Positions 1 through 64,000 of a stretch of 64,000 bases of DNA are shown here, one piece after another; position 1 is the first letter of the stretch; each line of letters starts with the position of its first letter. The DNA is taken from assembly GCA_902362805.1 (NCBI GenBank), contig CABIXY010000006.1, positions 1 to 64,000 on the forward strand. Reading direction: 5' to 3'. This DNA is from Eubacteriaceae bacterium (GTDB lineage: Bacteria; Bacillota; Clostridia; Peptostreptococcales; Anaerovoracaceae). The notes under the pieces are model-generated. The model made no database searches and was not told where the DNA came from. It was given only the letters and a program-made list of their open reading frames with translations. Position numbers and translations under genes: made by a program.

Positions 1-82
1 TTTTTGTCGTTATTAACATTTTAACCGATTTAATAGATATGTGCTCTATTTTTTTAATTTACACCATTATACAGACTCTATC

Positions 83-134
83 GGATCACAAGACAAATCT
101 GCCTTAAAAGGCCAAAAAAGAGGATATTATGGCA
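83..134. repeat. Direct repeat copy 1 upstream of tmRNA
   Basis: Copy 1 of a 52-bp repeat whose second copy lies exactly 240 bp downstream at 323-374; the copies differ at about four positions. The arm AAATCTGCC near 95-104 can pair with GGCAGATTT at 131-139, so this copy can fold into a long hairpin. No reading frame is evident. It may be an intergenic repeat family or a duplicated regulatory stretch; its function is not recognisable. The rest of 1-446 holds no gene that I can support. Confidence 0.7.
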
Positions 135-322
135 GATTTTATAGAGTTAGATGGCAGTTGATGAAAAAATACAGTCTAATTTGGGAAAAATTAGACGAAA
201 AATAGAGCGCTTTGTTATGTAATGAAAATGTTATACATTGTCATGGCTTACACTCTTGTTAATTTTTGTAAAATAATAGGATATTATGTCATGAAAATCG
301 TAAAAATGAGTTGATTGCACCT

Positions 323-374
323 GGATTGCAAGACAAATCTGCCTTAAATGACCAAAAAAGAGGATATTATGGCA
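323..374. repeat. Direct repeat copy 2 upstream of tmRNA
   Basis: Second copy of the repeat at 83-134. The core from CAAGACAAATC to GATATTATGGCA is kept, but the arm that would close the hairpin has decayed. A shorter related piece, AGGATATTATGTCA, lies near 280-293. Confidence 0.7.
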
Positions 375-395
375 TTTTTACAGATTCGTAACGCC

Positions 396-418
396 CTAAT
401 ACCCTACCAGGGTATTAG
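396..418. promoter_or_regulatory. Palindrome, possible operator
   Basis: CTAATACCCT (396-405), three bases, then AGGGTATTAG (409-418): a perfect 10-bp inverted repeat. It ends 28 bp before the tmRNA -35 box. The TACCC/GGGTA arms resemble operators of small metal- or sulfide-sensing repressors, but no such gene is in the window, so the role is unknown. Confidence 0.35.
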
Positions 419-446
419 ATGGAAATATTTATATTAAGAAATGTAG

Positions 447-477
447 TTGACAAATCTCAAAAAGTGAATAATATAAT
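447..477 (+). promoter_or_regulatory. Probable ssrA promoter
   Basis: TTGACA at 447-452 and TATAAT at 472-477, with a 19-bp spacer (TAATAT at 469-474 would give 16 bp). Transcription would start near 484 and give a precursor with a leader of about 77 nt before mature tmRNA at 561. Confidence 0.6.
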
Positions 478-560
478 ATATAGAGGTTGTTGGCTCCGCC
501 GATGAGCATCGGATGACTGAGTGGCAACGCAGTAATTTCACAAATTAACTAGCATGATAT

Positions 561-932
561 GGGGGTGTAAAGGTTTCGACGGGGGTGTAGAAGCAAGGTA
601 AGCGAGCCGTAGTCGCCAAGTCTACGTTAAAAGTGGCCGTTTAAATATAAACGCTAAAGAAAAAACAAACTTCGCACCAATGGCAATCGCTGCGTAAGCA
701 GCATTAGCTGTGCGTGTCAGCTCCGGTTCACCTGTAGGCCGGAAATCTGGCATCGATTATACAGGAAAACTTTGCGCGAGTTCTCGGTAGCGTAAGGGAA
801 CAACGAGATAGCTGATCTGATAGCCTGCTGATGGGCGATCGGAGAAGCGAAATAACAAATCATTAGCTGCGCTCGGAGAAAGTCTTGTGGAAATGCTTTC
901 GGACGCGAGTTCGACTCTCGCCATCTCCACCA
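561..932 (+). ncRNA. ssrA: Transfer-messenger RNA (tmRNA)
   Basis: tmRNA rescues ribosomes stalled on broken mRNAs and tags the nascent peptide for proteolysis. The 5' end GGGGGTG (561-567) pairs over 7 bp with CATCTCC (922-928) to form the acceptor stem; discriminator A929 and CCA 930-932 follow, and GTTCGACTC just before is the T-loop. A resume codon GCT at 653 opens the tag frame AKEKTNFAPMAIAA, ending in TAA at 695-697. Length 372 nt is usual. The gene stays intact although two mobile elements are stacked at its 3' end, because both restore the CTCCACCA terminus. The exact resume codon is inferred. Confidence 0.95.
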
Positions 933-934
933 AA
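925..934. repeat. attL core (tmRNA 3' end copy)
   Basis: CTCCACCAAA, formed by the last 8 nt of tmRNA plus two bases. The same 10 bp occur at 44417-44426 at the end of the serine integrase gene, and CATCTCCACCAA (922-933) recurs at 60975-60986. I read these three copies as the junctions of two tandem integrated elements. The identity of the copies is seen directly; the att role is inferred. Confidence 0.75.
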
Positions 935-939
935 TAGTG

Positions 940-988
940 CAAATCCGAACTCTTTATTTTTCGTGAAACACTGTTTCGGATTTGTTTT
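940..988 (+). terminator. Rho-independent terminator after tmRNA
   Basis: CAAATCCGAA (940-949) and TTCGGATTTG (975-984) form a 10-bp stem with a long loop, followed by TTTT. It lies on the phage side of the attachment core, so the prophage appears to supply tmRNA with a new terminator. Confidence 0.6.
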
Positions 989-995
989 GATAGTA

Positions 996-1033
996 GAAGA
1001 AGTCTGACTTCGGTTAGGCTTCTTCTTTTTTCT
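996..1033 (+). terminator. Terminator converging on holin gene
   Basis: GAAGAAG (996-1002) pairs with CTTCTTC (1019-1025), followed by a run of six T on the plus strand. It overlaps the end of the minus-strand holin gene. In the excised circular phage it would lie directly after the extended integrase reading frame, whose stop would be TGA 1005-1007, so it may be the integrase terminator. Confidence 0.55.
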
Positions 1034-1280
1034 TTGGGGTCTCGTAAGTAAGAGCCTGAGTGGAATCTCCCACACCAGCGGTGGTCGGGTCGGTAACAAT
1101 ACCGAGGATAACCAGCACAGAGAACAGGGCGTTTACCACATCAATCAGCCTATTGCCGAGGTCTCCCAAATCAAGGGTGAACCCAAACACAGCGGCTATT
1201 ACCTGTACCAGCAAAAGAACCGCAGGAATGAGTGCGAGCCAAAAGGTCTTGTTCTTAATTCTTACTTTCCAGTTAATCAT
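1014..1280 (-). CDS. Phage holin
   Basis: Small membrane protein that permeabilises the host membrane so that the endolysin can reach the wall. 88 residues with a basic/aromatic start (NWKVRIKNKTFW), a hydrophobic segment at about 14-35, a short polar turn, a second hydrophobic segment at about 46-62, and a charged Lys/Glu tail. The two-segment pattern and the position directly after the endolysin fit the phi-LC3-type holins. GGAGG lies 8 nt before the ATG. It is the last gene of the late operon. Confidence 0.85.
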   Translation of the reverse strand: MINWKVRIKNKTFWLALIPAVLLLVQVIAAVFGFTLDLGDLGNRLIDVVNALFSVLVILGIVTDPTTAGVGDSTQALTYETPKKKEEA

Positions 1281-1297
1281 TGTCTTTTCCTCCCTTT

Positions 1298-2761
1298 TTA
1301 AAACAGCTTATTTACCTCAGCCTGAACAGCGTCATAGTCATAACCAGCCGCCGTCAGTCTATTTACACGGTCTTGTCCATTCCCCCAAGTAGACCAGCGA
1401 GAATCAGAGCAAGTGCCGTTGTAAATCTCCTTTGCGATTTCGGCATTGGATTTCTTCTTTGTACCACCGCTTCTGGAAGAAACACCCGTACCAGTCTTTG
1501 TGGTAACGAAAGCGTCAAACCCATCTGCTTTGAGTTTCTTAACCTGAGCGTCAGCATTGGCTTTCTTGCTGTATGCGCCCGTCTGTACCTTATACAGACC
1601 GTCAACCTGTACCACATAGGTATCATAGCCAGCGGCTTCGAGCTTCTTTACAAGAGCGTCAGCATTGGCTTTCTTAGAGAAAGCACCCGTCTGTACTCTA
1701 TAAAGCGTACCGCTTGTAGTAGAACCGCCCGAAGAAGTAGAAGAACTTCCGCCCAGCTTCTTTGTGACCTGTGCCGCAAGGTCTCCCAAACGACTGTACA
1801 GCCAATCTCCGGGGCAAGACTTGTTCGCAAACCATCTATGTACCGTAAGAACCATCTCATTAGATTTCGGCGAATAGTTAAGCGTTTTCGACTTATCCCC
1901 AAACCAAATCAGCTTGGTTTTGCCATTACGCTTACAAATGTCAACGCAGAGATTGATAAGAGACTGGTAGACCTTGTTGTTCATAGCGTAAGGTGCAGTC
2001 TTATCAGAAGCGCACTCAATCGTTACTGCTCTCTGGTCGTTCGCTTCGTTGGAAGAACACCAGCTACGATTTTTTTCCTCAACGCACAAAGCGATTTTAC
2101 CGTTCGTACCGATTGCGTAGTTACAGCTTGCGTCTCTGCCAGCAGGGAAACAAGCACAGATACTCTCTGCCGAGAGCTGACCTACAACACAGTGAGGTGT
2201 AATGCGGTCAATCGAATGGGTTCTCTTGCCTGAATGGTTCGGGCTGAGACCAGTGTAAGATACCAAAGAACTGTTACTCATTTTGATTTCCTCCTTTTCA
2301 TCGTAATCGGTTAAACTCCAATTTTCGATAACGGACATGAGGTTGTCCACATAATCGAGAGAAGTAGCATAACCATCAGCTTTGATATACTCAAGATATT
2401 CCCGAGGGTCGGTAACACCTTTGAGATTTGAGTAATTGGAGATATTGATAAAATCGAAATAGCCGATAACACCATTCTCCATGTCCTCGAATTTGCACCA
2501 CTGCATAGTGGAGCTGGTGTAGCTTCCGTCCGGGTTCTGCTCGCTACCTACTTTGTTGTAAATGCCGATACAGGTCTCACAGCGACCCTCACGGTATTTC
2601 AATCCGAAATAGTTATGAGCATTTACCGCAAGCTCGGAAGTACCGTAGCCGCTCTCCAAAATCGCTTGAGCGATAATTGGAGAGTAGACTTTGATACCGT
2701 AAAAGGGAGCGTGTTTTCGGACGAGAGCGGCAATCTGTTCAATGAACTCTTGCTTACTCAT
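1298..2761 (-). CDS. Modular endolysin: glucosaminidase plus amidase
   Basis: Peptidoglycan hydrolase for host lysis, 487 residues. Residues 1-150 resemble FlgJ-type glucosaminidase domains (AQAILESGYGTSELA, NYFGLK). Residues 165-335 form an amidase_2-type domain (HCVVGQLSAESIC, HRWFANKSCPGDWL with the zinc-binding His and Cys-region). Residues 347-425 carry two half-repeats of SPOR type (YRVQTGAFSKKANADALVKKL and YKVQTGAYSKKANADAQVKKL). Residues 437-487 are a Cpl-7-like wall-binding motif (WGNGQDRVNRLTAAGYDY). Two catalytic domains in one lysin are common in clostridial phages. It overlaps the upstream gene by 8 nt. Domain calls are from motif recognition. Confidence 0.9.
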   Translation of the reverse strand: MSKQEFIEQIAALVRKHAPFYGIKVYSPIIAQAILESGYGTSELAVNAHNYFGLKYREGRCETCIGIYNKVGSEQNPDGSYTSSTMQWCKFEDMENGVIGYFDFINISNYSNLKGVTDPREYLEYIKADGYATSLDYVDNLMSVIENWSLTDYDEKEEIKMSNSSLVSYTGLSPNHSGKRTHSIDRITPHCVVGQLSAESICACFPAGRDASCNYAIGTNGKIALCVEEKNRSWCSSNEANDQRAVTIECASDKTAPYAMNNKVYQSLINLCVDICKRNGKTKLIWFGDKSKTLNYSPKSNEMVLTVHRWFANKSCPGDWLYSRLGDLAAQVTKKLGGSSSTSSGGSTTSGTLYRVQTGAFSKKANADALVKKLEAAGYDTYVVQVDGLYKVQTGAYSKKANADAQVKKLKADGFDAFVTTKTGTGVSSRSGGTKKKSNAEIAKEIYNGTCSDSRWSTWGNGQDRVNRLTAAGYDYDAVQAEVNKLF

Positions 2762-3083
2762 GCAATTCGCCCTCCTTCAACAGAGGTAATCTCTCAACCT
2801 CTTTCATAATCTTTTCTGCTGTACCGTTGCCGCCGAGCTTCTTGTAAGGAACGAACAAGTAATCGTGAAGATTCTCGTAATCGTCCTTCGTTATGTACCC
2901 CTGTTTGATGTAACAAGCCCCGAGATAACAAATGCGGTCATGTCCGAGACCCTTCAACATCTGACTTTCTGCACTTTCCTTATTGTCCTTTCTCTGAATG
3001 AGATTGGTAAGAAAAGCCCAAAATCCTGTACTTGCGAAGACTGCACCAACGATACTGACAATGAGTGTCTGTTCTGAAATCAT
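2754..3083 (-). CDS. Small phage membrane protein of lysis region
   Basis: 109 residues from the ATG at 3083, chosen over the one at 3098 because GGAGG sits 7 nt before it. One hydrophobic segment (about residues 5-24), then a charged cytoplasmic part. Genes like this commonly sit beside the endolysin in clostridial phages and may assist holin function, but the function is not established. Confidence 0.7.
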   Translation of the reverse strand: MISEQTLIVSIVGAVFASTGFWAFLTNLIQRKDNKESAESQMLKGLGHDRICYLGACYIKQGYITKDDYENLHDYLFVPYKKLGGNGTAEKIMKEVERLPLLKEGELHE

Positions 3084-3142
3084 GTCAGTGTCCTCCATTT
3101 TTAATAGTGAGGGAGAGCCGGGAGACCGACCCTCCCTGTGCC

Positions 3143-3271
3143 TTACTCAACGATAAGGTCTTCCAGTTCGAGGTCAATCAGAACCTCACGAACCTTCGGT
3201 TTGATAACCTCGGGAACGCTTGCGAAATCCCTCTTGCCCTTTACGATAAGAGCGGCGTAAATAACTGCCAT
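3143..3271 (-). CDS. Small protein resembling the next gene (CD1375-like)
   Basis: 42 residues starting MAVIYAALIVKGKRDFASVP. It has the same plan as the neighbour at 3333-3437 (xxIYxALIxKG then a short helix rich in Lys/Glu), so the two are probably paralogues. AAGGAGG lies 8-9 nt before the ATG. Such small proteins follow the tail genes in many clostridial phages; function unknown. Confidence 0.7.
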   Translation of the reverse strand: MAVIYAALIVKGKRDFASVPEVIKPKVREVLIDLELEDLIVE

Positions 3272-3332
3272 TTCTCGCACCTCCTTCCTACGAAGAAAAA
3301 TCAGCCAGCTACCGAAAATATTGAGGAACATT

Positions 3333-3437
3333 TTACTGCTCCTCCAACAGCTTCTTGACTTCATCACGAAGCTGTGCTGGAACATCGTCAATGGTTTTAA
3401 TGCCCTTCTGAATGAGGGCTACATAAATCTTTGCCAT
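3333..3437 (-). CDS. CD1375-like small phage protein
   Basis: 34 residues, MAKIYVALIQKG then TIDDVPAQLRDEV and LLEEQ. Matches the short CD1375-type proteins found between tail and lysis genes. A GGAGG site precedes the ATG. It lies between the tail-side gene ending at 3439 and its paralogue at 3143-3271. Function unknown. Confidence 0.75.
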   Translation of the reverse strand: MAKIYVALIQKGIKTIDDVPAQLRDEVKKLLEEQ

Positions 3438-3438
3438 C

Positions 3439-3771
3439 TTACATACCTCCCAAAATCATTTCGTACACTTCTGCAAGTGCCACCTGTACATCGGTCAGTC
3501 CGTTGGTGTTCGCTGTGATAACCTCAAGAATCTTTTCCTGTTGGGTCTTTTCACGGAACGCCAGATAGAATGTACCGTCAGCCCATTCCATCTGCTGAAT
3601 GAAGACCATATCCTTGAAGGTCTCCTCTGTTTCACCATCGGAAACAGTCATAGTGGAGAGGTTATTCTCAAAAATACTCTCGTCCACCTTTTCAGTGCTT
3701 ACGAAATTGTCACCGTTCTTATCAAGCCCGGTCAGCTTTCTTCCGTCAGCAAGGGTGATTGTGTACTGCAT
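3439..3771 (-). CDS. Phage protein of unknown function
   Basis: 110 residues, probably beta-rich at the start (MQYTITLADGRKLTGL), with a helical end (ILEVITANTNGLTDVQVALAEVYEMI). AAAGGAGG lies 8 nt before the ATG, inside the end of the reverse transcriptase gene, with which it overlaps by 40 nt. The C-terminal phrase resembles small tail-associated proteins that precede the CD1375-like gene. I do not recognise a function. Confidence 0.7.
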   Translation of the reverse strand: MQYTITLADGRKLTGLDKNGDNFVSTEKVDESIFENNLSTMTVSDGETEETFKDMVFIQQMEWADGTFYLAFREKTQQEKILEVITANTNGLTDVQVALAEVYEMILGGM

Positions 3772-5003
3772 TTTGTTACCTCCTTTAATTGATTAAACAA
3801 TATATCCATGTTACTTCGTTGCCGCTTACTCATTATCTTGTAATGATTCTTGAACCACGATTTGTACCAGTCTGTGAACTCCTTTTCCGTCAGTTTCGGT
3901 GCGAGCTTCTTCATTTTTCTTCTCATAGCGGTAAGCCGCTTCGGGTTGATTTTCTGAATAACTCTACCTGTATCTGTCAGAGAGTATTGAACCTGTAGGT
4001 ATCTCCAATGCTCGGACAATTTGCAAATCCTCGTCTTGTGAGTATTCACCGTGATACCGAGTTCACCAGCTATCTCAATGATTTCCTCAAGAAGCTCCTC
4101 TAAGAACTCTTTGCTCTCATGGATTGCGTAACTATCGTCCATGTAGCGACCATAGAACTTTACACCCTTGACAATCTTCACATAATTGTCAATCCTTATC
4201 GGATAAGAAATACCAGCGGTTTGTGCCACTTGGTCTCCGATATTTAGGTGCTTCGCCATGAACTTTTCACCTGTAAGCAATTTCTTGTCGATGTTTTGAT
4301 GAATTAAAGAATTGAACAGCCTGTTAAGACAGTTCTCATATTCATCATCGCTCATGTACGACACATCGACACGAGACCTCTCCACGGTTTTACGCAACAA
4401 CCAGCGTGAGTGTTCATTGGTTACATACTTCTCAAACAATCTCATCAACACATCATGTCTGATGTTATCGTAGTATTTTGAGAAATCTATCAAGAGGATA
4501 TAACCATCATTTGAACCATGTCTCATGTAGTATTTATGAAGATGAGTTACCAATCGCCGCCGAGTGAAGTCAATCCCTTTTCCCTTGATACTTGCGCCAT
4601 TGTCGTATATCAAGAATTTTTCAACAGAAGGATTCAACACCTCGTCACATAAAGCGTGTTTTATAATCCTATCTTGAATCTGCTCACCCGTTATTCTGCG
4701 AATATTACCTCTTTCATGTATGGTGAAATTGGTTGTCGGTAAAAACTCGTATGTCATATTCTCAAGGTCTTTCTGTATCTTTGTCAGCTCCAAGAGATAA
4801 TTCATTTCAAACTTTTGTACTTGTGGTTTCCAATCACTACCTTTCTTAGCTCTTTTGTAAGCGTCATAGAGCGCATTTCCATCAAATATCTCACGCTTAT
4901 AACCTCTGCTCTCGTAAGAGGAGGTGTCGTGTTTAGCATTTACCATATACGGAAGGACAATCTCTCCTTTCTCTGTCTGTGAAACGCTCAATAGGCTATT
5001 CAA
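3732..5003 (-). CDS. DGR reverse transcriptase
   Basis: Copies the template RNA into mutagenised cDNA for diversity-generating retrohoming. 423 residues. Fingers/palm motifs are visible: LIDFSKYYDNIRHDVL with the first catalytic Asp near 173, GDQVAQ at 256-261 where DGR enzymes usually have GxxxSQ, and the YMDD box at 287-290. The N-terminal region (YDAYKRAKKG, TYEFLPTTNF) matches DGR and related small bacterial RTs, and there is no maturase or endonuclease domain as in group II introns. The apparent start is TTG at 5003, overlapping the avd stop codon, so translation is probably coupled; ATG 4943 is the alternative. Template and accessory gene lie directly upstream. Confidence 0.93.
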   Translation of the reverse strand: MNSLLSVSQTEKGEIVLPYMVNAKHDTSSYESRGYKREIFDGNALYDAYKRAKKGSDWKPQVQKFEMNYLLELTKIQKDLENMTYEFLPTTNFTIHERGNIRRITGEQIQDRIIKHALCDEVLNPSVEKFLIYDNGASIKGKGIDFTRRRLVTHLHKYYMRHGSNDGYILLIDFSKYYDNIRHDVLMRLFEKYVTNEHSRWLLRKTVERSRVDVSYMSDDEYENCLNRLFNSLIHQNIDKKLLTGEKFMAKHLNIGDQVAQTAGISYPIRIDNYVKIVKGVKFYGRYMDDSYAIHESKEFLEELLEEIIEIAGELGITVNTHKTRICKLSEHWRYLQVQYSLTDTGRVIQKINPKRLTAMRRKMKKLAPKLTEKEFTDWYKSWFKNHYKIMSKRQRSNMDILFNQLKEVTKCSTQSPLLTEES

Positions 5004-5631
5004 TCACAGAATCGAAATCGGGGCGAACGCCATTAGAGTTACTGGCGTTGTTGTAGTTCGCATTACCGTTGTTGTTGACATTGGCGAAATTGGAAGCGGA
5101 ATCAGAGATTGCCCTCTTAAATTTATTGTCTGACTTTCTCCAACCTTTGAGAAGATTTATCTCAGTCTGTATCATGTCAGCAAAACGAAGATATTTGTTC
5201 ACATCAACAGGGAGAGTTTCAATCGCATACTGCAATTCCTGTGTCAATCTGTAACACTGTCCGATAGCTCTGTCTTGATGTATTCTCCGTTCAATAAGCT
5301 CCTCCATACAGGTTGGGTAAATGCTGTTTGCAACGAATACCTCCTCACAGATAGAGCGTAAACAATCAACAACGGTCTGTCTCTCATCTACAATGAACCA
5401 TTCATCAAAGGCTTTGTTTTTCGCCATGAGCTTTTCATATCGGGCTTTTTCTTCGGGTGTAAGTTCCTCGAATGTCTTATCGCCGAACATCTTCATAGCT
5501 TTCTTTTCGGCTCGTTCAAGGTCGTACCCGAAATCTCTAAGCAGTAAATCTGTGACTTCTTTTCTCATTTTGTAGAAGTGATGGAACACTTCAAACTGTG
5601 ACACTTTTCGTTTTGACTTTAATACTGACAT
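4996..5631 (-). CDS. Avd-like DGR accessory protein with template repeat as its tail
   Basis: Accessory variability determinant that binds the RT and template RNA. 211 residues. Residues 1-175 look like a helical bundle; phrases such as RRIHQDRAIGQCYRLTQEL, LPVDVNKYLRFAD and LLKGWRKSDNKFKR match Avd-like four-helix proteins. It is longer than the usual ~125 residues. The last ~35 residues are asparagine-rich (NVNNNGNANYNNASNSN) because they are read from the template repeat. GGAGG lies before the ATG. The stop TAG overlaps the RT start. Whether the Asn-rich tail has any protein role is unknown. Confidence 0.9.
   Translation of the reverse strand: MSVLKSKRKVSQFEVFHHFYKMRKEVTDLLLRDFGYDLERAEKKAMKMFGDKTFEELTPEEKARYEKLMAKNKAFDEWFIVDERQTVVDCLRSICEEVFVANSIYPTCMEELIERRIHQDRAIGQCYRLTQELQYAIETLPVDVNKYLRFADMIQTEINLLKGWRKSDNKFKRAISDSASNFANVNNNGNANYNNASNSNGVRPDFDSVIE
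5019..5101 (-). repeat. DGR template repeat (TR)
   Basis: 83 bp, inside the avd reading frame and just upstream of the RT. On the coding strand it has 24 adenines, 22 of them in eleven AAC/AAT codons whose randomisation at the first two bases cannot make a stop codon. It aligns without gaps to 5687-5769 and 31879-31958; all mismatches fall on these adenines. Unlike the variable copies it has no GC hairpin downstream, as expected for the unchanging donor. Confidence 0.95.
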
Positions 5632-5645
5632 TGATTACCTCCTCA

Positions 5646-5666
5646 TGCGCCCCACAAGGGGGCGCA
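5646..5666 (-). promoter_or_regulatory. Hairpin after VR1 (probable retrohoming signal)
   Basis: TGCGCCCC (5646-5653), loop of 5, GGGGCGCA (5659-5666): a perfect 8-bp stem that ends 3 nt beyond the stop codon of target gene 1. No T-run follows on the minus strand, so it is unlikely to be a terminator. In the phage BPP-1 system a hairpin just after the variable repeat is required for efficient retrohoming; the same role is inferred here. Confidence 0.8.
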
Positions 5667-5669
5667 GAT

Positions 5670-6542
5670 TTAAGATATTGCGAAAGCGGGGCGAACGCCA
5701 AGAGAGTCACTGGCGTAGTAGTAGTACGCACGACCGTAGTAGTTGACACTGGCGAAATTGGAAGCGGAAATAACATCTCTCAGCCACCATGTCGCTCTGT
5801 TGCAAATCCTGCTCGGCTCATGCTGGAATAGTGGCAACTGGCTTTTTTCCACACGGTAATTGTTCGGAACAGTAGTACCATCGGAAACAGGGCTGAAAAC
5901 GCCATTACCGTAAACCATGTGTTCGCACATCAGGTCAACTTCGCTGTCGCACCATGCACCAGCAGAAGCCCTACCATTGGAAACTGCGTTCGAGAGATAA
6001 ATTCTCTTGGAGAGAACATGACCGCTGAACGCCGCCTTGATGGTAGTTTTCGCCTGAGCCAGCCCTTCTTTGTACATCTTCGAGTTTACATACGCACCTG
6101 TAGTGGTATTTGTATCATTCATGACATGATTGTACAGACAAGTATCAGGGACAAGCACGACATGATGTTTTGTACACTCCGTATCACCGCAATGCAGATA
6201 ATAGTCAAACGCCGCAATACGATACACTACATCATTGATAGTCCAGTAATCACCGATGTACATATCCTCGAAAGTACCAGCGGAAATTGCGCTATACTGA
6301 GCTGTAGTCACAGATGTACCCAGCGACTTACCACGATAGATTGCATTGTGCGCTCCTGCGTTATTGAAAAGCAGAGGGGCAATCTTATCTTCCGTACCTT
6401 CGACTGTTTTTGCCTTAAAATTGGCAAAAGTCATTTTCTTCAATCCTGCGCCATCGTGAACCAGTACGAGATTATCGTCAGCAATGGTTTCAATGGCGGC
6501 AAGGTCTGTTGCCTTTTTGGTTTCAATGCTAATAGCACTCAT
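5670..6542 (-). CDS. DGR target 1: tail-tip protein with variable lectin-like domain
   Basis: Probable receptor-binding tail protein, 290 residues. The N-terminal part (to about residue 50) looks like a tail attachment segment. From about residue 85 it carries a DUF6273-like, C-type-lectin-type fold (YIGDYWTINDVVYRIAAFDYY, LSKRIYLSNAVSN, TWWLRDV, GVRPAFAIS). The variable repeat covers residues 259-286 and is tyrosine-rich (VNYYGRAYYYYASD). The gene follows the baseplate genes and directly precedes avd. AAGGAGG lies before the ATG. The receptor role is inferred from position and from known DGR phages. Confidence 0.88.
   Translation of the reverse strand: MSAISIETKKATDLAAIETIADDNLVLVHDGAGLKKMTFANFKAKTVEGTEDKIAPLLFNNAGAHNAIYRGKSLGTSVTTAQYSAISAGTFEDMYIGDYWTINDVVYRIAAFDYYLHCGDTECTKHHVVLVPDTCLYNHVMNDTNTTTGAYVNSKMYKEGLAQAKTTIKAAFSGHVLSKRIYLSNAVSNGRASAGAWCDSEVDLMCEHMVYGNGVFSPVSDGTTVPNNYRVEKSQLPLFQHEPSRICNRATWWLRDVISASNFASVNYYGRAYYYYASDSLGVRPAFAIS
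5687..5769 (-). repeat. DGR variable repeat 1 (VR1)
   Basis: Aligns to the template repeat over 83 bp with 11 substitutions, all at template adenines (A to G, C or T) and none at the other 59 positions. It encodes the last variable stretch of the tail-tip protein. The downstream flank and hairpin at 5646-5666 mark the homing end. Confidence 0.95.
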
Positions 6543-6545
6543 GAT

Positions 6546-7202
6546 TTATACCTCCTTAAATTTCCAATCAGCTACGATTGCATTTCCTAAATCATCGGTA
6601 AGAATTGTGCTTTCATCATCAACTACGAGAGGTGCTGTGAAGTCATTCTGAATAGTCATGTATTCGAGAGCCGCCAGCCTTTCGTCCACCTCTGTAAGCT
6701 GATTCTGCAAGCTACCAGCTACATCTTCCGATAACTGGTCTTTGATGGAATCAAACCATGTATCAAACGCCGCTTTCTGCTGACTTTCATAGGTAGTCAT
6801 GCGCTGTTCATACGCCTGTTCCATCTCTGTGAGATTTTTGTCCGTGGTCGATTTCAAACCATTGATGTATGTAACGAAGGAATCGTATTCCGTATTGGTA
6901 AGCTCCCTCACATTTTCAACTACATCTTCGGCAGAATCTTCAAAGAGCTGTTGCTGTGTAGTGAAATAGGTCTGAAACTCTTGATACAGGTCTGTTCCGT
7001 CTTCCAAAGCAGACATGATGTAGTTCAATGCCTGATTCATACGGTTTGCGTCATTCGCACCGAAGAACGATTTTTCCTTATTGGTATAGGTTGTATCATC
7101 ACGAAATGAAACCGTACCGTCAGGATTGTCGATTTGCGTATAACGCTTTAACCCGTCCCACACAGCGTCCGTGTAATCAGTGGGTAATAGTGTCCACGAC
7201 AT
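6546..7202 (-). CDS. Tail/baseplate protein with long helical region
   Basis: 218 residues. Starts MSWTLLPTDYTDAVWDGLKRY, then GANDANRMNQALNYIMSAL, then a long acidic coiled-coil-like region (about 70-180, repeated LTEMEQAYEQRMTTYESQ type helices), then a small beta end (DDLGNAIVADWKF). This layout is typical of tail-fibre connector proteins just upstream of the receptor-binding gene. Stop and next start are 3 nt apart. Exact role not recognised. Confidence 0.75.
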   Translation of the reverse strand: MSWTLLPTDYTDAVWDGLKRYTQIDNPDGTVSFRDDTTYTNKEKSFFGANDANRMNQALNYIMSALEDGTDLYQEFQTYFTTQQQLFEDSAEDVVENVRELTNTEYDSFVTYINGLKSTTDKNLTEMEQAYEQRMTTYESQQKAAFDTWFDSIKDQLSEDVAGSLQNQLTEVDERLAALEYMTIQNDFTAPLVVDDESTILTDDLGNAIVADWKFKEV

Positions 7203-7628
7203 TTATAGCCCTCCTTTCATACCAAAATTCCATGTAAACATTCTCCTCCCTTCGTATTCATTTGTGAGCTTGTTGTAAAGGTCTAATATGGCACTCTCCA
7301 ATCTATTTAGCTCGTTGAAATCCATCACATTTCCGTTATCTACATAAATTGGTGGTGTACCATACGACCTTTTCAAAGTTTTGCTATTGATGGTGGTAAG
7401 ATTTTCTTCGAGCTGATTTATTTCATCAGCATAGAAGTAATCTTTTGGTGTTCTATCATTCCCGAGAGAATGGATAGAGAACTCCTCGTACATCTTGATA
7501 GCCAGCCCACGAAGATACTCAAGGTTGTTCTTAATTCGATTGAAGTCCACGGCGTTAAATCTATCTCCGATATATACATCATCGACCGTTTCGCCATGCC
7601 AATCGGTTTTTGGTGTAGACCATGCCAT
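7203..7628 (-). CDS. Phage baseplate-region protein
   Basis: 141 residues. MAWSTPKTDWHGETVDDVYIGDRFNAVDFNRIKNNLEYL is a conserved opening in small structural proteins of clostridial siphoviruses, with the repeated Dxx-FNxIxNN(L) pattern seen again at VMDFNELNRLESAI. GGAGG lies before the ATG. It sits between the large tail protein and the coiled-coil baseplate gene, so a baseplate role is inferred. Confidence 0.7.
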   Translation of the reverse strand: MAWSTPKTDWHGETVDDVYIGDRFNAVDFNRIKNNLEYLRGLAIKMYEEFSIHSLGNDRTPKDYFYADEINQLEENLTTINSKTLKRSYGTPPIYVDNGNVMDFNELNRLESAILDLYNKLTNEYEGRRMFTWNFGMKGGL

Positions 7629-7632
7629 TTCA

Positions 7633-9855
7633 TCAACCTCCTAACCTTCGAGCTGTAACTCTACCTGAAAACGCCTGTTTGAATTTCAGAGTATTTCTGT
7701 AGATGTTTACCTTCATGTTCGGGTAGAACTCATTTTCCTGATAAACAATGTCAGTAACATCAATTTCAGGGTTTCCACGAGTGTCATATTCGTACTCAAT
7801 ACCAGCGGCATAATATTGAGCCAACCAGTCAGCAAGGTCATTTGCCATGTCCATATTGCTGATTAACGGATTTTCCCATTTGACCGTTTTACCTCTGACA
7901 TTGAGAGATTTTGTAACATACCGCTCGACAATTTTGTACCGATAGCCTTGAACTTCCAGCTTATAAGAACCTGTAACTTTATATTTCAAAGTCACATAGT
8001 AATTGCCCCAATCAATGACATCGGCAAGTCCTTCCTGCTCATTCAGCTTTGCAAAATACCCATAGGAAGGGTCTTGAATGTAATAGGTCACGACCTGTCC
8101 ATTTGTCACATCTACATCTTCATAAACAAGATTTTCCTCACGGTTGTTTTCCTGATAGGTGTAGCATGGAACGATTACCTCCTTGATAAGCTCTTGCTTG
8201 ATAGCCTTTGGGGAAGAAGTCATATCCCTTCTCGTCATAGTGAAATTGGTAACATCGCTCAAACTGAAATAGTTCAAAACAATGCGGTTATATGGTTCTG
8301 CTGTCTCCGTAAACTCTATCTTCATCACATTGAAATCATCAAAGTCACGAAGAATAACTGTGTCCTTTTCAATTTCATCTGACGCAATAGGATATTCGTT
8401 TACCAAAACACCTTCGTTGTAGGTACGAATTACAAAAGCGGCAGGGAGTGTATGCCCAAACCTCAACTCCAATCCGTAATAAGCCCTGATAGCTTCCATC
8501 GTGATTGTGACTACAGGGTTTGTAGTAAACTTGCAATCAGCGTTTGAGACTTCTTGCGAAACATACCCTGTATTCTTCGTAGCCGCCCCTGATTTCGGGA
8601 TAAAGAACATACCGCCATCTACTGTTGAATAATTCCCAGCAAGAGTGGCATATTCATCTTTAACCGAATCATTCAGTACATTTTCCGAATGAGAGAAAGA
8701 TGTTTCACCATTCGTTGAAACGGAAGCCGTAGGCATAAAGTTTGACTTAATCTGAATTGCTCCAAATCTTGTCTGCATTAAGACACATCGACACGCATTT
8801 GAAATAATCTGCAACGCTTCTTTGTGCTTCACCCGTGGCATAGGATTGTTGGTATACAATGTCTTCAACCTCGGGTCTATATAGTAATCAGTGATTCCAG
8901 CGTCAGCTAAAATCTCCTGAGCCAATGTGTAATAGCTTTTGCCACTGGAACTGTACAAGCCCTTGACATACTCGGTGTCCATGTTTCTGAAAATGTCCTG
9001 ACATCGAATAGTAGCTGTATTATCGTCACTTTCCCATTCGGAGCAGAGAAGATGATTACCTTGAATCCATTCGATTTCATCAGAATCAGGAAGTTGATAC
9101 CCATACATAATGTCCATTTCCTGACCTGTCTCAAGATAGTTAATTGCAGATTTTGGATTATCCACATTGAAATATCGGTCATAATTCTTGAGCGTTACTG
9201 AGAAATCAATCTGCGGAACATCTGCCCCGATAGGAGATACATAGCTATCCAGTGATGAATCCATTACTGAATCGTTGTAATACACCAGTCCGTAACCAAA
9301 CAGAATAGAGTAAATACGAAGTCTACTCTGCGGCTTTTTCATGGTGTAAAAAATCATTTTGATATAGGTCGTGTTTTCAAATACTTCCTCGGTACTCCAT
9401 TCTGACTTTGTGTTTCCACGAAACTGAACTGTCTGTCCCGTACTACCGACAACATCAAAATCTACAGGATAGTTTTCTCCGAAGTTTATTGATAAACCTC
9501 GGAAATCTATAGCGATAGTATTCAAACTGATTGTCAGCTCGAACTGTGCTTCGGTGAGAAGTTTCTCCGAAATAATCCCTGTGTCGTAATAACTACCGCC
9601 CGTACTTTGTCGAGGAAGAAAAAACATTGAACCATCGACCTTGGTGAAATCTTCTTCGAGAGTGGCATAAATTGTATCATCAGGGTGTTCTCCGAAGATG
9701 TTCTGCTTGTTTGAAAAATAAGCAAAACTTCCATCGTCAATACTCGCTTTCGCCTGAGCTTCCTGATTGACAAGCCCGAAAGAGAGCATTATATATGCTC
9801 TCTCTCGGAGAGAAGATTTCATGCTTTCTTTGTATGCTTTTGACACCTTCTGCAT
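7633..9855 (-). CDS. Large tail-tip/baseplate protein
   Basis: 740 residues from ATG 9855, chosen because AAAGGAGG sits 9 nt before it. Mostly beta-strand-like sequence. Two related halves are visible: EDFTKVDGSMFFLPRQS with a following GIISEKLLTEAQ, and GNYSTVDGGMFFIPKSG with TGYVSQEVSNAD, each followed by an FRGL/LELRFG region, so an internal duplicated carbohydrate-binding-like module is likely. The position after the DUF6711-like gene and the size fit the tail-associated (Tal-like) structural protein of siphoviruses. No lysozyme motif was seen. Confidence 0.75.
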   Translation of the reverse strand: MQKVSKAYKESMKSSLRERAYIMLSFGLVNQEAQAKASIDDGSFAYFSNKQNIFGEHPDDTIYATLEEDFTKVDGSMFFLPRQSTGGSYYDTGIISEKLLTEAQFELTISLNTIAIDFRGLSINFGENYPVDFDVVGSTGQTVQFRGNTKSEWSTEEVFENTTYIKMIFYTMKKPQSRLRIYSILFGYGLVYYNDSVMDSSLDSYVSPIGADVPQIDFSVTLKNYDRYFNVDNPKSAINYLETGQEMDIMYGYQLPDSDEIEWIQGNHLLCSEWESDDNTATIRCQDIFRNMDTEYVKGLYSSSGKSYYTLAQEILADAGITDYYIDPRLKTLYTNNPMPRVKHKEALQIISNACRCVLMQTRFGAIQIKSNFMPTASVSTNGETSFSHSENVLNDSVKDEYATLAGNYSTVDGGMFFIPKSGAATKNTGYVSQEVSNADCKFTTNPVVTITMEAIRAYYGLELRFGHTLPAAFVIRTYNEGVLVNEYPIASDEIEKDTVILRDFDDFNVMKIEFTETAEPYNRIVLNYFSLSDVTNFTMTRRDMTSSPKAIKQELIKEVIVPCYTYQENNREENLVYEDVDVTNGQVVTYYIQDPSYGYFAKLNEQEGLADVIDWGNYYVTLKYKVTGSYKLEVQGYRYKIVERYVTKSLNVRGKTVKWENPLISNMDMANDLADWLAQYYAAGIEYEYDTRGNPEIDVTDIVYQENEFYPNMKVNIYRNTLKFKQAFSGRVTARRLGG

Positions 9856-9868
9856 ATCATCTCCTCCT

Positions 9869-10240
9869 TTACTCGCCAGTATCAATCAGGTTTACTTTGC
9901 AATTCCTGTAGTGAGTAGGTCTTCCGTTTTTATCAACCCAATACGGTTCACCTTCACGGTCTCCGCAGTACATTCTCACAGTCTTTCGACCATTCGTAAC
10001 GGGGTCATTGAAAGTTACATATACAAAGAATTGTCCAAGAATACTCAGAATGGTTTCCCACTGAGCCGCCGTAAGCCACGCCCATTCAAGACCGTCAATT
10101 TTATACTGGTCTCGTCCGACACGCTGACCTACGACCGCTCCGTTTGCGTCACGCCCTGAATCAACAACGGTTGTTACCACCACCTTGACACCACGCTTGC
10201 AAGGTGGTAACTCATAACCATTGATTTCCAAATATGCCAT
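9869..10240 (-). CDS. DUF6711-like tail protein
   Basis: 123 residues starting MAYLEINGYELPPCKRG; ATG 10240 chosen for GGAGG 8 nt upstream. Contains WAWLTAAQWETIL and TVRMYCGDREGEPYW, typical of a small protein found between tape measure and baseplate genes in clostridial phages (DUF6711). It may act as a distal-tail-type component; this is inferred from position. Confidence 0.72.
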   Translation of the reverse strand: MAYLEINGYELPPCKRGVKVVVTTVVDSGRDANGAVVGQRVGRDQYKIDGLEWAWLTAAQWETILSILGQFFVYVTFNDPVTNGRKTVRMYCGDREGEPYWVDKNGRPTHYRNCKVNLIDTGE

Positions 10241-10255
10241 TGTTACCACCTCCAA

Positions 10256-13200
10256 TTACTTCACAAAACTATAACCATTCGCTTTCTGCTGTGTAATCAC
10301 AGCGTCATTTACAGTACGATTGCCGACCTGAACGATGGTCTGTTCATTCTTATCAGCCTGTCGCTTTGTATCATCGGCAATTTCTCTAAGAGTAGGCTCA
10401 ACATATTCCTGATAGAACTCCCTCATTGCACGAGAGAAAGATTCGTCACTAAAGGAGTTATTGATACCTCTTTGAGAATCCTCATATACCGAACTTGCCA
10501 GTGTATTTGTCGGGTCATATCCAGCTCCAGCCGTAGCAAGGCTTGCGTTCATCATGTCAGAGCTTACGAGGATAGAGCGAATAATCGCATTGGAGCATAC
10601 CGTCATTTGACTGTACATACTTCTCCAATAGCCCGTAAACTGAGCCATACCCGATACCACGGCATTTTTCATAGCCATTGCGATTTGGGAGCGATTGAGA
10701 ACTTCGGTCTGACCGTTGATATGTCCAACCATCTCAGCTCCATTTTCGCCAGCTACGAACATTGAGCCATGTAAACCAGCGTTGGTTGTACCATTTGCGT
10801 ACATCGGAATGTTCTTCCAAAATTGAGCCTGTCCGTTATCAATGAAGCCACCTCTCTCGAAGAACTTCCAGCCGTGTCCTGAGTTATATCCTCCATCAGA
10901 CAATCCGAAGAATTTCTTCAACGAAGACCAGCCTGACTTGAACAGTGATACACCTACGGACACTTTATCTCCAATCCAAGAGGAGAGAGAAGACCAGCCC
11001 GACTTAAACAACGAAATACCGACAGATACTACATGAGAGCCTATCCAGTTTTTAATCGAAGTCCAGCCGCTCTTTATCAGAGAGATACCCTGACTGATTA
11101 CGGGGATATTGCCAATCCAACTTTTAACTGTAGTCCAGCCTGATTTAAGAAGCGCAATACCCTGAGACAATACTGGAATATTACCAATCCAGTTCTTTAT
11201 GGTAGTCCAACCGCTTTTCACCAAACTGATAGCCTGTGACAAAGTAGGAATGTTCCCAATCCAATTCTTCACAGTAGTCCAGCCACTCTTGATAAGGCTT
11301 ATCGCCTGAGAAAGTGTAGGAATGTTACCAATCCAGTTTTTAACCGTTGTCCAACCCGACTTCAAAAGGCTAATTCCTTGGGAAAGAACAGGGATATTGC
11401 CAATCCAGTTCTTTATAGTAGTCCAGCCCGATTTGGCAAGAGAAACCATCTGAGAAACGGACGGTATATTACCAATCCAACCTTTCACAGTTTCCCAGCC
11501 CGACTTTGCAAGACTGACAGCCTGAGACACACCCGGAATTTTGCCAATCCAACCTTTTACAGTAGACCAGCCTTTCTTAACCAGCTCAACGCCAGCTTCA
11601 ACCGAGATACCATCTTTTGTTACATCAGCCCACCAGCCTTTCGCTTTCTGCCACAAGTCAGAAGCGTTATTTTTAATATCAACAGCAAGCTCTCCAACAG
11701 GGCTGTTTTCGATAGCTTTTTTGAGAGGGTCAGTGATATTCGACTTAACCCAATTCTTAGCTCCTGTGAATTTCTCGGATAATCCTTCCTTAAATTTCTC
11801 GCCCCATTCACCAGCCGCTTCTTTGATATTGTCCAAAGCATTTTTGCCGTCAGCACCTTTGGTGAAGAACTCTTTGGCATTACCAGCCCAAGTTGTTATG
11901 GTTTCCTTTGCTCCTTCGAGCTTTTCACCAACCCAATCCTTGAACTCGCCGAACTTGTCAGCAACCTTTTTAAGTCCTCCCGATACGGTATCTACGATGG
12001 AATCCCAATTCATAGCCGCCGCACTACCCAGCGCACCTGCACCAGCAAGGATAAGACCGAGACCAAGCGGAATACCAACTCCCGTAAACACGAGAATAAG
12101 TCCGATAGCCAAAGCCGCCGTACCAGCAATAATGAGAATCTTTGTGGTAACGCTCTTGATTTTCTCTACAAGACTGTTCCAGTTCAGAGCAACTGCTGTA
12201 GCGAGCGAAGCCGCACCAGCCAGCATAAGCCCGACACCCAATGCCGTTCCAACACCAGTAAAGGCGAGAATTGCACCGATAGCCAAAGCCGCCGCACCGA
12301 CAATGACAAGAATCTTCGTCACTGTACTGCGAACCTCATCGGTCATAGAGTTCCAGTTCAGACCTACCGTAGTTGCCAGTCCAACAGCACCAGCCGCAAG
12401 CAATGCAACACCAAGACCAGTAGCGACACCCGACAAAGCGAGAACGGCACCGATACCAAGAGCCGCACCACTAATGATTGCGATAATACTGTTGACAGAA
12501 TCCTGAACATCTCCCGAAAGCGAGTTCCAGTTCAGGGCAACAGCCGATACCAGCGATATTGCACCAGCGGCAATCATACCTACACCGAGAGGAATATTTG
12601 CTCCCGTGAAAGCAAGAATTGCACCGAGGGCAAGTAATGCACCGCCTACGATACCTTCCAATAGCCCAATGGTTCTACGCAACGGGTCTGACATGGAATC
12701 CCAATTAAGCCCGACAGAAGTAGCAAGTCCAACAGCACCAGCCACCATCAATGCGATACCCAAAGGAGCGTCTACGCCAGTGAAAGCGAACAGCGCACCC
12801 ATAGCGAGCAAAGCACCGCTCACAATACCTGTGAGAATGGAAAGAGCATTTTTCAAATCGCCGTTCAAGAACTTCCAGTTAATTGCAACGGCAGTACCGA
12901 GTGCTACAGCACCAGCAACCATGAGACCAGCACCAAGAGGTACATTAACGCCTGAAAATGCAAGGAAAGCACCGATTGCCAGTAAGAATCCCGCAAGAAT
13001 ACTCGTTACCGTGGTTAAGGTCTTCGCAAGCCTTTCGGACATATAATCCCAATTCTCTATCACCACAGAAGCAAGTCCTACCGCTCCAACAGCCATAAGA
13101 CCAAGACCGAGAGGAATATTAGCCCCCGTTACAACGAGAATCGTACCGATTGCCAGTAAAAATCCGCTCACAACAGCTGTGATTTCATTCAGCGCACCCA

Positions 13201-14863
13201 TGATGAGGTTGACAATCTCATCGACTTTGGTACTTACAAGTTCCCCAAGGAAATCATAAGTAGGAAGGTCGATACCTAAATCGCCAGCACCTCCACCGCC
13301 GATACCGCCACCTCCACCAGCACCACCGCCAGCAGAGGAACTGTCATTAGGGGAGAGGATATTTAACTCATCAATACCGAGTGTTGCATTTTTCAGCTTC
13401 TTAGCCGCTTTTGCGGCATCTCCAAGTCCCGAAGCCGCATTTCCTGCATTATCAGCCAAATCTCCAACTGCGGCAGAGCCAGCAGAAATTCCCGAATAAT
13501 CCACCTCAGGAAGCTCGAAGCCGAAGAAACTTGCAATAGCACTTGCGAGCAATCTGATTACTTTTGCAAGAGCAATCGCATAAGGAAGTACGGCGTTCAA
13601 TACAGGAATAAAGATATTACCCAATGCTCTTGCACACTGAGTTACCTGTGCCTGTAATACACGAAGCTGATTGGCAGGAGCATTGAGAGTACGAGCCATA
13701 TCACCCTGAGCTACCGTTACCTGTGTCATAATGGCATAATAACGAAGCTGAGATTTCTCGGCTTGCGTCATATTCATAACGCTCTTTTCAATACCGAGGT
13801 TCAATGCTTCCTGTTGCAGTCTTGCTACAGACAAGTCATAACCAAGTCTACGAAGCGGTTCAAGCTCACCCGAAATACCCGACTGTAATTTCAGCATTGC
13901 GTCTTCAAAACTGATATTGAAGAACGAAGACAGGTCATAACCGAGCTGAGTAAGATTCTTCGACATCAGATAGGCTTGGTCGTTCGCAACACCAAATCCT
14001 GCAATAATAGTATTGAAAACGCCCTGATAACGCATAAACTGTCCCGGGTCAATACCCATGAGTTCGCCGACCTGCTCGGCATACTTCTGAGCTTCTGCGG
14101 CATATTGCCCCATAGAAGCGTTAAACAAATTCAGGTTTTCAATATACGAATTTGACTGCGTAATCCAAGAAGCAATAACGTGTGCGCCTGTTCTGATAGC
14201 GTTGTACGCCATTCGAGCTTTCGCCCACAAATTCATATAGCTATTTGACGCTTCATCATTTGCCGTAGCAATAGATTTCGTTGCACTTACAACACTACGA
14301 ATATTCGTAGGCAGTCTCGTAAACGCAGTAGACACCGTATTGAGCTGATTTGCCAATGGAGCAAGTGCGTTCGACAACTGTTGAAGCTGACTTGTGAGTG
14401 TAGCCCAATTCACAGAATTTAATGTTTGAGCCAACTGCGGCAATTTCTGCAACTGAGTAATTGCCGACTGCAATCCTGACGCTTTACCGATACTCGACAA
14501 AGGCTGAATTGCCGCAGACAATTTATTGATACCCGACAAATCCGCCCCTTTCAGAGCAGAAGCGGCATTGCTGATATTCTTGAGCTGATTGCCAATAGAG
14601 GAGGAGATTTTAATGCTCCCCAGCCCCTTGAGTTTTGACAAGCTGTTTGAAAGTTTGTCGATTTTATCAGCGGAAGAACCGTCAACAGATTTAAGGGCGG
14701 TGTCGAGATTGCGTACCTGATTGGCAACGCTGTTTAACCCCACACCGCCCTTAGTTGCATTTTTCAACTTGGACAAAGAAGCGGAAAGAGCGTCTATACC
14801 TTTGACAGCCGAAGTAGAACTGGACTGTACTTGCAATTCGAGACTTTCGATTGTAGTTGGCAT
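10256..14863 (-). CDS. Tape measure protein
   Basis: Sets tail length and forms the DNA channel during injection. 1535 residues from ATG 14863 (AGGAAG 8 nt upstream; GTG 14872 is less likely). Order: helical N-terminus, a segment at about 265-430 typical of phage tape measure proteins (YAEQVGELMGIDPGQFMRYQG, ARTLNAPANQLRVL), a Gly-rich linker near 515-535, seven hydrophobic repeats of about 57 residues (AIGAILAFTGV...LGVGLMLAGA...LNWNSL), then ten short KSGWTTVKNWIGNIP-type repeats of about 24 residues, and a C-terminal domain with GSMFVAGENGAEMVGHI. The repeats should make this gene prone to length change by recombination. Confidence 0.93.
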   Translation of the reverse strand: MPTTIESLELQVQSSSTSAVKGIDALSASLSKLKNATKGGVGLNSVANQVRNLDTALKSVDGSSADKIDKLSNSLSKLKGLGSIKISSSIGNQLKNISNAASALKGADLSGINKLSAAIQPLSSIGKASGLQSAITQLQKLPQLAQTLNSVNWATLTSQLQQLSNALAPLANQLNTVSTAFTRLPTNIRSVVSATKSIATANDEASNSYMNLWAKARMAYNAIRTGAHVIASWITQSNSYIENLNLFNASMGQYAAEAQKYAEQVGELMGIDPGQFMRYQGVFNTIIAGFGVANDQAYLMSKNLTQLGYDLSSFFNISFEDAMLKLQSGISGELEPLRRLGYDLSVARLQQEALNLGIEKSVMNMTQAEKSQLRYYAIMTQVTVAQGDMARTLNAPANQLRVLQAQVTQCARALGNIFIPVLNAVLPYAIALAKVIRLLASAIASFFGFELPEVDYSGISAGSAAVGDLADNAGNAASGLGDAAKAAKKLKNATLGIDELNILSPNDSSSAGGGAGGGGGIGGGGAGDLGIDLPTYDFLGELVSTKVDEIVNLIMGALNEITAVVSGFLLAIGTILVVTGANIPLGLGLMAVGAVGLASVVIENWDYMSERLAKTLTTVTSILAGFLLAIGAFLAFSGVNVPLGAGLMVAGAVALGTAVAINWKFLNGDLKNALSILTGIVSGALLAMGALFAFTGVDAPLGIALMVAGAVGLATSVGLNWDSMSDPLRRTIGLLEGIVGGALLALGAILAFTGANIPLGVGMIAAGAISLVSAVALNWNSLSGDVQDSVNSIIAIISGAALGIGAVLALSGVATGLGVALLAAGAVGLATTVGLNWNSMTDEVRSTVTKILVIVGAAALAIGAILAFTGVGTALGVGLMLAGAASLATAVALNWNSLVEKIKSVTTKILIIAGTAALAIGLILVFTGVGIPLGLGLILAGAGALGSAAAMNWDSIVDTVSGGLKKVADKFGEFKDWVGEKLEGAKETITTWAGNAKEFFTKGADGKNALDNIKEAAGEWGEKFKEGLSEKFTGAKNWVKSNITDPLKKAIENSPVGELAVDIKNNASDLWQKAKGWWADVTKDGISVEAGVELVKKGWSTVKGWIGKIPGVSQAVSLAKSGWETVKGWIGNIPSVSQMVSLAKSGWTTIKNWIGNIPVLSQGISLLKSGWTTVKNWIGNIPTLSQAISLIKSGWTTVKNWIGNIPTLSQAISLVKSGWTTIKNWIGNIPVLSQGIALLKSGWTTVKSWIGNIPVISQGISLIKSGWTSIKNWIGSHVVSVGISLFKSGWSSLSSWIGDKVSVGVSLFKSGWSSLKKFFGLSDGGYNSGHGWKFFERGGFIDNGQAQFWKNIPMYANGTTNAGLHGSMFVAGENGAEMVGHINGQTEVLNRSQIAMAMKNAVVSGMAQFTGYWRSMYSQMTVCSNAIIRSILVSSDMMNASLATAGAGYDPTNTLASSVYEDSQRGINNSFSDESFSRAMREFYQEYVEPTLREIADDTKRQADKNEQTIVQVGNRTVNDAVITQQKANGYSFVK
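10890..11580 (-). repeat. Tandem ~72-bp coding repeats in tape measure gene
   Basis: Ten consecutive copies of a roughly 24-codon unit with core KSGWTTVKNWIGNIP; the last three copies are shortened and diverged. Adjacent copies are very similar at the DNA level, which suggests recent duplication or slippage. Boundaries are approximate. Confidence 0.8.
12000..13190 (-). repeat. Seven ~57-residue hydrophobic coding repeats
   Basis: Seven copies of a hydrophobic unit with core LAIGAILAFTGVxxPLGVGLMxAGAxxLxxxxxLNW within the tape measure gene. They give a long, periodically membrane-like stretch of the kind that could help DNA cross the cell membrane. Boundaries are approximate. Confidence 0.75.
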
Positions 14864-14868
14864 ATAAC

Positions 14869-15345
14869 TCACTTCCTTTCTTCAAATCGTTTATTATTCG
14901 CCACCATATAGGCTTGCATATATCGCATACCTTTTTGTGACTTTGCCATTTCCTTTTTAGTCTGAGCGTCTTCCATCGTCTTTTTATTGATGGGATATGC
15001 TTCTTCGACATAAGGCTTGGCTTTAGTTCCCTTTTTGCCGAAAGGACGAAGGATAGGAGAAAGACGGGAAATAGCGTCATAGATATACATACCTTGCAAC
15101 CACATTTCCTGATTTACTCGCTCTCTACGAAGTTCTTCCGCTTCACGGTAAAACTTCACAAGACAGCAATCTTTATCCCAATATTGTTCTTCCGTCATGC
15201 CTATTGATAAGTAATAGGGGAACTTTTTCTCAAATATTTCCGTATATGGAAAAGGGGAAGCGAAGCGATTCTCACGCTCGCTTCCCTCATCGACTGAGCC
15301 GCTATTGGACAGTGAATCACTTACCAACTCGCTGTCCAGCTTACG
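14869..15345 (-). CDS. Tail assembly chaperone extension (frameshift product, GT)
   Basis: The downstream half of the tail chaperone pair. The frame is open upstream through the end of gene G and has no good ribosome site of its own (TTG 15327 is the only nearby start). It contains helical, basic sequence (KEMAKSQKGMRYMQAYMVANN). The slippery heptamer GGGAAAC at 15345-15351 would shift ribosomes by -1 and yield a 260-residue fusion of G and T. The gene lies exactly where G/GT chaperones lie, between tail tube and tape measure. Confidence 0.82.
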   Translation of the reverse strand, partial: RKLDSELVSDSLSNSGSVDEGSERENRFASPFPYTEIFEKKFPYYLSIGMTEEQYWDKDCCLVKFYREAEELRRERVNQEMWLQGMYIYDAISRLSPILRPFGKKGTKAKPYVEEAYPINKKTMEDAQTKKEMAKSQKGMRYMQAYMVANNKRFEERK

Positions 15346-15650
15346 TTTCCCTCTGCGTCCTCGGGTTCCTCAACCAGTGCGAGAATAGGCTCGTTGTACA
15401 TCTCAGCCAGCTTACCAATGAGTTCCTCTTTATTCGTAAGCCTGTTATAAATGGCATTGATGGTTTCCTTCTTTTCAAACCTGTGATGAGCAAGGAAAGC
15501 ACCTTCAAACAGAGCAGGGAGAGTAGTCATAGGCTTATTTTCAACCTCAGCGGCGATAAACCCTTTCTTCTCCATCTCCGTAACCGTTCTACGAGTAAAC
15601 TCAAGAGTGTACTCCTTACCTTCGTAAGTAAACTTCAACTGTTTAGCCAT
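15321..15650 (-). CDS. Tail assembly chaperone (gpG-like)
   Basis: 109 residues, MAKQLKFTYEGKEYTLEFTRRTVTEMEKKGF, of the DUF5055-like type that precedes the tape measure gene. It binds the tape measure protein before the tail tube polymerises. GGAGG is upstream of the ATG. The heptamer GGGAAAC lies 25-31 bases before the end of its coding sequence, in the correct register (G GGA AAC) for -1 frameshifting into the T frame. Confidence 0.82.
   Translation of the reverse strand: MAKQLKFTYEGKEYTLEFTRRTVTEMEKKGFIAAEVENKPMTTLPALFEGAFLAHHRFEKKETINAIYNRLTNKEELIGKLAEMYNEPILALVEEPEDAEGNVSWTASW
15345..15351 (-). promoter_or_regulatory. Programmed -1 frameshift site GGGAAAC
   Basis: On the minus strand, GAG GGA AAC in the G frame contains G-GGA-AAC, a canonical X-XXY-YYZ slippery heptamer. 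After slippage the reading continues CGT AAG CTG into the T frame, which is open to 14869. Confidence 0.8.
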
Positions 15651-15680
15651 GATATATGTCCTCCTTTTAATCTCTTACTC

Positions 15681-16115
15681 TTACGCCTGTTCGTCCATCG
15701 TAATCGGGGTGGACGGAGCGATGGTAATAGTCATATCCACAACCTCGTTTACACCGCCGCCGACAGGGAATACAGACAACTGACCGTTAAACTTAAACTT
15801 ACCGTCAGAACCAGTAGGAGTAAGAGTACCGCTGTTTTCCGTACCGCCGAACCATACAGCATATTCTTTGTCCTGACCTTCAAGAGCTTTCAGCTTCTTA
15901 TAATCAGTGAGAGTATAGTTCGAGGTAAATTCAAGAGCGTCAAGGCTCTGAATACCCGGAATATAGGTCTGCATATTGTCAGACAGAGTAGTAGTTTCCA
16001 GCATTTCAGGAGTACCGCCAAGGTCGGGGAACTCCTTAATGTCAATCAGCTTCTCCCATGTGTCAGCCGAATCGGTCTTCTGCATGAGGAAAATTTTATA
16101 AGTGCTAATAGCCAT
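15681..16115 (-). CDS. Major tail tube protein
   Basis: 144 residues with the usual tail-tube pattern: MAISTYKIFLMQK, LIDIKEFPDLGGTPEMLETTTLSDNMQTYIPGI and a beta-rich end. The GGTPEMLETTTLSD phrase is characteristic of siphovirus tube subunits. GGAGG is upstream of the ATG. It precedes the chaperone pair and follows the terminator-type gene. Confidence 0.88.
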   Translation of the reverse strand: MAISTYKIFLMQKTDSADTWEKLIDIKEFPDLGGTPEMLETTTLSDNMQTYIPGIQSLDALEFTSNYTLTDYKKLKALEGQDKEYAVWFGGTENSGTLTPTGSDGKFKFNGQLSVFPVGGGVNEVVDMTITIAPSTPITMDEQA

Positions 16116-16121
16116 GATTCA

Positions 16122-16526
16122 TTACCTCCTGTAAATTACTTTGTTTTTCGATACAATCGCTCGGTAACGAGCCACTATGCGATAAACTGTTGCTTCTTCC
16201 TCGTTTGGTACAGGATTCATCAAAGTTCTTGTAAACCCGAGAGCTTCCATCTCTTTATCAATGAGAGAAATGATAGCTTTGCACTCAGCTTTTTTACCGC
16301 TGGTCTTATTCGAGTAAACATTTACCTCATATAGCACCTGTACATGATTTTCGATACACTCCGTAGTACGGGTGTTCCGATAAATTTGGTTATCCACTTC
16401 GATAAGTGAAACGCAAGGAAAAGAGGGAGGAGACTTAACATATTCGCCTGTCATGTAAACTTTTGGGTATTCTTCTCGCACCTTTTTAGAAACGATATTG
16501 AATACCTCGGTTTCAATGTCAATCAC
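16122..16526 (-). CDS. Tail completion/terminator-type protein
   Basis: 134 residues starting at GTG 16526, which overlaps the stop of the upstream gene (GTGA). Sequence such as FPCVSLIEVDNQIYRNT and YEVNVYSNKTSGKKAECKAI matches the minor tail/terminator proteins that cap the tail for head joining. Position between the gp10-like gene and the tube gene supports this. Confidence 0.75.
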   Translation of the reverse strand: MIDIETEVFNIVSKKVREEYPKVYMTGEYVKSPPSFPCVSLIEVDNQIYRNTRTTECIENHVQVLYEVNVYSNKTSGKKAECKAIISLIDKEMEALGFTRTLMNPVPNEEEATVYRIVARYRAIVSKNKVIYRR

Positions 16527-17050
16527 CCGAACACCTCCTTTGCAACCTGTGAAATCTCATTACAAACGGTGGTGATTGCACGAGCCATCGGCATACGAGC
16601 AGGAGTACCATGAGTGAGCTTTAGCTCCCCGTCTTCATAGAATCCCCATGTATCTTTTTTACCGTTGCCCTTTCCAAATCCACCGATTGTCATACCCAGT
16701 TCAACACCATGAGGGTGAGGGGAAGAACCGAGCGAGCCATTATGGTAGACACCAGCACCAAACTCAACCCACACAGCGTCTTCGCCATTTGCTACCACAA
16801 CGGTAATAGCACCTCGACTGTCTATCGACACATCAACTTGAGCGAAGCGTTGCCCTCCTCGAACCAAATCATCAACGACCGCACCATTGAAGCCTTTTTT
16901 CGCTTCATCAGCCAATCTCTTTGCGACTTTCTCTCGGAGGAGTTCTGTTTTCCTTTGGATTTCCCGTTTGTAATCGTCCAGCTCTTTTATGGCTCTATTT
17001 ATGTCTTGTTCTGAAATTCCAAATTTGATTACCCTTTTACCCACGCACAT
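16523..17050 (-). CDS. HK97 gp10-like neck protein
   Basis: 175 residues. A helical first half (INRAIKELDDYKREIQRKTELLREKVAKRL) is followed by VDVSIDSRGAITVVVANGEDAVWVEFGAG and a C-terminal ARMPMARAITTV helix, the standard signature of HK97 gp10-like head-tail joining proteins. It overlaps both neighbours by a few bases, as expected in a tight structural operon. Confidence 0.85.
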   Translation of the reverse strand: MCVGKRVIKFGISEQDINRAIKELDDYKREIQRKTELLREKVAKRLADEAKKGFNGAVVDDLVRGGQRFAQVDVSIDSRGAITVVVANGEDAVWVEFGAGVYHNGSLGSSPHPHGVELGMTIGGFGKGNGKKDTWGFYEDGELKLTHGTPARMPMARAITTVCNEISQVAKEVFG

Positions 17051-17444
17051 TCACCTTGCAAATTGCAATCGACACGCTGTTCAAACTTCGAGCGACCTTT
17101 TTCACGATATAATCGTAAGGAGTAATGATTTCTCCTGTATCACTCTTAGCCAACGCACCATCGGTATCAACCTGTGGAATCGTGTCAACCCATAACACGG
17201 TATATTCATCAATCGGGGGAGCGTCATTATCCATGACGATTACTTTATCGTAACCCTCGCTCTCTCCGAATTGACGGGTAGTGGTTTCACCCTTGGCGGC
17301 AGATATGTTAGCCGCAAACTCTACTGGATTTTCATAAACAAGCTCATATTCCCCTGTGACATTCCCGTATTCATCTGTCTTCGGAATCTTGCCTTTATAC
17401 AGCGCATAATGAAATTTACTCTTGTTCCTCAACATCGCTCTCAT
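17037..17444 (-). CDS. Head-tail joining protein
   Basis: 135 residues, mainly beta. It lies between a gp6-like connector and the gp10-like gene, the usual place of a head closure protein. Phrases VEFAANISAAKGETTTRQFGES and YDYIVKKVARSLNSVSIAI are shared with phage head-tail adaptors. The start overlaps the stop of the previous gene (ATGA). Confidence 0.75.
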   Translation of the reverse strand: MRAMLRNKSKFHYALYKGKIPKTDEYGNVTGEYELVYENPVEFAANISAAKGETTTRQFGESEGYDKVIVMDNDAPPIDEYTVLWVDTIPQVDTDGALAKSDTGEIITPYDYIVKKVARSLNSVSIAICKVNVRG

Positions 17445-17758
17445 TTGATTACCCCCACATGAGGTGTAACTACTCTGAGCATGGAAGCAGGAACATCGGC
17501 ATTTTCATAGGTACGGGAGATACCGTTCTCGGAATGAGAAGTTTGACCTTCCGCACCTCGCTTATTCAGCATATATGCCGCAATCTCACATTGGAGATAA
17601 TCGTATTGCGCTGGAACTTCCGTCACGCTTGGGTCATACGGGTAAGCCCTTGCGATAATTTTTCGACCTGCCAGTTTGAGATAGGCAGATAACACTTCGT
17701 CCGTGTCAGAGCCACCAATCATTGCTTTCAGAGCGGTCAGCTTTTCTTTCTCGTCCAT
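17441..17758 (-). CDS. Head-tail connector protein (gp6-like)
   Basis: 105 residues from ATG 17758 (GGAGGTGGGTAAC just before). Helical; ends with ENADVPASMLRVVTPHVGVIK. The size and the ALKAMIGGSDTDEVLSAYLKLAGRKII start fit gp6-like connectors that dock on the portal below the capsid vertex. Confidence 0.78.
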   Translation of the reverse strand: MDEKEKLTALKAMIGGSDTDEVLSAYLKLAGRKIIARAYPYDPSVTEVPAQYDYLQCEIAAYMLNKRGAEGQTSHSENGISRTYENADVPASMLRVVTPHVGVIK

Positions 17759-17779
17759 GTTACCCACCTCCAATCAAAC

Positions 17780-18706
17780 TTAGGAAATCTCGTAGAAACC
17801 TTCCGTCTTCGGATTGGTTTCAGGCGTACCTACGATATAACCGACATCAGTCTTAGCGTAGTAAACCTTACCTTCCTGAACAGTAGTGTCCTCGGTAGCC
17901 TTTGCAGTACCCTTCATGACTTTAACCGCCTTGGTAGCGTCAGTCAGTGCGGCAAGGTAATACTTACGAGAATAGATGGTATTCTGACGAATATCGCTAT
18001 CTCGTTCCTGTTCAACCTCGACACCCTTCTTATTGAAGATGGTTACAGCCTGACGGGTTGCAACGACAACAGAACCCTTGGTTGCGTCCTTCTTGGTGTA
18101 AACATTCACACCAGCAACCGTACCGATGTAACCGCTACGAGCGAAAGATTCAACATACTTCAAATCTTCGCCGAGATTCTTACGAAGCTCTGCGGTATCA
18201 GCCGCATTGATAAATGCGAAAGCCATCGGAGCAACCTTCTCAGGCTCATTGTCAGTACTTTCGATATTCAGGCTTGCCACAGCGTCAGCAAAAGCGGCGA
18301 AATTGTACTTGTCAGTCAGTACGACCATCGTTGCTTTCTGGAACTCAGCATAAATATCGCCGTTCACAGTGTTGAACATATCCGTACCCATGTGACGAGT
18401 ACCAACAGGGACAAGCATAGGGTCGGTCATTTCCTGCTCATCGTAGTACTGGAACTTGTTCTGAGCCATGAGGATTTTATATTCCTCAGGAGTGTAGGAA
18501 ACCTCGATAGCAACAGAGTTGCCCTCGCCCATATCCAGCTTCTCAGTACCGTTCGTTGCTCGATAAACATTGATTTTACGGGTCATACCAGCAGTACCCA
18601 CCAGCGAGTTATCAACAGTACAGAACTGCTGTAAATTCAGATGGGAGTTATACTGGTCTTCCACCTCATTGGAGAGGTAGAAATTATCATAAATCTTATG
18701 TGCCAT
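17780..18706 (-). CDS. Major capsid protein
   Basis: Main shell subunit, 308 residues. Opens MAHKIYDNFYLSNEVEDQYNSHLNLQQF, followed by a long beta region, LVGTAGMTRKINVYRAT, and VAGVNVYTKKDATKG near the middle of the second half, as in HK97-fold capsid proteins of clostridial phages. It follows the scaffold gene with a one-base overlap, and the C-terminal ~35 residues may be a small extra domain. GGAGG is upstream. Confidence 0.88.
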   Translation of the reverse strand: MAHKIYDNFYLSNEVEDQYNSHLNLQQFCTVDNSLVGTAGMTRKINVYRATNGTEKLDMGEGNSVAIEVSYTPEEYKILMAQNKFQYYDEQEMTDPMLVPVGTRHMGTDMFNTVNGDIYAEFQKATMVVLTDKYNFAAFADAVASLNIESTDNEPEKVAPMAFAFINAADTAELRKNLGEDLKYVESFARSGYIGTVAGVNVYTKKDATKGSVVVATRQAVTIFNKKGVEVEQERDSDIRQNTIYSRKYYLAALTDATKAVKVMKGTAKATEDTTVQEGKVYYAKTDVGYIVGTPETNPKTEGFYEIS

Positions 18707-19278
18707 TATTCATTACCTCCATACAATTCTTTGTACTCCGTAGGGTGTTCCACAGAATATTCATATCTTTCCTGAGGTGACATCTTACGGAATTTTTCAA
18801 GTGTCATAATCTTGCCATCTCCATCAGGAGTAGGCTTCGGTGTATCTTTCAGGGCTTCGGCACGAACTTTCTTTCCGTATGCTTCGAGATACTTCTGCTG
18901 GTTTGCGAATACCTTATCGGTGTCACCGTCAGCCATTGCTTCTGCGGTTTCCTGAGCCAGCTTTTCATCATAATCCATAGCAAGGAATTTCGCCTTATGC
19001 TCGGAAACGGTAGTTTTATGAAGCAGAGCTTCGTAATCCTTTTGGAGCTTTTCACGCTCCTCCTGTTCCTTCTGCTTGGCGGCTTCATCATCGGTCATTT
19101 TTTCCTTGAGCTGTTTCTTGGTACTTGCCAACTCAGAAGCGGTCTTATCGAAAACATCTTTCTTCACATAGCCGCTATAATCAGGGTCAGCCATTTCATA
19201 TCCCTCCAAAGCGGTGATTTTCTGTTCAGGGGTCATGCTTTCGTAACCCTCGATTAGCGATACATCAATTTTTGCCAT
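18706..19278 (-). CDS. Capsid scaffolding protein
   Basis: 190 residues, highly charged and helical, with a coiled-coil region at about 45-100 (TASELASTKKQLKEKMTDDEAAKQKEQEEREKL type) and a short basic C-terminal helix (FRKMSPQERYEYSVEHP). This is the classic pattern of phage scaffold/minor structural GP20-type proteins that chaperone capsid assembly. It is encoded directly before the capsid gene. AAGGAGG is upstream of the ATG. Confidence 0.85.
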   Translation of the reverse strand: MAKIDVSLIEGYESMTPEQKITALEGYEMADPDYSGYVKKDVFDKTASELASTKKQLKEKMTDDEAAKQKEQEEREKLQKDYEALLHKTTVSEHKAKFLAMDYDEKLAQETAEAMADGDTDKVFANQQKYLEAYGKKVRAEALKDTPKPTPDGDGKIMTLEKFRKMSPQERYEYSVEHPTEYKELYGGNE

Positions 19279-19398
19279 GCTACAGTCCTCCTTGTCTTTT
19301 TCAGTCTTCTGTGACTATGTTTGCGATTTCGGTCTTCTCTGACCTTTGCGATTTGGTAAGGCGGTTTCTCTACCGCCATATTTGAAGCGGTAAACCGC

Positions 19399-20847
19399 TT
19401 AAATATCGTCCTCATCTTTTGGAGGATTCTCCTCATCTGGATTAACCTTCTGTACAAGAGCTTTTGCTTTCTCCTGTTGTTCCTCGTAATACTTCATGCT
19501 CATCGTGTATGCACTCTCAGAATCCGAGAACATACCCGAGTGCTGGAAAGCAAGCTGAGGGTGAATTTTAGGCTCTTGAAGCATAGAGATAAGAACCTGA
19601 GATTTACTCTGAATCGCTTCGTAATTCCTACGAGTGAATTTCATATCAATATCTTTCAGATAAAGATTGACACCACCGAGGTCTCTACAGATACGAAGCA
19701 CCAGTTTGATCATTTTCTTCTCGGAACGCTTGAACACATTCTCGCTATCCTTTGCACGAGCTTCTGCGTCAGACCAACCATCTCTAAGCAAAACTGCCGA
19801 ACCCGTATCACTTGTGGAAGTTCCACCATTTCGATTAGGCATACCGCAGATAGTAAGAACAGCATTATAAATGTCCTCTTTGAGCGTTTGAGACTGTGAC
19901 TGATTTAACTCAGAAGTAACGACACCCACATCTGCTGTCTGTCCATCGACAGATTTCACCTTGATTGCCCCGAGCTGTAGAAATTCCTCATATTCCTCTT
20001 TGGAAATATCGCAGTTTATAAACTTGATAAACGCCTGTACCAACTGCTCAACACCGTCCATGCGGTTACTGTCAACTTTATTGATGGTGTCCAGCAAAGG
20101 AAGGACAATTTCAAAAGCTCCGAGCCTTGCATTATTTGCAGGATATTCAAAAATCGGAATCATGTTCAAAGCATGAGGTCTTGATTTTTCTCTGTTCAAA
20201 ATATCCCCATCGACATGGAAATACCGATTTTCTGTATAAATGGAGTAGTGGAAGATTTCATCATCGTCCTTGCTGTATTTGACTGCCATGATAGGCTTGT
20301 TTCCGATTTCGTTGGAGTAAACCACAAAGGTATCTCTTGGGTCGAGAGTATAAAGCTCAAAAGGAGCTTCATCTTCCTCACCAACTTCATCAGGAAGCAC
20401 AAGACGAAATGCCGTTCCACAAATCATCTGCCATTCGACAAGCTCTTGGTCTTGAGCGGCTTTATCTTCGGCAAACATATACTCGTTCAATGTGTTAATC
20501 GCTTTGACAACCTCATCACCGCCATTACGACTTACATACTGAATAGGTTCACCACACAGATAGCCGACCTTAAAGGAGACAATCTCATTTGCACGATTTT
20601 CAACAATCTTGTTGCAAATCTCAGGGCGTACATCTTTGACACGGTGACGAATCGGCTGTTCGCCTTTGTAATATTTCCACAGGTAGTCAATGTCACTTCG
20701 ATTGAGGTCGTGTACAGCAAGTGCTTTATTCAGCACTTCGATTACATTGTTTTCTGTAATCTCAGTAACACTGGTCTTGATAATTCGTCTTCCGTTCATA
20801 AGTCTTGTTTCACTCAGAGACTTACTTTCATCAATCTGATTTCCCAC
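19399..20847 (-). CDS. Portal protein (SPP1 gp6-like)
   Basis: Dodecameric ring through which DNA is packaged, 482 residues. GTG 20847 is chosen as start because AAAGGAGG lies 6 nt before it. Motifs of the SPP1 family: KYYKGEQPI near the N-terminus, ANEIVSFKVGYLCGEPIQY, LDPRDTFVVYSNEIG, and a basic/helical end. It lies between the large terminase and the scaffold. The 120-nt gap downstream (19279-19398) holds a 41-codon frame overlapping the scaffold start, which I do not call. Confidence 0.9.
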   Translation of the reverse strand: MGNQIDESKSLSETRLMNGRRIIKTSVTEITENNVIEVLNKALAVHDLNRSDIDYLWKYYKGEQPIRHRVKDVRPEICNKIVENRANEIVSFKVGYLCGEPIQYVSRNGGDEVVKAINTLNEYMFAEDKAAQDQELVEWQMICGTAFRLVLPDEVGEEDEAPFELYTLDPRDTFVVYSNEIGNKPIMAVKYSKDDDEIFHYSIYTENRYFHVDGDILNREKSRPHALNMIPIFEYPANNARLGAFEIVLPLLDTINKVDSNRMDGVEQLVQAFIKFINCDISKEEYEEFLQLGAIKVKSVDGQTADVGVVTSELNQSQSQTLKEDIYNAVLTICGMPNRNGGTSTSDTGSAVLLRDGWSDAEARAKDSENVFKRSEKKMIKLVLRICRDLGGVNLYLKDIDMKFTRRNYEAIQSKSQVLISMLQEPKIHPQLAFQHSGMFSDSESAYTMSMKYYEEQQEKAKALVQKVNPDEENPPKDEDDI

Positions 20848-20876
20848 GATTGCCCTCCTTTCTGACAAAATAAAAT

Positions 20877-20923
20877 GGGTGCATGGTTGTTCGAGGATTA
20901 AAACCTCGTGCAATCATGCACCC
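20877..20923 (-). terminator. Long hairpin between terminase and portal genes
   Basis: 20-nt arms at 20877-20896 and 20904-20923 match at 18 positions around a 7-nt loop. On the minus strand the stem is followed by ATTTTATTTTG and then the portal ribosome site. It could be a terminator or attenuator, or a processing site. Confidence 0.55.
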
Positions 20924-21042
20924 ATAAAAATCCATATTAGATTTCCTGTATTTTATCATACCACAAGATATTGTGTTTGTCAATGCTGATAACACACAAC
21001 ATATTGATTTTTAACCAAAATAGTATGATTAAACAATCTTTC

Positions 21043-22683
21043 TTACCAAGGTCGTTTGAAGACTTCAACCTTTCCTGCTGACAAACTCTGAGAATACTCT
21101 GCATACTGTGCCATGCCGTCAGGAACATCATCGTGTTTATTCTTACCAGCCATAGTATAAGAGCAAAGCATATCCATCATTTTCCCGTAATCCGAGTTTT
21201 TCTTATACAGAGACGAATCCTTAAACAGGCAATGCTCTTTAACCCATGCGCTATTGACAATAATCTTGGTCTCTTTATTCGCTGTGGTGAACTTGGTTGT
21301 GATATGAGTGATACCTCCTTTGGCTTTAACTCCTTCCTGTACTTTTTCGGCAACACGTCTACCAGCAGAATTTGATTCAAAGCGACATGATTTCACCTTT
21401 CGCCGAACAAGTATCTCTACCAATCGTGCGTCTACGATATTGGGAAGTCCGTTGTCACAGATACAATCATCAATGTAATGGTCTTCGCCATAGATATAAC
21501 CGACAGGGAGAAAGCAGTAATCCTTACCCTTATCCTTGGTGTCACAAACACCAATGATAGCGTCAGGCTCTCCCGAAGGAAGTTCAAAATAACGCCGAAG
21601 CTCATCGGGAGTATACACAAGACCTTCACGCTCGATAGGCTCGTTCATATACAAAGCTCGCCAGCTCACATCGTCCATAATGTCTCTCTGTTCATGATAA
21701 AAATGAGTAGAAAACCCCACACCATAAGCATAATCAAAATTCGATTCATCATTTTCATCAAGAGCGGGAACGACAATAAACTTTGCTCTATCGCTGTCCA
21801 TATACTCACGCTCAAGCCGACCTATCACATCATGCACAGACCACCGAGTAGCAATATGAAGCTCTTTGCAATGGTCTCCAATCTTACGCTGTCTAAGGTC
21901 GGTGGTATAGGTTTCCCATAACTTATCAAGACGCTCTTTCGACAATGCCACTTCGATACCTGAAACCAAATCATCGCAATAGAGAAGGGTAGCGGCACGA
22001 TATAGACCAGCGTTACCTGTACCAATGGAAGTGAACTCCAAGGTTTCAAAACGCTGTCTCTTGTCAAGGTCGATACGACAATCCTTCGCATTTGTGCTTG
22101 AGACATTCACCGCTGGAAATACATCATGCCATAGGTAATCTCCGTCTTTGTCGAGAATACGCAAACACTCATCGTAGACACCTCGAATAAAAGCGTTCGA
22201 GTGACTTCCTGTAAGCATTGGCTCGTTCGGGATTCTTCCTGCAAGCCATGTGAGATAGAAAATCGCCAGTGTTGTTTTTCCACAACCGGGGGGAAGGGAG
22301 ACCGCCAGTAAATCGAGCTTATCATCGGCAAGCTCCTGTAATGCGTCCACCACCTGTCTGAGGACAGACCTCCGAGGTGGGTAAAACTTCTTCTCAGGCT
22401 CACGATTCCATTCTATGTAAAGCAAATATGAATCAAAATCGAAAGGAGCGGCGGCGAGCAACACTCGCTTATGCAATCCGAACAGAAATCTCAACAGATT
22501 TTCCGTTTTCGCCGCAGGAATTTGTTCTTCAATGAAAGCAGAAAGGCTTTTCAGATATTTAATCCCAAGTGCTTCATCGGTCTTTAGAGCTTCTTTGCAC
22601 ATATAATACAAGTCTTCATACCCCTGCGTATCATCAGGGGTCTTTTTTACTTTCGAGAGAATTTTTTTAAGTAGCTGTTCCAT
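21043..22683 (-). CDS. Terminase large subunit
   Basis: Packaging motor and DNA-cutting enzyme, 546 residues. N-terminal ATPase: Walker A PPGCGKTT at 131-138, Walker B-like LLYCDD. C-terminal RNaseH-type nuclease: GVCDTKDKG with the first acidic residue, CRFESNSAGRR, and KHDDVPDGMAQY with the final acidic residues. The family and length match phage terminases of the TerL type. The small subunit lies 4.7 kb away at 27359-28045, separated by an accessory cassette. AGGAGG precedes the ATG. Confidence 0.92.
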   Translation of the reverse strand: MEQLLKKILSKVKKTPDDTQGYEDLYYMCKEALKTDEALGIKYLKSLSAFIEEQIPAAKTENLLRFLFGLHKRVLLAAAPFDFDSYLLYIEWNREPEKKFYPPRRSVLRQVVDALQELADDKLDLLAVSLPPGCGKTTLAIFYLTWLAGRIPNEPMLTGSHSNAFIRGVYDECLRILDKDGDYLWHDVFPAVNVSSTNAKDCRIDLDKRQRFETLEFTSIGTGNAGLYRAATLLYCDDLVSGIEVALSKERLDKLWETYTTDLRQRKIGDHCKELHIATRWSVHDVIGRLEREYMDSDRAKFIVVPALDENDESNFDYAYGVGFSTHFYHEQRDIMDDVSWRALYMNEPIEREGLVYTPDELRRYFELPSGEPDAIIGVCDTKDKGKDYCFLPVGYIYGEDHYIDDCICDNGLPNIVDARLVEILVRRKVKSCRFESNSAGRRVAEKVQEGVKAKGGITHITTKFTTANKETKIIVNSAWVKEHCLFKDSSLYKKNSDYGKMMDMLCSYTMAGKNKHDDVPDGMAQYAEYSQSLSAGKVEVFKRPW

Positions 22684-22705
22684 AAATACCTCCTAAATAG
22701 AAAAA

Positions 22706-22752
22706 GTGCGTTACCGTTCAGAGCTTTAACTCTGTGCGATAACGCACCTGTC
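22706..22752 (-). terminator. Hairpin with T-run before large terminase gene
   Basis: Arms 22706-22723 and 22730-22747 pair at 15 of 18 positions around a 6-nt loop. On the minus strand the stem is followed by TTTTTCTATTT, the form of an intrinsic terminator, although the large terminase gene begins only 23 nt further on. Confidence 0.6.
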
Positions 22753-22912
22753 ATTTCTTAATATCAAACTGATTTCTAAAATCGCCAAGAGCGTTTTTCA
22801 AATCAGCTTTTCGTTTTTCCTTCTTCTGATTCTTTGGTTTGCCGTAATCATTGAGCCATTTGAGATATGCACCGAGAATCAGAAACACAATGATTACTGG
22901 TATAAAAATCAT
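22751..22912 (-). CDS. Small membrane protein
   Basis: 53 residues: MIFIPVIIVFLILGAYLKWL (one membrane helix), then a basic tail (PKNQKKEKRKADLKN). GGAGG lies 8 nt before the ATG. It starts next to the stop of the lipoprotein gene and ends beside the hairpin before the terminase gene. Function unknown. Confidence 0.7.
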   Translation of the reverse strand: MIFIPVIIVFLILGAYLKWLNDYGKPKNQKKEKRKADLKNALGDFRNQFDIKK

Positions 22913-22915
22913 AGG

Positions 22916-23317
22916 TTATTCCTCCGACAAAGGAACTTCCATCTTCGTACCATCAGAAAACTCAACTGATACTGTCGATTCATCATTTAACTGAAAGAGC
23001 CATACCACATTGGCGGTAGTACCGCTTTGTATACTGGAATCGCATTGAATATAACCGTTGATATTTTCCCCTGATGGAACGATGATAGGAATTTCCACGC
23101 CATTCTGAAATGCTTTAACATCTACCCAATCTGCTGGGATAGCTGTTTCGGAACTCTCATTCGAGTATTCCGTATAAATTGCAACGCAATCATATTGGTC
23201 GAGGACTTTCAACCTCTCAGAACCTACATACGAAAGAGTGTGTTCGGGTTCGCTACTGCAAGCTCCTAACATTGCAGTCATAACAATAACGCATACGAGC
23301 GTTAATAACTTTTTCAT
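22916..23317 (-). CDS. Secreted lipoprotein (DUF5067-like)
   Basis: 133 residues from ATG 23317 (GGAGG 7 nt upstream). Signal peptide MKKLLTLVCVIVMTAMLGAC with the lipobox LGAC, so Cys 20 should be lipid-anchored. The remainder is a beta-rich domain with SGTTANVVWLFQLNDESTVSVEF. The form resembles DUF5067 lipoproteins. A lipoprotein carried by a prophage suggests lysogenic conversion or superinfection exclusion; that role is inference. Its start overlaps the recombinase stop. Confidence 0.75.
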   Translation of the reverse strand: MKKLLTLVCVIVMTAMLGACSSEPEHTLSYVGSERLKVLDQYDCVAIYTEYSNESSETAIPADWVDVKAFQNGVEIPIIVPSGENINGYIQCDSSIQSGTTANVVWLFQLNDESTVSVEFSDGTKMEVPLSEE

Positions 23318-24078
23318 CTTTGCACCTCCAATGGGAGAATAGGAGCGTGAACGCCTTGCACCCAACCCATATCTCCGTATTTATACTTACCTTCGTAGAA
23401 CTTTCGGTTTGATAAAATCCCACGAATGGTAGATGGTTGAAATCTTTTACCTTTCCTTGTCCGATAACCCCTGTCATACAGAATCTCACAAATATCAGCC
23501 AAGGTAGCGTGGTTTATATCATGCTCACGGAAAGCAATCTCCACGATAGGTCGCTCTTTGGGATTCTGCATGAGAATACCATCGACCACATAATACCCGT
23601 ATGGTTTGTTGCCACCTGAATAACCTCCACATTGAGCTTTCAGTGAGCGTCCTCTACTTGTACGCAAAGCGATGTTTTTCCGCTCCTGTTCCGCAACGAA
23701 CATCAGCAGGGAACGATAGATGTTGGCGAAATCATCACCCTCTGTGAAATGCTCCTCAGTAGAGAGCAAGGCTACATTCCTTTTCTCCAATGTGTAGAAA
23801 TAATAGAAATACAGCTTTGTATCACGAGCAACACGGTCATTCTTGAAAACTATAACAGCGTCATGGCGAGGAAGCTGGTCGGGCTGATAGAGAATCTTAT
23901 CCAGTTCAGGACGATTGTCTTTCGCACCACTGATTGTGTCAGTTAGCCAGTCAACGATTTCATATCCATTATCGCCAGCGTAAGACTGAATGGCTTGCTT
24001 TTGAACTTCGATACCGTATTTATCATCAGCAGATTGTTCCTCCGTTGAAACACGGATATAACCTATCGCCTGTTCCAT
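23314..24078 (-). CDS. Second serine recombinase (resolvase-type)
   Basis: 254 residues. N-terminal catalytic domain with the active serine in GYIRVSTEEQS, then DAVIVFKNDRVARD and FVAEQERKNIALRTSRG, then a recombinase domain with the usual KPYGYYVV and YDRGYRTRKGKRF phrases ending at SNRKFYEGKYKYG. It lacks the zinc ribbon and coiled coil of the phage integrase at 42961, so it is too short for a full large serine integrase. It may be a DNA invertase, a resolvase, or a leftover of a cassette insertion. GGAGG is upstream. Confidence 0.8.
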   Translation of the reverse strand: MEQAIGYIRVSTEEQSADDKYGIEVQKQAIQSYAGDNGYEIVDWLTDTISGAKDNRPELDKILYQPDQLPRHDAVIVFKNDRVARDTKLYFYYFYTLEKRNVALLSTEEHFTEGDDFANIYRSLLMFVAEQERKNIALRTSRGRSLKAQCGGYSGGNKPYGYYVVDGILMQNPKERPIVEIAFREHDINHATLADICEILYDRGYRTRKGKRFQPSTIRGILSNRKFYEGKYKYGDMGWVQGVHAPILPLEVQR

Positions 24079-24135
24079 GAGATAATCACCTCCTTTAGTC
24101 CGATAAGGACTACTTTTAATCTTTTTCTGTCACAT

Positions 24136-24246
24136 GAAGTAGTAGAAGTAGTTCAAATTCAATTTTTCCGTATAATTTCGCCTATAACGCGCGTATATAG
24201 TAAAAGTTACCGCAAAAACCGATTTTCCACTACTTTAACTACTTCA
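24136..24246. repeat. GAAGTAG-type repeats in intergenic gap
   Basis: GAAGTAGTAGAAGTAG near 24137-24152 faces CTACTTTAACTACTTCA at 24230-24246, an imperfect inverted pair around an AT-rich centre. The identical 17-mer recurs at 28185-28201 in the gap upstream of the small terminase. Probable regulatory or packaging-related sites. Confidence 0.5.
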
Positions 24247-24441
24247 ATCATGTTCTTCTTTGAAACCATAGCTTCGTGTTTCAGACCAATCCAATGCTTG
24301 ACCGCAATCTGGACAAAAATCTGGTTCAAAAGATTCAATATCGAACCCTTTGTCTTTGTAGAAAATATCAATCTGGTGTCCGCAGGAAGGACAACAAATC
24401 ACTCCGTCCAAATCTTCAAACCATACATACCTCTTTTTCAT
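24244..24441 (-). CDS. Small zinc-ribbon protein
   Basis: 65 residues from ATG 24441. Two CxxC pairs (CCPSCGH and CPDCGQ) separated by about 30 residues make a zinc ribbon. The C-terminus is charged (GFKEEHD). The start overlaps the stop of the upstream gene. Probably DNA-, RNA- or protein-binding; no specific function recognised. Confidence 0.7.
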   Translation of the reverse strand: MKKRYVWFEDLDGVICCPSCGHQIDIFYKDKGFDIESFEPDFCPDCGQALDWSETRSYGFKEEHD

Positions 24442-24677
24442 CAAGAATCACTCCGTTTAATATGGGTCAGTTCAATGTCATACCCAACGATTTTCCAATT
24501 TTGCAACATGGCTTCCAAATTGGAGTAAGGACACCATGCTTTTGAGTGTAAGTCGTAAATACATAGACACGGGGTTGGGCGAGAGTTTATCATGACATTT
24601 TTACATTCTGTACGAACCTGATAAATCTTACCAGTGACAAAACCCATGCTTGTTTTCCCAACAAATTGTGCTGTCAA
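24441..24677 (-). CDS. Small protein with GYDIELT tail
   Basis: 78 residues from TTG 24677, with GAGGAG upstream. Central part KIYQVRTECKNVMIN and DLHSKAWCPYSNLEAMLQNW suggests a small beta fold. The last residues, VGYDIELTHIKRSDS, closely match the end of the adjacent regulator (LGYDIELTYVKRGE), also at the DNA level. Function unknown. Confidence 0.7.
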   Translation of the reverse strand: MTAQFVGKTSMGFVTGKIYQVRTECKNVMINSRPTPCLCIYDLHSKAWCPYSNLEAMLQNWKIVGYDIELTHIKRSDS

Positions 24678-24679
24678 CT

Positions 24680-24892
24680 TTATTCTCCTCGTTTCACATA
24701 GGTTAATTCGATGTCATATCCGAGAGCTTCCATCATCTGAACAAAGGTCTTATTCACGATACCGTCTTTCTTCTTGATGATACGGTTCACATACTGTCCA
24801 GTAGTACCGATGGTGTCACCCACCTGTTGCTGTGTCATGCCAGCTTCGAGACACTTCACCTTCACATCGAGTTCGATATTATTTGTAACCAT
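24680..24892 (-). CDS. XRE-family helix-turn-helix regulator
   Basis: 70 residues from ATG 24892 (AAGGAGG 8 nt upstream). CLEAGMTQQQVGDTIGTTGQYVNRIIKKKD is a helix-turn-helix; the family binds operators as a dimer. It has its own promoter at 24922-24950 and begins the small operon running to 24244. It probably controls this cassette. Confidence 0.82.
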   Translation of the reverse strand: MVTNNIELDVKVKCLEAGMTQQQVGDTIGTTGQYVNRIIKKKDGIVNKTFVQMMEALGYDIELTYVKRGE

Positions 24893-24921
24893 AATGTACC
24901 TCCTTGTTTGGATTTGATAAT

Positions 24922-24950
24922 AGTATAGCACTGTAAAAGATGATTGTCAA
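24922..24950 (-). promoter_or_regulatory. Consensus promoter for XRE regulator
   Basis: On the minus strand TTGACA (24945-24950), 17 bp, TATACT (24922-24927). The start site would be about 20-25 nt upstream of the ribosome site for the regulator at 24892. Confidence 0.8.
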
Positions 24951-25348
24951 CACTAATAAGATTAGATATTGTCCTTTTTGTTTCTTTTTCCGATTTTGGG
25001 GTACTCACGGCACTCCCTCCCACGGGCGGCTGGCTGTGTATTCCCCCCCGTGGGGGTATACGCCCCGAACGGGAAAACCCCCGAACCCGTGAACGGGTGA
25101 CAACAACCGCCGCCCCTGTGCGGCTATTCAAGATTAAAATATACACCAACCCCGAAAAAGTAGCCGCACAAATTGCAACCCGAACAACGGCAAAAGCCGC
25201 CGCCCGTTTCCCGTTCATTTATGCGCCCTTGTGCGGCTCTGTGGGCTGTGCTTTAGGCTGTGCCATTCTACCCCATACAGCAAAAGAAAAAGCCCCAAAC
25301 GGGGCAAATACAGCGCACAGAAAAGCCGCCCACCGTGGGCGGCTCTGT
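24951..25348. other. GC-rich gap with several hairpins
   Basis: About 400 bp clearly richer in G+C than the surrounding phage DNA, with several short palindromes and C/G runs. Frames on either strand are open by composition (one of 146 codons on plus, one of about 118 on minus), but they lack a ribosome site and have low-complexity Ala/Arg/Pro content, so I do not call a gene. It probably came with the accessory cassette. Confidence 0.5.
25285..25345 (-). terminator. Two terminators ending the accessory operon
   Basis: On the minus strand a GCCGCCCAC/GTGGGCGGC hairpin (about 25325-25343) followed by TTTT, then a GCCCCGTTTGGGGC hairpin (about 25292-25305) followed by TTTTTCTTTT. Both close the minus-strand operon that starts at 27059. 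Confidence 0.7.
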
Positions 25349-25349
25349 T

Positions 25350-25418
25350 TCAATTATTCATTTTCAGCAATTCCGCAAAGATAGCAAACGGGAAAATTAG
25401 GATTGCAAGCAATATCAT
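25350..25418 (-). CDS. Tiny hydrophobic peptide
   Basis: 22 residues, MILLAILIFPFAIFAELLKMNN, a single membrane helix. A GGGGG run lies near the start. It sits between the last cassette gene and the terminators. Could be a small membrane peptide; support is limited to composition and position. Confidence 0.4.
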   Translation of the reverse strand: MILLAILIFPFAIFAELLKMNN

Positions 25419-25431
25419 ATTTTCACCCCCT

Positions 25432-25695
25432 TTATACCACTGTAAAGCGCTTGTATGTTGTCGGGGTACTGTATGCGGCGAAAATATCGGGCTTTTCTTC
25501 CTTTAGGGCTTTACCGTCAAGCCTTGTGCTTGTGACTGTTTTATTTGTTGCTTTGCTTGCGCCCTCTGTCATTGTTTCTTTATCGCCCATAATGGCAAGA
25601 ATAGCGGTTTTTATAGTGTCGTTCATTGCTTCCAATTCTTCAATTAAACGCTTGTTTTCTCTGTATTCATTACATAAACTTTCAAACTGTTTCAT
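25432..25695 (-). CDS. Cassette protein of unknown function
   Basis: 87 residues: coiled-coil N-terminus (FESLCNEYRENKRLIEELEAMNDTIKTAI), then LDGKALKEEKPDIFAAYSTPTTYKRFTVV. The final phrase recurs in small plasmid and conjugative-element proteins of clostridia that accompany the other genes of this cassette. AAGGAGG is upstream. Function unknown. Confidence 0.65.
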   Translation of the reverse strand: MKQFESLCNEYRENKRLIEELEAMNDTIKTAILAIMGDKETMTEGASKATNKTVTSTRLDGKALKEEKPDIFAAYSTPTTYKRFTVV

Positions 25696-25713
25696 GTTAT
25701 AACCTCCTTACAT

Positions 25714-25929
25714 TCAAGCGGCGAACCTTGCGCCAAAACAGAAATATATTTTACTTTTAGGAATTTCTACAAGCTCAAACCATGCGGGGCAATTTGCTAA
25801 CCGTTCAAACTCTTTAGGCGTATATAATTCATTTGCTATTAAAATACTATCGGGTACGCCTTGCCCGTGGTTATTCCATTTATACCGTACTTTATTATCA
25901 TATTGCGGTTTTACTCTGTAATATTTCAT
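25714..25929 (-). CDS. Cassette protein of unknown function
   Basis: 71 residues beginning MKYYRVKPQYDNKVRYKWNN, with ANELYTPKEFERLANCPAWFE. Similar small proteins occur on conjugative elements of gut Firmicutes. A GAGGT site precedes the ATG. Possibly a protein-binding adaptor; I do not recognise a function. Confidence 0.65.
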   Translation of the reverse strand: MKYYRVKPQYDNKVRYKWNNHGQGVPDSILIANELYTPKEFERLANCPAWFELVEIPKSKIYFCFGARFAA

Positions 25930-25933
25930 AGCT

Positions 25934-26344
25934 TTATACCTCTTTACTCAAATAATAGAAATGTTCTTTTTCCGCTTCAATCTTCCAATATTTGCCCCAC
26001 TTTTTCAGCTCTTGCAAGCAATCAAGCGGCGAACCTCTGAAAATATAGGGGTTTGAGCTATCGAAAAAAGTAAAATGTATATAGGTTTTTTCAGTAGAAA
26101 CATAAAACGCTATATATTTACCTGTTTCGGCATTGCAATTATAGAAAGTAAAAGCGTTTTCTAATTCTTCAAAACTGTTATATTGCCCTTGTAAAAAGAT
26201 ATTTTCCCAAATCCCCAGATTATAGAAATTGTTTTCAGGGTTTAGCTTGCAAGGGATAAAGAGAACGGAAAAACCGTTGTTATATAACTGTTTTGCCCTT
26301 GTTTTACTAACTCTTTCTAACTTGCTAAAATGGTATTTATTCAT
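25934..26344 (-). CDS. Cassette protein of unknown function
   Basis: 136 residues from ATG 26344 (GGGGG upstream; overlaps the previous gene by 8 nt). Contains FSKLERVSKTRAKQLYNNGFSVLFIPCKLNP and WGKYWKIEAEKEHFYYLSKEV. The opening phrase is typical of small plasmid or ICE accessory proteins. Codon use is more A/T-rich and less phage-like than the genes on either side of the cassette. Confidence 0.65.
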   Translation of the reverse strand: MNKYHFSKLERVSKTRAKQLYNNGFSVLFIPCKLNPENNFYNLGIWENIFLQGQYNSFEELENAFTFYNCNAETGKYIAFYVSTEKTYIHFTFFDSSNPYIFRGSPLDCLQELKKWGKYWKIEAEKEHFYYLSKEV

Positions 26345-26678
26345 AAATAACGCCCCCATTCAATTTACAAAATTCTTTCAATAATTTTTCTGTTTCGGCT
26401 CTTTGCGTTTCGTATGGCGTGGAATAATCCGCCCAAATTTTCCGGGCTTTTTCTTCAAACTCTTTTACACCTTCAAGCCTTGCGCCCGGTATACCCCTAT
26501 AACCTGTGCAAATCGTTACACCGTACACCTCAAAAATGTCAAAATTCCAACCGTACACGCCCGCCGTGTATGCTATCGGCTCATGATTGCGTAACAAATA
26601 GGATAAATCACAATAACCACAGCACCGAACATTTACCGAACCATTTACAACCGCTTTTCTTGTTGTCTTGTATTTCAT
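26337..26678 (-). CDS. Cassette protein of unknown function
   Basis: 113 residues. N-terminal Cys pair (VRCCGYCDLSYLLRNHEPIAYTAGVYGWNFDIF) and a C-terminal Glu/Lys helix (ETQRAETEKLLKEFCKLN). The pattern YTAGVYGWNFDIFEV recurs in plasmid and ICE accessory proteins of gut clostridia. AAGGAGG is upstream. Function unknown. Confidence 0.65.
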   Translation of the reverse strand: MKYKTTRKAVVNGSVNVRCCGYCDLSYLLRNHEPIAYTAGVYGWNFDIFEVYGVTICTGYRGIPGARLEGVKEFEEKARKIWADYSTPYETQRAETEKLLKEFCKLNGGVIYE

Positions 26679-26692
26679 TTTCTTTTACCTCC

Positions 26693-27007
26693 TTATTTTG
26701 CGTTACGCCTTGCAATCATGGCGTTATAACTTTCTTGCGGTGTCATATCCGCCGCCATAGGTGGAACGCTTGCGGCTTCAAGCCTTGAAAATTCCGCTTT
26801 ATTCAATCCGCAAAATGCTTTTATATGCCGCCCTGTAGTAGCAGACCAACCGCTCCACAACTTGACAAGCTCACCGCTTGCCATTCTTTTAATAATCGGC
26901 GTGTTATAGCTGTAAAGCGTTTCGCTTCCATCGGCGGCGATTTTTACAACCGCTTTTCCGTAAAAGCTCTTTCTTCCATCTGTAGGGATTAACTCATAAC
27001 TTTTCAT
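26693..27007 (-). CDS. Plasmid/ICE-type accessory protein (DUF8033-like)
   Basis: 104 residues starting MKSYELIPTDGRKSFYGKAVV, then TLYSYNTPIIKRMASGELVKLWSGWSATTGRHIKAFCGLNK. This family is known from conjugative elements and plasmids of Firmicutes rather than from phage cores. First gene of the cassette operon, with a consensus promoter at 27066-27094 and CAGGAGG before the ATG. Function unknown. Confidence 0.7.
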   Translation of the reverse strand: MKSYELIPTDGRKSFYGKAVVKIAADGSETLYSYNTPIIKRMASGELVKLWSGWSATTGRHIKAFCGLNKAEFSRLEAASVPPMAADMTPQESYNAMIARRNAK

Positions 27008-27065
27008 TTTTCTAACCTCCTGTATTTAATCCGTTTCGTGTTGTTTCTTGTCTTAACTTGATTAT

Positions 27066-27094
27066 AGTATAATCCTTTTTGTGTTATATGTCAA
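27066..27094 (-). promoter_or_regulatory. Consensus promoter of accessory cassette
   Basis: Minus strand TTGACA (27089-27094), 17 bp, TATACT (27066-27071). It lies about 60 bp upstream of the start at 27007 and drives the five-gene cassette. The remainder of 27095-27280 shows no gene. Confidence 0.8.
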
Positions 27095-27283
27095 CCCTTT
27101 TCGGATAAATTTTTAATCTTTTTCGTGTTATTTTTTCATCGTTTACGGATTGCTATATATAATAAGGAAGGAACACGAAAACGGCGGCGTTTTGCTTTAA
27201 TGTAGTGAAGCGACAGAGCGAAAAGGGGGTAAAATTGAAAAATCGTCAAAATTTCTGTGAGATTTTCGGTGAAAAAATGGCAT

Positions 27284-27345
27284 AGAAAAGCCCTCCAACT
27301 CTGAGCATAGTCGATAGTCGCAAAGTCGCTCAAAAGTCGGAGGGT
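27284..27345 (-). terminator. Terminator after small terminase gene
   Basis: CCCTCCAACTCTGAGC near 27290 pairs with GCTCAAAAGTCGGAGGG ending at 27344; on the minus strand the stem is followed by CTTTTCT. It closes the small terminase transcript before the accessory cassette. Confidence 0.6.
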
Positions 27346-27403
27346 GAAAGATAGTCGCTTAGTCGTTGGAGGAATCCTCGTCCGAATCGCTGTCAGAAAG
27401 TCG
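27309..27403. repeat. AGTCG iterons at the end of terS (possible pac site)
   Basis: AGTCG occurs seven times in 95 bp (27309, 27316, 27324, 27335, 27352, 27361, 27399), with one more at 27453 inside the gene. Small terminases bind short repeats in or next to their own gene to start packaging, so this is a candidate pac/recognition region. The role is inferred. Confidence 0.5.
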
Positions 27404-28045
27404 TTCATGCTGATTGGCTGTGATGTACCTCTGTCTGATTTCATCAGGTGAATAGTCGTTATCATTTTGCTGGTTAGGGGTAAGAACATACTCGGTCTTG
27501 TCCTGATACCCATAGTTGTTCTTGCCGAGGAAGATTCCAGCCACGGGATTGACCTTTCCTGAGTTCATATAGGTTTCCCATAGATTTTCCAACAAAAAAT
27601 ACGCCTTTTTTATGGTGCTTGCCACCTCGGGCGGCAACGCAGTTTTATACCCAGCTCCTCCCGTTGGTTGTCCTGTAGCAATAGCCCTTAAAGTCGTTCG
27701 GCTCATACCGTTCAATGCAATAGCCATTCCTGCCACTGTAGGCTTCATATCATACTGTGCATACAGAGCAAAATATTCATTTAGTCGCTCCTGCACTTCC
27801 TCTACATTATCCATATCAATATCAGGCATATTGAGCAGAGCCATCTGCACAGTCATATACTTCGTGTTGTCACCAGCGTCAAGGTTCAGCCCATTGTCAC
27901 CAATCACAGGAGAATTACCACCTCTCGGTCTACCTTTCTTCTTAGGTGCATATTTCTTCTGAATCGGTTTTCCAGTACGAGGACTTATCTCAACAGTCTC
28001 CTCAGAAACAGTCTTCTTGTCTCCGACAGTCTTCTTGCTATCCAT
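27359..28045 (-). CDS. Terminase small subunit (probable)
   Basis: Recognises phage DNA for packaging, 228 residues. Basic N-terminus (KKKGRPRGG), then a helical central region VEEVQERLNEYFALYAQYDMKPTVAGMAIALNGMSRTTLRAIATG (DNA-binding helix-turn-helix-like), then AYFLLENLWETYMNSGKVNPVAGIFLGKNNYGYQDKTEYVL, a phrase shared by small terminases of clostridial phages, and an acidic Ser/Asp tail. It lies 4.7 kb upstream of the large subunit, unusual because the pair is normally adjacent. AGTCG repeats overlap its 3' end. Confidence 0.78.
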   Translation of the reverse strand: MDSKKTVGDKKTVSEETVEISPRTGKPIQKKYAPKKKGRPRGGNSPVIGDNGLNLDAGDNTKYMTVQMALLNMPDIDMDNVEEVQERLNEYFALYAQYDMKPTVAGMAIALNGMSRTTLRAIATGQPTGGAGYKTALPPEVASTIKKAYFLLENLWETYMNSGKVNPVAGIFLGKNNYGYQDKTEYVLTPNQQNDNDYSPDEIRQRYITANQHERLSDSDSDEDSSND

Positions 28046-28288
28046 TCAAATCAGTCTCCTTTCCGAAAATCTTATTATTGTTATTCTACTTATTAGAGAA
28101 GTAGAAAACTCGTTTTTTCGTATAACTTTTAATAGTAGGGATTTTTCTATATAGAGGAAGTTACACGCAAAACCTTAATTTGAACTACTTTAACTACTTC
28201 ATCTCAAATCCGCAAAAGGATTGAAAAATAATCTCAAACAGACGATTTGACAAATGTCGTTTTTGATAATTTTTCAATCCGATTCAGA
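28046..28288. promoter_or_regulatory. Gap upstream of terS with GAAGTAG repeats
   Basis: 243 bp without a gene. TTCTACTT/AAGTAGAA forms a palindrome near 28094-28116, and CTACTTTAACTACTTCA at 28185-28201 repeats the 17-mer at 24230-24246. Both copies are preceded by a similar TTTTTCGTATAA stretch. It likely holds the promoter region of the packaging genes, but I cannot place a promoter with confidence. Confidence 0.45.
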
Positions 28289-28561
28289 CTAAATGAACTT
28301 TTTCGTCTCGAAGTAGTCGAACTCACTCTCCACCACGGGCATTTTGAGCTTCACAATCCGATATTCCTTACCGCATTTTCTTTTAATCCAAAAGTCATGA
28401 GCCGCTTCATAAAGAGAGCTGTAAGTAACCATTTTGCTTTTGCTCGTTCGCTGATGGGGAGGAGAGAAGCGGTAGTCTGTGCCATACACGAACTTACCAG
28501 TGTTCACATTCTGAATTGCGTACATTACTCCGTCCTCCTCTTTCCATACATCAATTTCCAA
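28289..28561 (-). CDS. Phage protein of unknown function
   Basis: 90 residues from TTG 28561, with GGAGG 8-9 nt upstream. MYAIQNVNTGKFVYGTDYRF then SSLYEAAHDFWIKRKCGKEYRIVKLKMP suggest a small alpha/beta protein. Its start overlaps the stop of the membrane peptide gene. Occurs in the early/packaging junction; function unknown. Confidence 0.65.
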   Translation of the reverse strand: MEIDVWKEEDGVMYAIQNVNTGKFVYGTDYRFSPPHQRTSKSKMVTYSSLYEAAHDFWIKRKCGKEYRIVKLKMPVVESEFDYFETKKFI

Positions 28562-28655
28562 AGAAAATCCCTCCTACATAGCACCCGACAATAAATGCTG
28601 TCACACTCGCAATCGAGCTGAGTGTGAGAAGAATCGCCGCAAATAACTTATCCAT
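28551..28655 (-). CDS. Small membrane peptide
   Basis: 34 residues, MDKLFAAILLTLSSIASVTAFIVGCYVGGIF: one membrane helix with a glycine-rich end. AGGAGG lies 8 nt before the ATG. Overlaps the next gene by 11 nt, which suggests translational coupling. Function unknown. Confidence 0.65.
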   Translation of the reverse strand: MDKLFAAILLTLSSIASVTAFIVGCYVGGIFFGN

Positions 28656-28659
28656 CGTG

Positions 28660-28905
28660 TTACCTCCTCTCGAAAATCGTCCTTTCACATTCCACCAGCA
28701 CAGGCGGCTGTGTGCCACCGCTGAGTATCCTGAGCCAAATATTACCGAAGATAAGAGCGAAAAGTCGCTCTCTGAAACTGAGCTTCCAACAGCTCACGCA
28801 GACAATGCCGTTTGTATATACCCAAAGGCTTTTACATTCTTCGTCTGTCATGGAAGCTGGCTTCAAAAGGTTTCGGTTGGCTTCCTTGAACTTAATCGGC
28901 TTCAT
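28660..28905 (-). CDS. Conserved phage protein
   Basis: 81 residues, MKPIKFKEANRNLLKPASMTDEECKSLWVYTNG then FRERLFALIFGNIWLRILSGGTQPPV. The phrase at the end is strongly conserved in small proteins of Firmicutes phages and conjugative elements. GAAGGAGGTG precedes the ATG. Function unknown. Confidence 0.75.
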   Translation of the reverse strand: MKPIKFKEANRNLLKPASMTDEECKSLWVYTNGIVCVSCWKLSFRERLFALIFGNIWLRILSGGTQPPVLVECERTIFERR

Positions 28906-28918
28906 CGTTACACCTCCT

Positions 28919-29107
28919 TCACCTCTGATGGTAGAATCTTTCTACCTTTTCTCGTAGATTCTTGACCGTAGTCTTCAAGCCGAAATTTTCTCGCTTTAGC
29001 TTTGTATACTCTTGCTCGACAAGTTCCATCACTTTATCAAGTCGAGCTTCTGCGTCATATCCGTCTCCGCACATGAGAGGACGGATTTTATCTTTTAAGG
29101 TTTTCAT
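28919..29107 (-). CDS. Small coiled-coil protein
   Basis: 62 residues from ATG 29107. C-terminal two thirds form a likely coiled coil (DKVMELVEQEYTKLKRENFGLKTTVKNLREKVERF). It overlaps the previous gene by one base. Function unknown; oligomeric scaffold or regulator is possible. Confidence 0.65.
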   Translation of the reverse strand: MKTLKDKIRPLMCGDGYDAEARLDKVMELVEQEYTKLKRENFGLKTTVKNLREKVERFYHQR

Positions 29108-29634
29108 CACACCACCTCAAATTCTTTTATCTTACGCTCATAGAGAGCCTTGATACGGTCAGGCTTGTCAGTGATTACTTCACACTCATTGCCGATATAT
29201 TCAATATAGATTTTCTCAGCGTGGGTTGGAGGAGTGTAAGGAAAAGTCACTGTCTTTCTGAATCTACCACTCGAAAACCAAGTGATACCTCCGTTATCAG
29301 AAACTACATAAGCGTCAATGTCCTCACAATGAATGATATTCCCGTGTTTATCTTTATCCATGAAAACACTCGAACATCGCCTGTTTTGACAATGAATCAA
29401 ACCATTTTTCTCATAAACTTCGTTCCACTCATCATCTTCACCAGTAAGAGGGGTGATAGGCTTAAACCTCAAAAGTCTCTCCAAAATTGATAGCGCATAG
29501 CTTGCCGAAAAATCACTGTGACCTTGCTTACTGAATTTTTCAATGATTTCGAGAATCTGATTGTTTATCCTATCCTGCATACCATCGTTGTCTTTATCAA
29601 TTCGAGCAAGTTCTCTTTTTGCATATTCGAGCAT
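29107..29634 (-). CDS. Conserved phage protein of unknown function
   Basis: 175 residues. The block from about 22 to 70 (ILEIIEKFSKQGHSDFSASYALSILERLLRFKPITPLTGEDDEW) is widely conserved in phages of Firmicutes. Two Cys pairs (HCQNRRCSSVF) could bind zinc. GGAGG is upstream. The conserved family has no established function that I know of. Confidence 0.75.
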   Translation of the reverse strand: MLEYAKRELARIDKDNDGMQDRINNQILEIIEKFSKQGHSDFSASYALSILERLLRFKPITPLTGEDDEWNEVYEKNGLIHCQNRRCSSVFMDKDKHGNIIHCEDIDAYVVSDNGGITWFSSGRFRKTVTFPYTPPTHAEKIYIEYIGNECEVITDKPDRIKALYERKIKEFEVV

Positions 29635-29636
29635 AC

Positions 29637-31145
29637 TTACAGCACCTCCTTTAATTTAACTCCCCAGTAAATAACGAATCCGCTGGAAGTCGATTTCCTA
29701 TCGAACCACTCAGGGTGTCGCTCCATCTCGGCATTGAACTTCCTTGCAGATAGGACATAAGCACCCTCGGATTTCGCCCAAATCTTAAAGGCTTGATAGA
29801 GGTCTTTTGCCTTAATTAGCACCCGAGATTCCTTTGTACCGTATTCATCGGCATTTTCAAATCTCTCACAGCGAGCTTCGAGGAATTGCAACACAATGTC
29901 GTTGTCATTCTCGTATTTCTTAACAACCTTGCGAAGCTCCTCGCTCATGGTAAGCCCACGCTCTTTGTAGCGAATATATCCACGAATCAGCCACATGAAA
30001 ATACCACTCATGTTATGCTGTTCGCACAGCTCATCTTTAAGGTGAGTGTCCTGCTCCTCAGGTGTGAAGTGGCGATTAAACTCAATCACTTTGATACGCT
30101 CAGAAGCAAACAGACTTTTGTCCGTTACCATCGGCAAATCATTACAGGAAAGCCAAAGAGTGAACTGCGGCTTGAATGTGATAGCCGACTGATATAAGGC
30201 ACGAGCTGAGATTTCCTCGCCGCCCGTAAGCTGTTTGATTTTCTCCTCGTCCAGCTTGCCATACTCATTACTTTCTGACATGGTGACAAAGCGTTTACCT
30301 TTAAGACCAGCGAGGGTAGGGGAAGCGGCTTCTGCGTCTTTCTGCCTGTCTCCACGGCAAATCATGCCGACAGGGGCAACTTTTGCATAATCACCCAGCA
30401 TGGTTTCGATGGTATTGAGCAAGGTGGATTTACCGTTTCTCGTAGTCTTGCCATGAAGAATGAACATACACTCCTCATTGCTCATACCAAGCATGGAATA
30501 CCCCAATGCTCTTTGAAGAAAATCAGCCTTGTCTTTATTTCCCTGAGTGACTTCATCAATGAATTTTTCCCATCGCTCACAGCGTACATCACGAGAGATA
30601 GTGTGACTGAAAGCGGTCTGCATGGTGAGAAAGTCTTCCCAATTATGCTCTCTGAAAGAGAAGTCTCTGAGGTCGTATGTACCATTCAGGCAATTTATGA
30701 GATAAGGGTCGCTGTCAAACTGTACCGCTGAGATACGAAGCTCTCCTGTAGCGTCTTTGAGGATTCTGTCTCTCATGCGTCTGTCACCCATTTTGTTGAC
30801 GAAGTTTGTATAGGATTTTCGCAAATCATCGTCTTCGATTTCTCCGCAGTAGAGAATCATCAGGCGAACGAAGTCTTTGATTTTCTCAGATACGAGAATT
30901 GCTCCTTCGTCTTTTCTCCAAGCTCCCTCGAAGTATGTGTACCAGCTTTTATGTTCAGGACAGTATCGAGCTTCCTGTGAGTAGAGCAGACCGAAGAGAT
31001 TTGCCATACCCATTTCAGACCATTCAAAGCCTGAGCTGGTTTCGTCAGCTTTTTCAGGGTGATAATGCTTAATGAGATACATCTTTGCGGACAAATCCTC
31101 GTCCATGATTACCCGTCCGTTTCGGGTCTCAAAAAGCTCCTGCAT
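29637..31145 (-). CDS. D5/P4-family replicative helicase-primase
   Basis: ATP-driven DNA helicase of phage replication, 502 residues. N-terminal D5-type region, then a superfamily 3 helicase domain with Walker A GKTTRNGKSTL near residue 225, Walker B-like KRFVTMSESNE, sensor-like LWLSCNDLP, and the typical C-terminal IKVIEFNRHF and WLIRGYIRY. The separate priming domain is supplied by the gene at 32570. Between the two primase/helicase genes sit the second DGR target, a small gene and a PemK-like gene, so the module looks interrupted by cargo. GGTG precedes the ATG. Confidence 0.88.
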   Translation of the reverse strand: MQELFETRNGRVIMDEDLSAKMYLIKHYHPEKADETSSGFEWSEMGMANLFGLLYSQEARYCPEHKSWYTYFEGAWRKDEGAILVSEKIKDFVRLMILYCGEIEDDDLRKSYTNFVNKMGDRRMRDRILKDATGELRISAVQFDSDPYLINCLNGTYDLRDFSFREHNWEDFLTMQTAFSHTISRDVRCERWEKFIDEVTQGNKDKADFLQRALGYSMLGMSNEECMFILHGKTTRNGKSTLLNTIETMLGDYAKVAPVGMICRGDRQKDAEAASPTLAGLKGKRFVTMSESNEYGKLDEEKIKQLTGGEEISARALYQSAITFKPQFTLWLSCNDLPMVTDKSLFASERIKVIEFNRHFTPEEQDTHLKDELCEQHNMSGIFMWLIRGYIRYKERGLTMSEELRKVVKKYENDNDIVLQFLEARCERFENADEYGTKESRVLIKAKDLYQAFKIWAKSEGAYVLSARKFNAEMERHPEWFDRKSTSSGFVIYWGVKLKEVL

Positions 31146-31151
31146 TTCCCA

Positions 31152-31622
31152 TCACCTCACTGTTACTCTGTCAAGAAGCTGTTCATAGAGCGTCTTGTAG
31201 AGATTCCTTTCGACATAAACAGTAGAGGTGCTGTTTTCTGTATTATCAACCTCTCTCTCTATAGAAACAGAGAGACCAAGAGAAACAGCCATAGCCTTGT
31301 CGATTGCCGCCATTTCCTCAGCGGAACAGCTTTTTATGAAATCTCCGATTCTGTCTTTTGTTACCGTATAAATAGTTTCACAAAGGGCAGTAGAAGGGAT
31401 TTTGCATACGATACCTACATGGGTAGGCATGGGCTTCTTATCTCTCGTTGTAAGATATACAACCTCTACAACAGATGAACTTTTATTAAGAATATCGTTT
31501 GATACGATAATAGCAGGTCTCCCCGCTTCATTTTCGGGGTCTGTAGCGTAATATTTTGAATTTGCAATATAGAAAATATCGCCACGCTTTATATCAGGTG
31601 TGTCACTCATGTAATATGACAT
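31152..31622 (-). CDS. PemK/MazF-like protein
   Basis: 156 residues. KRGDIFYIANSKYYATDPENEAGRPAIIVSNDILN and VYLTTRDKKPMPTHVGI are the hallmark phrases of the MazF/PemK barrel; these toxins cut mRNA at short sites. No antitoxin-like gene is adjacent: the upstream neighbour encodes a Cys-rich 58-residue protein. It may be a solo effector that shifts host metabolism, or may be held by another phage protein. It lies in the cargo segment with DGR target 2. Confidence 0.8.
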   Translation of the reverse strand: MSYYMSDTPDIKRGDIFYIANSKYYATDPENEAGRPAIIVSNDILNKSSSVVEVVYLTTRDKKPMPTHVGIVCKIPSTALCETIYTVTKDRIGDFIKSCSAEEMAAIDKAMAVSLGLSVSIEREVDNTENSTSTVYVERNLYKTLYEQLLDRVTVR

Positions 31623-31623
31623 T

Positions 31624-31800
31624 CTATTTTCTACCTCCTAACACTTTTATTGAACATTTCTGTTTGTCCTCAAGCCACCACGCACACTGTTCCTCAACAC
31701 AAAAGACAGGCTGAGTACCAATCTTAACATTGTTATTTTCATCTACTATAGTGTTAGTAGTGAGCAGAGGGCAGATTATTTTATTTCCTGTTGAATCCAT
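31624..31800 (-). CDS. Small cysteine-rich protein
   Basis: 58 residues: KIICPLLTTNT, VFCVEEQCAWW and KQKCSIKVLGG. Three to four Cys in two clusters suggest metal binding. Similar Cys-rich small proteins lie in phage replication modules. GAGG lies before the ATG, 38 bp after the VR2 hairpin. Not evidently an antitoxin for the adjacent MazF-like gene. Confidence 0.65.
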   Translation of the reverse strand: MDSTGNKIICPLLTTNTIVDENNNVKIGTQPVFCVEEQCAWWLEDKQKCSIKVLGGRK

Positions 31801-31837
31801 ATTTATAACCTCATTATGTTTGTTGTCAGTGTCTCAA

Positions 31838-31858
31838 CTCGCCCCATAAAGGGGCGAG
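31838..31858 (-). promoter_or_regulatory. Hairpin after VR2 (probable retrohoming signal)
   Basis: CTCGCCCC (31838-31845), 5-nt loop, GGGGCGAG (31851-31858). It has the same 8-bp stem, the same 5-nt loop length, the same GCCCC/GGGGC core and the same 3-nt gap after the stop codon as the hairpin after VR1. No T-run follows, so it is not a terminator. Confidence 0.82.
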
Positions 31859-31861
31859 ATA

Positions 31862-32440
31862 TTAAGATAAGAGAAATACGGGGCGAACGCCACTAGAGTA
31901 ACTGGCGTAGCCGTAGTCCGCACCACCGCCGTAGCCGACAAGGGCGAAACCGGAAGCGTATTCCTGATGGCGATTCATCAGCCAATACCATTCCCAAGCA
32001 CCTTCCTTACCCTGAAAAGCAATACGATTTCTACGCTTCTTCATAGGCTTCCAGCGTTTTACCTTCTTATCCTCAGCCTGTCCATAGACATTCTCACCGA
32101 AGATTTCTTTCTCGGAAGGAATGCGAAGCATATCACCCTCTGTATTGACTGCAATCATGCGGCTTCTGATTTCTTCGGGGAAGCGAGCAATGATTTCTCC
32201 ATTCAGGGCTTTGCGAAGGTCAGAGTTCATATAAGTAATATCGTCTTCGTCCATACCATCAATGTTCTTAAACATCGGATATTCCTTAGCGAGACAATCT
32301 ACCAGCACAAACAGCATACCCTCAGGTTTTTCTTTGACAGCTTTTGCCTGTACCTTTTCTCCATCGGTGAGCTTGAATTTAATAACATCGCCAACCTCGA
32401 ACATCTCTACATCTACAGTCATGGTTCTCTTTACTTCCAT
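31862..32440 (-). CDS. DGR target 2: variable DUF6273-like protein in replication module
   Basis: 192 residues from ATG 32440 (AAGGAGG 8 nt upstream; no better start). FEVGDVIKFKL near the start, MNSDLRKALNGEIIARFPEEIRSRMIAV and LRIPSEKEIFGENVYG match DUF6273-type lectin-fold proteins, and the end GVRPVFLLS matches target 1. The variable repeat covers about residues 161-187 and is glycine/tyrosine-rich (VGYGGGADYGYASYSSG). No signal peptide or membrane segment, and the gene lies between the primase and helicase genes, so the product is probably cytoplasmic and not part of the tail. Own promoter at 32494-32522. Function unknown. Confidence 0.88.
   Translation of the reverse strand: MEVKRTMTVDVEMFEVGDVIKFKLTDGEKVQAKAVKEKPEGMLFVLVDCLAKEYPMFKNIDGMDEDDITYMNSDLRKALNGEIIARFPEEIRSRMIAVNTEGDMLRIPSEKEIFGENVYGQAEDKKVKRWKPMKKRRNRIAFQGKEGAWEWYWLMNRHQEYASGFALVGYGGGADYGYASYSSGVRPVFLLS
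31879..31958 (-). repeat. DGR variable repeat 2 (VR2), remote
   Basis: Aligns without gaps to the template repeat 26.9 kb away. 17 of the 24 template adenines are substituted, and no other base differs across the 80-bp core; the match ends 3 bp earlier than in VR1. It has diverged further from the template than VR1, so it has been rewritten independently. Confidence 0.93.
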
Positions 32441-32493
32441 CTTGTTTTCCTCCTTAATCTGATTAAGATGATTTCTTGTCTTGCTGTGATTAT

Positions 32494-32522
32494 AATATAA
32501 CATTTAAAAGATTGAATGTCAA
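32494..32522 (-). promoter_or_regulatory. Consensus promoter of DGR target 2
   Basis: Minus strand TTGACA (32517-32522), 17 bp, TATATT (32494-32499), giving a start about 48 nt upstream of the ATG at 32440. This would allow the target and the following MazF-like and helicase genes to be transcribed separately from the early promoter. Confidence 0.8.
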
Positions 32523-32569
32523 TACATAAAATGCAATTTCTTATCTTTTTCGTGTTAAAATTTATAATT

Positions 32570-33364
32570 TCATCGCTTATACCTCGTAACGCTGTTGCAA
32601 ATGGTTCTTAGCTCATATCTATCAAGGGGAGGGTCACAGGCTACGGTGTTTGCATAAAGAAGCTCGTCATATATCTGCCCTTTGCTGTACCCCTGATTGT
32701 GTAACATACCAGCAAGAGAGGTGAGACAAATATTGCGGCTTCCGTTCGGGATTCTCGGATAAACAGGTCTGAGCTTCACACGACCATCTACAATCGGGTC
32801 TTCCCAAACAGGTGAATAGATTTTGTCTCTGCCGACAATCATTTTATTTGAGGTATCTCTTGTCTCAGGAAAATATTTCTCAACCACATAGTCTATGGCT
32901 TCCTGATTTTCAATGATGTCTCGATACAATATCACATCGCCTGTCATGATAAAGTACCTTGCCGCTTTATAAATCTCCACTCCTTTAAGGTTGTTCTTTC
33001 CCTTGAAGGGGAGAGTTCCCCGAAGCAATATATGAAAACCTCTACCGCTTCGGGATTTCTCCGTATAGCTGTGGCATTTCCCGACAATATCTGCACCGAG
33101 GACACTTATGAATCCTTCATCGTCATATCCATCGTCAATGTCGATTCCCACATACCCGTTATCTGCAAACACAAATCCGCAGTAGTCATAGTATTTGTTC
33201 TTTACAGATTCGAGAGCAGTATCGAAATCCGACCATGTTTCAGGATTAGTTGAAGAAGCGGCTTCGTTTTCCCATGCTTTCATAGGAACTTTACTACTGT
33301 CCGAAGCGCAAACCCATTGATTCAGATTCTTTAATTCCTCAGGAATATTGTCATAACAAACCAC
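32570..33364 (-). CDS. Phage primase (archaeo-eukaryotic-type primase fold)
   Basis: Makes primers for phage replication, 264 residues from GTG 33364 (GGTGG 9 nt upstream); ATG 33394 would add ten residues. GYVGIDIDDGYDDEG carries the catalytic acidic pair of AEP-type primases; KCHSYTEKSRSGRGFHILLRG and KGVEIYKAARYFIMTGD are the following strands. The end (GMLHNQGYSKGQIYDELLYANTVACDPPLDRYELRTICNS) is a PriCT_1-like domain. It pairs functionally with the helicase at 29637. Confidence 0.85.
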   Translation of the reverse strand: MVCYDNIPEELKNLNQWVCASDSSKVPMKAWENEAASSTNPETWSDFDTALESVKNKYYDYCGFVFADNGYVGIDIDDGYDDEGFISVLGADIVGKCHSYTEKSRSGRGFHILLRGTLPFKGKNNLKGVEIYKAARYFIMTGDVILYRDIIENQEAIDYVVEKYFPETRDTSNKMIVGRDKIYSPVWEDPIVDGRVKLRPVYPRIPNGSRNICLTSLAGMLHNQGYSKGQIYDELLYANTVACDPPLDRYELRTICNSVTRYKR

Positions 33365-33644
33365 GTCTCTTAGCCACCTTTCTTTCAAGCTCATTCACAA
33401 GTTTCCAAACAGTGTCTTGCTTCATACCATTGAGCTTTGCGGTCTGATAAACATTATCTGCGACTGTATCTCCATCTCGATAGATAGCGGTAAGTAAATC
33501 TCTCTCCTTATCCGTAAATCCCTCTAAAGCGTCCTTACAGGCAAGCCAATTATTTTTATCAGCGGCACTGTGGAACTTTGGATTGGGGTGTCTCACATAA
33601 AATCGGAGACAATGATTTACATATTCAGAATAAAAAGTTCGCAT
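33351..33644 (-). CDS. Small helix-turn-helix protein
   Basis: 97 residues. N-terminal FYSEYVNHCLRFYVRHPNPKF, then FTDKERDLLTAIYRDGDTVADNVYQTAKLNGMKQDTVWKLVNELERKVAKRRG, which has the spacing of a sigma-region-4-like helix-turn-helix. Similar short proteins occur in clostridial phages, possibly as transcription or late-gene regulators. Overlaps the primase gene. Confidence 0.65.
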   Translation of the reverse strand: MRTFYSEYVNHCLRFYVRHPNPKFHSAADKNNWLACKDALEGFTDKERDLLTAIYRDGDTVADNVYQTAKLNGMKQDTVWKLVNELERKVAKRRGLL

Positions 33645-33646
33645 TG

Positions 33647-33895
33647 TTACTCACCAACCTTTTCTGCCGTATAATTCTTCGGCTTCTTTTTCGGCTTGGG
33701 TTCTTCGATTTCCACACCTTCAAAGAACCACTTATCATCAATACAGATAGGGTAGTCAGGATTCTCAGATTCGACCATCTTACCTGTGTCGATAATGTGC
33801 TGTGCCGCAGACACCGAGATATTATTTTTTACAAAATCCTTGCCTGTACGAAGCAGACAATTAACTTTGCCGTTTACATTCTTCAATTTATACAT
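33647..33895 (-). CDS. Phage protein of unknown function
   Basis: 82 residues beginning MYKLKNVNGKVNCLLRTGKDFVKNN, with an ICIDDKWFFEGVEIEEPKPKKKPKN end: small beta-type core and basic tail. GAGGAGG is upstream. Function unknown. Confidence 0.6.
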   Translation of the reverse strand: MYKLKNVNGKVNCLLRTGKDFVKNNISVSAAQHIIDTGKMVESENPDYPICIDDKWFFEGVEIEEPKPKKKPKNYTAEKVGE

Positions 33896-33912
33896 GGGTT
33901 CAAATCCTCCTC

Positions 33913-34299
33913 TTAATATTTTTTCTTTGCTTCTGAAAGACTTGCCATCTGATGATTCTTCATGTCTGCATAAAAATCTTCATTGGCGTTTGTAACCTTA
34001 TAGCAAGGTCTGTCCCCAAAGAATACACAGAATGTATCAGTAGCAAGCTCATGGACGATGGTCGTATATTCCTTCGTCATTGCACAACCTCCGATAGCTG
34101 GACTACCGTCAGGGGTAATATCAAAGCCAGTGCAAGTGTTCCCCCACATCTGAGGGAAGACAATTACCTCGAAATCAACAGCAACATAATTTACTTTGCT
34201 ATTATTCTTTTTCTCAGTAAGGGTCTTGATGAACTCTTTATCCTTTATCAAAATCTCCTGAGCCTTATAGAGAATCAATTCCAAGTTAGGAACTCTCAT
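33913..34299 (-). CDS. Phage protein of unknown function
   Basis: 128 residues. VNYVAVDFEVIVFPQMWGNTCTGFDITPDGSPAIGGCAMTKEYTTIVHE is a conserved block of small clostridial phage proteins. A GGGGGTG site precedes the ATG, which is close to the stop of the HD-domain gene. Function unknown. Confidence 0.65.
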   Translation of the reverse strand: MRVPNLELILYKAQEILIKDKEFIKTLTEKKNNSKVNYVAVDFEVIVFPQMWGNTCTGFDITPDGSPAIGGCAMTKEYTTIVHELATDTFCVFFGDRPCYKVTNANEDFYADMKNHQMASLSEAKKKY

Positions 34300-34301
34300 G
34301 C

Positions 34302-34853
34302 TTACACCCCCTTGATTCGAGCGGCAATCATATCAGCGGTATGGGTAAAAAGAACATTGGGGTACATCGTACAAGCCCTACCGTAACTGTTCCAATTATC
34401 CTTGCTGTCAAATGCGCCCATGTGCCATCTGATACAATAGATTTCTTCCTCGGTGAGCTTCAAAAGCTGTTGAGCGAATATAACGGATTTCTCACCATGA
34501 CCGGGGAGTAGGGTAGCGTTGTTATATTCCCACGCTTCATCGCCGTCAGATTTCTTGTAATTGTCCAGCTTACACAAATCATGGAACATACCAACGATAT
34601 ACGGACTTCTTTCAAGCTCCCAAGAAAGACCGAGCTTTTGGGTCAATTCCACAAGAGCTTTCGCTACTTCGTAAGAATGGTCGAACAACGCACCGTCATA
34701 CTGTCCGTGATGATGGATAGAAGCTGGTTTCACAAAGAATCCTCTATCCCACAGCGTATACACAATCTCATTCGTGATATGTTCGCCCATGAAATCTGTG
34801 AGAGTATTGATTCGCTCTTGCTCCTCTTTATTTCTTCCTATATTTATAGGCAT
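34302..34853 (-). CDS. HD-domain phosphohydrolase
   Basis: 183 residues. The metal-binding pattern is visible: HHHGQYDGALFDHSYEV, then GMFHDLCKLDNY (HD pair), then GHGEKSVIFAQQLL and RWHMGAF. HD proteins hydrolyse phosphate esters such as nucleotides; in phages they are thought to adjust nucleotide pools or signalling. Substrate not evident. Confidence 0.85.
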   Translation of the reverse strand: MPINIGRNKEEQERINTLTDFMGEHITNEIVYTLWDRGFFVKPASIHHHGQYDGALFDHSYEVAKALVELTQKLGLSWELERSPYIVGMFHDLCKLDNYKKSDGDEAWEYNNATLLPGHGEKSVIFAQQLLKLTEEEIYCIRWHMGAFDSKDNWNSYGRACTMYPNVLFTHTADMIAARIKGV

Positions 34854-35149
34854 TACTTGTTACCTCCCATCTGTCGAGGGCATTGGTGGCAATCATTGAA
34901 TGACGCTCCAAGGCAATCTCGACATGAATCTTCACTTTCCTCACATAACTCAACATATTTGTTGAGATACCAAATTGCTTTCTTTATATCTTCCAAACCG
35001 TTCTTTCGTCTCGCTCTGTAAAGATATTTGAAAGCATTGCATTGACAGAAGTTTTTCACCGCTTCAATGCCTTGGGTCTCAATCATCACCTCGATACATT
35101 CAAAATTTCCTGTCTCGTAATGCGATGGGTGATTTACATTATCAGCCAA
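34853..35149 (-). CDS. DUF3310 protein
   Basis: 98 residues from TTG 35149 (GAGGAGG 8-9 nt upstream), giving MADNVNHPSHYETGNFECIEVM, the standard DUF3310 opening, then CNAFKYLYRARRKNGLEDIKKAIWYLNKY. Two Cys clusters at the end (CRDCLGASFNDCHQCPRQ) may bind zinc. DUF3310 proteins are common in phages; the nucleotide-kinase annotation sometimes attached to them is uncertain. Confidence 0.85.
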   Translation of the reverse strand: MADNVNHPSHYETGNFECIEVMIETQGIEAVKNFCQCNAFKYLYRARRKNGLEDIKKAIWYLNKYVELCEESEDSCRDCLGASFNDCHQCPRQMGGNK

Positions 35150-35203
35150 TGTCACACCTCCTCTGATGGTACGGGAGAGATTTAACTCTCCCGACCAATG
35201 AAC

Positions 35204-35710
35204 TTAACCGAGCAAACTGTCAAGGTCTAACCCTTTTTTGGTATTACTCTGAGCAGTAGGTTTAGGTGCTGTTGCGGCTTTCGCTTTATCACCACGACCA
35301 ATGGTTAATGCACGAGCCACGGGTTCGGTGTCAAAACCATCAGCAGGAGACTTGTCTCCGAGATTTGCAAAAGTCACCATCTTGTTCGGGTGTTTGTTGG
35401 ACGGAACTTGAGTATGAATAACCTCAGCGCAAATGTAATGGTCGATAAGCTCCTCAGGGTCAACATCTTCGAGCGTGTAATCATTCATAGCTGTCTTTGC
35501 AAAATAGGAGAAAGCGTTGAGAGCCTTTTCGTTAAACTCATCGTTGGAATCTTTGATGGAGAAACGCTCCGTATGGGTAGCTCCCTGTGCGTTTACCAAT
35601 TTGACTTCAATCTTGCCAAATTCTTCATCGTATTTTGCGTCATAGATACGGAAAACGTACTCACCCTCGGGGATAAGAACAAATCCGCTTGTCATAGGAA
35701 TTCTTGCCAT
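35204..35710 (-). CDS. SSB-like / DUF669-type protein
   Basis: 168 residues. An OB-like beta region (EGEYVFRIYDAKYDEEFGKIEVKLVNAQG) is followed by a low-complexity linker (about 133-160) and the acidic-hydrophobic end GLDLDSLLG. That layout resembles phage single-strand-binding proteins, and DUF669-type genes occupy the same place beside YqaJ/ERF recombination genes. Assignment is by pattern and context. Confidence 0.65.
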   Translation of the reverse strand: MARIPMTSGFVLIPEGEYVFRIYDAKYDEEFGKIEVKLVNAQGATHTERFSIKDSNDEFNEKALNAFSYFAKTAMNDYTLEDVDPEELIDHYICAEVIHTQVPSNKHPNKMVTFANLGDKSPADGFDTEPVARALTIGRGDKAKAATAPKPTAQSNTKKGLDLDSLLG

Positions 35711-35712
35711 TA

Positions 35713-35820
35713 TTATTTATCTCCCTTCTTCAAGCCAACCACGAAACAGGCGGCGATAACAAAAATTACTTCGGTAATGATAGTGGCGAAAACACCACAC
35801 CAAAACGGGTCAATATACAT
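35713..35820 (-). CDS. Small membrane peptide
   Basis: 35 residues, MYIDPFWCGVFATIITEVIFVIAACFVVG then KKGDK: one membrane helix and basic end. AGGAGG lies before the ATG. It sits between the exonuclease and SSB-like genes. Function unknown. Confidence 0.65.
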   Translation of the reverse strand: MYIDPFWCGVFATIITEVIFVIAACFVVGLKKGDK

Positions 35821-35833
35821 ATCTGTTTCCTCC

Positions 35834-36865
35834 TTATTTCACAGTCATACGATACTGTGTAGTCTTCTTACTGTATTTATCTAAAAGCCCATCGGCTTTC
35901 AGAGCGTCTTTATCAACACTGGTGGTCTCAGAACGAGATACTGTCCAAGTGTATGTAGAACCCTTGACCTCAACCTTTTTGTCACCATCTCGGAACTGAG
36001 ATACGGCGTGTTCCTTGATAATATCGTTGATGGTCTTGAGCCTTTTCTCCTTCTCGGCAGTAGTAGCGGCTACCTCGTCCAGTTCTTTTTTAAGACCTTC
36101 CGCTTCTTTGATGAGACCATCAATATCGGTTTCAGGAGAAAGCGTATTCGTTCTCAATGCCGCCAAAATCTCTGCGTCTTTCTTTTCATCGAAAGCAGGA
36201 GAGATACCAGTCTCGACATAATCAGACCACCATTTTTCAACCTGTGCTACCTTGTCTGCGAAATCAGGGTAACGCTCAGATACCTTGAACTCTACCGTAA
36301 TGGTGTTCTTGATGTTAGGCTTGTACTTCTTCGGGTCTTCGTAATCTTTCTCCTCAAGGAATGAAGCAACCATGATAACATCGTCAATACCAAGCAGATA
36401 TGCGTAGAGAGCCGCCTGTAATGCGTAATACTCAGGAATATCGTTTTCCCAATCCTCAGCCCTCTTTGTGGTCTTCATCTCCAAAACAGCGTCAACTTTT
36501 CCATCTTCATCTTTGGAAAGGTAGTCCCACATACCGCCGAGATGAGGATTCTCAGGGAAGAAATCGCCCCATGTCTTATTGAAATAATCCTTACCCCACA
36601 TATCGGTAGGAGAGATAATGTCCATCGCATAGGACTTTTTCATATAAGCCGCCTGTTTCGGTTCGATGGTCTTACCAGCGATGGTATAGATGGTGTCCTC
36701 AAAAGGCTTTTCATAAGTCTTGGTGATAGCACACCACATCTCAAATTCTGTAGACCAAGGGTTCAGACCGAGAATGGTAGCAAATCGAGTACCTGTGATT
36801 TTCTTTGTCTTTTTCGGAGGGGCAATCTGAATACGATTCCCCTCAATCCATTTAATATCAGCCAT
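35834..36865 (-). CDS. YqaJ-family recombination exonuclease
   Basis: 343 residues. Lambda-exonuclease-type nuclease: GTRFATILGLNPWSTEFEMWCAIT at 25-48, then GGMWDYLSKDEDGKVDAVLEMKTT (catalytic acidic residue and E-x-K) and PEYYALQAALYAYLLG (conserved Gln). The C-terminal ~120 residues are helical, with a coiled-coil region near 250-290. It degrades DNA ends and pairs with the ERF annealing protein encoded just upstream; the two overlap by one base. Confidence 0.88.
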   Translation of the reverse strand: MADIKWIEGNRIQIAPPKKTKKITGTRFATILGLNPWSTEFEMWCAITKTYEKPFEDTIYTIAGKTIEPKQAAYMKKSYAMDIISPTDMWGKDYFNKTWGDFFPENPHLGGMWDYLSKDEDGKVDAVLEMKTTKRAEDWENDIPEYYALQAALYAYLLGIDDVIMVASFLEEKDYEDPKKYKPNIKNTITVEFKVSERYPDFADKVAQVEKWWSDYVETGISPAFDEKKDAEILAALRTNTLSPETDIDGLIKEAEGLKKELDEVAATTAEKEKRLKTINDIIKEHAVSQFRDGDKKVEVKGSTYTWTVSRSETTSVDKDALKADGLLDKYSKKTTQYRMTVK

Positions 36866-37584
36866 TATTCTTCGCTCCCTTCTCCAAGCATTTCTTTGAT
36901 ACGGTTGATAAGCTCCTCGCAGTCAGACTTTGAAATCTCAGTAAATCCCTTTGTCTGAACAGCAATATTAGAAATCATTTCTTCCTTAGACGGGTCTGCT
37001 TCCCTAAGCTGTTTCAGAACTGCTTTCAACCCTTTAATCTGCAAGGAAGTAGCATTGTCATTAGGAGCGGTAAGTTCCTGCTTTACTTCCTGTCTCTGCT
37101 GAGGAGTTGCAGGAGCTTTTTTCTCTGTCTGAGCAGGGGCGGTGTCATTGCCGATATTTGCGTCAATGGAATCACTTTCACAAATATCAAGAGCCATCAT
37201 ATAGAGATAGCGGCGCATATAAGTAATGGAAGAACCGAGAGCCTGCATTTCGTTTGTAGCCTGTTTTCCAGCATTGCTTACGATAGGAGCAATCTGATTG
37301 AACGGTGCTGTAAAAGAAATGCTTTCTTCGGGATTATCTGTGTTGATAATACTCATTGTCGCTGTATCGGCGGTGAAGTTCACAATAGGAATCAAGCCGA
37401 CCTCATTGAAAATGCGGATTGCAGAAGGTACAATATCGTCAAGCTCGAAATACTTGAACGACAGGTGCATATTCTTTCCTGTCTTCTGTACATCTGCTTC
37501 GAGGAACTTCGCCCTCGCTGTGAGCAAACGCTGATAAACATTTGCGTCCTTGGTTTCTTTTGCGGTAGCTTTAGTAGTAGCCAT
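36865..37584 (-). CDS. Possible internal start: ERF annealing protein alone
   Basis: 239 residues from ATG 37584, with AGGAGG 9 nt upstream (37594-37599), inside the polymerase-ERF frame. It would yield a normal-sized ERF recombinase that anneals single strands during recombination. Either both forms are made, or a lost stop codon joined two neighbouring genes. Confidence 0.6.
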   Translation of the reverse strand: MATTKATAKETKDANVYQRLLTARAKFLEADVQKTGKNMHLSFKYFELDDIVPSAIRIFNEVGLIPIVNFTADTATMSIINTDNPEESISFTAPFNQIAPIVSNAGKQATNEMQALGSSITYMRRYLYMMALDICESDSIDANIGNDTAPAQTEKKAPATPQQRQEVKQELTAPNDNATSLQIKGLKAVLKQLREADPSKEEMISNIAVQTKGFTEISKSDCEELINRIKEMLGEGSEE

Positions 37585-39378
37585 TTTCTTAGTCCTCCTC
37601 TTTTTTTCAGGTTTTATGCCTTTGAAATCATTGACACGCTTCTTAGCCATTTCGATGTAGAAAGATTTATCCACATCAGAAATGCTTAATTGATTGTCGT
37701 TGTCGATGATACAGTGTTCGGGAAGCATTTCTATTTTGGCTGTGGAATCGTCCTCAGCTTTTACCTTGAACAACTTCCCATACCGCTCGTCTGCGGTAGC
37801 GTAAACTCGGTTTACTTTTTGCACAGGCTCTTTCACACCATCGACCATGTGATAGGCTTCACGGTATTTAGCCCCAGCTTTAGCAATGATTTGAAACTGA
37901 AATATATCGGTGCAATCATTGATGGTTTCTTCCACGGGAGTACCGTTTACAAAGTATTCTTTCAGTGCAGTAGCCACGATACAGCAGGAATTGTTGATAT
38001 TGAACGCTCCTACTGTAGAGATACCTTTAACGAGATAACCTCCTTTGGCTTTGGACTTACCATCAGCCTGTACCTCAACATAGTTATTCACATCTTTCTG
38101 AGCTATCTTGGAAACCGAATCCGTTTCAAGCTCAAACCCTGTTCGTGACTGCCATTCTTCACAAATTGAATCGACAAGCTCTAACTGGTCTCTGTCACAT
38201 TCCAGCATGATACCGTCTGTATTGAGCTGTACGATTTTCAATCCGTCTACCTCAGAGTAGAGATGTTCAGCCAATTCCAGTAAAAATAACTGTCCAGTGA
38301 TACAAACCGACCTTCCCATGAGAGGGTCAAATAAGTCATTGTACTTGTTCAGCAATGCCCCATAAGTGGTGTTCACAACGAGCTTCAAAGCGTTTGCTGT
38401 GGCTTTATCACCGCTTGCTTTAGCTTTCATTCGAGTGTCAAGGACATTCTCGAATATCTCAGCCGAAGGAATGTTTCGTGAGGTATACCCACATAGGGTC
38501 ATGAGGTGAGGGTAATAACTTGCAACATCTTTGTTGCGTATTACTCTGTTCTCGCTCTCCTCGAAAAAGTAATTTGGTATAGCGGCATGAATACCACCGT
38601 AACCTACAACCCCGGGGCAATCTCCAATTTTGAAATCCAGCTTTCCGCTGAATAATTCCTTGTCAGAAATTGACGGGTCGTACATCTTATCAAAGAAAGC
38701 GAAGACCTCGGGCGGTATGTACTCACGGAGCAACTTCTCAGGGTAAACATACTTCCTCTCATCGTCATGAGGTTTCTTTGACGCTTTCAGCATTGCCGCT
38801 GTAAGTTTGGCATTTGTCATACCCATTGCACGAACATCAGTCAGCCCAGCCAATCGTCCGATATGTACCTTGTTTTTGAGGTAATCTTTACGAATATCAA
38901 TCAGCTTTTCTGCGGTATCAACATCGTGCTTACAGTAATACTCGGTCTCTTGCTTTTCCTCAGCGGTGAGAGGTCGGTCAATGTCGAACGGTACGGTGCT
39001 TTCCTTGACGGATAAACCGAGGTGTCCTTCAATAGCTTTCAGAGACAAGCCCATCTGCATATCGTCCTTGATGTCAACATTACTGAAAGCAAAGTAGAAA
39101 TCTTTAAGCATTGGACAATCCCAGCCTTGACCTCCACCGATGATGTAATCATTGACTTGTTTAATCTCTTGGGGAGTGAACCCTGCGACAATGGCTTTTA
39201 TGATGAATTGGTCGTAGTGCTTCGAGTTGAATCCTACATAAATGCAATCATCAGAAAGAGCCATCTTTAGAGCTTCGTTGTCATTCCAAATACAGGTGTA
39301 AGCTCCTGTCTCTTTGTCTTTCAGGGTTACAAGCCAATCATAGGCAAACACCTCACAGTCATAAGTGATAAGTCTCAT
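36865..39378 (-). CDS. DNA polymerase fused in frame to ERF annealing protein
   Basis: 837 residues. Residues 1-598: DNA polymerase with an N-terminal exonuclease-like start (LITYDCEVFAYDWLVTL, Asp-x-Glu), IGDCPGVVGYGGIHAAIPNY, the palm motif NKDVASYYPHLM, the LKLVVNTTYGALLNKY region and VQLNTDGIMLEC (DTD-like). Residues 599-837: ERF-superfamily single-strand annealing protein (KNMHLSFKYFELDDIVPSAI, NEMQALGSSITYMRRYLYMMAL) with a Glu/Lys-rich end. No stop lies between. An AGGAGG at 37594-37599 precedes an internal ATG at 37584, so ERF alone may also be made. Confidence 0.88.
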   Translation of the reverse strand: MRLITYDCEVFAYDWLVTLKDKETGAYTCIWNDNEALKMALSDDCIYVGFNSKHYDQFIIKAIVAGFTPQEIKQVNDYIIGGGQGWDCPMLKDFYFAFSNVDIKDDMQMGLSLKAIEGHLGLSVKESTVPFDIDRPLTAEEKQETEYYCKHDVDTAEKLIDIRKDYLKNKVHIGRLAGLTDVRAMGMTNAKLTAAMLKASKKPHDDERKYVYPEKLLREYIPPEVFAFFDKMYDPSISDKELFSGKLDFKIGDCPGVVGYGGIHAAIPNYFFEESENRVIRNKDVASYYPHLMTLCGYTSRNIPSAEIFENVLDTRMKAKASGDKATANALKLVVNTTYGALLNKYNDLFDPLMGRSVCITGQLFLLELAEHLYSEVDGLKIVQLNTDGIMLECDRDQLELVDSICEEWQSRTGFELETDSVSKIAQKDVNNYVEVQADGKSKAKGGYLVKGISTVGAFNINNSCCIVATALKEYFVNGTPVEETINDCTDIFQFQIIAKAGAKYREAYHMVDGVKEPVQKVNRVYATADERYGKLFKVKAEDDSTAKIEMLPEHCIIDNDNQLSISDVDKSFYIEMAKKRVNDFKGIKPEKKRRTKKMATTKATAKETKDANVYQRLLTARAKFLEADVQKTGKNMHLSFKYFELDDIVPSAIRIFNEVGLIPIVNFTADTATMSIINTDNPEESISFTAPFNQIAPIVSNAGKQATNEMQALGSSITYMRRYLYMMALDICESDSIDANIGNDTAPAQTEKKAPATPQQRQEVKQELTAPNDNATSLQIKGLKAVLKQLREADPSKEEMISNIAVQTKGFTEISKSDCEELINRIKEMLGEGSEE
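37594..37599 (-). promoter_or_regulatory. Ribosome site inside polymerase-ERF frame
   Basis: AGGAGG on the minus strand, 9 nt before ATG 37584. It supports independent translation of the ERF part. Confidence 0.65.
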
Positions 39379-40772
39379 ACGGTATTCACCTCCTTAACGA
39401 AATAACAGCCGTTCTTCCGATAGGTAGTACATCGTTTTTTGTATGACTTGACGAGATAAGCTATATCGTCCACGAAATCGTAAGCTATAGGGTCTGCCTT
39501 TCCGTCAAAGATTCGAGCGATACGCCCAATACTCTGCGTCACCACGGCATAATCTTTCTGAGGTGTTGTGAGGTACAAACGCTCCAATCGAGGGACATCT
39601 AACCCTTCTTTTGCGAGAGAGTAGGTAGAAAAGAGATATTTCTTCTTACCTCTCCTCATATCTTCGAGAGCTTGCTCCCTCTCGACCTTACCTTTTTTTG
39701 ATGTCATTTTTCCGCTTATCATCACAGCGTCCTGTTGCATTTCAAAAGGTAAATGGTTCATGATTGCTTCGAGATGATGAAGTCTGTCAGACAGAATCAA
39801 TGAAGATTTATCTCTTTCTATCATGTCTGCAATCAGAGTGGTTCTCTCACGATTTTCAGTAAGATATGTAATCAACTTCGTGTAATTCAAAGTACCGTCT
39901 GTATTGAGTGCTTCTCGGCTTATTTGAATCCCCGTGTTGACAGGGTGTATTCCCACCTTCATAATCTTGTCTGCAACTGCTTCATCGGGAACTTGATAGG
40001 CAATGTTACCCACCAAAGCGTATGTAGCTTGAATCATTCCATCTGCTCTATGCACCGTAGCCGATAACCCGTATTTGTGTCGTGCCGATAGACTGTTCAA
40101 CACCTTCTGATACTGCGTGACTGCGGTAGGACTGCCGCTAACTCTGTGTACCTCGTCAGTAATAATGCAATCCCAATAGTTCTTGTACTGAGCCAAATCC
40201 AGTTTGCTCATGGTCTGTATGGTTGCGAAAGTGATTCCTTCGCCGAGATTGACCTTCCCCTCAGTGATTGTTCCTATGAGAGATTTGTCCATGTACATCT
40301 CAGCTCGCTCTCGGCTCTGCTTAACAAGGTCGAGTGTATGACATAGCCATAAGGTTCTTCTCCCGAGCTTTGCCGCAAGAGCAATACCCATCTGCGTCTT
40401 ACCGCTACCAGCGGCACTCTGCAAAATACCATATTGAGCGTCTATCATTGCCTGTACAGCGTCTTCCTGATAATCGTAGAGAGGAATATCTGCTCCGAAA
40501 TCCACTTCCACAGGAGACGCAAATTCGCTTATAAAAATGGCATTGTCTGTTATCTCTTTTGGTAAAGACCTCAGTACCCCGAAAGGGAGTATCATTTTCT
40601 TTCCTCGTGTTTCATAGAGGTACAGTACCTTTGGAGTATTACCAAGCCATAAATTCATTCGAGCCTTTTTTGCATACTCAGGATTACTGACTGTAAGGTT
40701 TCGTTTGCACCACATCACCAGCTCTAAAGATGGGTTGTCCACTGTCAAAGTGTTTGATACTGCAATCAGCAT
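39375..40772 (-). CDS. DEAD/DEAH-type helicase
   Basis: 465 residues from ATG 40772 (GGTGG 8 nt upstream). Superfamily 2 motifs in order: QEDAVQAMI, Walker A SAAGSGKTQMG, TLWLCHTLDLVKQ, DEVH box at IITDEVHRVS, SAT at YGLSATVHR, and the second helicase domain with YLFSTYSLAKEGLDVPRLERLYLTTP and QSIGRIAR. It unwinds DNA during replication or recombination, and lies between the polymerase and the resolvase-like nuclease. Confidence 0.9.
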   Translation of the reverse strand: MLIAVSNTLTVDNPSLELVMWCKRNLTVSNPEYAKKARMNLWLGNTPKVLYLYETRGKKMILPFGVLRSLPKEITDNAIFISEFASPVEVDFGADIPLYDYQEDAVQAMIDAQYGILQSAAGSGKTQMGIALAAKLGRRTLWLCHTLDLVKQSRERAEMYMDKSLIGTITEGKVNLGEGITFATIQTMSKLDLAQYKNYWDCIITDEVHRVSGSPTAVTQYQKVLNSLSARHKYGLSATVHRADGMIQATYALVGNIAYQVPDEAVADKIMKVGIHPVNTGIQISREALNTDGTLNYTKLITYLTENRERTTLIADMIERDKSSLILSDRLHHLEAIMNHLPFEMQQDAVMISGKMTSKKGKVEREQALEDMRRGKKKYLFSTYSLAKEGLDVPRLERLYLTTPQKDYAVVTQSIGRIARIFDGKADPIAYDFVDDIAYLVKSYKKRCTTYRKNGCYFVKEVNTV

Positions 40773-41164
40773 TTTCTCAACCACCTTTCCAGCTTCGCTC
40801 CATACGCTCGCATATCCTCTAAATTGAGTACAGCTTTTTCGTAGGAAAGAGCGACCATGTTGAAGTGAGGAATCATAATCACCTCATTATCAACTTTTAG
40901 AGCAAACCAACCTTCTCCGTTACCAGCCTGTTTCCATGCTTCCATCGCAAAGTGCTGATTTTCCTCAATTCTCGAAAGAGGGAATTTATGATGAGAACAC
41001 ACTTTACAATCAATCAGAAAAGCTGTTTTATTTTTAACGGCAATGATGTCTGCTGGTTGTCCAGCGGCATTTTGTGCCATATTGTGAACCCAATAACCGT
41101 GACTGAAAAGCAATTCGCAAAACTCTGTCTCAAAAGCATTTCCTACTTTCCTATTCGTAGCCAT
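40766..41164 (-). CDS. Holliday junction resolvase-like nuclease
   Basis: 132 residues. Restriction-endonuclease fold signature: GNAFETEFCELLFSHGYWVH with an acidic residue, then AGQPADIIAVKNKTAFLIDCKVC (D...xxCK catalytic core as in Hjc/RecU-type resolvases). Likely resolves branched DNA after ERF/YqaJ recombination. A GAGGTG site precedes the ATG. Confidence 0.82.
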   Translation of the reverse strand: MATNRKVGNAFETEFCELLFSHGYWVHNMAQNAAGQPADIIAVKNKTAFLIDCKVCSHHKFPLSRIEENQHFAMEAWKQAGNGEGWFALKVDNEVIMIPHFNMVALSYEKAVLNLEDMRAYGAKLERWLRKC

Positions 41165-41375
41165 GAACTTTCAACACCTCCTCAACAGAGGTATGAACAT
41201 CTTTATCATCTATGTAGCTATCCAGTTCCCTAATGAGTTCTGAAAGCTCCTCGATTTGATTCTGATAATAATTTGCACTGTCCAACCCCATGTGCTTATC
41301 AATCAAGTATTCAAAATCTTTGGGCGATAAAATGGTTTCGGATTCCCCGTTACTCATTGTTAGAAGTTGTGGCAT
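41151..41375 (-). CDS. Phage protein of unknown function
   Basis: 74 residues, acidic and helical (FEYLIDKHMGLDSANYYQNQIEELSELIRELDSYIDDKD). GGAGG lies before ATG 41375, and the start lies inside the end of the transglycosylase gene. Function unknown. Confidence 0.65.
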   Translation of the reverse strand: MPQLLTMSNGESETILSPKDFEYLIDKHMGLDSANYYQNQIEELSELIRELDSYIDDKDVHTSVEEVLKVHGYE

Positions 41376-42006
41376 TTTCCTTCACCTCCTGCTCATAGCT
41401 CTCCATGAGACTGAGAATAGATTCTGTGTAAGAAGTAGAGGTAGTTCCAGCCAACCATGCTTTCTTTGCTCCATACTCACCCATGTTGTAAGCCATCAAT
41501 GCCTGAGACAAGTCTTCGTATTTTTCAATGTACGAGCCAATAATCTTTGTTCCACAGAACACATTCTGATAAGGATTGAGCATATCTGCCGAATGGAACT
41601 TTTCTTCCAACTGACTATGATTGATTTCATTTATCTGCATGAGACCATAATCATCAGTAGAACTAACCACTTCGGGGTTAAATCCGCTTTCATGCTCAAT
41701 CATCGCTATTACGAGAGACATTGGAACATTTTCATCTGCACATACTTCGTAGATGTAACTCTGTAGGCTGTGAGATAAAGGAACATCATAATAGGTGATT
41801 TCTTCATTTTCAGGAAGGGAATCTCCCGAGTAGGAAATCGGGATTTCAACTGTTTTGGTAACAGTTTCGACTTCCTTTGGTGCGGTCAAACGACCGATGA
41901 AGCACCCAACGACCAACCCTGCGATAACACATAAAGCTAAGATGAAATATGCCTGTGCTACTACGAGCTTTCTTCTGCTGACTTTTCTTGTTGCTGTTTT
42001 AACCAT
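41350..42006 (-). CDS. Membrane-anchored lytic transglycosylase (SLT)
   Basis: 218 residues. Basic N-terminus, one membrane helix at about 14-38, a short stalk, then an SLT domain: ADENVPMSLVIAMIEHESGFNPEV with the catalytic Glu in EHESGF, YGLMQIN, and LMAYNMGEYGAKKAW. Cleaves peptidoglycan glycan strands. Its place in the early, not late, module is odd: a role in the lysogen or at the start of infection is more likely than in lysis. Confidence 0.85.
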   Translation of the reverse strand: MVKTATRKVSRRKLVVAQAYFILALCVIAGLVVGCFIGRLTAPKEVETVTKTVEIPISYSGDSLPENEEITYYDVPLSHSLQSYIYEVCADENVPMSLVIAMIEHESGFNPEVVSSTDDYGLMQINEINHSQLEEKFHSADMLNPYQNVFCGTKIIGSYIEKYEDLSQALMAYNMGEYGAKKAWLAGTTSTSYTESILSLMESYEQEVKENATTSNNE

Positions 42007-42107
42007 TTCTGAAACTCCTTCTCATTTTGTGGGTCTTCGTAAAATTTAGAGATGATACCCACCAACGGACTTGCGAGGTCATTCACCTGTTGTTTTGACA
42101 GGTTCAT
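41961..42107 (-). CDS. Small phage protein
   Basis: 48 residues, MNLSKQQVNDLASPLVGIISKFYEDPQNEKEFQKWLKQQQEKSAE type, helical. Its ATG overlaps the stop of the Cro-like gene (ATGA), so translation is coupled. Overlaps the transglycosylase start. Function unknown. Confidence 0.65.
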   Translation of the reverse strand: MNLSKQQVNDLASPLVGIISKFYEDPQNEKEFQKWLKQQQEKSAEESS

Positions 42108-42295
42108 TTCTTCTCACGTTCTTTAAGAATCTTCTCGCACTCTGCAAGAATCTGCTTTGCTTTGGGGTAGGTATAAACCCCACGGAGAATACTTGACATC
42201 ATGGGCGGTTGAACACTGTAACCTCGCTTTTGCAGTTCCAACATCATGTCCACTTGTGTCATACCAATCTCAGCCATTCTTGACTTGACATTCAC
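42104..42295 (-). CDS. Cro-like helix-turn-helix regulator
   Basis: 63 residues: SRMAEIGMTQVDMMLELQKRGYSVQPPMMSSILRGVYTYPKAKQILAECEKIL has the helix-turn-helix spacing of small phage regulators. First gene of the leftward early operon, facing the cI-like gene across the operator region, so it is the candidate Cro. Confidence 0.75.
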   Translation of the reverse strand: MNVKSRMAEIGMTQVDMMLELQKRGYSVQPPMMSSILRGVYTYPKAKQILAECEKILKEREKK

Positions 42296-42552
42296 TGAAA
42301 ATCACTCCTTTCCGCTATTCTGAAAATCAGAGCCAACCTTGACGAAAAGCGGATTTCATGTTATTATTCTTATTAGCCACAACAAGAATAAGAATCCGCT
42401 TTTCTCCTTGAAAAAGGTATCTTTCAAGGGGCTGGTTTCTTATTGTCAAATCTATATTTCAGATTTGATGTTCTTATTATAATTCTGATTCTTAGAGTTG
42501 TCAATACCCTAAATCTAAAATTCAGAATTAAATTTGAGAGGAGCGATACGGA
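42296..42552. promoter_or_regulatory. Lysis-lysogeny control region
   Basis: 257 bp between divergent regulators. TCTGA/TCAGA half-sites appear at 42319-42331 (palindrome around AAA), and AATTCTGA 42481-42488 faces TCAGAATT 42522-42529 around the early promoter. TCAAATCT 42446-42453 faces AGATTTGA 42461-42468. GAAAAGCGGATT 42344-42355 pairs with AATCCGCTTTTC 42393-42404, a 12-bp stem in the early-transcript leader. These are candidate repressor sites; assignment of a site to a protein is not possible by eye. Confidence 0.65.
42476..42504 (-). promoter_or_regulatory. Leftward early promoter
   Basis: Minus strand TTGACA (42499-42504), 17 bp, TATAAT (42476-42481): a perfect consensus. It drives the Cro-like and replication genes and lies between the AATTCTGA/TCAGAATT half-sites, as expected for a repressed early promoter. 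Confidence 0.85.
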
Positions 42553-42909
42553 ATGACATTTGCCGATAACCTAAAACGAATTTGTTCAGAGCGTGGAACT
42601 AACCCAACAGCTCTATGTAAGGAGCTTGGTCTTAGCACATCGAAGGTAAGTGCTTGGTATAACGGGTCTTTACCCAAACAGGAAGTCATGCTCATGCTTG
42701 CTCGAAAGCTGGACTGCTCTGTTATGGATTTCTTCGCCGATGAAGAAGACCTTCACGAACCTAAAGCCGTGAATGAAGACGAGGAGGATTTGCTGAGAAT
42801 CTATAGAAGTCTTTCTCGCAGAGCAAAGCATGAGTTCATGTCTATGGCGTATGAGTTTGAGAATAGAGAAGAATTAGAAGGGGATAAGGAATCAACTCAT
42901 GCAGTCTAA
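42553..42909 (+). CDS. cI-like repressor (XRE family)
   Basis: 118 residues. N-terminal helix-turn-helix (TFADNLKRICSERGTNPTALCKELGLSTSKVSAWYNGSLPKQEVMLMLARKLDCSVMDFF), then an acidic linker and a short C-terminal helix (LRIYRSLSRRAKHEFMSMAYEF). No peptidase domain, so induction would not be by self-cleavage. Divergent from the Cro-like gene, directly before the integrase. GAGAGGAG precedes the ATG. Confidence 0.85.
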   Translation: MTFADNLKRICSERGTNPTALCKELGLSTSKVSAWYNGSLPKQEVMLMLARKLDCSVMDFFADEEDLHEPKAVNEDEEDLLRIYRSLSRRAKHEFMSMAYEFENREELEGDKESTHAV

Positions 42910-42960
42910 GATTATTCCTTTTGAATTATTAAAACGAAAACGGTTATTGGAGGTGAGATT

Positions 42961-44430
42961 ATCAAAGCGGTAATCTATGCTCGCTATTCGAGCCATAACC
43001 AACGAGAAGAATCCATAGAGGGTCAGCTTCGAGAATGTCAGGAGTTTGCCATAAAGAATGGGTTTGTAGTAATAGATGAATATATTGACAGAGCGATTTC
43101 AGGTAAAACGGATAACCGCCCAAGTTTTCAGCGTCTTATAAAAGACAGTGAAAAAGGACATTTTGACGCTGTGATTATGTACACTCTTGACCGTTTTGCT
43201 CGTAACCGATATGATTCGGCAATTTATAAAGCAAAGCTCAAAAAGAACGGTGTCCGTGTTTTCTATGCGAAACAGCCTATGCCTGATACCCCCGAAGGAA
43301 TCATTTTGGAATCTGTGCTTGAGGGATATGCTGAGTATTACAGTGAAAATCTTGCTCGAAGCATTAAGCGAGGTCTCAAAGAAAACGCCCTCCATAAGAT
43401 AGCGATGGGAAGTCTTGCTCTTGGATATAAAATTGGAGAAAACAGACAATATGAAATAGAACCCGTGGGGGCGAAAGCTGTTCAGGCAATATTCACTATG
43501 TATGCCGAAGGGAAATCACAGACTGAGATTGTGGATTGGCTGAATAATAATGGATTCAAAACTTCACGAGGAAACTCTTTTAATAAAAACAGTCTTGGTA
43601 GGATTTTAAGAAATGATAAATACATAGGCGTTTACCGATATGATGATGTAACTATAGAGGATGCTATACCTTCCATAATAGACAAGCCTTTGTTCGATAA
43701 GGTGCAGTCATTACTCCATCACAACTTTGCTTCACGGGCAAGAAATAAAGCCAAGGAAGACTATCTGCTGTCTACGAAGCTGTTCTGCGGTCATTGTGGT
43801 AGCCCGATGATAGGAGAAAGCGGCACATCAAAGACAGGTAGAATGTATTACTACTACAAATGCGCCAAGCGTAAACGAGGAAAGAGCTGTGAGAAGAAAG
43901 TGGAAAAGAAAGACTGGATAGAAGAATTGGTTGTTCGATATACAGTTTCCCATGTTCTCACAGATGAAAATATAGAGCTTATTGCCACCCGAGCGATGGA
44001 GCTTATAGAAAAAGACCTACAAGATACATCTGTTCTCATAGGTCTACAGGGATTGTTGAAAGATACCAATAAAAAGATTAAGAATCTCATGGCGGCTATC
44101 GAACAAGGTATTATCACCAGCACCACTAAAGAAAGACTTGAGGAGCTGGAACAAGAACGATTAAATATCGAAGGACAAATAGCACGAGAAGAAATGAAAA
44201 AGCCGCTCTTATCGAAGGAGCGCATTGTATATTGGCTCACCTCATTTAAGAGCGGCGATATAAAAGATGTAGAGTATCAACGAAGAATCATAGATACCCT
44301 TGTGAACTCTGTCTTCGTGTATGACAACGGAGACAAAGGGCGAAGAATCGTACTGACCTTCAATGTTTCAGGGAACAATACCCTCACTATCGAGAGTTCG
44401 GATATTGAGGGCATAGCTCCACCAAAATAA
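42961..44430 (+). CDS. Large serine integrase with non-standard start codon
   Basis: 489 residues if read from ATC 42961. Domains: catalytic (KAVIYARYSSHNQREESIEGQ with the active serine; DAVIMYTLDRFARNR), recombinase domain, zinc ribbon (LFCGHCGSPMIGESG..YKCAKRKRGKSCEKK) and a coiled coil (LKDTNKKIKNLMAAIEQG). There is no ATG, GTG or TTG in frame between the stop at 42922 and GTG 43171, which is past the active serine. GGAGG at 42949-42953 is 7 nt before ATC 42961 (ATT 42958 is the alternative). The last codons carry CTCCACCAAA, the attachment core. Confidence 0.9.
   Translation: MKAVIYARYSSHNQREESIEGQLRECQEFAIKNGFVVIDEYIDRAISGKTDNRPSFQRLIKDSEKGHFDAVIMYTLDRFARNRYDSAIYKAKLKKNGVRVFYAKQPMPDTPEGIILESVLEGYAEYYSENLARSIKRGLKENALHKIAMGSLALGYKIGENRQYEIEPVGAKAVQAIFTMYAEGKSQTEIVDWLNNNGFKTSRGNSFNKNSLGRILRNDKYIGVYRYDDVTIEDAIPSIIDKPLFDKVQSLLHHNFASRARNKAKEDYLLSTKLFCGHCGSPMIGESGTSKTGRMYYYYKCAKRKRGKSCEKKVEKKDWIEELVVRYTVSHVLTDENIELIATRAMELIEKDLQDTSVLIGLQGLLKDTNKKIKNLMAAIEQGIITSTTKERLEELEQERLNIEGQIAREEMKKPLLSKERIVYWLTSFKSGDIKDVEYQRRIIDTLVNSVFVYDNGDKGRRIVLTFNVSGNNTLTIESSDIEGIAPPK
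44417..44426. repeat. attR core of prophage / attL of second island
   Basis: CTCCACCAAA, identical to 925-934, within the last codons of the serine integrase. It marks the right end of the prophage and the left end of the decayed tyrosine-integrase island. Inferred from repeat identity and position. Confidence 0.75.
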
Positions 44431-44435
44431 CATTG

Positions 44436-44465
44436 AAAAACCAACGTTTCTAGACGTTGGTTTTT
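44436..44465. terminator. Bidirectional terminator
   Basis: AAAAACCAACGT (44436-44447), 6-nt loop, ACGTTGGTTTTT (44454-44465): a perfect 12-bp stem ending in T on both strands. It separates the serine integrase (plus) from the tyrosine integrase remnant (minus). Confidence 0.9.
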
Positions 44466-45260
44466 ATTTGGCTACATTTTGACTACAATTTTTGATTTTT
44501 GAGTAATAATTATTTAGTTCGTTTGAAATTTGATCATCGACATTGTTGAACAGATATTCATAGGTTTCTGCCGTAATCCGTGTGTTGGCGTGTCCTAATC
44601 GCTTGGATATGTCTATAATTTTTGTCCCCCTATCTGATAACATGGCAGCATGGGTATGACGAAGGTCATGTATCGTGGCTTTTTTAAGTCCATGTTTAGC
44701 CTGAAAATAAGTGAACCATTTATACAGATTACGTGGGTGTTGCGGACTGCCAGTGACCGTTACAGCGATATAACCACTTTCTTGATATTCCTGCCCCATC
44801 TTTTCTTTCAAATCGTCTTGAAAGTCTCGTAAATCATTTAGCATTTCCATAACAAACACAGGCACAGAAATCTTCCTGATGGAGTTCTCGCTTTTTGGTG
44901 TATCTGTTACAATCCCAACGGTGGATACGTACAACCGTTCTCGCTGAATGCTGATTGTATTATTGACGAAATCAACATCACTCCATTTAAGCCCCATTAT
45001 TTCCCCATTGCGCATCCCTGTAAAAAGAACAAGATGTAGAAGTGTGGCGTGTGTAATTGACCTAGGTTTTTTTTTATTCGGCTAACAAAAGTGACAGCAG
45101 ATGCTTCACTTCCTCACGGTTATAGTATTTATCTGCTGTTGTGGTATTTAGCGCAACAGCCTCTAAATTTCCATCATCTCCGATTTCGTATTCGTTGGGT
45201 TTCACAGCAATTCTTGTGCATGGATTTTTGTTGGTAATTTCCAAATCGTAAATAGCATAT
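44464..45260 (-). pseudogene. Tyrosine integrase remnant, truncated and frameshifted
   Basis: C-terminal part of a Tn916-type tyrosine recombinase. The catalytic residues survive: FTGMRNGEI (Arg), ATIHDLRHTHAAM (His-x-x-Arg), GHANTRITAETY (His and Tyr). The reading frame breaks in an A-run near 45070-45080 (…HLLSLLLAE in one frame, ITHATLLHLVLFTGM in the next). The N-terminal arm is missing: integrase sequence stops at about 45260, where VirB4 sequence begins on the other strand, so a deletion or recombination joined them. It lies just inside the left att copy, the usual place for such an integrase. Confidence 0.85.
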
Positions 45261-46868
45261 GTGTATACAGTGCTTAACAACGATACTGCCATTGATTTTG
45301 TCACAAAGATCATGGACCGCAAGCAGAACAGGATGCTTTCTATTGATATCATCCCCGTTTCCATGGGAGAGGCTCTTCGTGATGTGGAAAAACGCCTGCT
45401 TGGCGTGGATACCAATATCACGCAGTGGCAGAGACGGCAGAACGCCAATAACAATTTTACGGCAGAGGTTCCATATGATATGGAATTACAGAGAAAGCAG
45501 CTCCGCGAGTTTCTGGATGACCTGCAGACCCGCGACCAGAGGATGATGCTCGCGACACTTACGATTGTGCATACAGCGGATACGTTGGAAGAACTAAATC
45601 GGAACACGAAAGCGATACAGGCGGTAGGGCAGGAAAGCCTGTGCCAGATTGGAATTTTAAAAATCCAGCAGGTGGACGGGCTTAATACGGTTTTACCGGT
45701 CGGAGATAAAAAGCTGTGCTTGTCCCGAACTCTGACAACAGAAGCCTTGTCAGCATTCGTACCTTTTCGAGTGCAGGATGTAAAGCATACGCACGGTATC
45801 TATTATGGACAGAATGTGGAGTGCCGAAATATGATCATTGCAGACAGGAGAAACCTACTCAATGGGAATTCCTTTGTTCTGGGTGTATCTGGTTCTGGAA
45901 AGTCTTTTGCAGCGAAGAGTGAAATTACAAATTTAATGCTGTCAAGTGATGCGGACATCATCATTCTTGACCCGGAGCGGGAGTATACGCCATTAGTACG
46001 GTGGTGGAGATTTCAGCGGCGAGCGATGCCCATATCAATGCCATGGACATGCACAGGGACTATGGGGAAGTCAATCCCGTTATAGAAAAATCCCAGTTCC
46101 TGCAATCCTTATGCGAGCGATTATTGCAGGGCATCATTTTGGCAAGGGGCAGCAGTCCATCATTGACCGTGCACGGAAAATGTGTACCGGTACTATCTGC
46201 AGGGAAATTACCAGGGAGTGCCGCCAACGTTACAGGATTTTCGTGATGAGCTTCTGCAGCAGCCTGAACCTGAGGCGCAGTCCCTTGCTCTGGAACTGGA
46301 ACTGTTTACTACAGGCAGTTTGAACACCTTTGCAAAACAGACGAATGTAGATACGCAGAACCGTCTTTTGTGCTATGACATATTGGAGCTCGGAGATCAG
46401 CTGAAAGCGGTGGGGATGCTTGTCATCCTGGATAATATATTAAACCGCATCACGAAAAACCGCATGGCGGGAAAGCAGACATTCATCTATATTGATGAAA
46501 TTTATCTTCTCTTCCTGTATGAGTATGCTGCCCAGTTTCTGTTCAAACTTTGGAAGCGCGTCCGCAAATACGGTGCATTTTGTACAGGCATCACCCAGGA
46601 CGTGGAAGATCTGCTGCAGTCTCACACAGCGAGGGCAATGCTGTCAAATTCGGAATTCGTCATCATGCTGAATCAGGCTGCCATCAATCGGGCAGAACTG
46701 GCGAAGCTGCTCAATATTTCGGACAACCAGCTATCCTATATTACCAACGTGGAGGCAGGCAGGGGATTGATCAAAGTGGGGAATACACTGGTTCCATTTG
46801 AAAACAGTTTCCCTAAAAATACAGAATTGTACAGGCTGATGACGACCAAAATGGGCGAAGGGGTATAA
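45261..46868 (+). pseudogene. VirB4/TraE-type conjugation ATPase, degraded
   Basis: Fragment of the ATPase that powers type IV secretion in conjugation. The first stretch (to about 46015) holds GVSGSGKSFAAKSEI (Walker A) and ADIIILDPEREY (Walker B). Sequence then moves between frames near 46015 and 46150-46190 (DAHINAMDMHRDYGEVNPVIEKSQFLQ and YYLQGNYQGVPPTLQDFRDELL), ending with FIYIDEIYLLF and IKVGNTLVPFENSFP. The N-terminus is missing. Non-functional. Confidence 0.85.
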
Positions 46869-47329
46869 CCATGGCAGAGATCAAGACCAGGGAAAAAAGC
46901 TGGAAAACGCTAAACCTTTGAAATCAAAGCGTGTTCAAATAAAGACGAGAAAGCAGATGAAGCTTCGATGGATACAGACGAGAAAGACGGCGCAGAGAAA
47001 TTTGAAAGATAGGACGAATGTTACAGGAAGTGATGAGCGCTGCGATTATGCCGGGCCGGAGTCTTACGCAGAAAACACGGTGCAGTCCGCATCAAAAAGG
47101 GCCGTAAATCAAGGCAGAGGCCTTTTGATGGAGCAGAGCGGGAAGAGGAGACAGGAAAAATACAAGGTAACGAAAGAAAACCTTGTACATGCCAATGAGG
47201 CAGGAATATATTCTGATAAGGCAGGGGCGGATTTGACGTCCCCGCCTTACCAGAGGGAACGCCAGCTGAAAGCAAAAAAATCTTTCTTTCGCAGACGTGC
47301 GATGAGGAATCAATATGTTCAAAAGCTGA

Positions 47330-47339
47330 GGCGTGAGGG
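47330..47339. repeat. IS target-site duplication, left
   Basis: GGCGTGAGGG, repeated exactly at 49010-49019 on the other side of the IS. A 10-bp direct repeat is within the usual range for IS4-type elements. Confidence 0.85.
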
Positions 47340-49009
47340 CAATGCCATTAAGTTATGACGAAGACAGAAAGACCTCATACTGAAAAAAAGTATGGGGTCT
47401 TTTTTTCATTTAGTATTGACAGGTCAATCAAAATGTGCGGCCGCTTTTACCAGAGAAAGGAACGATGGTAAAAGCGGCCCTTGTAATAAGTGAACCATCC
47501 GGTTCAACAAAATTACAAGGAGGACGCTTTATGAAACCCGAGAAAATTTATGAAAGAATCAAAGACTGTGTCAGACGGATCGAGGCACGCAGGGAAGACT
47601 ACGTCTCCCGCCCCGGCAAAGATTTCACACGCACCAGGAAGATCTCTTTCTATGACTGCATGATGTCTGTCATCTGTATGCATGGCGGCACGCTTTTTTC
47701 TGAAATACTGGAGTACTTTTCCAGGGATGCCGGCAGCACCGGCCTGCCTACTGTTTCAGCCTACCTCCAGCAGAGGGCAAAGATAAAACAAAGTACCTTT
47801 GAGGAACTGTTTGCATCCACCACCAATTTAAACGGACAGGAACGGTACCATCACGGCTACCGGCTGCTTGCTGCTGACGGCAGCGATGTACAGGTCCCCA
47901 CCAACCCCGAAGACGAGGGTACATATTTCCCCGGCACGAACGGGCAGAGGCCATATAACCTCATCCATCTCAACGCCCTTTATGACATCCTGTCCAATAC
48001 CTACCAGGACGTCATCGTGCAGGACAGGTACCATTGCGCGGAGCAGGCCGCCCTTAACCGGATGGTGGATGATTCCTCCATAGGGCGGGCCATCGTGATT
48101 GCAGACCGCGGATATGAATCCTACAACGTGATGGCCCATATACAGGAAAAGGGATGGCGCTACCTGATACGTGTCAAGGACATCGGTGGGAACGGGATCG
48201 TCAGCAGGCTCGACCTGCCTGACGCTGAAGAATTCGACATCCGTATCGACCTGCAGGTGACGAGGAAGAACTCAAAGGAGACCGGGGAGCTGTTCAAGGA
48301 CAGGAACAGTTACCGTTATGCACCGCCCAATTCCAGGCTGGATTACCTGCCCGCCCGTTCAGTGTATAAGGAGGACGCTGTCTTTTACAGGATCCCCTTC
48401 AGGGCGGTGAGGTTCAGGATCAGGGAAGGGCAGCATGAGACCGTGGTGACGAACCTCCCGGAAGACGGATTCCCGGCCGCAGAGCTGAAAGAACTTTATG
48501 CTATGCGCTGGGGGATCGAGACATCCTTCAGGACGTTGAAATACAATGTGGGGATGCTCTGCTTCCATTCCGTGAAGAAAGGGCTTGTCCTGCAGGAACT
48601 CTTTGCAAGGCTGGCCTTCTTCAACATCACCGCCTGTATGTCGTCAGTCCCTTTACAGCAGCAGTCCGAAAGGAAGTATGCGTATAAGGTGAATGTTTCA
48701 AATGCAGTCCTGATATGCAGAAAGCTATTCCTGGAGCGGATTCCCCCCAGGACAGCATACGGCCTGATAGTAAAGTCCGTAGTACCAATACGGAACAACC
48801 GCAGCTTTGAGAGAAAGGCGCATTCAAGAATAGCCATCAACTTCATTTGCAGGATATCATAAATCCGGGCATCTGCATACTGGTTTTTCTGCCATCTGTG
48901 TGGCTTTTTTGGCATGCCGTAAAACAAGGGCCTGCAGACAAAGAAAAAAGACCCCATACTTTTTTTCAGTATGAGGTCTTTCTGTCTTCGTCATAACTTA
49001 ATGACATTG
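47340..49009 (+). mobile_element. IS4-family insertion sequence, intact
   Basis: 1670 bp. Terminal inverted repeats of about 60 bp: CAATGCCATTAAGTTATG at the left and the complement of CAATGTCATTAAGTTATG at the right, continuing through GACGAAGACAGAAAGACC. Bounded by the 10-bp duplication GGCGTGAGGG. One transposase gene fills it. The intact repeats and duplication mean a recent insertion into the already damaged hydrolase gene. Confidence 0.92.
47531..48862 (+). CDS. IS4-family DDE transposase
   Basis: 443 residues from ATG 47531 (GGAGG 7 nt upstream). DDE-type catalytic residues: LLAADGSDVQVP (first Asp), AIVIADRGYES (second Asp), and the IS4 signature Y-x2-R-x3-E-x6-K in YAMRWGIETSFRTLK. 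Full length, so probably active. Moves the IS by cut-and-paste. Confidence 0.92.
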   Translation: MKPEKIYERIKDCVRRIEARREDYVSRPGKDFTRTRKISFYDCMMSVICMHGGTLFSEILEYFSRDAGSTGLPTVSAYLQQRAKIKQSTFEELFASTTNLNGQERYHHGYRLLAADGSDVQVPTNPEDEGTYFPGTNGQRPYNLIHLNALYDILSNTYQDVIVQDRYHCAEQAALNRMVDDSSIGRAIVIADRGYESYNVMAHIQEKGWRYLIRVKDIGGNGIVSRLDLPDAEEFDIRIDLQVTRKNSKETGELFKDRNSYRYAPPNSRLDYLPARSVYKEDAVFYRIPFRAVRFRIREGQHETVVTNLPEDGFPAAELKELYAMRWGIETSFRTLKYNVGMLCFHSVKKGLVLQELFARLAFFNITACMSSVPLQQQSERKYAYKVNVSNAVLICRKLFLERIPPRTAYGLIVKSVVPIRNNRSFERKAHSRIAINFICRIS

Positions 49010-49019
49010 GGCGTGAGGG
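49010..49019. repeat. IS target-site duplication, right
   Basis: GGCGTGAGGG, identical to 47330-47339. Removing the IS and this copy (1680 bp, a multiple of three) rejoins the hydrolase frame. Confidence 0.85.
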
Positions 49020-49746
49020 TGGCTTTCAGGAGGGGACTACATACGGGCCATTCGGCACTCCTGAAAGCCGTGCGCCTGCTTTCCTTAAAACCCCATCGAC
49101 ATCTGCGTCTAAAAGGGATCATCTGAAAGTAAAAGTCCCTCCTGCAGCTTATGGATGGATACTGTCTGCCAGCGGGTTATTCGCCATGGTTCTTATCGTC
49201 ATCATCATGCTCGCTTCGGTCATGGCTCTGCATGGCGATGAAGAAGGCGGAAACATTCCTGAGAATGAAACCATTGTGGAAGTGGCAGAATCGCAGATCG
49301 GCAATCAAGGCGGCAGGCCTTACTGGAGCTGGTACGGTTTTACGGAGCATGTAGACTGGTGCGCCTGTTTTGTCAGCTGGTGCGCCGATCAGTGCGGGTA
49401 TATTGACGAGGGGAAAGCACCGAAGTTTTCGTACTGCCAGGATGGCGTCAGTTGGTTCATATCGAAAAAAAGCTGGTATCGCAGCAGCATATCCCCGCGG
49501 CCTGGCATGATTATATTCTTTGACTGGGACGGCAATGGGACAAGCGACCATGTAGGCATTGTGAAGGACTGCAGGGATGGAATCGTATATACCATAGAGG
49601 GGAACAGCGGAGACCAGTGTAGAGAGATGTGGTATACAGTCGGGAGTAGTGCGATATACGGGTATGGAGGGATATAAAGAGTACTATAGTAGTTATATAA
49701 AGATTGATTGGTGGATAATTTTGCTATTTTCAGATAAAATATTATC

Positions 49747-50100
49747 ATGAAGAATAGCGAAGAAATGACGGATTTTTACAAAGAAGTTGGCACCAGGATA
49801 CGACAATTAAGGGATCAAAGAAAGATAACGCAAGAAGAATTAGCAGCTGCAATGGAATTGACTCCGATGACGATTCATAGCATTGAGGCGGGTAAAACCA
49901 AAACAAGTGCTTATAATTTTATCCAAATAGCAGGATCCTTAGATGTATCAGTGCTAGATTTGTTGTACGATGATTTTGGAGAGACGGATGAACATTTACG
50001 CGAATGTTTCTTAAAGGCTGCTTCGTTAGACGATGCTAAGAAGGGAATTGTTTGCGAAATAATTGAAATTTTGATTAAAAAATTGGAAGATATGGAATAA
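49747..50100 (+). CDS. XRE-family regulator
   Basis: 117 residues. YKEVGTRIRQLRDQRKITQEELAAAMELTPMTIHSIEAGKTKTSAYNFIQIAGSLDVSVLDLLY is a full helix-turn-helix domain; the rest is helical (LKAASLDDAKKGIVCEIIEILIKKL). No ribosome site is evident, and an AT-rich -10-like TAAAAT lies just before the ATG, so it may be leaderless. It may regulate the sigma/anti-sigma locus that follows. Confidence 0.82.
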   Translation: MKNSEEMTDFYKEVGTRIRQLRDQRKITQEELAAAMELTPMTIHSIEAGKTKTSAYNFIQIAGSLDVSVLDLLYDDFGETDEHLRECFLKAASLDDAKKGIVCEIIEILIKKLEDME

Positions 50101-50316
50101 AAATTTAGGAGGCTTGAAAAAAGTCTTCTTTTTTTGTGTAATGAATTGCAAAATCTTCAGTATAAGTATTATGTGAAAAGTCATTTCTTCTTAATAGAGT
50201 AAAATGAAAGTTTTGAGATTATTGTAATTATGTTATAATAATGTAGTAACGGTTACAGGTAATTTTAAAATCAATTCTGAAGTGCGAAAATCGAAAATTA
50301 AGGAGATAGAGTAAAT

Positions 50317-50838
50317 ATGAAAAAATACTCAACGCTAGAAGAAATGTATTTGGATATGTATAAATTGATTTATACATATATCAGTGACTTTACAAAGGAT
50401 ACGATAGCGGCACAAGATATTGCATCTATCATATGGGGAAAGGTTGCAGAAAATCCGTCAAAATTTTTGGATATGGAGATCAACCATTTACGGAATTATA
50501 TGCGCAAGATGGTAAAAACAGCTGTCTCTGACTATTTTAAGATAGAAAAGAAGCAGGAAAGCATTTTAAAATCAGAAGAACTATTGGAGGCTGAAAAATC
50601 AGTAGAGGAAGAATGCTTAGGAAAGGAAGACATGATTTACTTAGAAAGAGCAAAGAAAATATTAAATGAAGATGAGCTGCAGCTTCTTTATTTGCGCTTT
50701 GAAGCAGGGTTGAGTGCGCGTAAAGTAGGAGATGCCTTTGGGATCAGCGAGGGCGCAGCCAGAGTGAAGCAGTACAGGATTCTTAAAAAGCTTAAAGATG
50801 AAATAATTCGATTACAACAACAGGGGGGAATATTATGA
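50317..50838 (+). CDS. Sigma-70-family (ECF-like) sigma factor
   Basis: 173 residues. Region-2-like segment DMYKLIYTYISDFTKDTIAAQDIASIIWGKVAEN, a linker with DYFKIEKKQE, and region-4-like segment LNEDELQLLYLRFEAGLSARKVGDAFGISEGAARVKQYRILKKLK. Directs RNA polymerase to a dedicated promoter set. AAGGAG is upstream of the ATG; a TATAAT at 50234-50239 is a likely own -10. It overlaps the anti-sigma gene by 4 nt. Confidence 0.82.
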   Translation: MKKYSTLEEMYLDMYKLIYTYISDFTKDTIAAQDIASIIWGKVAENPSKFLDMEINHLRNYMRKMVKTAVSDYFKIEKKQESILKSEELLEAEKSVEEECLGKEDMIYLERAKKILNEDELQLLYLRFEAGLSARKVGDAFGISEGAARVKQYRILKKLKDEIIRLQQQGGIL

Positions 50839-51566
50839 GGAAGTTATGGAAAAAAAAGTATTCTTCAGATGAGGTACTTAAAAAAGTTGCAGAACTATCA
50901 AAACAGGAAATTCATGATAAGGATAATGAATATGTTAAGAAAATGGAATCCATCGATGAGATCTTTCCTATTGAACCTGATCAAAATTTTTTGGAATTTG
51001 CACGAGACTTTGACGCAAAGAAGAAAAAAAGAGATAGAGCACGAAGAGTGAAAAGGTTCTCTCAAGTTGCAGCAGTTTTTCTTGTCTGTGTTGTGGTAAC
51101 GTGTTCAGTTGCCTTAGAAGCATCTGATGCATTTCGTGTTTATTTTTATAGCCTGTTCTCGAACGATTCAAATGGCTCAGTAGTGCTGTCGGAACATGAA
51201 TTAGACTTGATTGGGGATTGGGAAGATTATTGGTATCCTGGATTCATGCCAGAAGGATTCAACCTGGTAGATGCAGGAGATGATGGCGGACAAAAAATTT
51301 TGTTGTTTGAGTCAAGTGATGGAAAGAAAGAATTACGCATCATAGAAATACCACTTGATGCATCGATTGGTGTCGATACAGGTACGAATTCTATAGAAGA
51401 AATCAAGATTGGGTACTATAAAGGATATTTGTTTGATAATAAAAAACAAGATTGTATAAACGTATTTTGGCAAACTGATGACCGGCAAATTGCGATAATG
51501 GCATCAAGAAGTATTGGTATGGAAACAGTAATGCAGATATCGGAACGTCTCAAATATTATGAGTGA
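50835..51566 (+). CDS. Anti-sigma factor, membrane-anchored (DUF4367-like)
   Basis: 243 residues. Cytoplasmic N-terminus (about 1-72), a membrane helix near 73-93 (FSQVAAVFLVCVVVTCSVALEA), and an extracytoplasmic domain with YWYPGFMPEGFNLVDAGDD and LRIIEIPL, as in DUF4367 proteins that hold sigma factors at the membrane. Start overlaps the sigma gene stop (ATGA), so the pair is co-translated. Signal unknown. Confidence 0.8.
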   Translation: MRKLWKKKYSSDEVLKKVAELSKQEIHDKDNEYVKKMESIDEIFPIEPDQNFLEFARDFDAKKKKRDRARRVKRFSQVAAVFLVCVVVTCSVALEASDAFRVYFYSLFSNDSNGSVVLSEHELDLIGDWEDYWYPGFMPEGFNLVDAGDDGGQKILLFESSDGKKELRIIEIPLDASIGVDTGTNSIEEIKIGYYKGYLFDNKKQDCINVFWQTDDRQIAIMASRSIGMETVMQISERLKYYE

Positions 51567-51722
51567 GAAATAGCCAAGGTGAATTCCATTGCCAGGTTTG
51601 CCACCCAATTTCCAGCGGAAGGTGGGATTTCGGATGGCAAATGAAGAAATTTTAAAATAGGTGTAACGGAACCTCTATATTTACGTATACGTTATATGTA
51701 AAAAAATATGGAGGTTTTTCTT

Positions 51723-52160
51723 ATGAAAAAAGTTATTGGAATTTTCACAATTGTTCTTATGGTAATGATATCTACCTTGAATTGTTTTGCTGCAACCGTT
51801 TCAACGAATCAAATAAGTGACCAAAGGTCAACTGACTATGTTGTGACTCAGAATCACATAACTACGTTTACTATTAAGAGTGATGGCACAGCAAACATGC
51901 GAGGGGCATTGACGCCTCAGAATAAGAGTTTAATTGATAATGTTAAGGTCTCTTTTGTAATCAAAGATATAAGCGGGAACGTAGTATATAATAAGACCCA
52001 CACCGCCGTGTGGAGCAGTTTATATGGACAGTATATAGCAGATAAGAATCACAATCTGAGTAAAAAGGGAACGTATACGCTCAGAGCAAAATATATGTGC
52101 TATAAAAATGGGTCTTTAATTGAGACTATTTATAGCACAGGAATTGTAAAAACATATTGA
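51723..52160 (+). CDS. Small secreted protein
   Basis: 145 residues from ATG 51723 (GGAGG 8 nt upstream). Signal peptide MKKVIGIFTIVLMVMISTLNCFA with a likely cut after CFA, then a beta-rich domain (TTFTIKSDGTANMRG, VSFVIKDISGNVVYNKTHTA, KGTYTLRAKYMCYKNG). Follows the anti-sigma gene and may be in its regulon. The sequence GTAACGG at 51663-51669 also occurs near 50248 upstream of the sigma gene, which could be a shared promoter element. Function unknown. Confidence 0.75.
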   Translation: MKKVIGIFTIVLMVMISTLNCFAATVSTNQISDQRSTDYVVTQNHITTFTIKSDGTANMRGALTPQNKSLIDNVKVSFVIKDISGNVVYNKTHTAVWSSLYGQYIADKNHNLSKKGTYTLRAKYMCYKNGSLIETIYSTGIVKTY

Positions 52161-52483
52161 TTGGTACTTTGCAAACTGGTAATTTACGTAAAGCTAGAAC
52201 CGTTTTGTGACATTGATGACAGGAAAGAAACTCTTCATGAAGTTTAGGAAGAAGTTGTACTACCGTGAACTTTCAATAGACTCTGCTTGTCACCTTTGAT
52301 TTCTCTCTTTTTCACACGGTCTTAAAGTGAGTGGAGATAGGGGAAAGATAGTTATCATTATTAGTACAGAATGTGGAAAGTTAAAAATTGTAAATGGTAA
52401 AATCTGGAGGGATGTGTATGCGGATGTTATAAACTGCTTAAGGCAGGAACAAATGAATTCAATTTTAAGTGAAAGGAGTTACA
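52161..52483. other. Gap of about 320 bp without a gene
   Basis: AT-rich DNA between the secreted protein gene and a degraded gene. No open frame of note, no clear promoter or hairpin recognised. Confidence 0.5.
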
Positions 52484-52976
52484 AATGAAGAAAACAATTT
52501 AAAGAACAACTGCGTAATAAATCGTCTCAATACGCGAACTCAACAAATCAAACACGTGCATCAATTACCCTAAAAACACCATTTGGAAAAGTTGTACAGA
52601 TATCGATGTATCAAGTTGACAGATCAGAATATCCTGCAGAGGTAGTAACAGAGTTTACACCAGATTATAAAAGACGGTTTCCGAATGCGACAGTTTTACG
52701 AAACGCAACAAATGTGTATAATTGTCATTCCTGGGCATGGTATAAACAAAGTTTACCTAACATAGTGTGGCTAAAATACTGTGATACCTATCACCTTGAT
52801 GTGAATTCCTATGAAATTGTAATTATATCGTAGATCGGTAAAATTTATTATATATCACCAAATGGTCATGCAGGAATAGTGACCGTGGCAGACTCTACTG
52901 CGTCTTCCTCTACAATTAAGTCCAAATGGGGACAGGGTTCTTTGATGAAGCATAAAACACTATATGGTTCCGCTGA
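52484..52976 (+). pseudogene. Degraded copy of the Cys-peptidase-like gene
   Basis: A partial duplicate of the gene at 55664. The ribosome site and start AAAGGAGTTACAAATGAA match those of the intact copy, then most of the middle is deleted and the sequence resumes at the LRxKxS..NQTRA-I-TLKTP region. The C-terminal part PNATVLRNATNVYNCHSWAWYKQSLPN is kept, followed by stops (TAG near 52831 and 52978). Shows that this gene family duplicated inside the island. Confidence 0.85.
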
Positions 52977-53095
52977 GTAGTCAGCGGGAACAACGCTTTA
53001 TCGACTAAAAATAAGAAGATAAGGATGTAAAACTAAACTGAAATTTTAATGCACAAGTTTAGACTTGACTATTAAAAGTTGAAAGGAACGAAAAG

Positions 53096-53485
53096 ATGAA
53101 AGATTTAAAAAGAAAGTTCGCTATTTTTTCAATTTGCCTATCCATGATTTTAGGAGGATGCATGACGGTAAATGCTAATTCGTCATTAGACGGGCATGCA
53201 TCTACAGTTGCAGTTGCCAAAGGAACAATAACTGCGTCTGATCATTGGATCTTACCTATTATAGATGATCGCCCAGGAAATCAATACTTTTATTCTGGTG
53301 CAGCAGGCTATACGACCAGTTCAACATACCATAGAACTTCAGTTGAATATTTGGTATGTTGGAATACCGAAAAAGTTGTTAGAAAATGGGGAACGGGTAA
53401 GGTTCAAACAACCACCGGGTATGTTAAGCCTCCATATGCTAATTTGTTAAATGCATTTAGATCTGCAGTATATTATGAATTTTAA
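53096..53485 (+). CDS. Small secreted peptide, possibly lactococcin-972-like
   Basis: 129 residues. Signal-like start (FAIFSICLSMILGGCMTVNA), then a mature part of about 100 residues: YFYSGAAGYTTSSTYHRTSVEYLVCW, KWGTGKVQTTTGYVKPPYANLL and the end SAVYYEF. The Tyr/His motif in the middle and the aromatic C-terminus resemble lactococcin-972-type bacteriocins, and the next gene encodes a large-loop membrane protein as in such loci. Resemblance is by eye and moderate; could instead be an unrelated secreted protein. GAAAGG precedes the ATG. Confidence 0.55.
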   Translation: MKDLKRKFAIFSICLSMILGGCMTVNANSSLDGHASTVAVAKGTITASDHWILPIIDDRPGNQYFYSGAAGYTTSSTYHRTSVEYLVCWNTEKVVRKWGTGKVQTTTGYVKPPYANLLNAFRSAVYYEF

Positions 53486-53496
53486 AAGGTGAAATT

Positions 53497-54831
53497 ATGA
53501 AAAGTTGTCTGAGAAAAAGCATTCGTCCGCTTCTGTTAATGGTAGGTATGATACTTATTGTTATCAGTTCATCCTTCCTTTATTATGGGAATCTGATGAT
53601 AACAGGTTTATCTGATAAACCGGAAATTGAAGAAGAACTTTCTTTACCAAAATATGGTGTACCGTTATCGGATACCTATGGCATGGGTAATAAAAGTTTA
53701 GATCAATTCTTGACTAGGAAGCACGTTCTAGATGAGTTGGTTGAAATCAATGAGAAATTAAACCAATCAGAGAATTTCACATATTACCAGTTGACGGAAC
53801 CTTCTATCTACTATATTGGTGAGTATAAGGGCAGAGCAACTACCATTGTAGGAGGAGAAGAATATAGAAATCAGAAAGATATAGAAACTGGCGAATGGAT
53901 TACATCTATAAATTCTTTGGAAATACCTGAAAATATGGTAGATCAGATTCGAAATCAATTGGAAGAAGGACAATCATTTTCAAAAGGCGACTTTTCATTA
54001 ACATATAGAGATCAGATGCCGGTAGTCTTAGGATATGAATTTAAAAAACACTTTGCTATCGGTGATACGCTAAAACTTAGATACTATTTGCAATTCATTG
54101 ACATCAAAGTAATTGGATTTTTAGAAAAAGGGGCAACAATAAATTTACCAAACATATCGTGGGATATAAGTAGCTATATTATTTTACCGGATATAAAGAT
54201 ACCAAAAGAACAAACTTCCGTTAGAACACAGAAAAATAACATTATTATGATGTTGGAAAAAAGTGAGGGCTATCTTGGCGTAAACCAGATTGAACAATTT
54301 CCCTCTGTGATTGAAGAGTTGGAGGAGATTAATCAACACTATGATTTTGCATTTAATATTGATGCAATACAAAAGTCCTTTACAAACTTTGAAGAAAAAG
54401 CTAGAAGGCAGTATGAAAAGCCAAGTGAGCCCTTGAGTCAGGAAGAGAATACTATTAATATTCATAATAAACTATCGCAAAGAGAAAACACTCTGTTAAG
54501 AAGTTTAACTGTTGGAGGGATTATCCTCATTTTATTATACTTATGGCTATGGATAAAGAATATGAAGACTTGTTCAACTAACGAACGTAGCGTAGTTTAT
54601 AAAACGAGGAATGTCGTTAAGCTTTCTCTGAATGTAGTAATCTGTTACTCCATTGCTTATATTCTTTGCAAAGAGGTACTTTTGCAGGTGGACAATAACT
54701 TTAATAGTGAGTTTATTATGTATCCTCAGAGTTTGATTCGACTCGGAATACTTGCAGTTATTATTGTTGGTGGCATATTAACTTGTAAAAAAATAGATAC
54801 TGCACAAGGAGGGAGCAAAACTAATGATTGA
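53497..54831 (+). CDS. MacB/FtsX-like membrane protein of secreted-peptide locus
   Basis: 444 residues. Membrane helix at about 10-33, a large extracytoplasmic region (35-340) with SYIILPDIKIP, then three helices (about 340-362, 385-405, 418-437). This resembles a permease with one large external loop, similar to bacteriocin-associated integral membrane proteins. No ATP-binding partner is encoded nearby. AAAGGTG precedes the ATG. Overlaps the next gene by 8 nt. Confidence 0.65.
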   Translation: MKSCLRKSIRPLLLMVGMILIVISSSFLYYGNLMITGLSDKPEIEEELSLPKYGVPLSDTYGMGNKSLDQFLTRKHVLDELVEINEKLNQSENFTYYQLTEPSIYYIGEYKGRATTIVGGEEYRNQKDIETGEWITSINSLEIPENMVDQIRNQLEEGQSFSKGDFSLTYRDQMPVVLGYEFKKHFAIGDTLKLRYYLQFIDIKVIGFLEKGATINLPNISWDISSYIILPDIKIPKEQTSVRTQKNNIIMMLEKSEGYLGVNQIEQFPSVIEELEEINQHYDFAFNIDAIQKSFTNFEEKARRQYEKPSEPLSQEENTINIHNKLSQRENTLLRSLTVGGIILILLYLWLWIKNMKTCSTNERSVVYKTRNVVKLSLNVVICYSIAYILCKEVLLQVDNNFNSEFIMYPQSLIRLGILAVIIVGGILTCKKIDTAQGGSKTND

Positions 54832-55423
54832 TATGATTATGATGACAGTCCTTCAGGCGTATCCAATGTATATCTGTGCGATACCAGTCATACTGGGTGG
54901 TGTAATGATTAGAACTAGAAGAAGAAAAAAAACTGGAGAGAAGAAAATATACCTTGAAACTTTGGCATTTGTTTTACTCTGCTTGTCAATTTTATTGATA
55001 CTTGCAGCTACTTGCTATTCCAATGAGTTTTTTGAACTTTTTAATTTATCCAATTTATCCAATTTAAAGGAGGTACATTTTGACCCTTCGGGGTTTCTTC
55101 AAAATATTTTGTTAATTAGCCTTGCAGGAAGTTTTCATGCAACAATAAATTGGGTGGGCAATATGGTATTGTTTGTACCTATCGGTTTTTTTTCGATGTG
55201 GATCAGCAGAATAAATACGCATATAAAAATGAAGATTGTAATAAGTTGTATGATTTTCTCTATAGTGATTGAACTAACTCAGCTTTGCTACGGTCGACTG
55301 GCTGATGTAATGGATGTTGTGCTGAACACAACAGGGGGCTTCATTGGATGTGAGTTATTTACATATATTATGAGTTTAACAGAGAATTTGAAAGGCCGTT
55401 ATAAGCAAGTAAACAAAGTATGA
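54824..55423 (+). CDS. VanZ-family membrane protein
   Basis: 199 residues, about five membrane helices. FHATINWVGNMVLFVPIGFFSMWI and SIVIELTQLCYGRLADVMDVVLNTTGGFIGCELF are the VanZ signature. VanZ-like proteins confer low-level resistance to some glycopeptides or antimicrobial peptides in other settings; next to a secreted-peptide gene it could be an immunity protein (inference). GGAGG precedes the ATG. The 240-bp gap after it shows no gene. Confidence 0.8.
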   Translation: MIDMIMMTVLQAYPMYICAIPVILGGVMIRTRRRKKTGEKKIYLETLAFVLLCLSILLILAATCYSNEFFELFNLSNLSNLKEVHFDPSGFLQNILLISLAGSFHATINWVGNMVLFVPIGFFSMWISRINTHIKMKIVISCMIFSIVIELTQLCYGRLADVMDVVLNTTGGFIGCELFTYIMSLTENLKGRYKQVNKV

Positions 55424-55663
55424 AATAATCGCAAAAGAGAACAGAAAGGGAGATGAATTATAGTAAATTTAGAGTTTTAAAAAATTGTAACGATACATTG
55501 GTAGTCAAGTATTAGTAATATGAGTAGGCAGAGAAGATTTTAAAGAAGGTGATGCATTATATAGGCGTAGTTTTTTGCAGCTATATTATAATCAGAGATG
55601 AAAATGGTATTTTATATTAAATAATTTTAACTCAAGTAGTTTATAAAAAGAAAGGAGTTACAA

Positions 55664-56866
55664 ATGAAAAAAGTAATCTTAACAGTTGGTGTGATTTTTG
55701 CCCTTTTGACAAGTGTAGTATTTTCTTATGGGGCAGACTCTGTTACTAGCGGAGGAAGTGAATTCCCTAAAATCGAAGCAATGACACAGTCGGAAGACTG
55801 GTTTGATCCAAGCAACGGGAAATACATGTTTCCAATCACTCCAGATTCTCCAGAGTGGAAAAATTTCCAAACACATAATGAGATGGTGGAGGCCTGTACG
55901 ATTCCGGAAGATCTTTTAAAATCTATCTCAACGAAAGATCTGATTCAGTTAGTGCTGGACTATCCCTTATTAAATGAGTTTAGATGTTTTAATTCGTATG
56001 AAGAAGGTTTGGAGGTGTTAAAAACTAACTTTAATGGACTCCAAGAATTGTTACGTCGAAAAGACGGTGCAACAGGGTTAGTTAATGCATATTGTTCAAT
56101 TCCAGTTACAAAAGCCAGTACTATACCCCAAGAAGTTGCAAATGAAGTAAATGCAGCTGAATTCTCTGATAAAAAGTTCACTTCAATATTAAATCAATTG
56201 AAAGAAACAAATCGCGCAGAATATAATTCCTTTTATAAAGGGATTGCAGATGTGAATAAAACACAGTTTATTGAGTTATTATTGTCGAGTGAAGCAATAT
56301 CCCTATCTTCTAGTGAGCTCAAAACGTATGAGAATAATTTCAACTTAAAAGAGAAACTGCGCAGCAAAACATCTTTGTACAAGAACTCGGCAAATCAAAC
56401 ACGTGCAACAATTACCCTAAAAACTCCATCTGGAAAAGTTGTACCAACATCATTATATGCAGTTGACAACCCGGAATTTTCTTCAGCTCAAATAGCACAA
56501 ATTACAGCAGATTATAAAAGAACTTATCCGAATGCAACAGTTTTGAGAAATGCATCAAATGTATATAATTGCCATTCTTATGCATGGTATAAACAAAGTT
56601 TACCTAACAGAGTATGGTTGAATGACTGTGGTACCTATCGCTTTGATACAAATTCCTATAAAGTCGTAACTGTTCCTAAGGGTGGCGATAAAATTTTTTA
56701 TGCGGCATCATTAGGCGGTCATTCAGGAATAGTGGCTACCGCAGGTTCGACTGCAGCGACCTCTACAATTAAGTCTAAATGGGGTCAAGGTCCTTTGATG
56801 CAGCATAAAACGTTATATGTACCATCTAATTACACAGCAGGAACAACACTTTTTCGACTGAGATAA
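55664..56866 (+). CDS. Secreted cysteine-peptidase-like protein
   Basis: 400 residues. Signal peptide MKKVILTVGVIFALLTSVVFSYG, a helical middle (about 60-270), and a C-terminal domain of about 120 residues with YNCHSYAWYKQSLPN (candidate catalytic Cys), GGDKIFYAASLGGHSGIVATAG (candidate His) and IKSKWGQGPLMQHKTLYVPSNY. The Cys then His-Ser-Gly order resembles NlpC/P60- or CHAP-type papain-like hydrolases. AAAGGAG precedes the ATG. A degraded partial copy lies at 52484. Substrate unknown. Confidence 0.7.
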   Translation: MKKVILTVGVIFALLTSVVFSYGADSVTSGGSEFPKIEAMTQSEDWFDPSNGKYMFPITPDSPEWKNFQTHNEMVEACTIPEDLLKSISTKDLIQLVLDYPLLNEFRCFNSYEEGLEVLKTNFNGLQELLRRKDGATGLVNAYCSIPVTKASTIPQEVANEVNAAEFSDKKFTSILNQLKETNRAEYNSFYKGIADVNKTQFIELLLSSEAISLSSSELKTYENNFNLKEKLRSKTSLYKNSANQTRATITLKTPSGKVVPTSLYAVDNPEFSSAQIAQITADYKRTYPNATVLRNASNVYNCHSYAWYKQSLPNRVWLNDCGTYRFDTNSYKVVTVPKGGDKIFYAASLGGHSGIVATAGSTAATSTIKSKWGQGPLMQHKTLYVPSNYTAGTTLFRLR

Positions 56867-56910
56867 TAGCGATAATCCAGCCTATCATGTGAGCAGTAAA
56901 TCTGAAATTG

Positions 56911-56946
56911 GAGCATCTCAAGCTGAAATGACAGCATGAGATGCTC
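56911..56946 (+). terminator. Terminator after Cys-peptidase-like gene
   Basis: GAGCATCTCA pairs with TGAGATGCTC, then TTTA. Its loop contains AGCTGAAATGACAGC, the complement of which appears in the hairpin at 57038-57078 just inside the next IS. Confidence 0.7.
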
Positions 56947-56966
56947 TTTACTTGGGTATTCTAAAC

Positions 56967-58520
56967 GGTACTCTAAATTATCGTGTGGGTTAAAGAAAAC
57001 GACCTCTAAACTATCGTGTGGGTGCTGAATAAAAAAAGGGAGCATTTTCAGCTGTCATTTCAGCCTCAAATGCTCCCTTTTGGTTGGGTTAATCTCTTGA
57101 TTTGTTGTAAGGTCCACGCTTTTTTCTGTCTCTCTTTTCGCTTGCCAGCATCGGAGTCAGCGCATAGTAGATGTCCGGGGACAAAGCGAAGATAACACGC
57201 TTCCTGAATCTTTGAAAGTTGCTAATGCCGTTGGATACTGCCAGATAAGTTTTTATTCTGCCGTTGATGTTTTTAGTGAATGAATTAGAAAGCTTTCTAT
57301 CGCCGTAAGGGCGTATGAAGGAGTTAAGGATTTCATTGCGCCAGGTGCAGGGAATGGCTGTGAATTCATCAAACTGTCTGATTTCTGCCTTTTTAAACTT
57401 ATCGATAAGGGCATTTATCCTGACAGCAGCTTCATCATAAGTGCTGTCTCTGTTGAATTTGCGGTATTCTTCCTTCAATCCGTATGCCAGTTCAAGAAGC
57501 GGGAAGGTTTCCATAATCATATTGAAAATATCCCTGCGGTTAAGGGCCATGCCAAATCTGTGGTTGTATACCTTGGCGTTACGTCATCCTTCATCAGAAG
57601 CCAGTGCCATCTCTTCAGCAGATAGCATGCGTTGGAACCGTATTCGCACTGATTCATCAAATCAATTCTGAGCTGTGAGAAATCCTGTGTCAGATGCTTT
57701 ACAACGTGGAACGGGTCAACGGCAACGATAGCATTAGGCAGATAGGTCCTGGTAACATCTTTGTAGGGCTGCCACATGTCAATGGTGACATATTTGACAC
57801 GACACCGTTCCTCTCTGGGAACCTTTGAAAAATACAGGGATAAATCATGTTTGGCCCTGGAATTAAGGATATCGTAAATATGCCTTTCTTCATTATCGAC
57901 AAGTACACAGAGATAACTGGAATTCCTCTTGGAAAGATATTCGTTGTGGATTTCATCGATACCGAGGCATTCCGGAAGGCGCCTTGGAGGGATGGTGACA
58001 TAGGAGTCCAGGTATCTGCAGAGCTGTGTCGGTGATATGCTGAGTTCTCCAGAAATCATTTGAAGTGTGTAATTCAGGTTTCCAAGGAGTCTCATTGCAC
58101 TTTGCAGCAGAAAGAATGATGAATTGAAGCCGTTAAAAGCAAAAGGGTTCTTTTCAAAAGCTGTCTTCTTACAGTCTTTACAGATATACTGGTTGGCGTT
58201 GTAATGAATGATGCCATTTTGATTCCTAAGGGCGGGGTGATTGATGACCCTTGGCTTATTGTCCATGACCTATCATCGGGCCTCTGCATACAGGACAGGA
58301 AATCGGTTTTCTTACCAGAGTAATTTCATAACGGACAGCATCTTCTTCCATTCTGATATCGCATTTTGCGATATCAGAGGTAGTGACATTTAGCAGCGTT
58401 GTGATAAAATCAATATTAGGAATAACTCATTCCTCCCTTCATGTGACATTGAATTATTGACAAGATAATCATAATACATGGAGGGTATCTTTTTCTACCC
58501 ACACGATAATTTAGAGCGCC
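56967..58520 (-). mobile_element. ISL3-type insertion sequence, damaged
   Basis: Ends are inverted repeats: CTCTAAATTATCGTGTGGGT at 56971-56990 and its exact complement at 58497-58516; GG two bases further out at each end extends them. A second, one-mismatch copy of the left end lies at 57004-57023, so the left boundary is doubled. The transposase gene is frameshifted. No target duplication was evident. Confidence 0.8.
57089..58266 (-). pseudogene. ISL3-family transposase, frameshifted
   Basis: N-terminal part (58266 to about 57590): zinc-finger-type YICKDCKKTAFEKNP, helix-turn-helix, ECLGIDEIHNEYLSK (first Asp), YVTIDMWQPYKDVTRTYLPNAIVAVDPFHVVKHLT (second Asp region). The remainder (57550 to 57089) is in another frame: NRRDIFNMI, SFTKNINGRIKTYLAVSNGISNFQRFRKRVIFA, GPYNKSRD. 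The break is near 57550-57590. Non-functional. Confidence 0.88.
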
Positions 58521-58559
58521 ATTTTCTCCAGTGGTGTTTTTATGCGGCAGGCAGATACT

Positions 58560-59600
58560 GCTGATGTTTTTCCATAGGTGTCAGAACCCCACCTTTCTCT
58601 GGCATCGCTTGTTGATTGAATAGTATATATACTATTCAATCATTGTAATGACTGTTTCTCTGTTCTGAAATTTATGTTTATAGTAGTGTTCCCTTTTCAG
58701 GATTGCCAAAACCCTTCTATAGGACTGCTGTCGATGCATTTACCTATCATGCATGGACATGCTTTGTGTCATCTGTTGTTTCAGAAGCTTCTCCTGAAAT
58801 TGATTGCCCGTGTACTGGCATCCCCTGTCCGAATGAAAGACAGGATGGGCGTCCGATTCCAGCTCCACCGCTTAGTCAAAAGTATCGAATACGAGTTCAC
58901 CGATCACATAAGCGACAATCCTCCTGTCATACAAATCCAGTAGCGCACCCAGGTATATCTTTTTCTTCGCTAATCCTATGTAGTATTTGAACCCAGTCAC
59001 ATCCATTCGCCATTTTTCATTGGGCTTTTCAGACTTGAAATCCCGGTTAAGTATATTTGCTGCAACATGCTGAGGGTTCCTGTCGCTGACTGTGCAGCCT
59101 TCATTCCTGTATTTGACTGCTGATTTGATTCAGCAACCTGCAGAGATGAAGGATCTGGTTTTCACTGAGGCCAATATCATAGTCCCTGTATATATCATTC
59201 CTTGATTCTGCGACAGCCTTTATCCGGGCAGCTTTCATGGATGGCTTTTACTATCAGCACCAGCTTTTAGTTGAGCTTTTCATCATCAGGAATCAGTCTG
59301 TGACATAATTTGTAATAAGATGATCCTGAAATTCCTGCAACTGTATAGAACTCCGCAATGCTTGCAGCTTCCGATTCGTTAAGTTCTTTTATTGCCATAT
59401 ATGTGTATCCATGCCTTACACGTCCTAGTACCGTCCCCTCTCTATCCCGTCCCATTTTTTCAAGTAGAGATTCTCCAATTCCTTTCGTTTCAGCTGAGCT
59501 TTTAAGATCCTGTTTTCAGCTCAAAGCCTTTCAATATCACTCATTTCCGCAATGGGTTTACTCCGGTTCTGTTTATCGATAAGGTCAGCGGATTATGGGC
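58560..59600 (-). pseudogene. IS3-family transposase remnant
   Basis: On the minus strand, fragments in different frames: AIKELNESEAASIAEFYTVAGISGSSYYKL near 59267-59400 (start of orfB), then pieces of the integrase core near 58700-58980 (VFHSDRGCQYTG, YRRVLAILKREHYYK), and an end like GGVLTPMEKHQQY near 58600. Many stops and shifts. No terminal repeats identified. Long dead. Confidence 0.75.
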
Positions 59601-59690
59601 GTTTAAAAATTGTTGAAGCACATGCATTGATAGATTTTTTCTCCCAGAAACATACAAAAGAGAATGAACGTTATTGGAGGTAAGGAGTAA

Positions 59691-60878
59691 ATGGCGAAAA
59701 AAATGAGAAGGAGAGAAAGGGGAACGGGTTCATTTAGAGTTAAGGATAACGGAAAACTAGAATATCGATTTCCTTATCGTAATGAATATGGGGAAATTAA
59801 AATAAAATCTGTAACTGGTGGCAATGAAGAAATGTGTATGGAAAAGGCTGCTGCGTTTTTAGAAATTTAGGAAAAAAAGAATAGAGGAATTGACATAGAT
59901 TCGACAATCCCTGACATTATCAAAATGAAATACAAATCTGATTTAGAAAAAAATTATGTAAATGAACAGGGATATTCTAGAAATATGGCGAATTTAGGAA
60001 TTATAGAACGCAGTCTGATTGGAGATATCCCAATTATAGAAGTAACTGAAAGGCAACTTGAGTTTTTTCTATGCAGTATAACAAATTATTCAAACAGCGT
60101 AATTGGAAAGGTATACCAACAACTTCGAGTTGCCTTTATGATTGCAGCAGATAAGCGAATTGTTTCAAACAATTTAATGCTGTCAAGAAATTTACGTTGT
60201 CCAAAATCAGATAAAAAAGATAAGAAAGTAAGTGCATTTACAGAGGAAGAACAAAATAAACTAATAAGAGGCTTGAAGGAATATAAGGTTCCAAAGAATA
60301 GGAATAATTACAAACTACAACTTCTTATTGAATTGTACAGTGGGATGCGTATGGGAGAAATCAATGCGCTCAAACCAGAAAACATAGATTTAAAACACAA
60401 AATAATTCATGTTAAGTCAACTGTTTCCAGAGGTATAGAGTATAGAGAATTTATTAAAGACGGAACTAAGACTTATGCAGGAATTAGAGACATTCCGATT
60501 AGTAAGCAACTTGAACCTGTTTTGATTGAGGCCCTTAATCAAAGAAAAGATAATCCAGAGGGATTGTTGTTTTATGATTATAATAAGAAAGGCATTATTG
60601 CGACCTACCAAGTGAATTGCTTTTTTAGAAGATTATGCGAAAAATGCGGATTAGAATATTATGGACAACATTGTTTGCGCCATACTTTTGCAACAAGATG
60701 CATTGAGGCAGGCATACCACCTGTTGTTTTAAAAAACTGGATGGGACATAAGAATATCCATATTACATTAGACACATATGCAAATGTGTTTAATCGTATG
60801 AATTTTGATGCGGTAGAAAAGTTCGAAAAGCACATTGACAAACTGGAAAAGAAAATAGGAAAAGCGAATGAGAGGTAA
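59691..60878 (+). pseudogene. Tyrosine integrase with in-frame amber codon
   Basis: From ATG 59691 (GGAGG 12-13 nt upstream, AAGGAG 4-9 nt) the frame is open to 60878 except for TAG at 59868-59870, codon 60. N-terminal part MRRRERGTGSFRVKDNGKLEYRF is an arm-type domain; after the stop come a core-binding domain and a catalytic domain with ELYSGMRMGEI (Arg), GQHCLRHTFATR (His-x-x-Arg) and WMGHKNIHITLDTYANVF (His and Tyr). Restart at ATG 59925 would give 317 residues without the arm domain. It lies next to the right-hand tmRNA copy, so it is probably the integrase of the island. Inactive or only partly active. Confidence 0.85.
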
Positions 60879-60974
60879 TTGAAAAGTCCATAAGGGATTG
60901 ATAAGGGGATGACAATAAAAGGAGAATAAAGAAAGCTATAAATTTCAACAAGTATAGACTGTATTGCACTTGGG

Positions 60975-60986
60975 CATCTCCACCAA
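60975..60986. repeat. attR of the island (tmRNA 3' end copy)
   Basis: CATCTCCACCAA, identical to 922-933 at the end of tmRNA. Marks the right end of the stacked elements. DNA beyond it should be the original sequence downstream of ssrA. Confidence 0.85.
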
Positions 60987-60988
60987 GA

Positions 60989-61030
60989 ACAAAAAAGTCC
61001 TGCCCAGGAAGGGTAGGGCTTTTCTGTTCC
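60989..61030 (+). terminator. Displaced original tmRNA terminator
   Basis: AAAAGTCCTGCCC pairs at 11 of 13 positions with GGGTAGGGCTTTT, ending in CTTTTCTG, directly after the attR copy. This is the usual distance from CCA to the ssrA terminator, so it is most likely the ancestral terminator moved 60 kb by insertion. The rest of 61030-61170 shows no gene. Confidence 0.7.
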
Positions 61031-61171
61031 TATGCGGTGCATAGCCCAGTCAACTGGAAGGGGAGGCGTTGGACGGCAGACTGAGAAGCGGGATGCGGAC
61101 TGAGCCCTCTCCATCATTGACAGCAGATGGGCAGGGCATTTCACTTCACCTATGAAACAGAAATAACGGTG

Positions 61172-61200
61172 TTGACATTAAATGTAAAAAATGGTATCTT
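61172..61200 (+). promoter_or_regulatory. Promoter of GrpB-family gene
   Basis: TTGACA (61172-61177), 17 bp, TATCTT (61195-61200). The start site would be near 61207, inside the hairpin at 61202-61233. Confidence 0.75.
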
Positions 61201-61201
61201 G

Positions 61202-61233
61202 AATTGCAATGAACAATTACTTTCATTGCAATT
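61202..61233 (+). promoter_or_regulatory. Perfect 12-bp inverted repeat at the transcription start
   Basis: AATTGCAATGAA (61202-61213), 8 nt, TTCATTGCAATT (61222-61233). It directly follows the -10 box. It could be a repressor operator or a 5'-leader hairpin. Confidence 0.6.
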
Positions 61234-61259
61234 GAATTTTACGTTACAAGAGGTGTGCT

Positions 61260-61820
61260 GTGAGCAAAAAACTATCAGAAATGAGTTTGGAAGAATTGTG
61301 GCAGTTGTTTCCTATCTTTTTGACAGAACATCAAGATTACTGGAAAGATTGGTACGCTGAGGAAAAAACTTTATTAAAGCCACTATTACCTCAAACAGCG
61401 AAGTTGAACCATATAGGGAGTACAGCCATAAAGACTATTTGGGCAAAGCCCATTATTGATATTCTTGTCGAAGTGCAAAGAGAATGTAATTTATCTGATT
61501 TCAAAGATATATTAGTGAATAATGGCTACATTTGTATGACGGAGAGTACCGAAAGGATTTCTTTTAATAAAGGATATACTGAATGTGGATTCGCTGAAAG
61601 AGTATTTCACTTACATTTGAGATATATTGGAGACAATGATGAGTTGTATTTCAGAGATTATCTCAATGAATTTCCTGATGTAGCCAGACAATATGAGAAA
61701 ATGAAACGAAAGCTTTGGAGAGAGTATGAGCATGACCGAGACGGTTACACAAATGCTAAATCCGATTTTATCAAGAAAAAAACGGATGATGCTAAATTAA
61801 TATATAAAAATAGATATTAA
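61260..61820 (+). CDS. GrpB-family protein
   Basis: 186 residues from GTG 61260. Core LNHIGSTAIKTIWAKPIIDILVEVQ is the GrpB/nucleotidyltransferase-fold signature (GS-T-x-I-x-x-x-A-K-P-I-I-D), followed by FAERVFHLHLRYIGDNDELYFRDYLNEFPDVARQYEKMKRKLW. Members are small proteins of uncertain function related to nucleotidyltransferases. An AGAGG site lies upstream. First chromosomal gene after the island. Confidence 0.85.
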   Translation: MSKKLSEMSLEELWQLFPIFLTEHQDYWKDWYAEEKTLLKPLLPQTAKLNHIGSTAIKTIWAKPIIDILVEVQRECNLSDFKDILVNNGYICMTESTERISFNKGYTECGFAERVFHLHLRYIGDNDELYFRDYLNEFPDVARQYEKMKRKLWREYEHDRDGYTNAKSDFIKKKTDDAKLIYKNRY

Positions 61821-61854
61821 CAAATCCAGTTTCTCTATGTTTGCAAAGACTACA

Positions 61855-61878
61855 AAACCCGCCCAAAGGCGGGTTTTG
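61855..61878. terminator. Bidirectional terminator
   Basis: AAAACCCGCC, short loop, GGCGGGTTTTG: a 10-bp stem with A/T flanks on both sides, between the convergent GrpB-family and gltS genes. Confidence 0.9.
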
Positions 61879-61931
61879 TACGTTATTCTCTTAACGGCCA
61901 GCAAGTCATCAGCAAAATGCTGCCCATAATT

Positions 61932-63167
61932 CTAAAATATAACGCCTCCTGCTCCGCCTAATAATTTAGCAAAGTAACCGGCGAAGATGACGGATGTGAT
62001 TGTTACAGTAACGAATCCGCCTACTACCATGGACGGGAACATTTTGCTCATCAAGTATCCCCGCTCGTCAGCGTCGGTTGTAAGTGAGTTGCATGTACTT
62101 TCGGTGATAATCGCGTCACAAGGGAAACCATATAAAGCGGTAAGTCCATTGGCAAAGGCTAATTGGAAATCCATATGGAATATTTTTGCGATGACGAAGG
62201 CGGCTAAACCCATACCGGCAACGCCGATGACGATCATGATCAGCATTGGGATAATCAATGTTTTGAGCATACTCGGCGTACAATCCGCAAGGCCTGAGAA
62301 TACGCTTAACATGGCGGCAAACATGAAGACCGTATAGGTATTTGCTCTCGAAAGGGAGCTTGTATCGAGAATGCCGATCCGTGTCAGGATTACGGAAACG
62401 ATAAGGCACCAAACGATGGTCGGGATTTGAGGGAGCAGCTGACCCAGTATGGAGGAAATCCAGACGCTGCCGGCAACTTTCACGATGATAAAGACAGGGG
62501 TATTGAACTGCTCTGGGACTGGAGGAACCAATTTCTTCAATCCGCTGTCATCTGCGATTGTCGAGAGGCCGATAGTCTTCATTTCATCGATTTCAGACTG
62601 GGTAAGATTTAACTCACCAGAACGCCATTCTTTTAAGAGTTTTTTGCCCTCCGAGTGCAGACACAGTGCCGTAATAGGATACCCGGCAAGCCCCTGCACG
62701 CTGTACATTGCAATGGCAAACACGGCGGCTTCCTTTAAGCCAGCGGCTTCAGCAGCGCCTTGCATTGTAAGTGCTGCGACAATACCGCCTGTAAGCGGCG
62801 GCAGTCCAGAGATTACCAAGGCTTTGTCCATAATGAGTGGACAGATGAACCAGCATAGGGCGACCATGCCGACCAAGCCTACCAGACAGACGACGACGGT
62901 TTTCCATTGTTCGATCAACTGTTTGAGGCTGATTACGGTTCCGATATGGGTGATGAACATCAAAACGCCAATGGTACTGGCGAAAGGAGCGAGTCCCGAG
63001 TCAGCAGCCACTGTCTTTGGTATCACTGTCCAGAAACCGATGAGGAAGATAATTGCTGTCACTAACACAGAAGGCACCCATGCATGGGTCAGTGTTGATA
63101 TCCATTCACCGATTACATAGGCGATACCAACGATGATTACAGCTAAAAATGCATTATAAAGTATCAT
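61932..63167 (-). CDS. gltS: Sodium/glutamate symporter
   Basis: Imports glutamate with sodium; 411 residues, normal length, about ten to eleven membrane helices. Two inverted halves are visible, with SGLPPLTGGIVAALTMQGAAEAAGLKEAAVFAIAM in the first and FANGLTALYGFPCDAIITE in the second, both Gly-rich re-entrant regions typical of GltS-type (ESS family) carriers. AAAGGAATTATT precedes the ATG. It lies 53 bp downstream of the M20 gene on the same strand, so the two are probably co-transcribed and linked to amino-acid salvage. Substrate could be a related acid. Confidence 0.85.
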   Translation of the reverse strand: MILYNAFLAVIIVGIAYVIGEWISTLTHAWVPSVLVTAIIFLIGFWTVIPKTVAADSGLAPFASTIGVLMFITHIGTVISLKQLIEQWKTVVVCLVGLVGMVALCWFICPLIMDKALVISGLPPLTGGIVAALTMQGAAEAAGLKEAAVFAIAMYSVQGLAGYPITALCLHSEGKKLLKEWRSGELNLTQSEIDEMKTIGLSTIADDSGLKKLVPPVPEQFNTPVFIIVKVAGSVWISSILGQLLPQIPTIVWCLIVSVILTRIGILDTSSLSRANTYTVFMFAAMLSVFSGLADCTPSMLKTLIIPMLIMIVIGVAGMGLAAFVIAKIFHMDFQLAFANGLTALYGFPCDAIITESTCNSLTTDADERGYLMSKMFPSMVVGGFVTVTITSVIFAGYFAKLLGGAGGVIF

Positions 63168-63220
63168 AATAATTCCTTTCTCATATTCATTGAATATATA
63201 AATAACAATAACGAATTACA

Positions 63221-64000
63221 TCATTTTTTCAGTAGAGCAAGAACGCTGTGTGTCATCGCAGCAACTCCATTTTTCATCGCATCTTCGTCAAAGGTGCAGT
63301 CAGGGCTATGTAATGTAGAAACTTCCATTCCCAAAGCATGGCCCGCATTGAGAAACATCAGTACAGATGGCTTTTCCGTGATCGTTCCAAAAAAGCTATA
63401 ATCTTCGCTGAAGCCCAAAGGTTCCATCATGATATAATAACTTTCTGGGCCGAGAGTCCCTTCAAAAGCAGCTGTCAGCAAATCAACAATTTTGTCATCG
63501 TTGATGCAGGCATCGTAGCCTTTTATTACTTTTGCATCGATAGTGCACCCAGATACCTTTTCGACACCGGCACAGATATCATAAATCTTTTCTGCAGCAA
63601 TCCTACGAGTCTCTTCTGTATAAGCACGCATCGCGCCTGCCATTTTACATTCTCCGGCTATGATATTCGTCGCTACGCCGCCGTGAAAAGAATTAATGGA
63701 GAAAATACAGGTATCCAGTGGATTGACATTCCTCGCCTGAATTTGCTGTAAGAGAATATTGATTTGTGATGCAGCTAGTATGGCATCCTTTGCCTCCTGC
63801 GGCTGTGAACCGTGCCCGCTTTTGCCATAAATGGTGATGTAAACCTCATCTGCTGAAGTAGTTACGGAGCCTTTTTTTAAGCCGATTTTGCCCAGCGCAT
63901 CTTCGCTTGGGAGAACGTGCATTGCCAGGAACACATCGACGTCGTTTACTGTGCCAGAATCGATGATTGCGCGAGCACCGCCGGGCTGTTTTTCCTCGCT
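63221..64000 (-). CDS. M20-family amidohydrolase (partial, N-terminus beyond window)
   Basis: About 259 residues visible; the start lies past 64000. SEEKQPGGARAIIDSG holds metal-binding region residues of M20 peptidases/aminoacylases, and MHVLPSEDALGKIGLKKGSVTTSADEVYITIYGKSGHGSQPQEAKDAI is the hallmark lid/dimerisation region of the IAA-amino-acid-hydrolase (AmhX/HipO) subfamily; later MEPLGFSEDYSFFG and NAGHALGMEVSTLHSPDCTFDEDAM are conserved. Cleaves N-acyl amino acids; adjacent gltS could take up the product. Confidence 0.9.
   Translation of the reverse strand, partial: SEEKQPGGARAIIDSGTVNDVDVFLAMHVLPSEDALGKIGLKKGSVTTSADEVYITIYGKSGHGSQPQEAKDAILAASQINILLQQIQARNVNPLDTCIFSINSFHGGVATNIIAGECKMAGAMRAYTEETRRIAAEKIYDICAGVEKVSGCTIDAKVIKGYDACINDDKIVDLLTAAFEGTLGPESYYIMMEPLGFSEDYSFFGTITEKPSVLMFLNAGHALGMEVSTLHSPDCTFDEDAMKNGVAAMTHSVLALLKK

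Follow-up and report, generated by a model that had tools for sequence, protein, structure and literature searches.

Most accounts of phage DGRs treat them as devices for switching tails. In Bordetella phage BPP-1, adenine-specific transfer diversifies a single tail target, and a GC-rich hairpin downstream of the variable repeat (VR) is needed for efficient homing (PMC3240598). In the Bacteroides phage Quimbyvirus one template feeds two targets. One is structural; the other, distal and judged non-structural, is encoded on the opposite strand within an island related to defence, with defence and counter-defence genes close by (Benler et al. 2021, PMC8008677). A distal second VR is also known from four inducible gut prophage species, where it lies far from the reverse transcriptase (RT) cassette and in the vicinity of counter-defence genes, a DNA methyltransferase among them (Nature 2025, PMC12629997). 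In the Faecalibacterium prophages Lelie and CP11 one DGR serves two DUF6273 targets, a large one and a small one, each with its VR at the C-terminus, and the parts of that text covered here propose no role for the small target (PMC11792537). Phages nd4 and nd12, with their tentaclins, have two targets per template, both DUF6273 proteins with a predicted C-type lectin fold, located in the DGR cassette and read as receptor binding (PMC10743442). These accounts are taken from portions of the cited papers.

The window, the whole stretch of 64,000 nucleotides analysed here, carries a prophage DGR with one template and two targets. In contrast to Quimbyvirus, both targets lie on the same strand and the distal one is a lone DUF6273 protein, encoded among replication genes and preceded by a predicted promoter of its own, a comparison made by description rather than by sequence. 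With the four gut prophage species it shares the placement of the second VR, a likeness of position; it differs from nd4 and nd12 in that one target is remote. By analogy, the small DUF6273 target of Lelie and CP11 may belong to the same kind. The preliminary description of this stretch had put it forward as a candidate for an undescribed system. As far as the covered parts of the papers go, Quimbyvirus and the four gut prophage species are published cases of a phage DGR whose second target is distal and non-structural (PMC8008677, PMC12629997), so the kind of system is not undescribed. In the literature searched, a body of mostly non-subscription papers, no account turned up that treats lone DUF6273 proteins as recurrent DGR targets of the early region.

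The DGR cassette lies at the tail end of the prophage, and the second target gene with its repeat (VR2) lies far from it:

3732-5003, minus strand: DGR reverse transcriptase (RVT_1, E=4.7e-14; phrog_1423, E=3.3e-59)
4996-5631, minus strand: Avd-like ORF, its 3' end holding the template repeat (phrog_3206 Avd, E=1.8e-4)
5019-5098, minus strand: template repeat (TR) with 24 adenines, inside the 3' end of the avd-like ORF, between the RT and the VR1 target
5670-6542, minus strand: VR1 target of 290 aa, with a virion-protein-like N-terminus (phrog_27494, E=9.1e-8) and a DUF6273 C-terminus (E=2e-5)
5687-5766, minus strand: VR1, the variable repeat of the tail-region target; 11 of 24 adenines changed and no non-A changes relative to TR
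31862-32440, minus strand: VR2 target gene, encoding a 192-aa lone DUF6273 protein (Pfam DUF6273, E=4e-10; phrog_21980, E=5.6e-20)
31879-31958, minus strand: VR2, gapless relative to TR; 17 of 24 adenines changed and no non-A changes

Two DGR hallmarks are present: an RT with Avd and a template repeat alongside (by Pfam and phrog matches and repeat alignment), and A-specific TR-VR differences, 17 in VR2 and 11 in VR1, with no other base changed in either core. VR2 is identical to TR at 56 of 56 non-A positions. When both strands of the 64 kb are scanned with tolerance for changes at A, the non-A mismatches to VR2 number 0 for TR, 8 for VR1 and at least 19 for the next sites, which rules out a chance match. 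The second DGR target outside the tail module is genuine. On recomputation, the preliminary description proved exact in its gapless alignment and its 17 of 24 changed adenines, and it was right to place the target outside the tail: VR2 lies 26.8 kb from TR, beyond the structural module and between primase genes. Its picture of a 192-residue DUF6273-like protein without signal peptide, encoded between primase and helicase genes, also stands, given the DUF6273 match and the lack of a hydrophobic N-terminus by hydropathy, with the addition that a MazF-like gene shares the interval. The gene starts at an ATG at 32440, downstream of AGGAGG; a longer reading of 213 aa is also possible.

TR sits within an open avd-like frame, so that translation would add it to the protein as an Asn-rich tail at the C-terminus; in L012 and L013 as well the ORF match extends through the repeat. 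A tmRNA gene (561-932) lies near one prophage end, and a serine recombinase and a tyrosine-integrase piece (43171-45015) lie near the other. No direct repeats occur within either of the two end stretches, each scanned apart from the other.

Both variable repeats are followed by a hairpin:

31838-31858, minus strand: hairpin 3' of VR2, 8-bp stem and 5-nt loop, 20 nt beyond the core (DNA fold -10.7 kcal/mol, z -7.15)
5646-5666, minus strand: hairpin 3' of VR1, 8-bp stem and 5-nt loop, 20 nt beyond the core (DNA fold -11 kcal/mol, z -2.78)

Both stems are GC-rich, so that VR1 and VR2 alike have the GC-rich downstream hairpin that is a feature of DGRs. As far as BPP-1 is described in the covered part of the paper, the 8-bp stem fits, as does the distance, which falls inside its 4-34 bp range; BPP-1 has a 4-nt GRNA loop and a single tail target, whereas the window has two targets and a 5-nt loop at both VRs. 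The GRNA loop is a trait of one described DGR group and not of all DGRs (PMC3240598). The TR flank has no comparable hairpin; its fold is weak (z -1.37, with 21 of 200 shuffles as good).

By Pfam and phrog, the VR2 product consists of a single DUF6273 (lectin-like) domain and has no virion-type N-terminal part. Hydropathy gives no TM-like stretch, hydrophobic N-terminus or export signal. The traits of Mtd-type tail targets, a place in the tail module and a virion-type N-terminus, are absent here, whereas the VR1 target has a virion-like N-terminus. The predicted structure is of low confidence in its C-terminal half, which includes the variable face, and a 65-sequence alignment brought no improvement. 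With this model Foldseek returns nothing under E 0.001 from the PDB and two matches from BFVD, one of them named DUF6273. Sequence search found no solved structural relative, and PADLOC, whose library consists mostly of defence proteins, has no family for the protein.

Across lineages, the variation of natural homologues is concentrated at the codons that hold template adenines. For the best 120 of 1765 homologues of the VR2 protein, taken together with the window, mean entropy is 2.80 bits at the 13 template-A codons, 0.07 bits at the 16 other residues between the first A-codon and the protein end, and 0.19 bits in the remaining protein. Ser180 is the one template-A codon with almost no variation. 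A second set, the best 120 of 1034 homologues of the distant member G032, gives 2.97 bits for 14 A-codons, 0.31 for 12 other VR codons and 0.54 upstream. These figures are differences between lineages rather than changes within one culture. The 117 VR2 sequences that match the motif, among the best 120 of 1765, are all distinct from each other across 12 sites. Judging by these alignments, the VR2 locus is hypervariable in nature; the hypervariability claimed earlier thus holds in a distant clade too, and VR2 is not invariant.

VR1 and VR2 vary in much the same way. Per-site residue use was compared between 117 of 120 VR2 and 94 of 119 VR1 homologues (the others did not match the motif, and the window's own VR1 was excluded), and at the 12 sites only site 10 differs after correction (p=0.002). 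With spectra so nearly alike, no selection specific to VR2 is evident. Template residues kept average 2.2 for VR2 and 2.6 for VR1 over 12 sites; VR2 keeps fewer, and the remote arm is therefore diversified at least as deeply. Variable residues common to VR1 and VR2 of one phage show no clear excess (0.157 vs 0.126, permutation p=0.095) in the 17 phages compared; two more that were tried, G002 and G037, yielded no VR1. A common ligand for both repeats thus has no clear support.

Remote targets of this type recur in other phages. Our profile search covered 46 RT loci, mostly on longer contigs, drawn from the best 80 of 139 confirmed IMG/VR RT loci. A full-length, separate relative of the VR2 protein is present in 15 of the 46 RT-bearing viral contigs, which may be incomplete; in G018 and G041 a separate match is truncated where the contig stops. 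Since VR1 targets match the profile too, each of the 46 gives some match. Among possibly incomplete contigs of at least 40 kb, 12 of 17 have the separate full-length relative (G015, G021, G030, G035 and G051 do not), and G034 has two copies of the VR2-type gene. Since G031 and G032 encode the same VR2 stretch, the number of independent phages is smaller.

Aligned to the template of its own contig (16 rows from the 15 contigs), VR2 has no non-A mismatch in 11 rows, one in three and three in two; 11-20 of 22-26 adenines are changed, and elsewhere in the RT locus the best site has 8-15 non-A mismatches. A GC hairpin after the stop was read by eye in 15 of the 16 rows, G050 having been left out of the reading. 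The template of G005 has non-A differences from the window template that its own VR2 also carries, a sign of homing after divergence.

Among 50,697 records of named phages, only two match the VR2 protein, Shimadzu and Fontainebleau, where the relatives are deposited as hypothetical proteins. Shimadzu orf43 lies ~14 kb from its own template (14 of 28 adenines changed, no non-A changes), and the Fontainebleau ORF ~25 kb from its own (15 of 23 adenines and 1 of 84 non-A positions changed). The Shimadzu tail fibre is mutated by a DGR according to part of a meeting report (PMC6563222). GTDB contigs supply two further relatives, in Clostridiales and Lachnoclostridium MAGs. There is no RVT_1 match in G008, G009, G010 or genome G057, whose contigs may be incomplete; direct search finds a partial RT in G008. 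The 88-kb contig L009, also without RVT_1 match, has a tandem pair of VR2-type genes (10001-11974). The search of related prophages that the preliminary description called for has thus found the same remote target in 15 of 46 RT contigs and two named phages.

The genes around VR2 in the window are of replication and conflict type:

32570-33394, minus strand: PriCT_1 primase, upstream of the VR2 gene (Pfam/phrog match)
31152-31622, minus strand: MazF-like gene, downstream of the VR2 gene (PemK_toxin, E=2.2e-18)
29637-31145, minus strand: D5 primase-helicase, downstream (Pfam/phrog match)
29107-29634, minus strand: homologue of Tad3, of the type I Thoeris inhibitor family, directly after the D5 gene (Pfam PF25185, E=7.1e-35; anti-Thoeris is the family name)

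Counter-defence and defence neighbours are thus present, the Tad3 homologue 2.2 kb downstream of the VR2 gene and the MazF-like gene nearby. Tad3 occurs in only 2 of 26 related records, the window and G045, and adjoins the VR2 gene only in G045, which rules it out as a constant partner. DUF6353, which we did not find mentioned in the literature searched, occurs in 11 of the 26 records and directly follows VR2 in 10 of those 11 (L134, L135, L136 and relatives); at 11 of 26 it is likewise ruled out as a general partner. Scanned for hydrophobicity, two of three DUF6353 proteins have two hydrophobic stretches and one has a single region.

The VR2 gene lies downstream of the PriCT primase in the window, L001-L003, L005 and L006, and the D5 primase-helicase then follows where the contig extends. 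Elsewhere the arrangement changes. G016 has a PriCT-D5 interval of 320 bp without the VR2 gene, which instead sits directly 3' of a helicase, and in G015 the interval spans 7.5 kb, again without it. In G008 two small ORFs next to an HTH repressor-like gene precede VR2, and the helicase comes after it. The Fontainebleau relative has a DNA polymerase on one side and a helicase on the other, the Shimadzu relative adjoins Erf, and in G048 no more than ~3 kb separates the target from the RT. GmrSD_N is a neighbour in L001 and L011, and methyltransferases are in G016 and Shimadzu. Neighbours were annotated at part of the loci; those read are genes for replication, repressors or methyltransferases or are unassigned, and none is a tail gene. 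We infer that the VR2 gene is an accessory gene that has moved among early modules. A packaged tail gene moved by chance, the finding that would have undercut the earlier claim, is ruled out by recurrence at several distinct non-tail places. As a separate observation, 36865-39378 is a single 837-aa ORF with a DNA polymerase part and an Erf-type annealing protein part, which match separate places in G016.

We favour an intracellular binder, with counter-defence as its most likely role. The product of this second, remote DGR target would be a small lectin-like protein, likely inside the cell, that most probably grips and blocks variable host defence proteins; taken whole, this is a tentative reading that falls just short of an even call. 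Copies of one template would home into VR2 in an ongoing process, the gene would be expressed from its own predicted promoter or an early operon, the hypervariable face would bind a protein, and that protein would belong to host immunity. A diversified face without a catalytic part suggests that the domain works by binding. Early-region position and conflict-type neighbours (Tad3, GmrSD_N, methyltransferases) make an immune protein the likeliest partner, although Tad3 in 2 of 26 records renders the counter-defence context suggestive only. For the proposal count A-only rewriting, the hairpin at the target, A-codon hypervariability, recurrence away from tail genes and the lack of an export signal; against it count the rarity of Tad3, the lack of a PADLOC family, the similar VR1 and VR2 spectra, the low-confidence variable face and the G048 target so near its RT.

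Expression bears on the main rival, superinfection exclusion, in which the VR2 protein, made from its own promoter in the lysogen, would bind variable early proteins of rival phages and stop them. Two features lie upstream of the gene:

32494-32522, minus strand: predicted own promoter of the VR2 gene, TTGACA-17-TATATT with a TG extension (11 of 12 matches)
32543-32557, minus strand: 15-mer TAACACGAAAAAGAT, a possible operator, with an inverted partner at 32498-32512 (3 mismatches)

Such a dedicated promoter, with a 15-mer that is absent from the repressor region, would suit this rival, as would the GmrSD_N and MazF-like neighbours of some relatives, and cytosolic variable proteins attacking viral replication complexes were proposed in a 2023 paper, in the part covered (PMC10053308). 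The promoter is one of four sites at 11/12 in a window that has no overall excess (41 sites vs 40.0 in shuffles). Its position is kept in L001 and L002/L003, and the inverted 15-mers around it have 0+3 mismatches in the window, 0+0 in L001 and 0+1 in L002. Against the rival, the promoter is weak in G017 and absent from most other relatives, which sit in early operons; its absence fits operon expression there. We regard superinfection exclusion as unlikely, yet as the alternative most worth keeping.

A virion role is disfavoured. The protein could be made early, then packaged, and bind the cell surface or enter with the DNA; its fold family is common to the VR1 target and other DGR receptor-binding proteins, and one template feeds both targets. 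Unlike the VR1 target it has no virion-type N-terminal domain, the neighbours read are non-tail genes, and the two repeats of one phage have no clear excess of shared residues, and we consider this role improbable. Equally improbable are two further readings, an accessory role in replication and neutral homing of the template into a related gene as a by-product: replication genes adjoin VR2 in several lineages, but replication partners are conserved in the window clade (82-91% in L002) and give no reason for hypervariation, while the intact ORF, near-invariant remainder and kept hairpin argue against a by-product.

The recurrent second target in the early region gives a single retroelement a further protein to diversify, one that likely acts inside the cell. 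Should the ligand prove to be a host immune protein, phages would hold an evolvable anti-immune repertoire. More broadly, lone DUF6273 domains could be widespread intracellular 'antibodies' of phages that use the tail protein's template, with receptor binding and immune evasion evolving in parallel and the intracellular arm as deeply diversified as the tail arm, a serious possibility that we nevertheless rather doubt. Remote targets would escape detection in the 2021 global DGR survey, as described in the covered part of the paper (PMC8144416), and their layer may therefore be undercounted. The two sets of 120 natural variants are ready material for direct testing.

The only other exact copy of the 15-mer in the window is at a second 11/12 promoter (27066-27094). 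The surrounding region, 27029-27130, holds two or three copies and precedes a 104-aa gene without assigned function (phrog_4264). Going by the repeated motif, a common regulator may act at both promoters.
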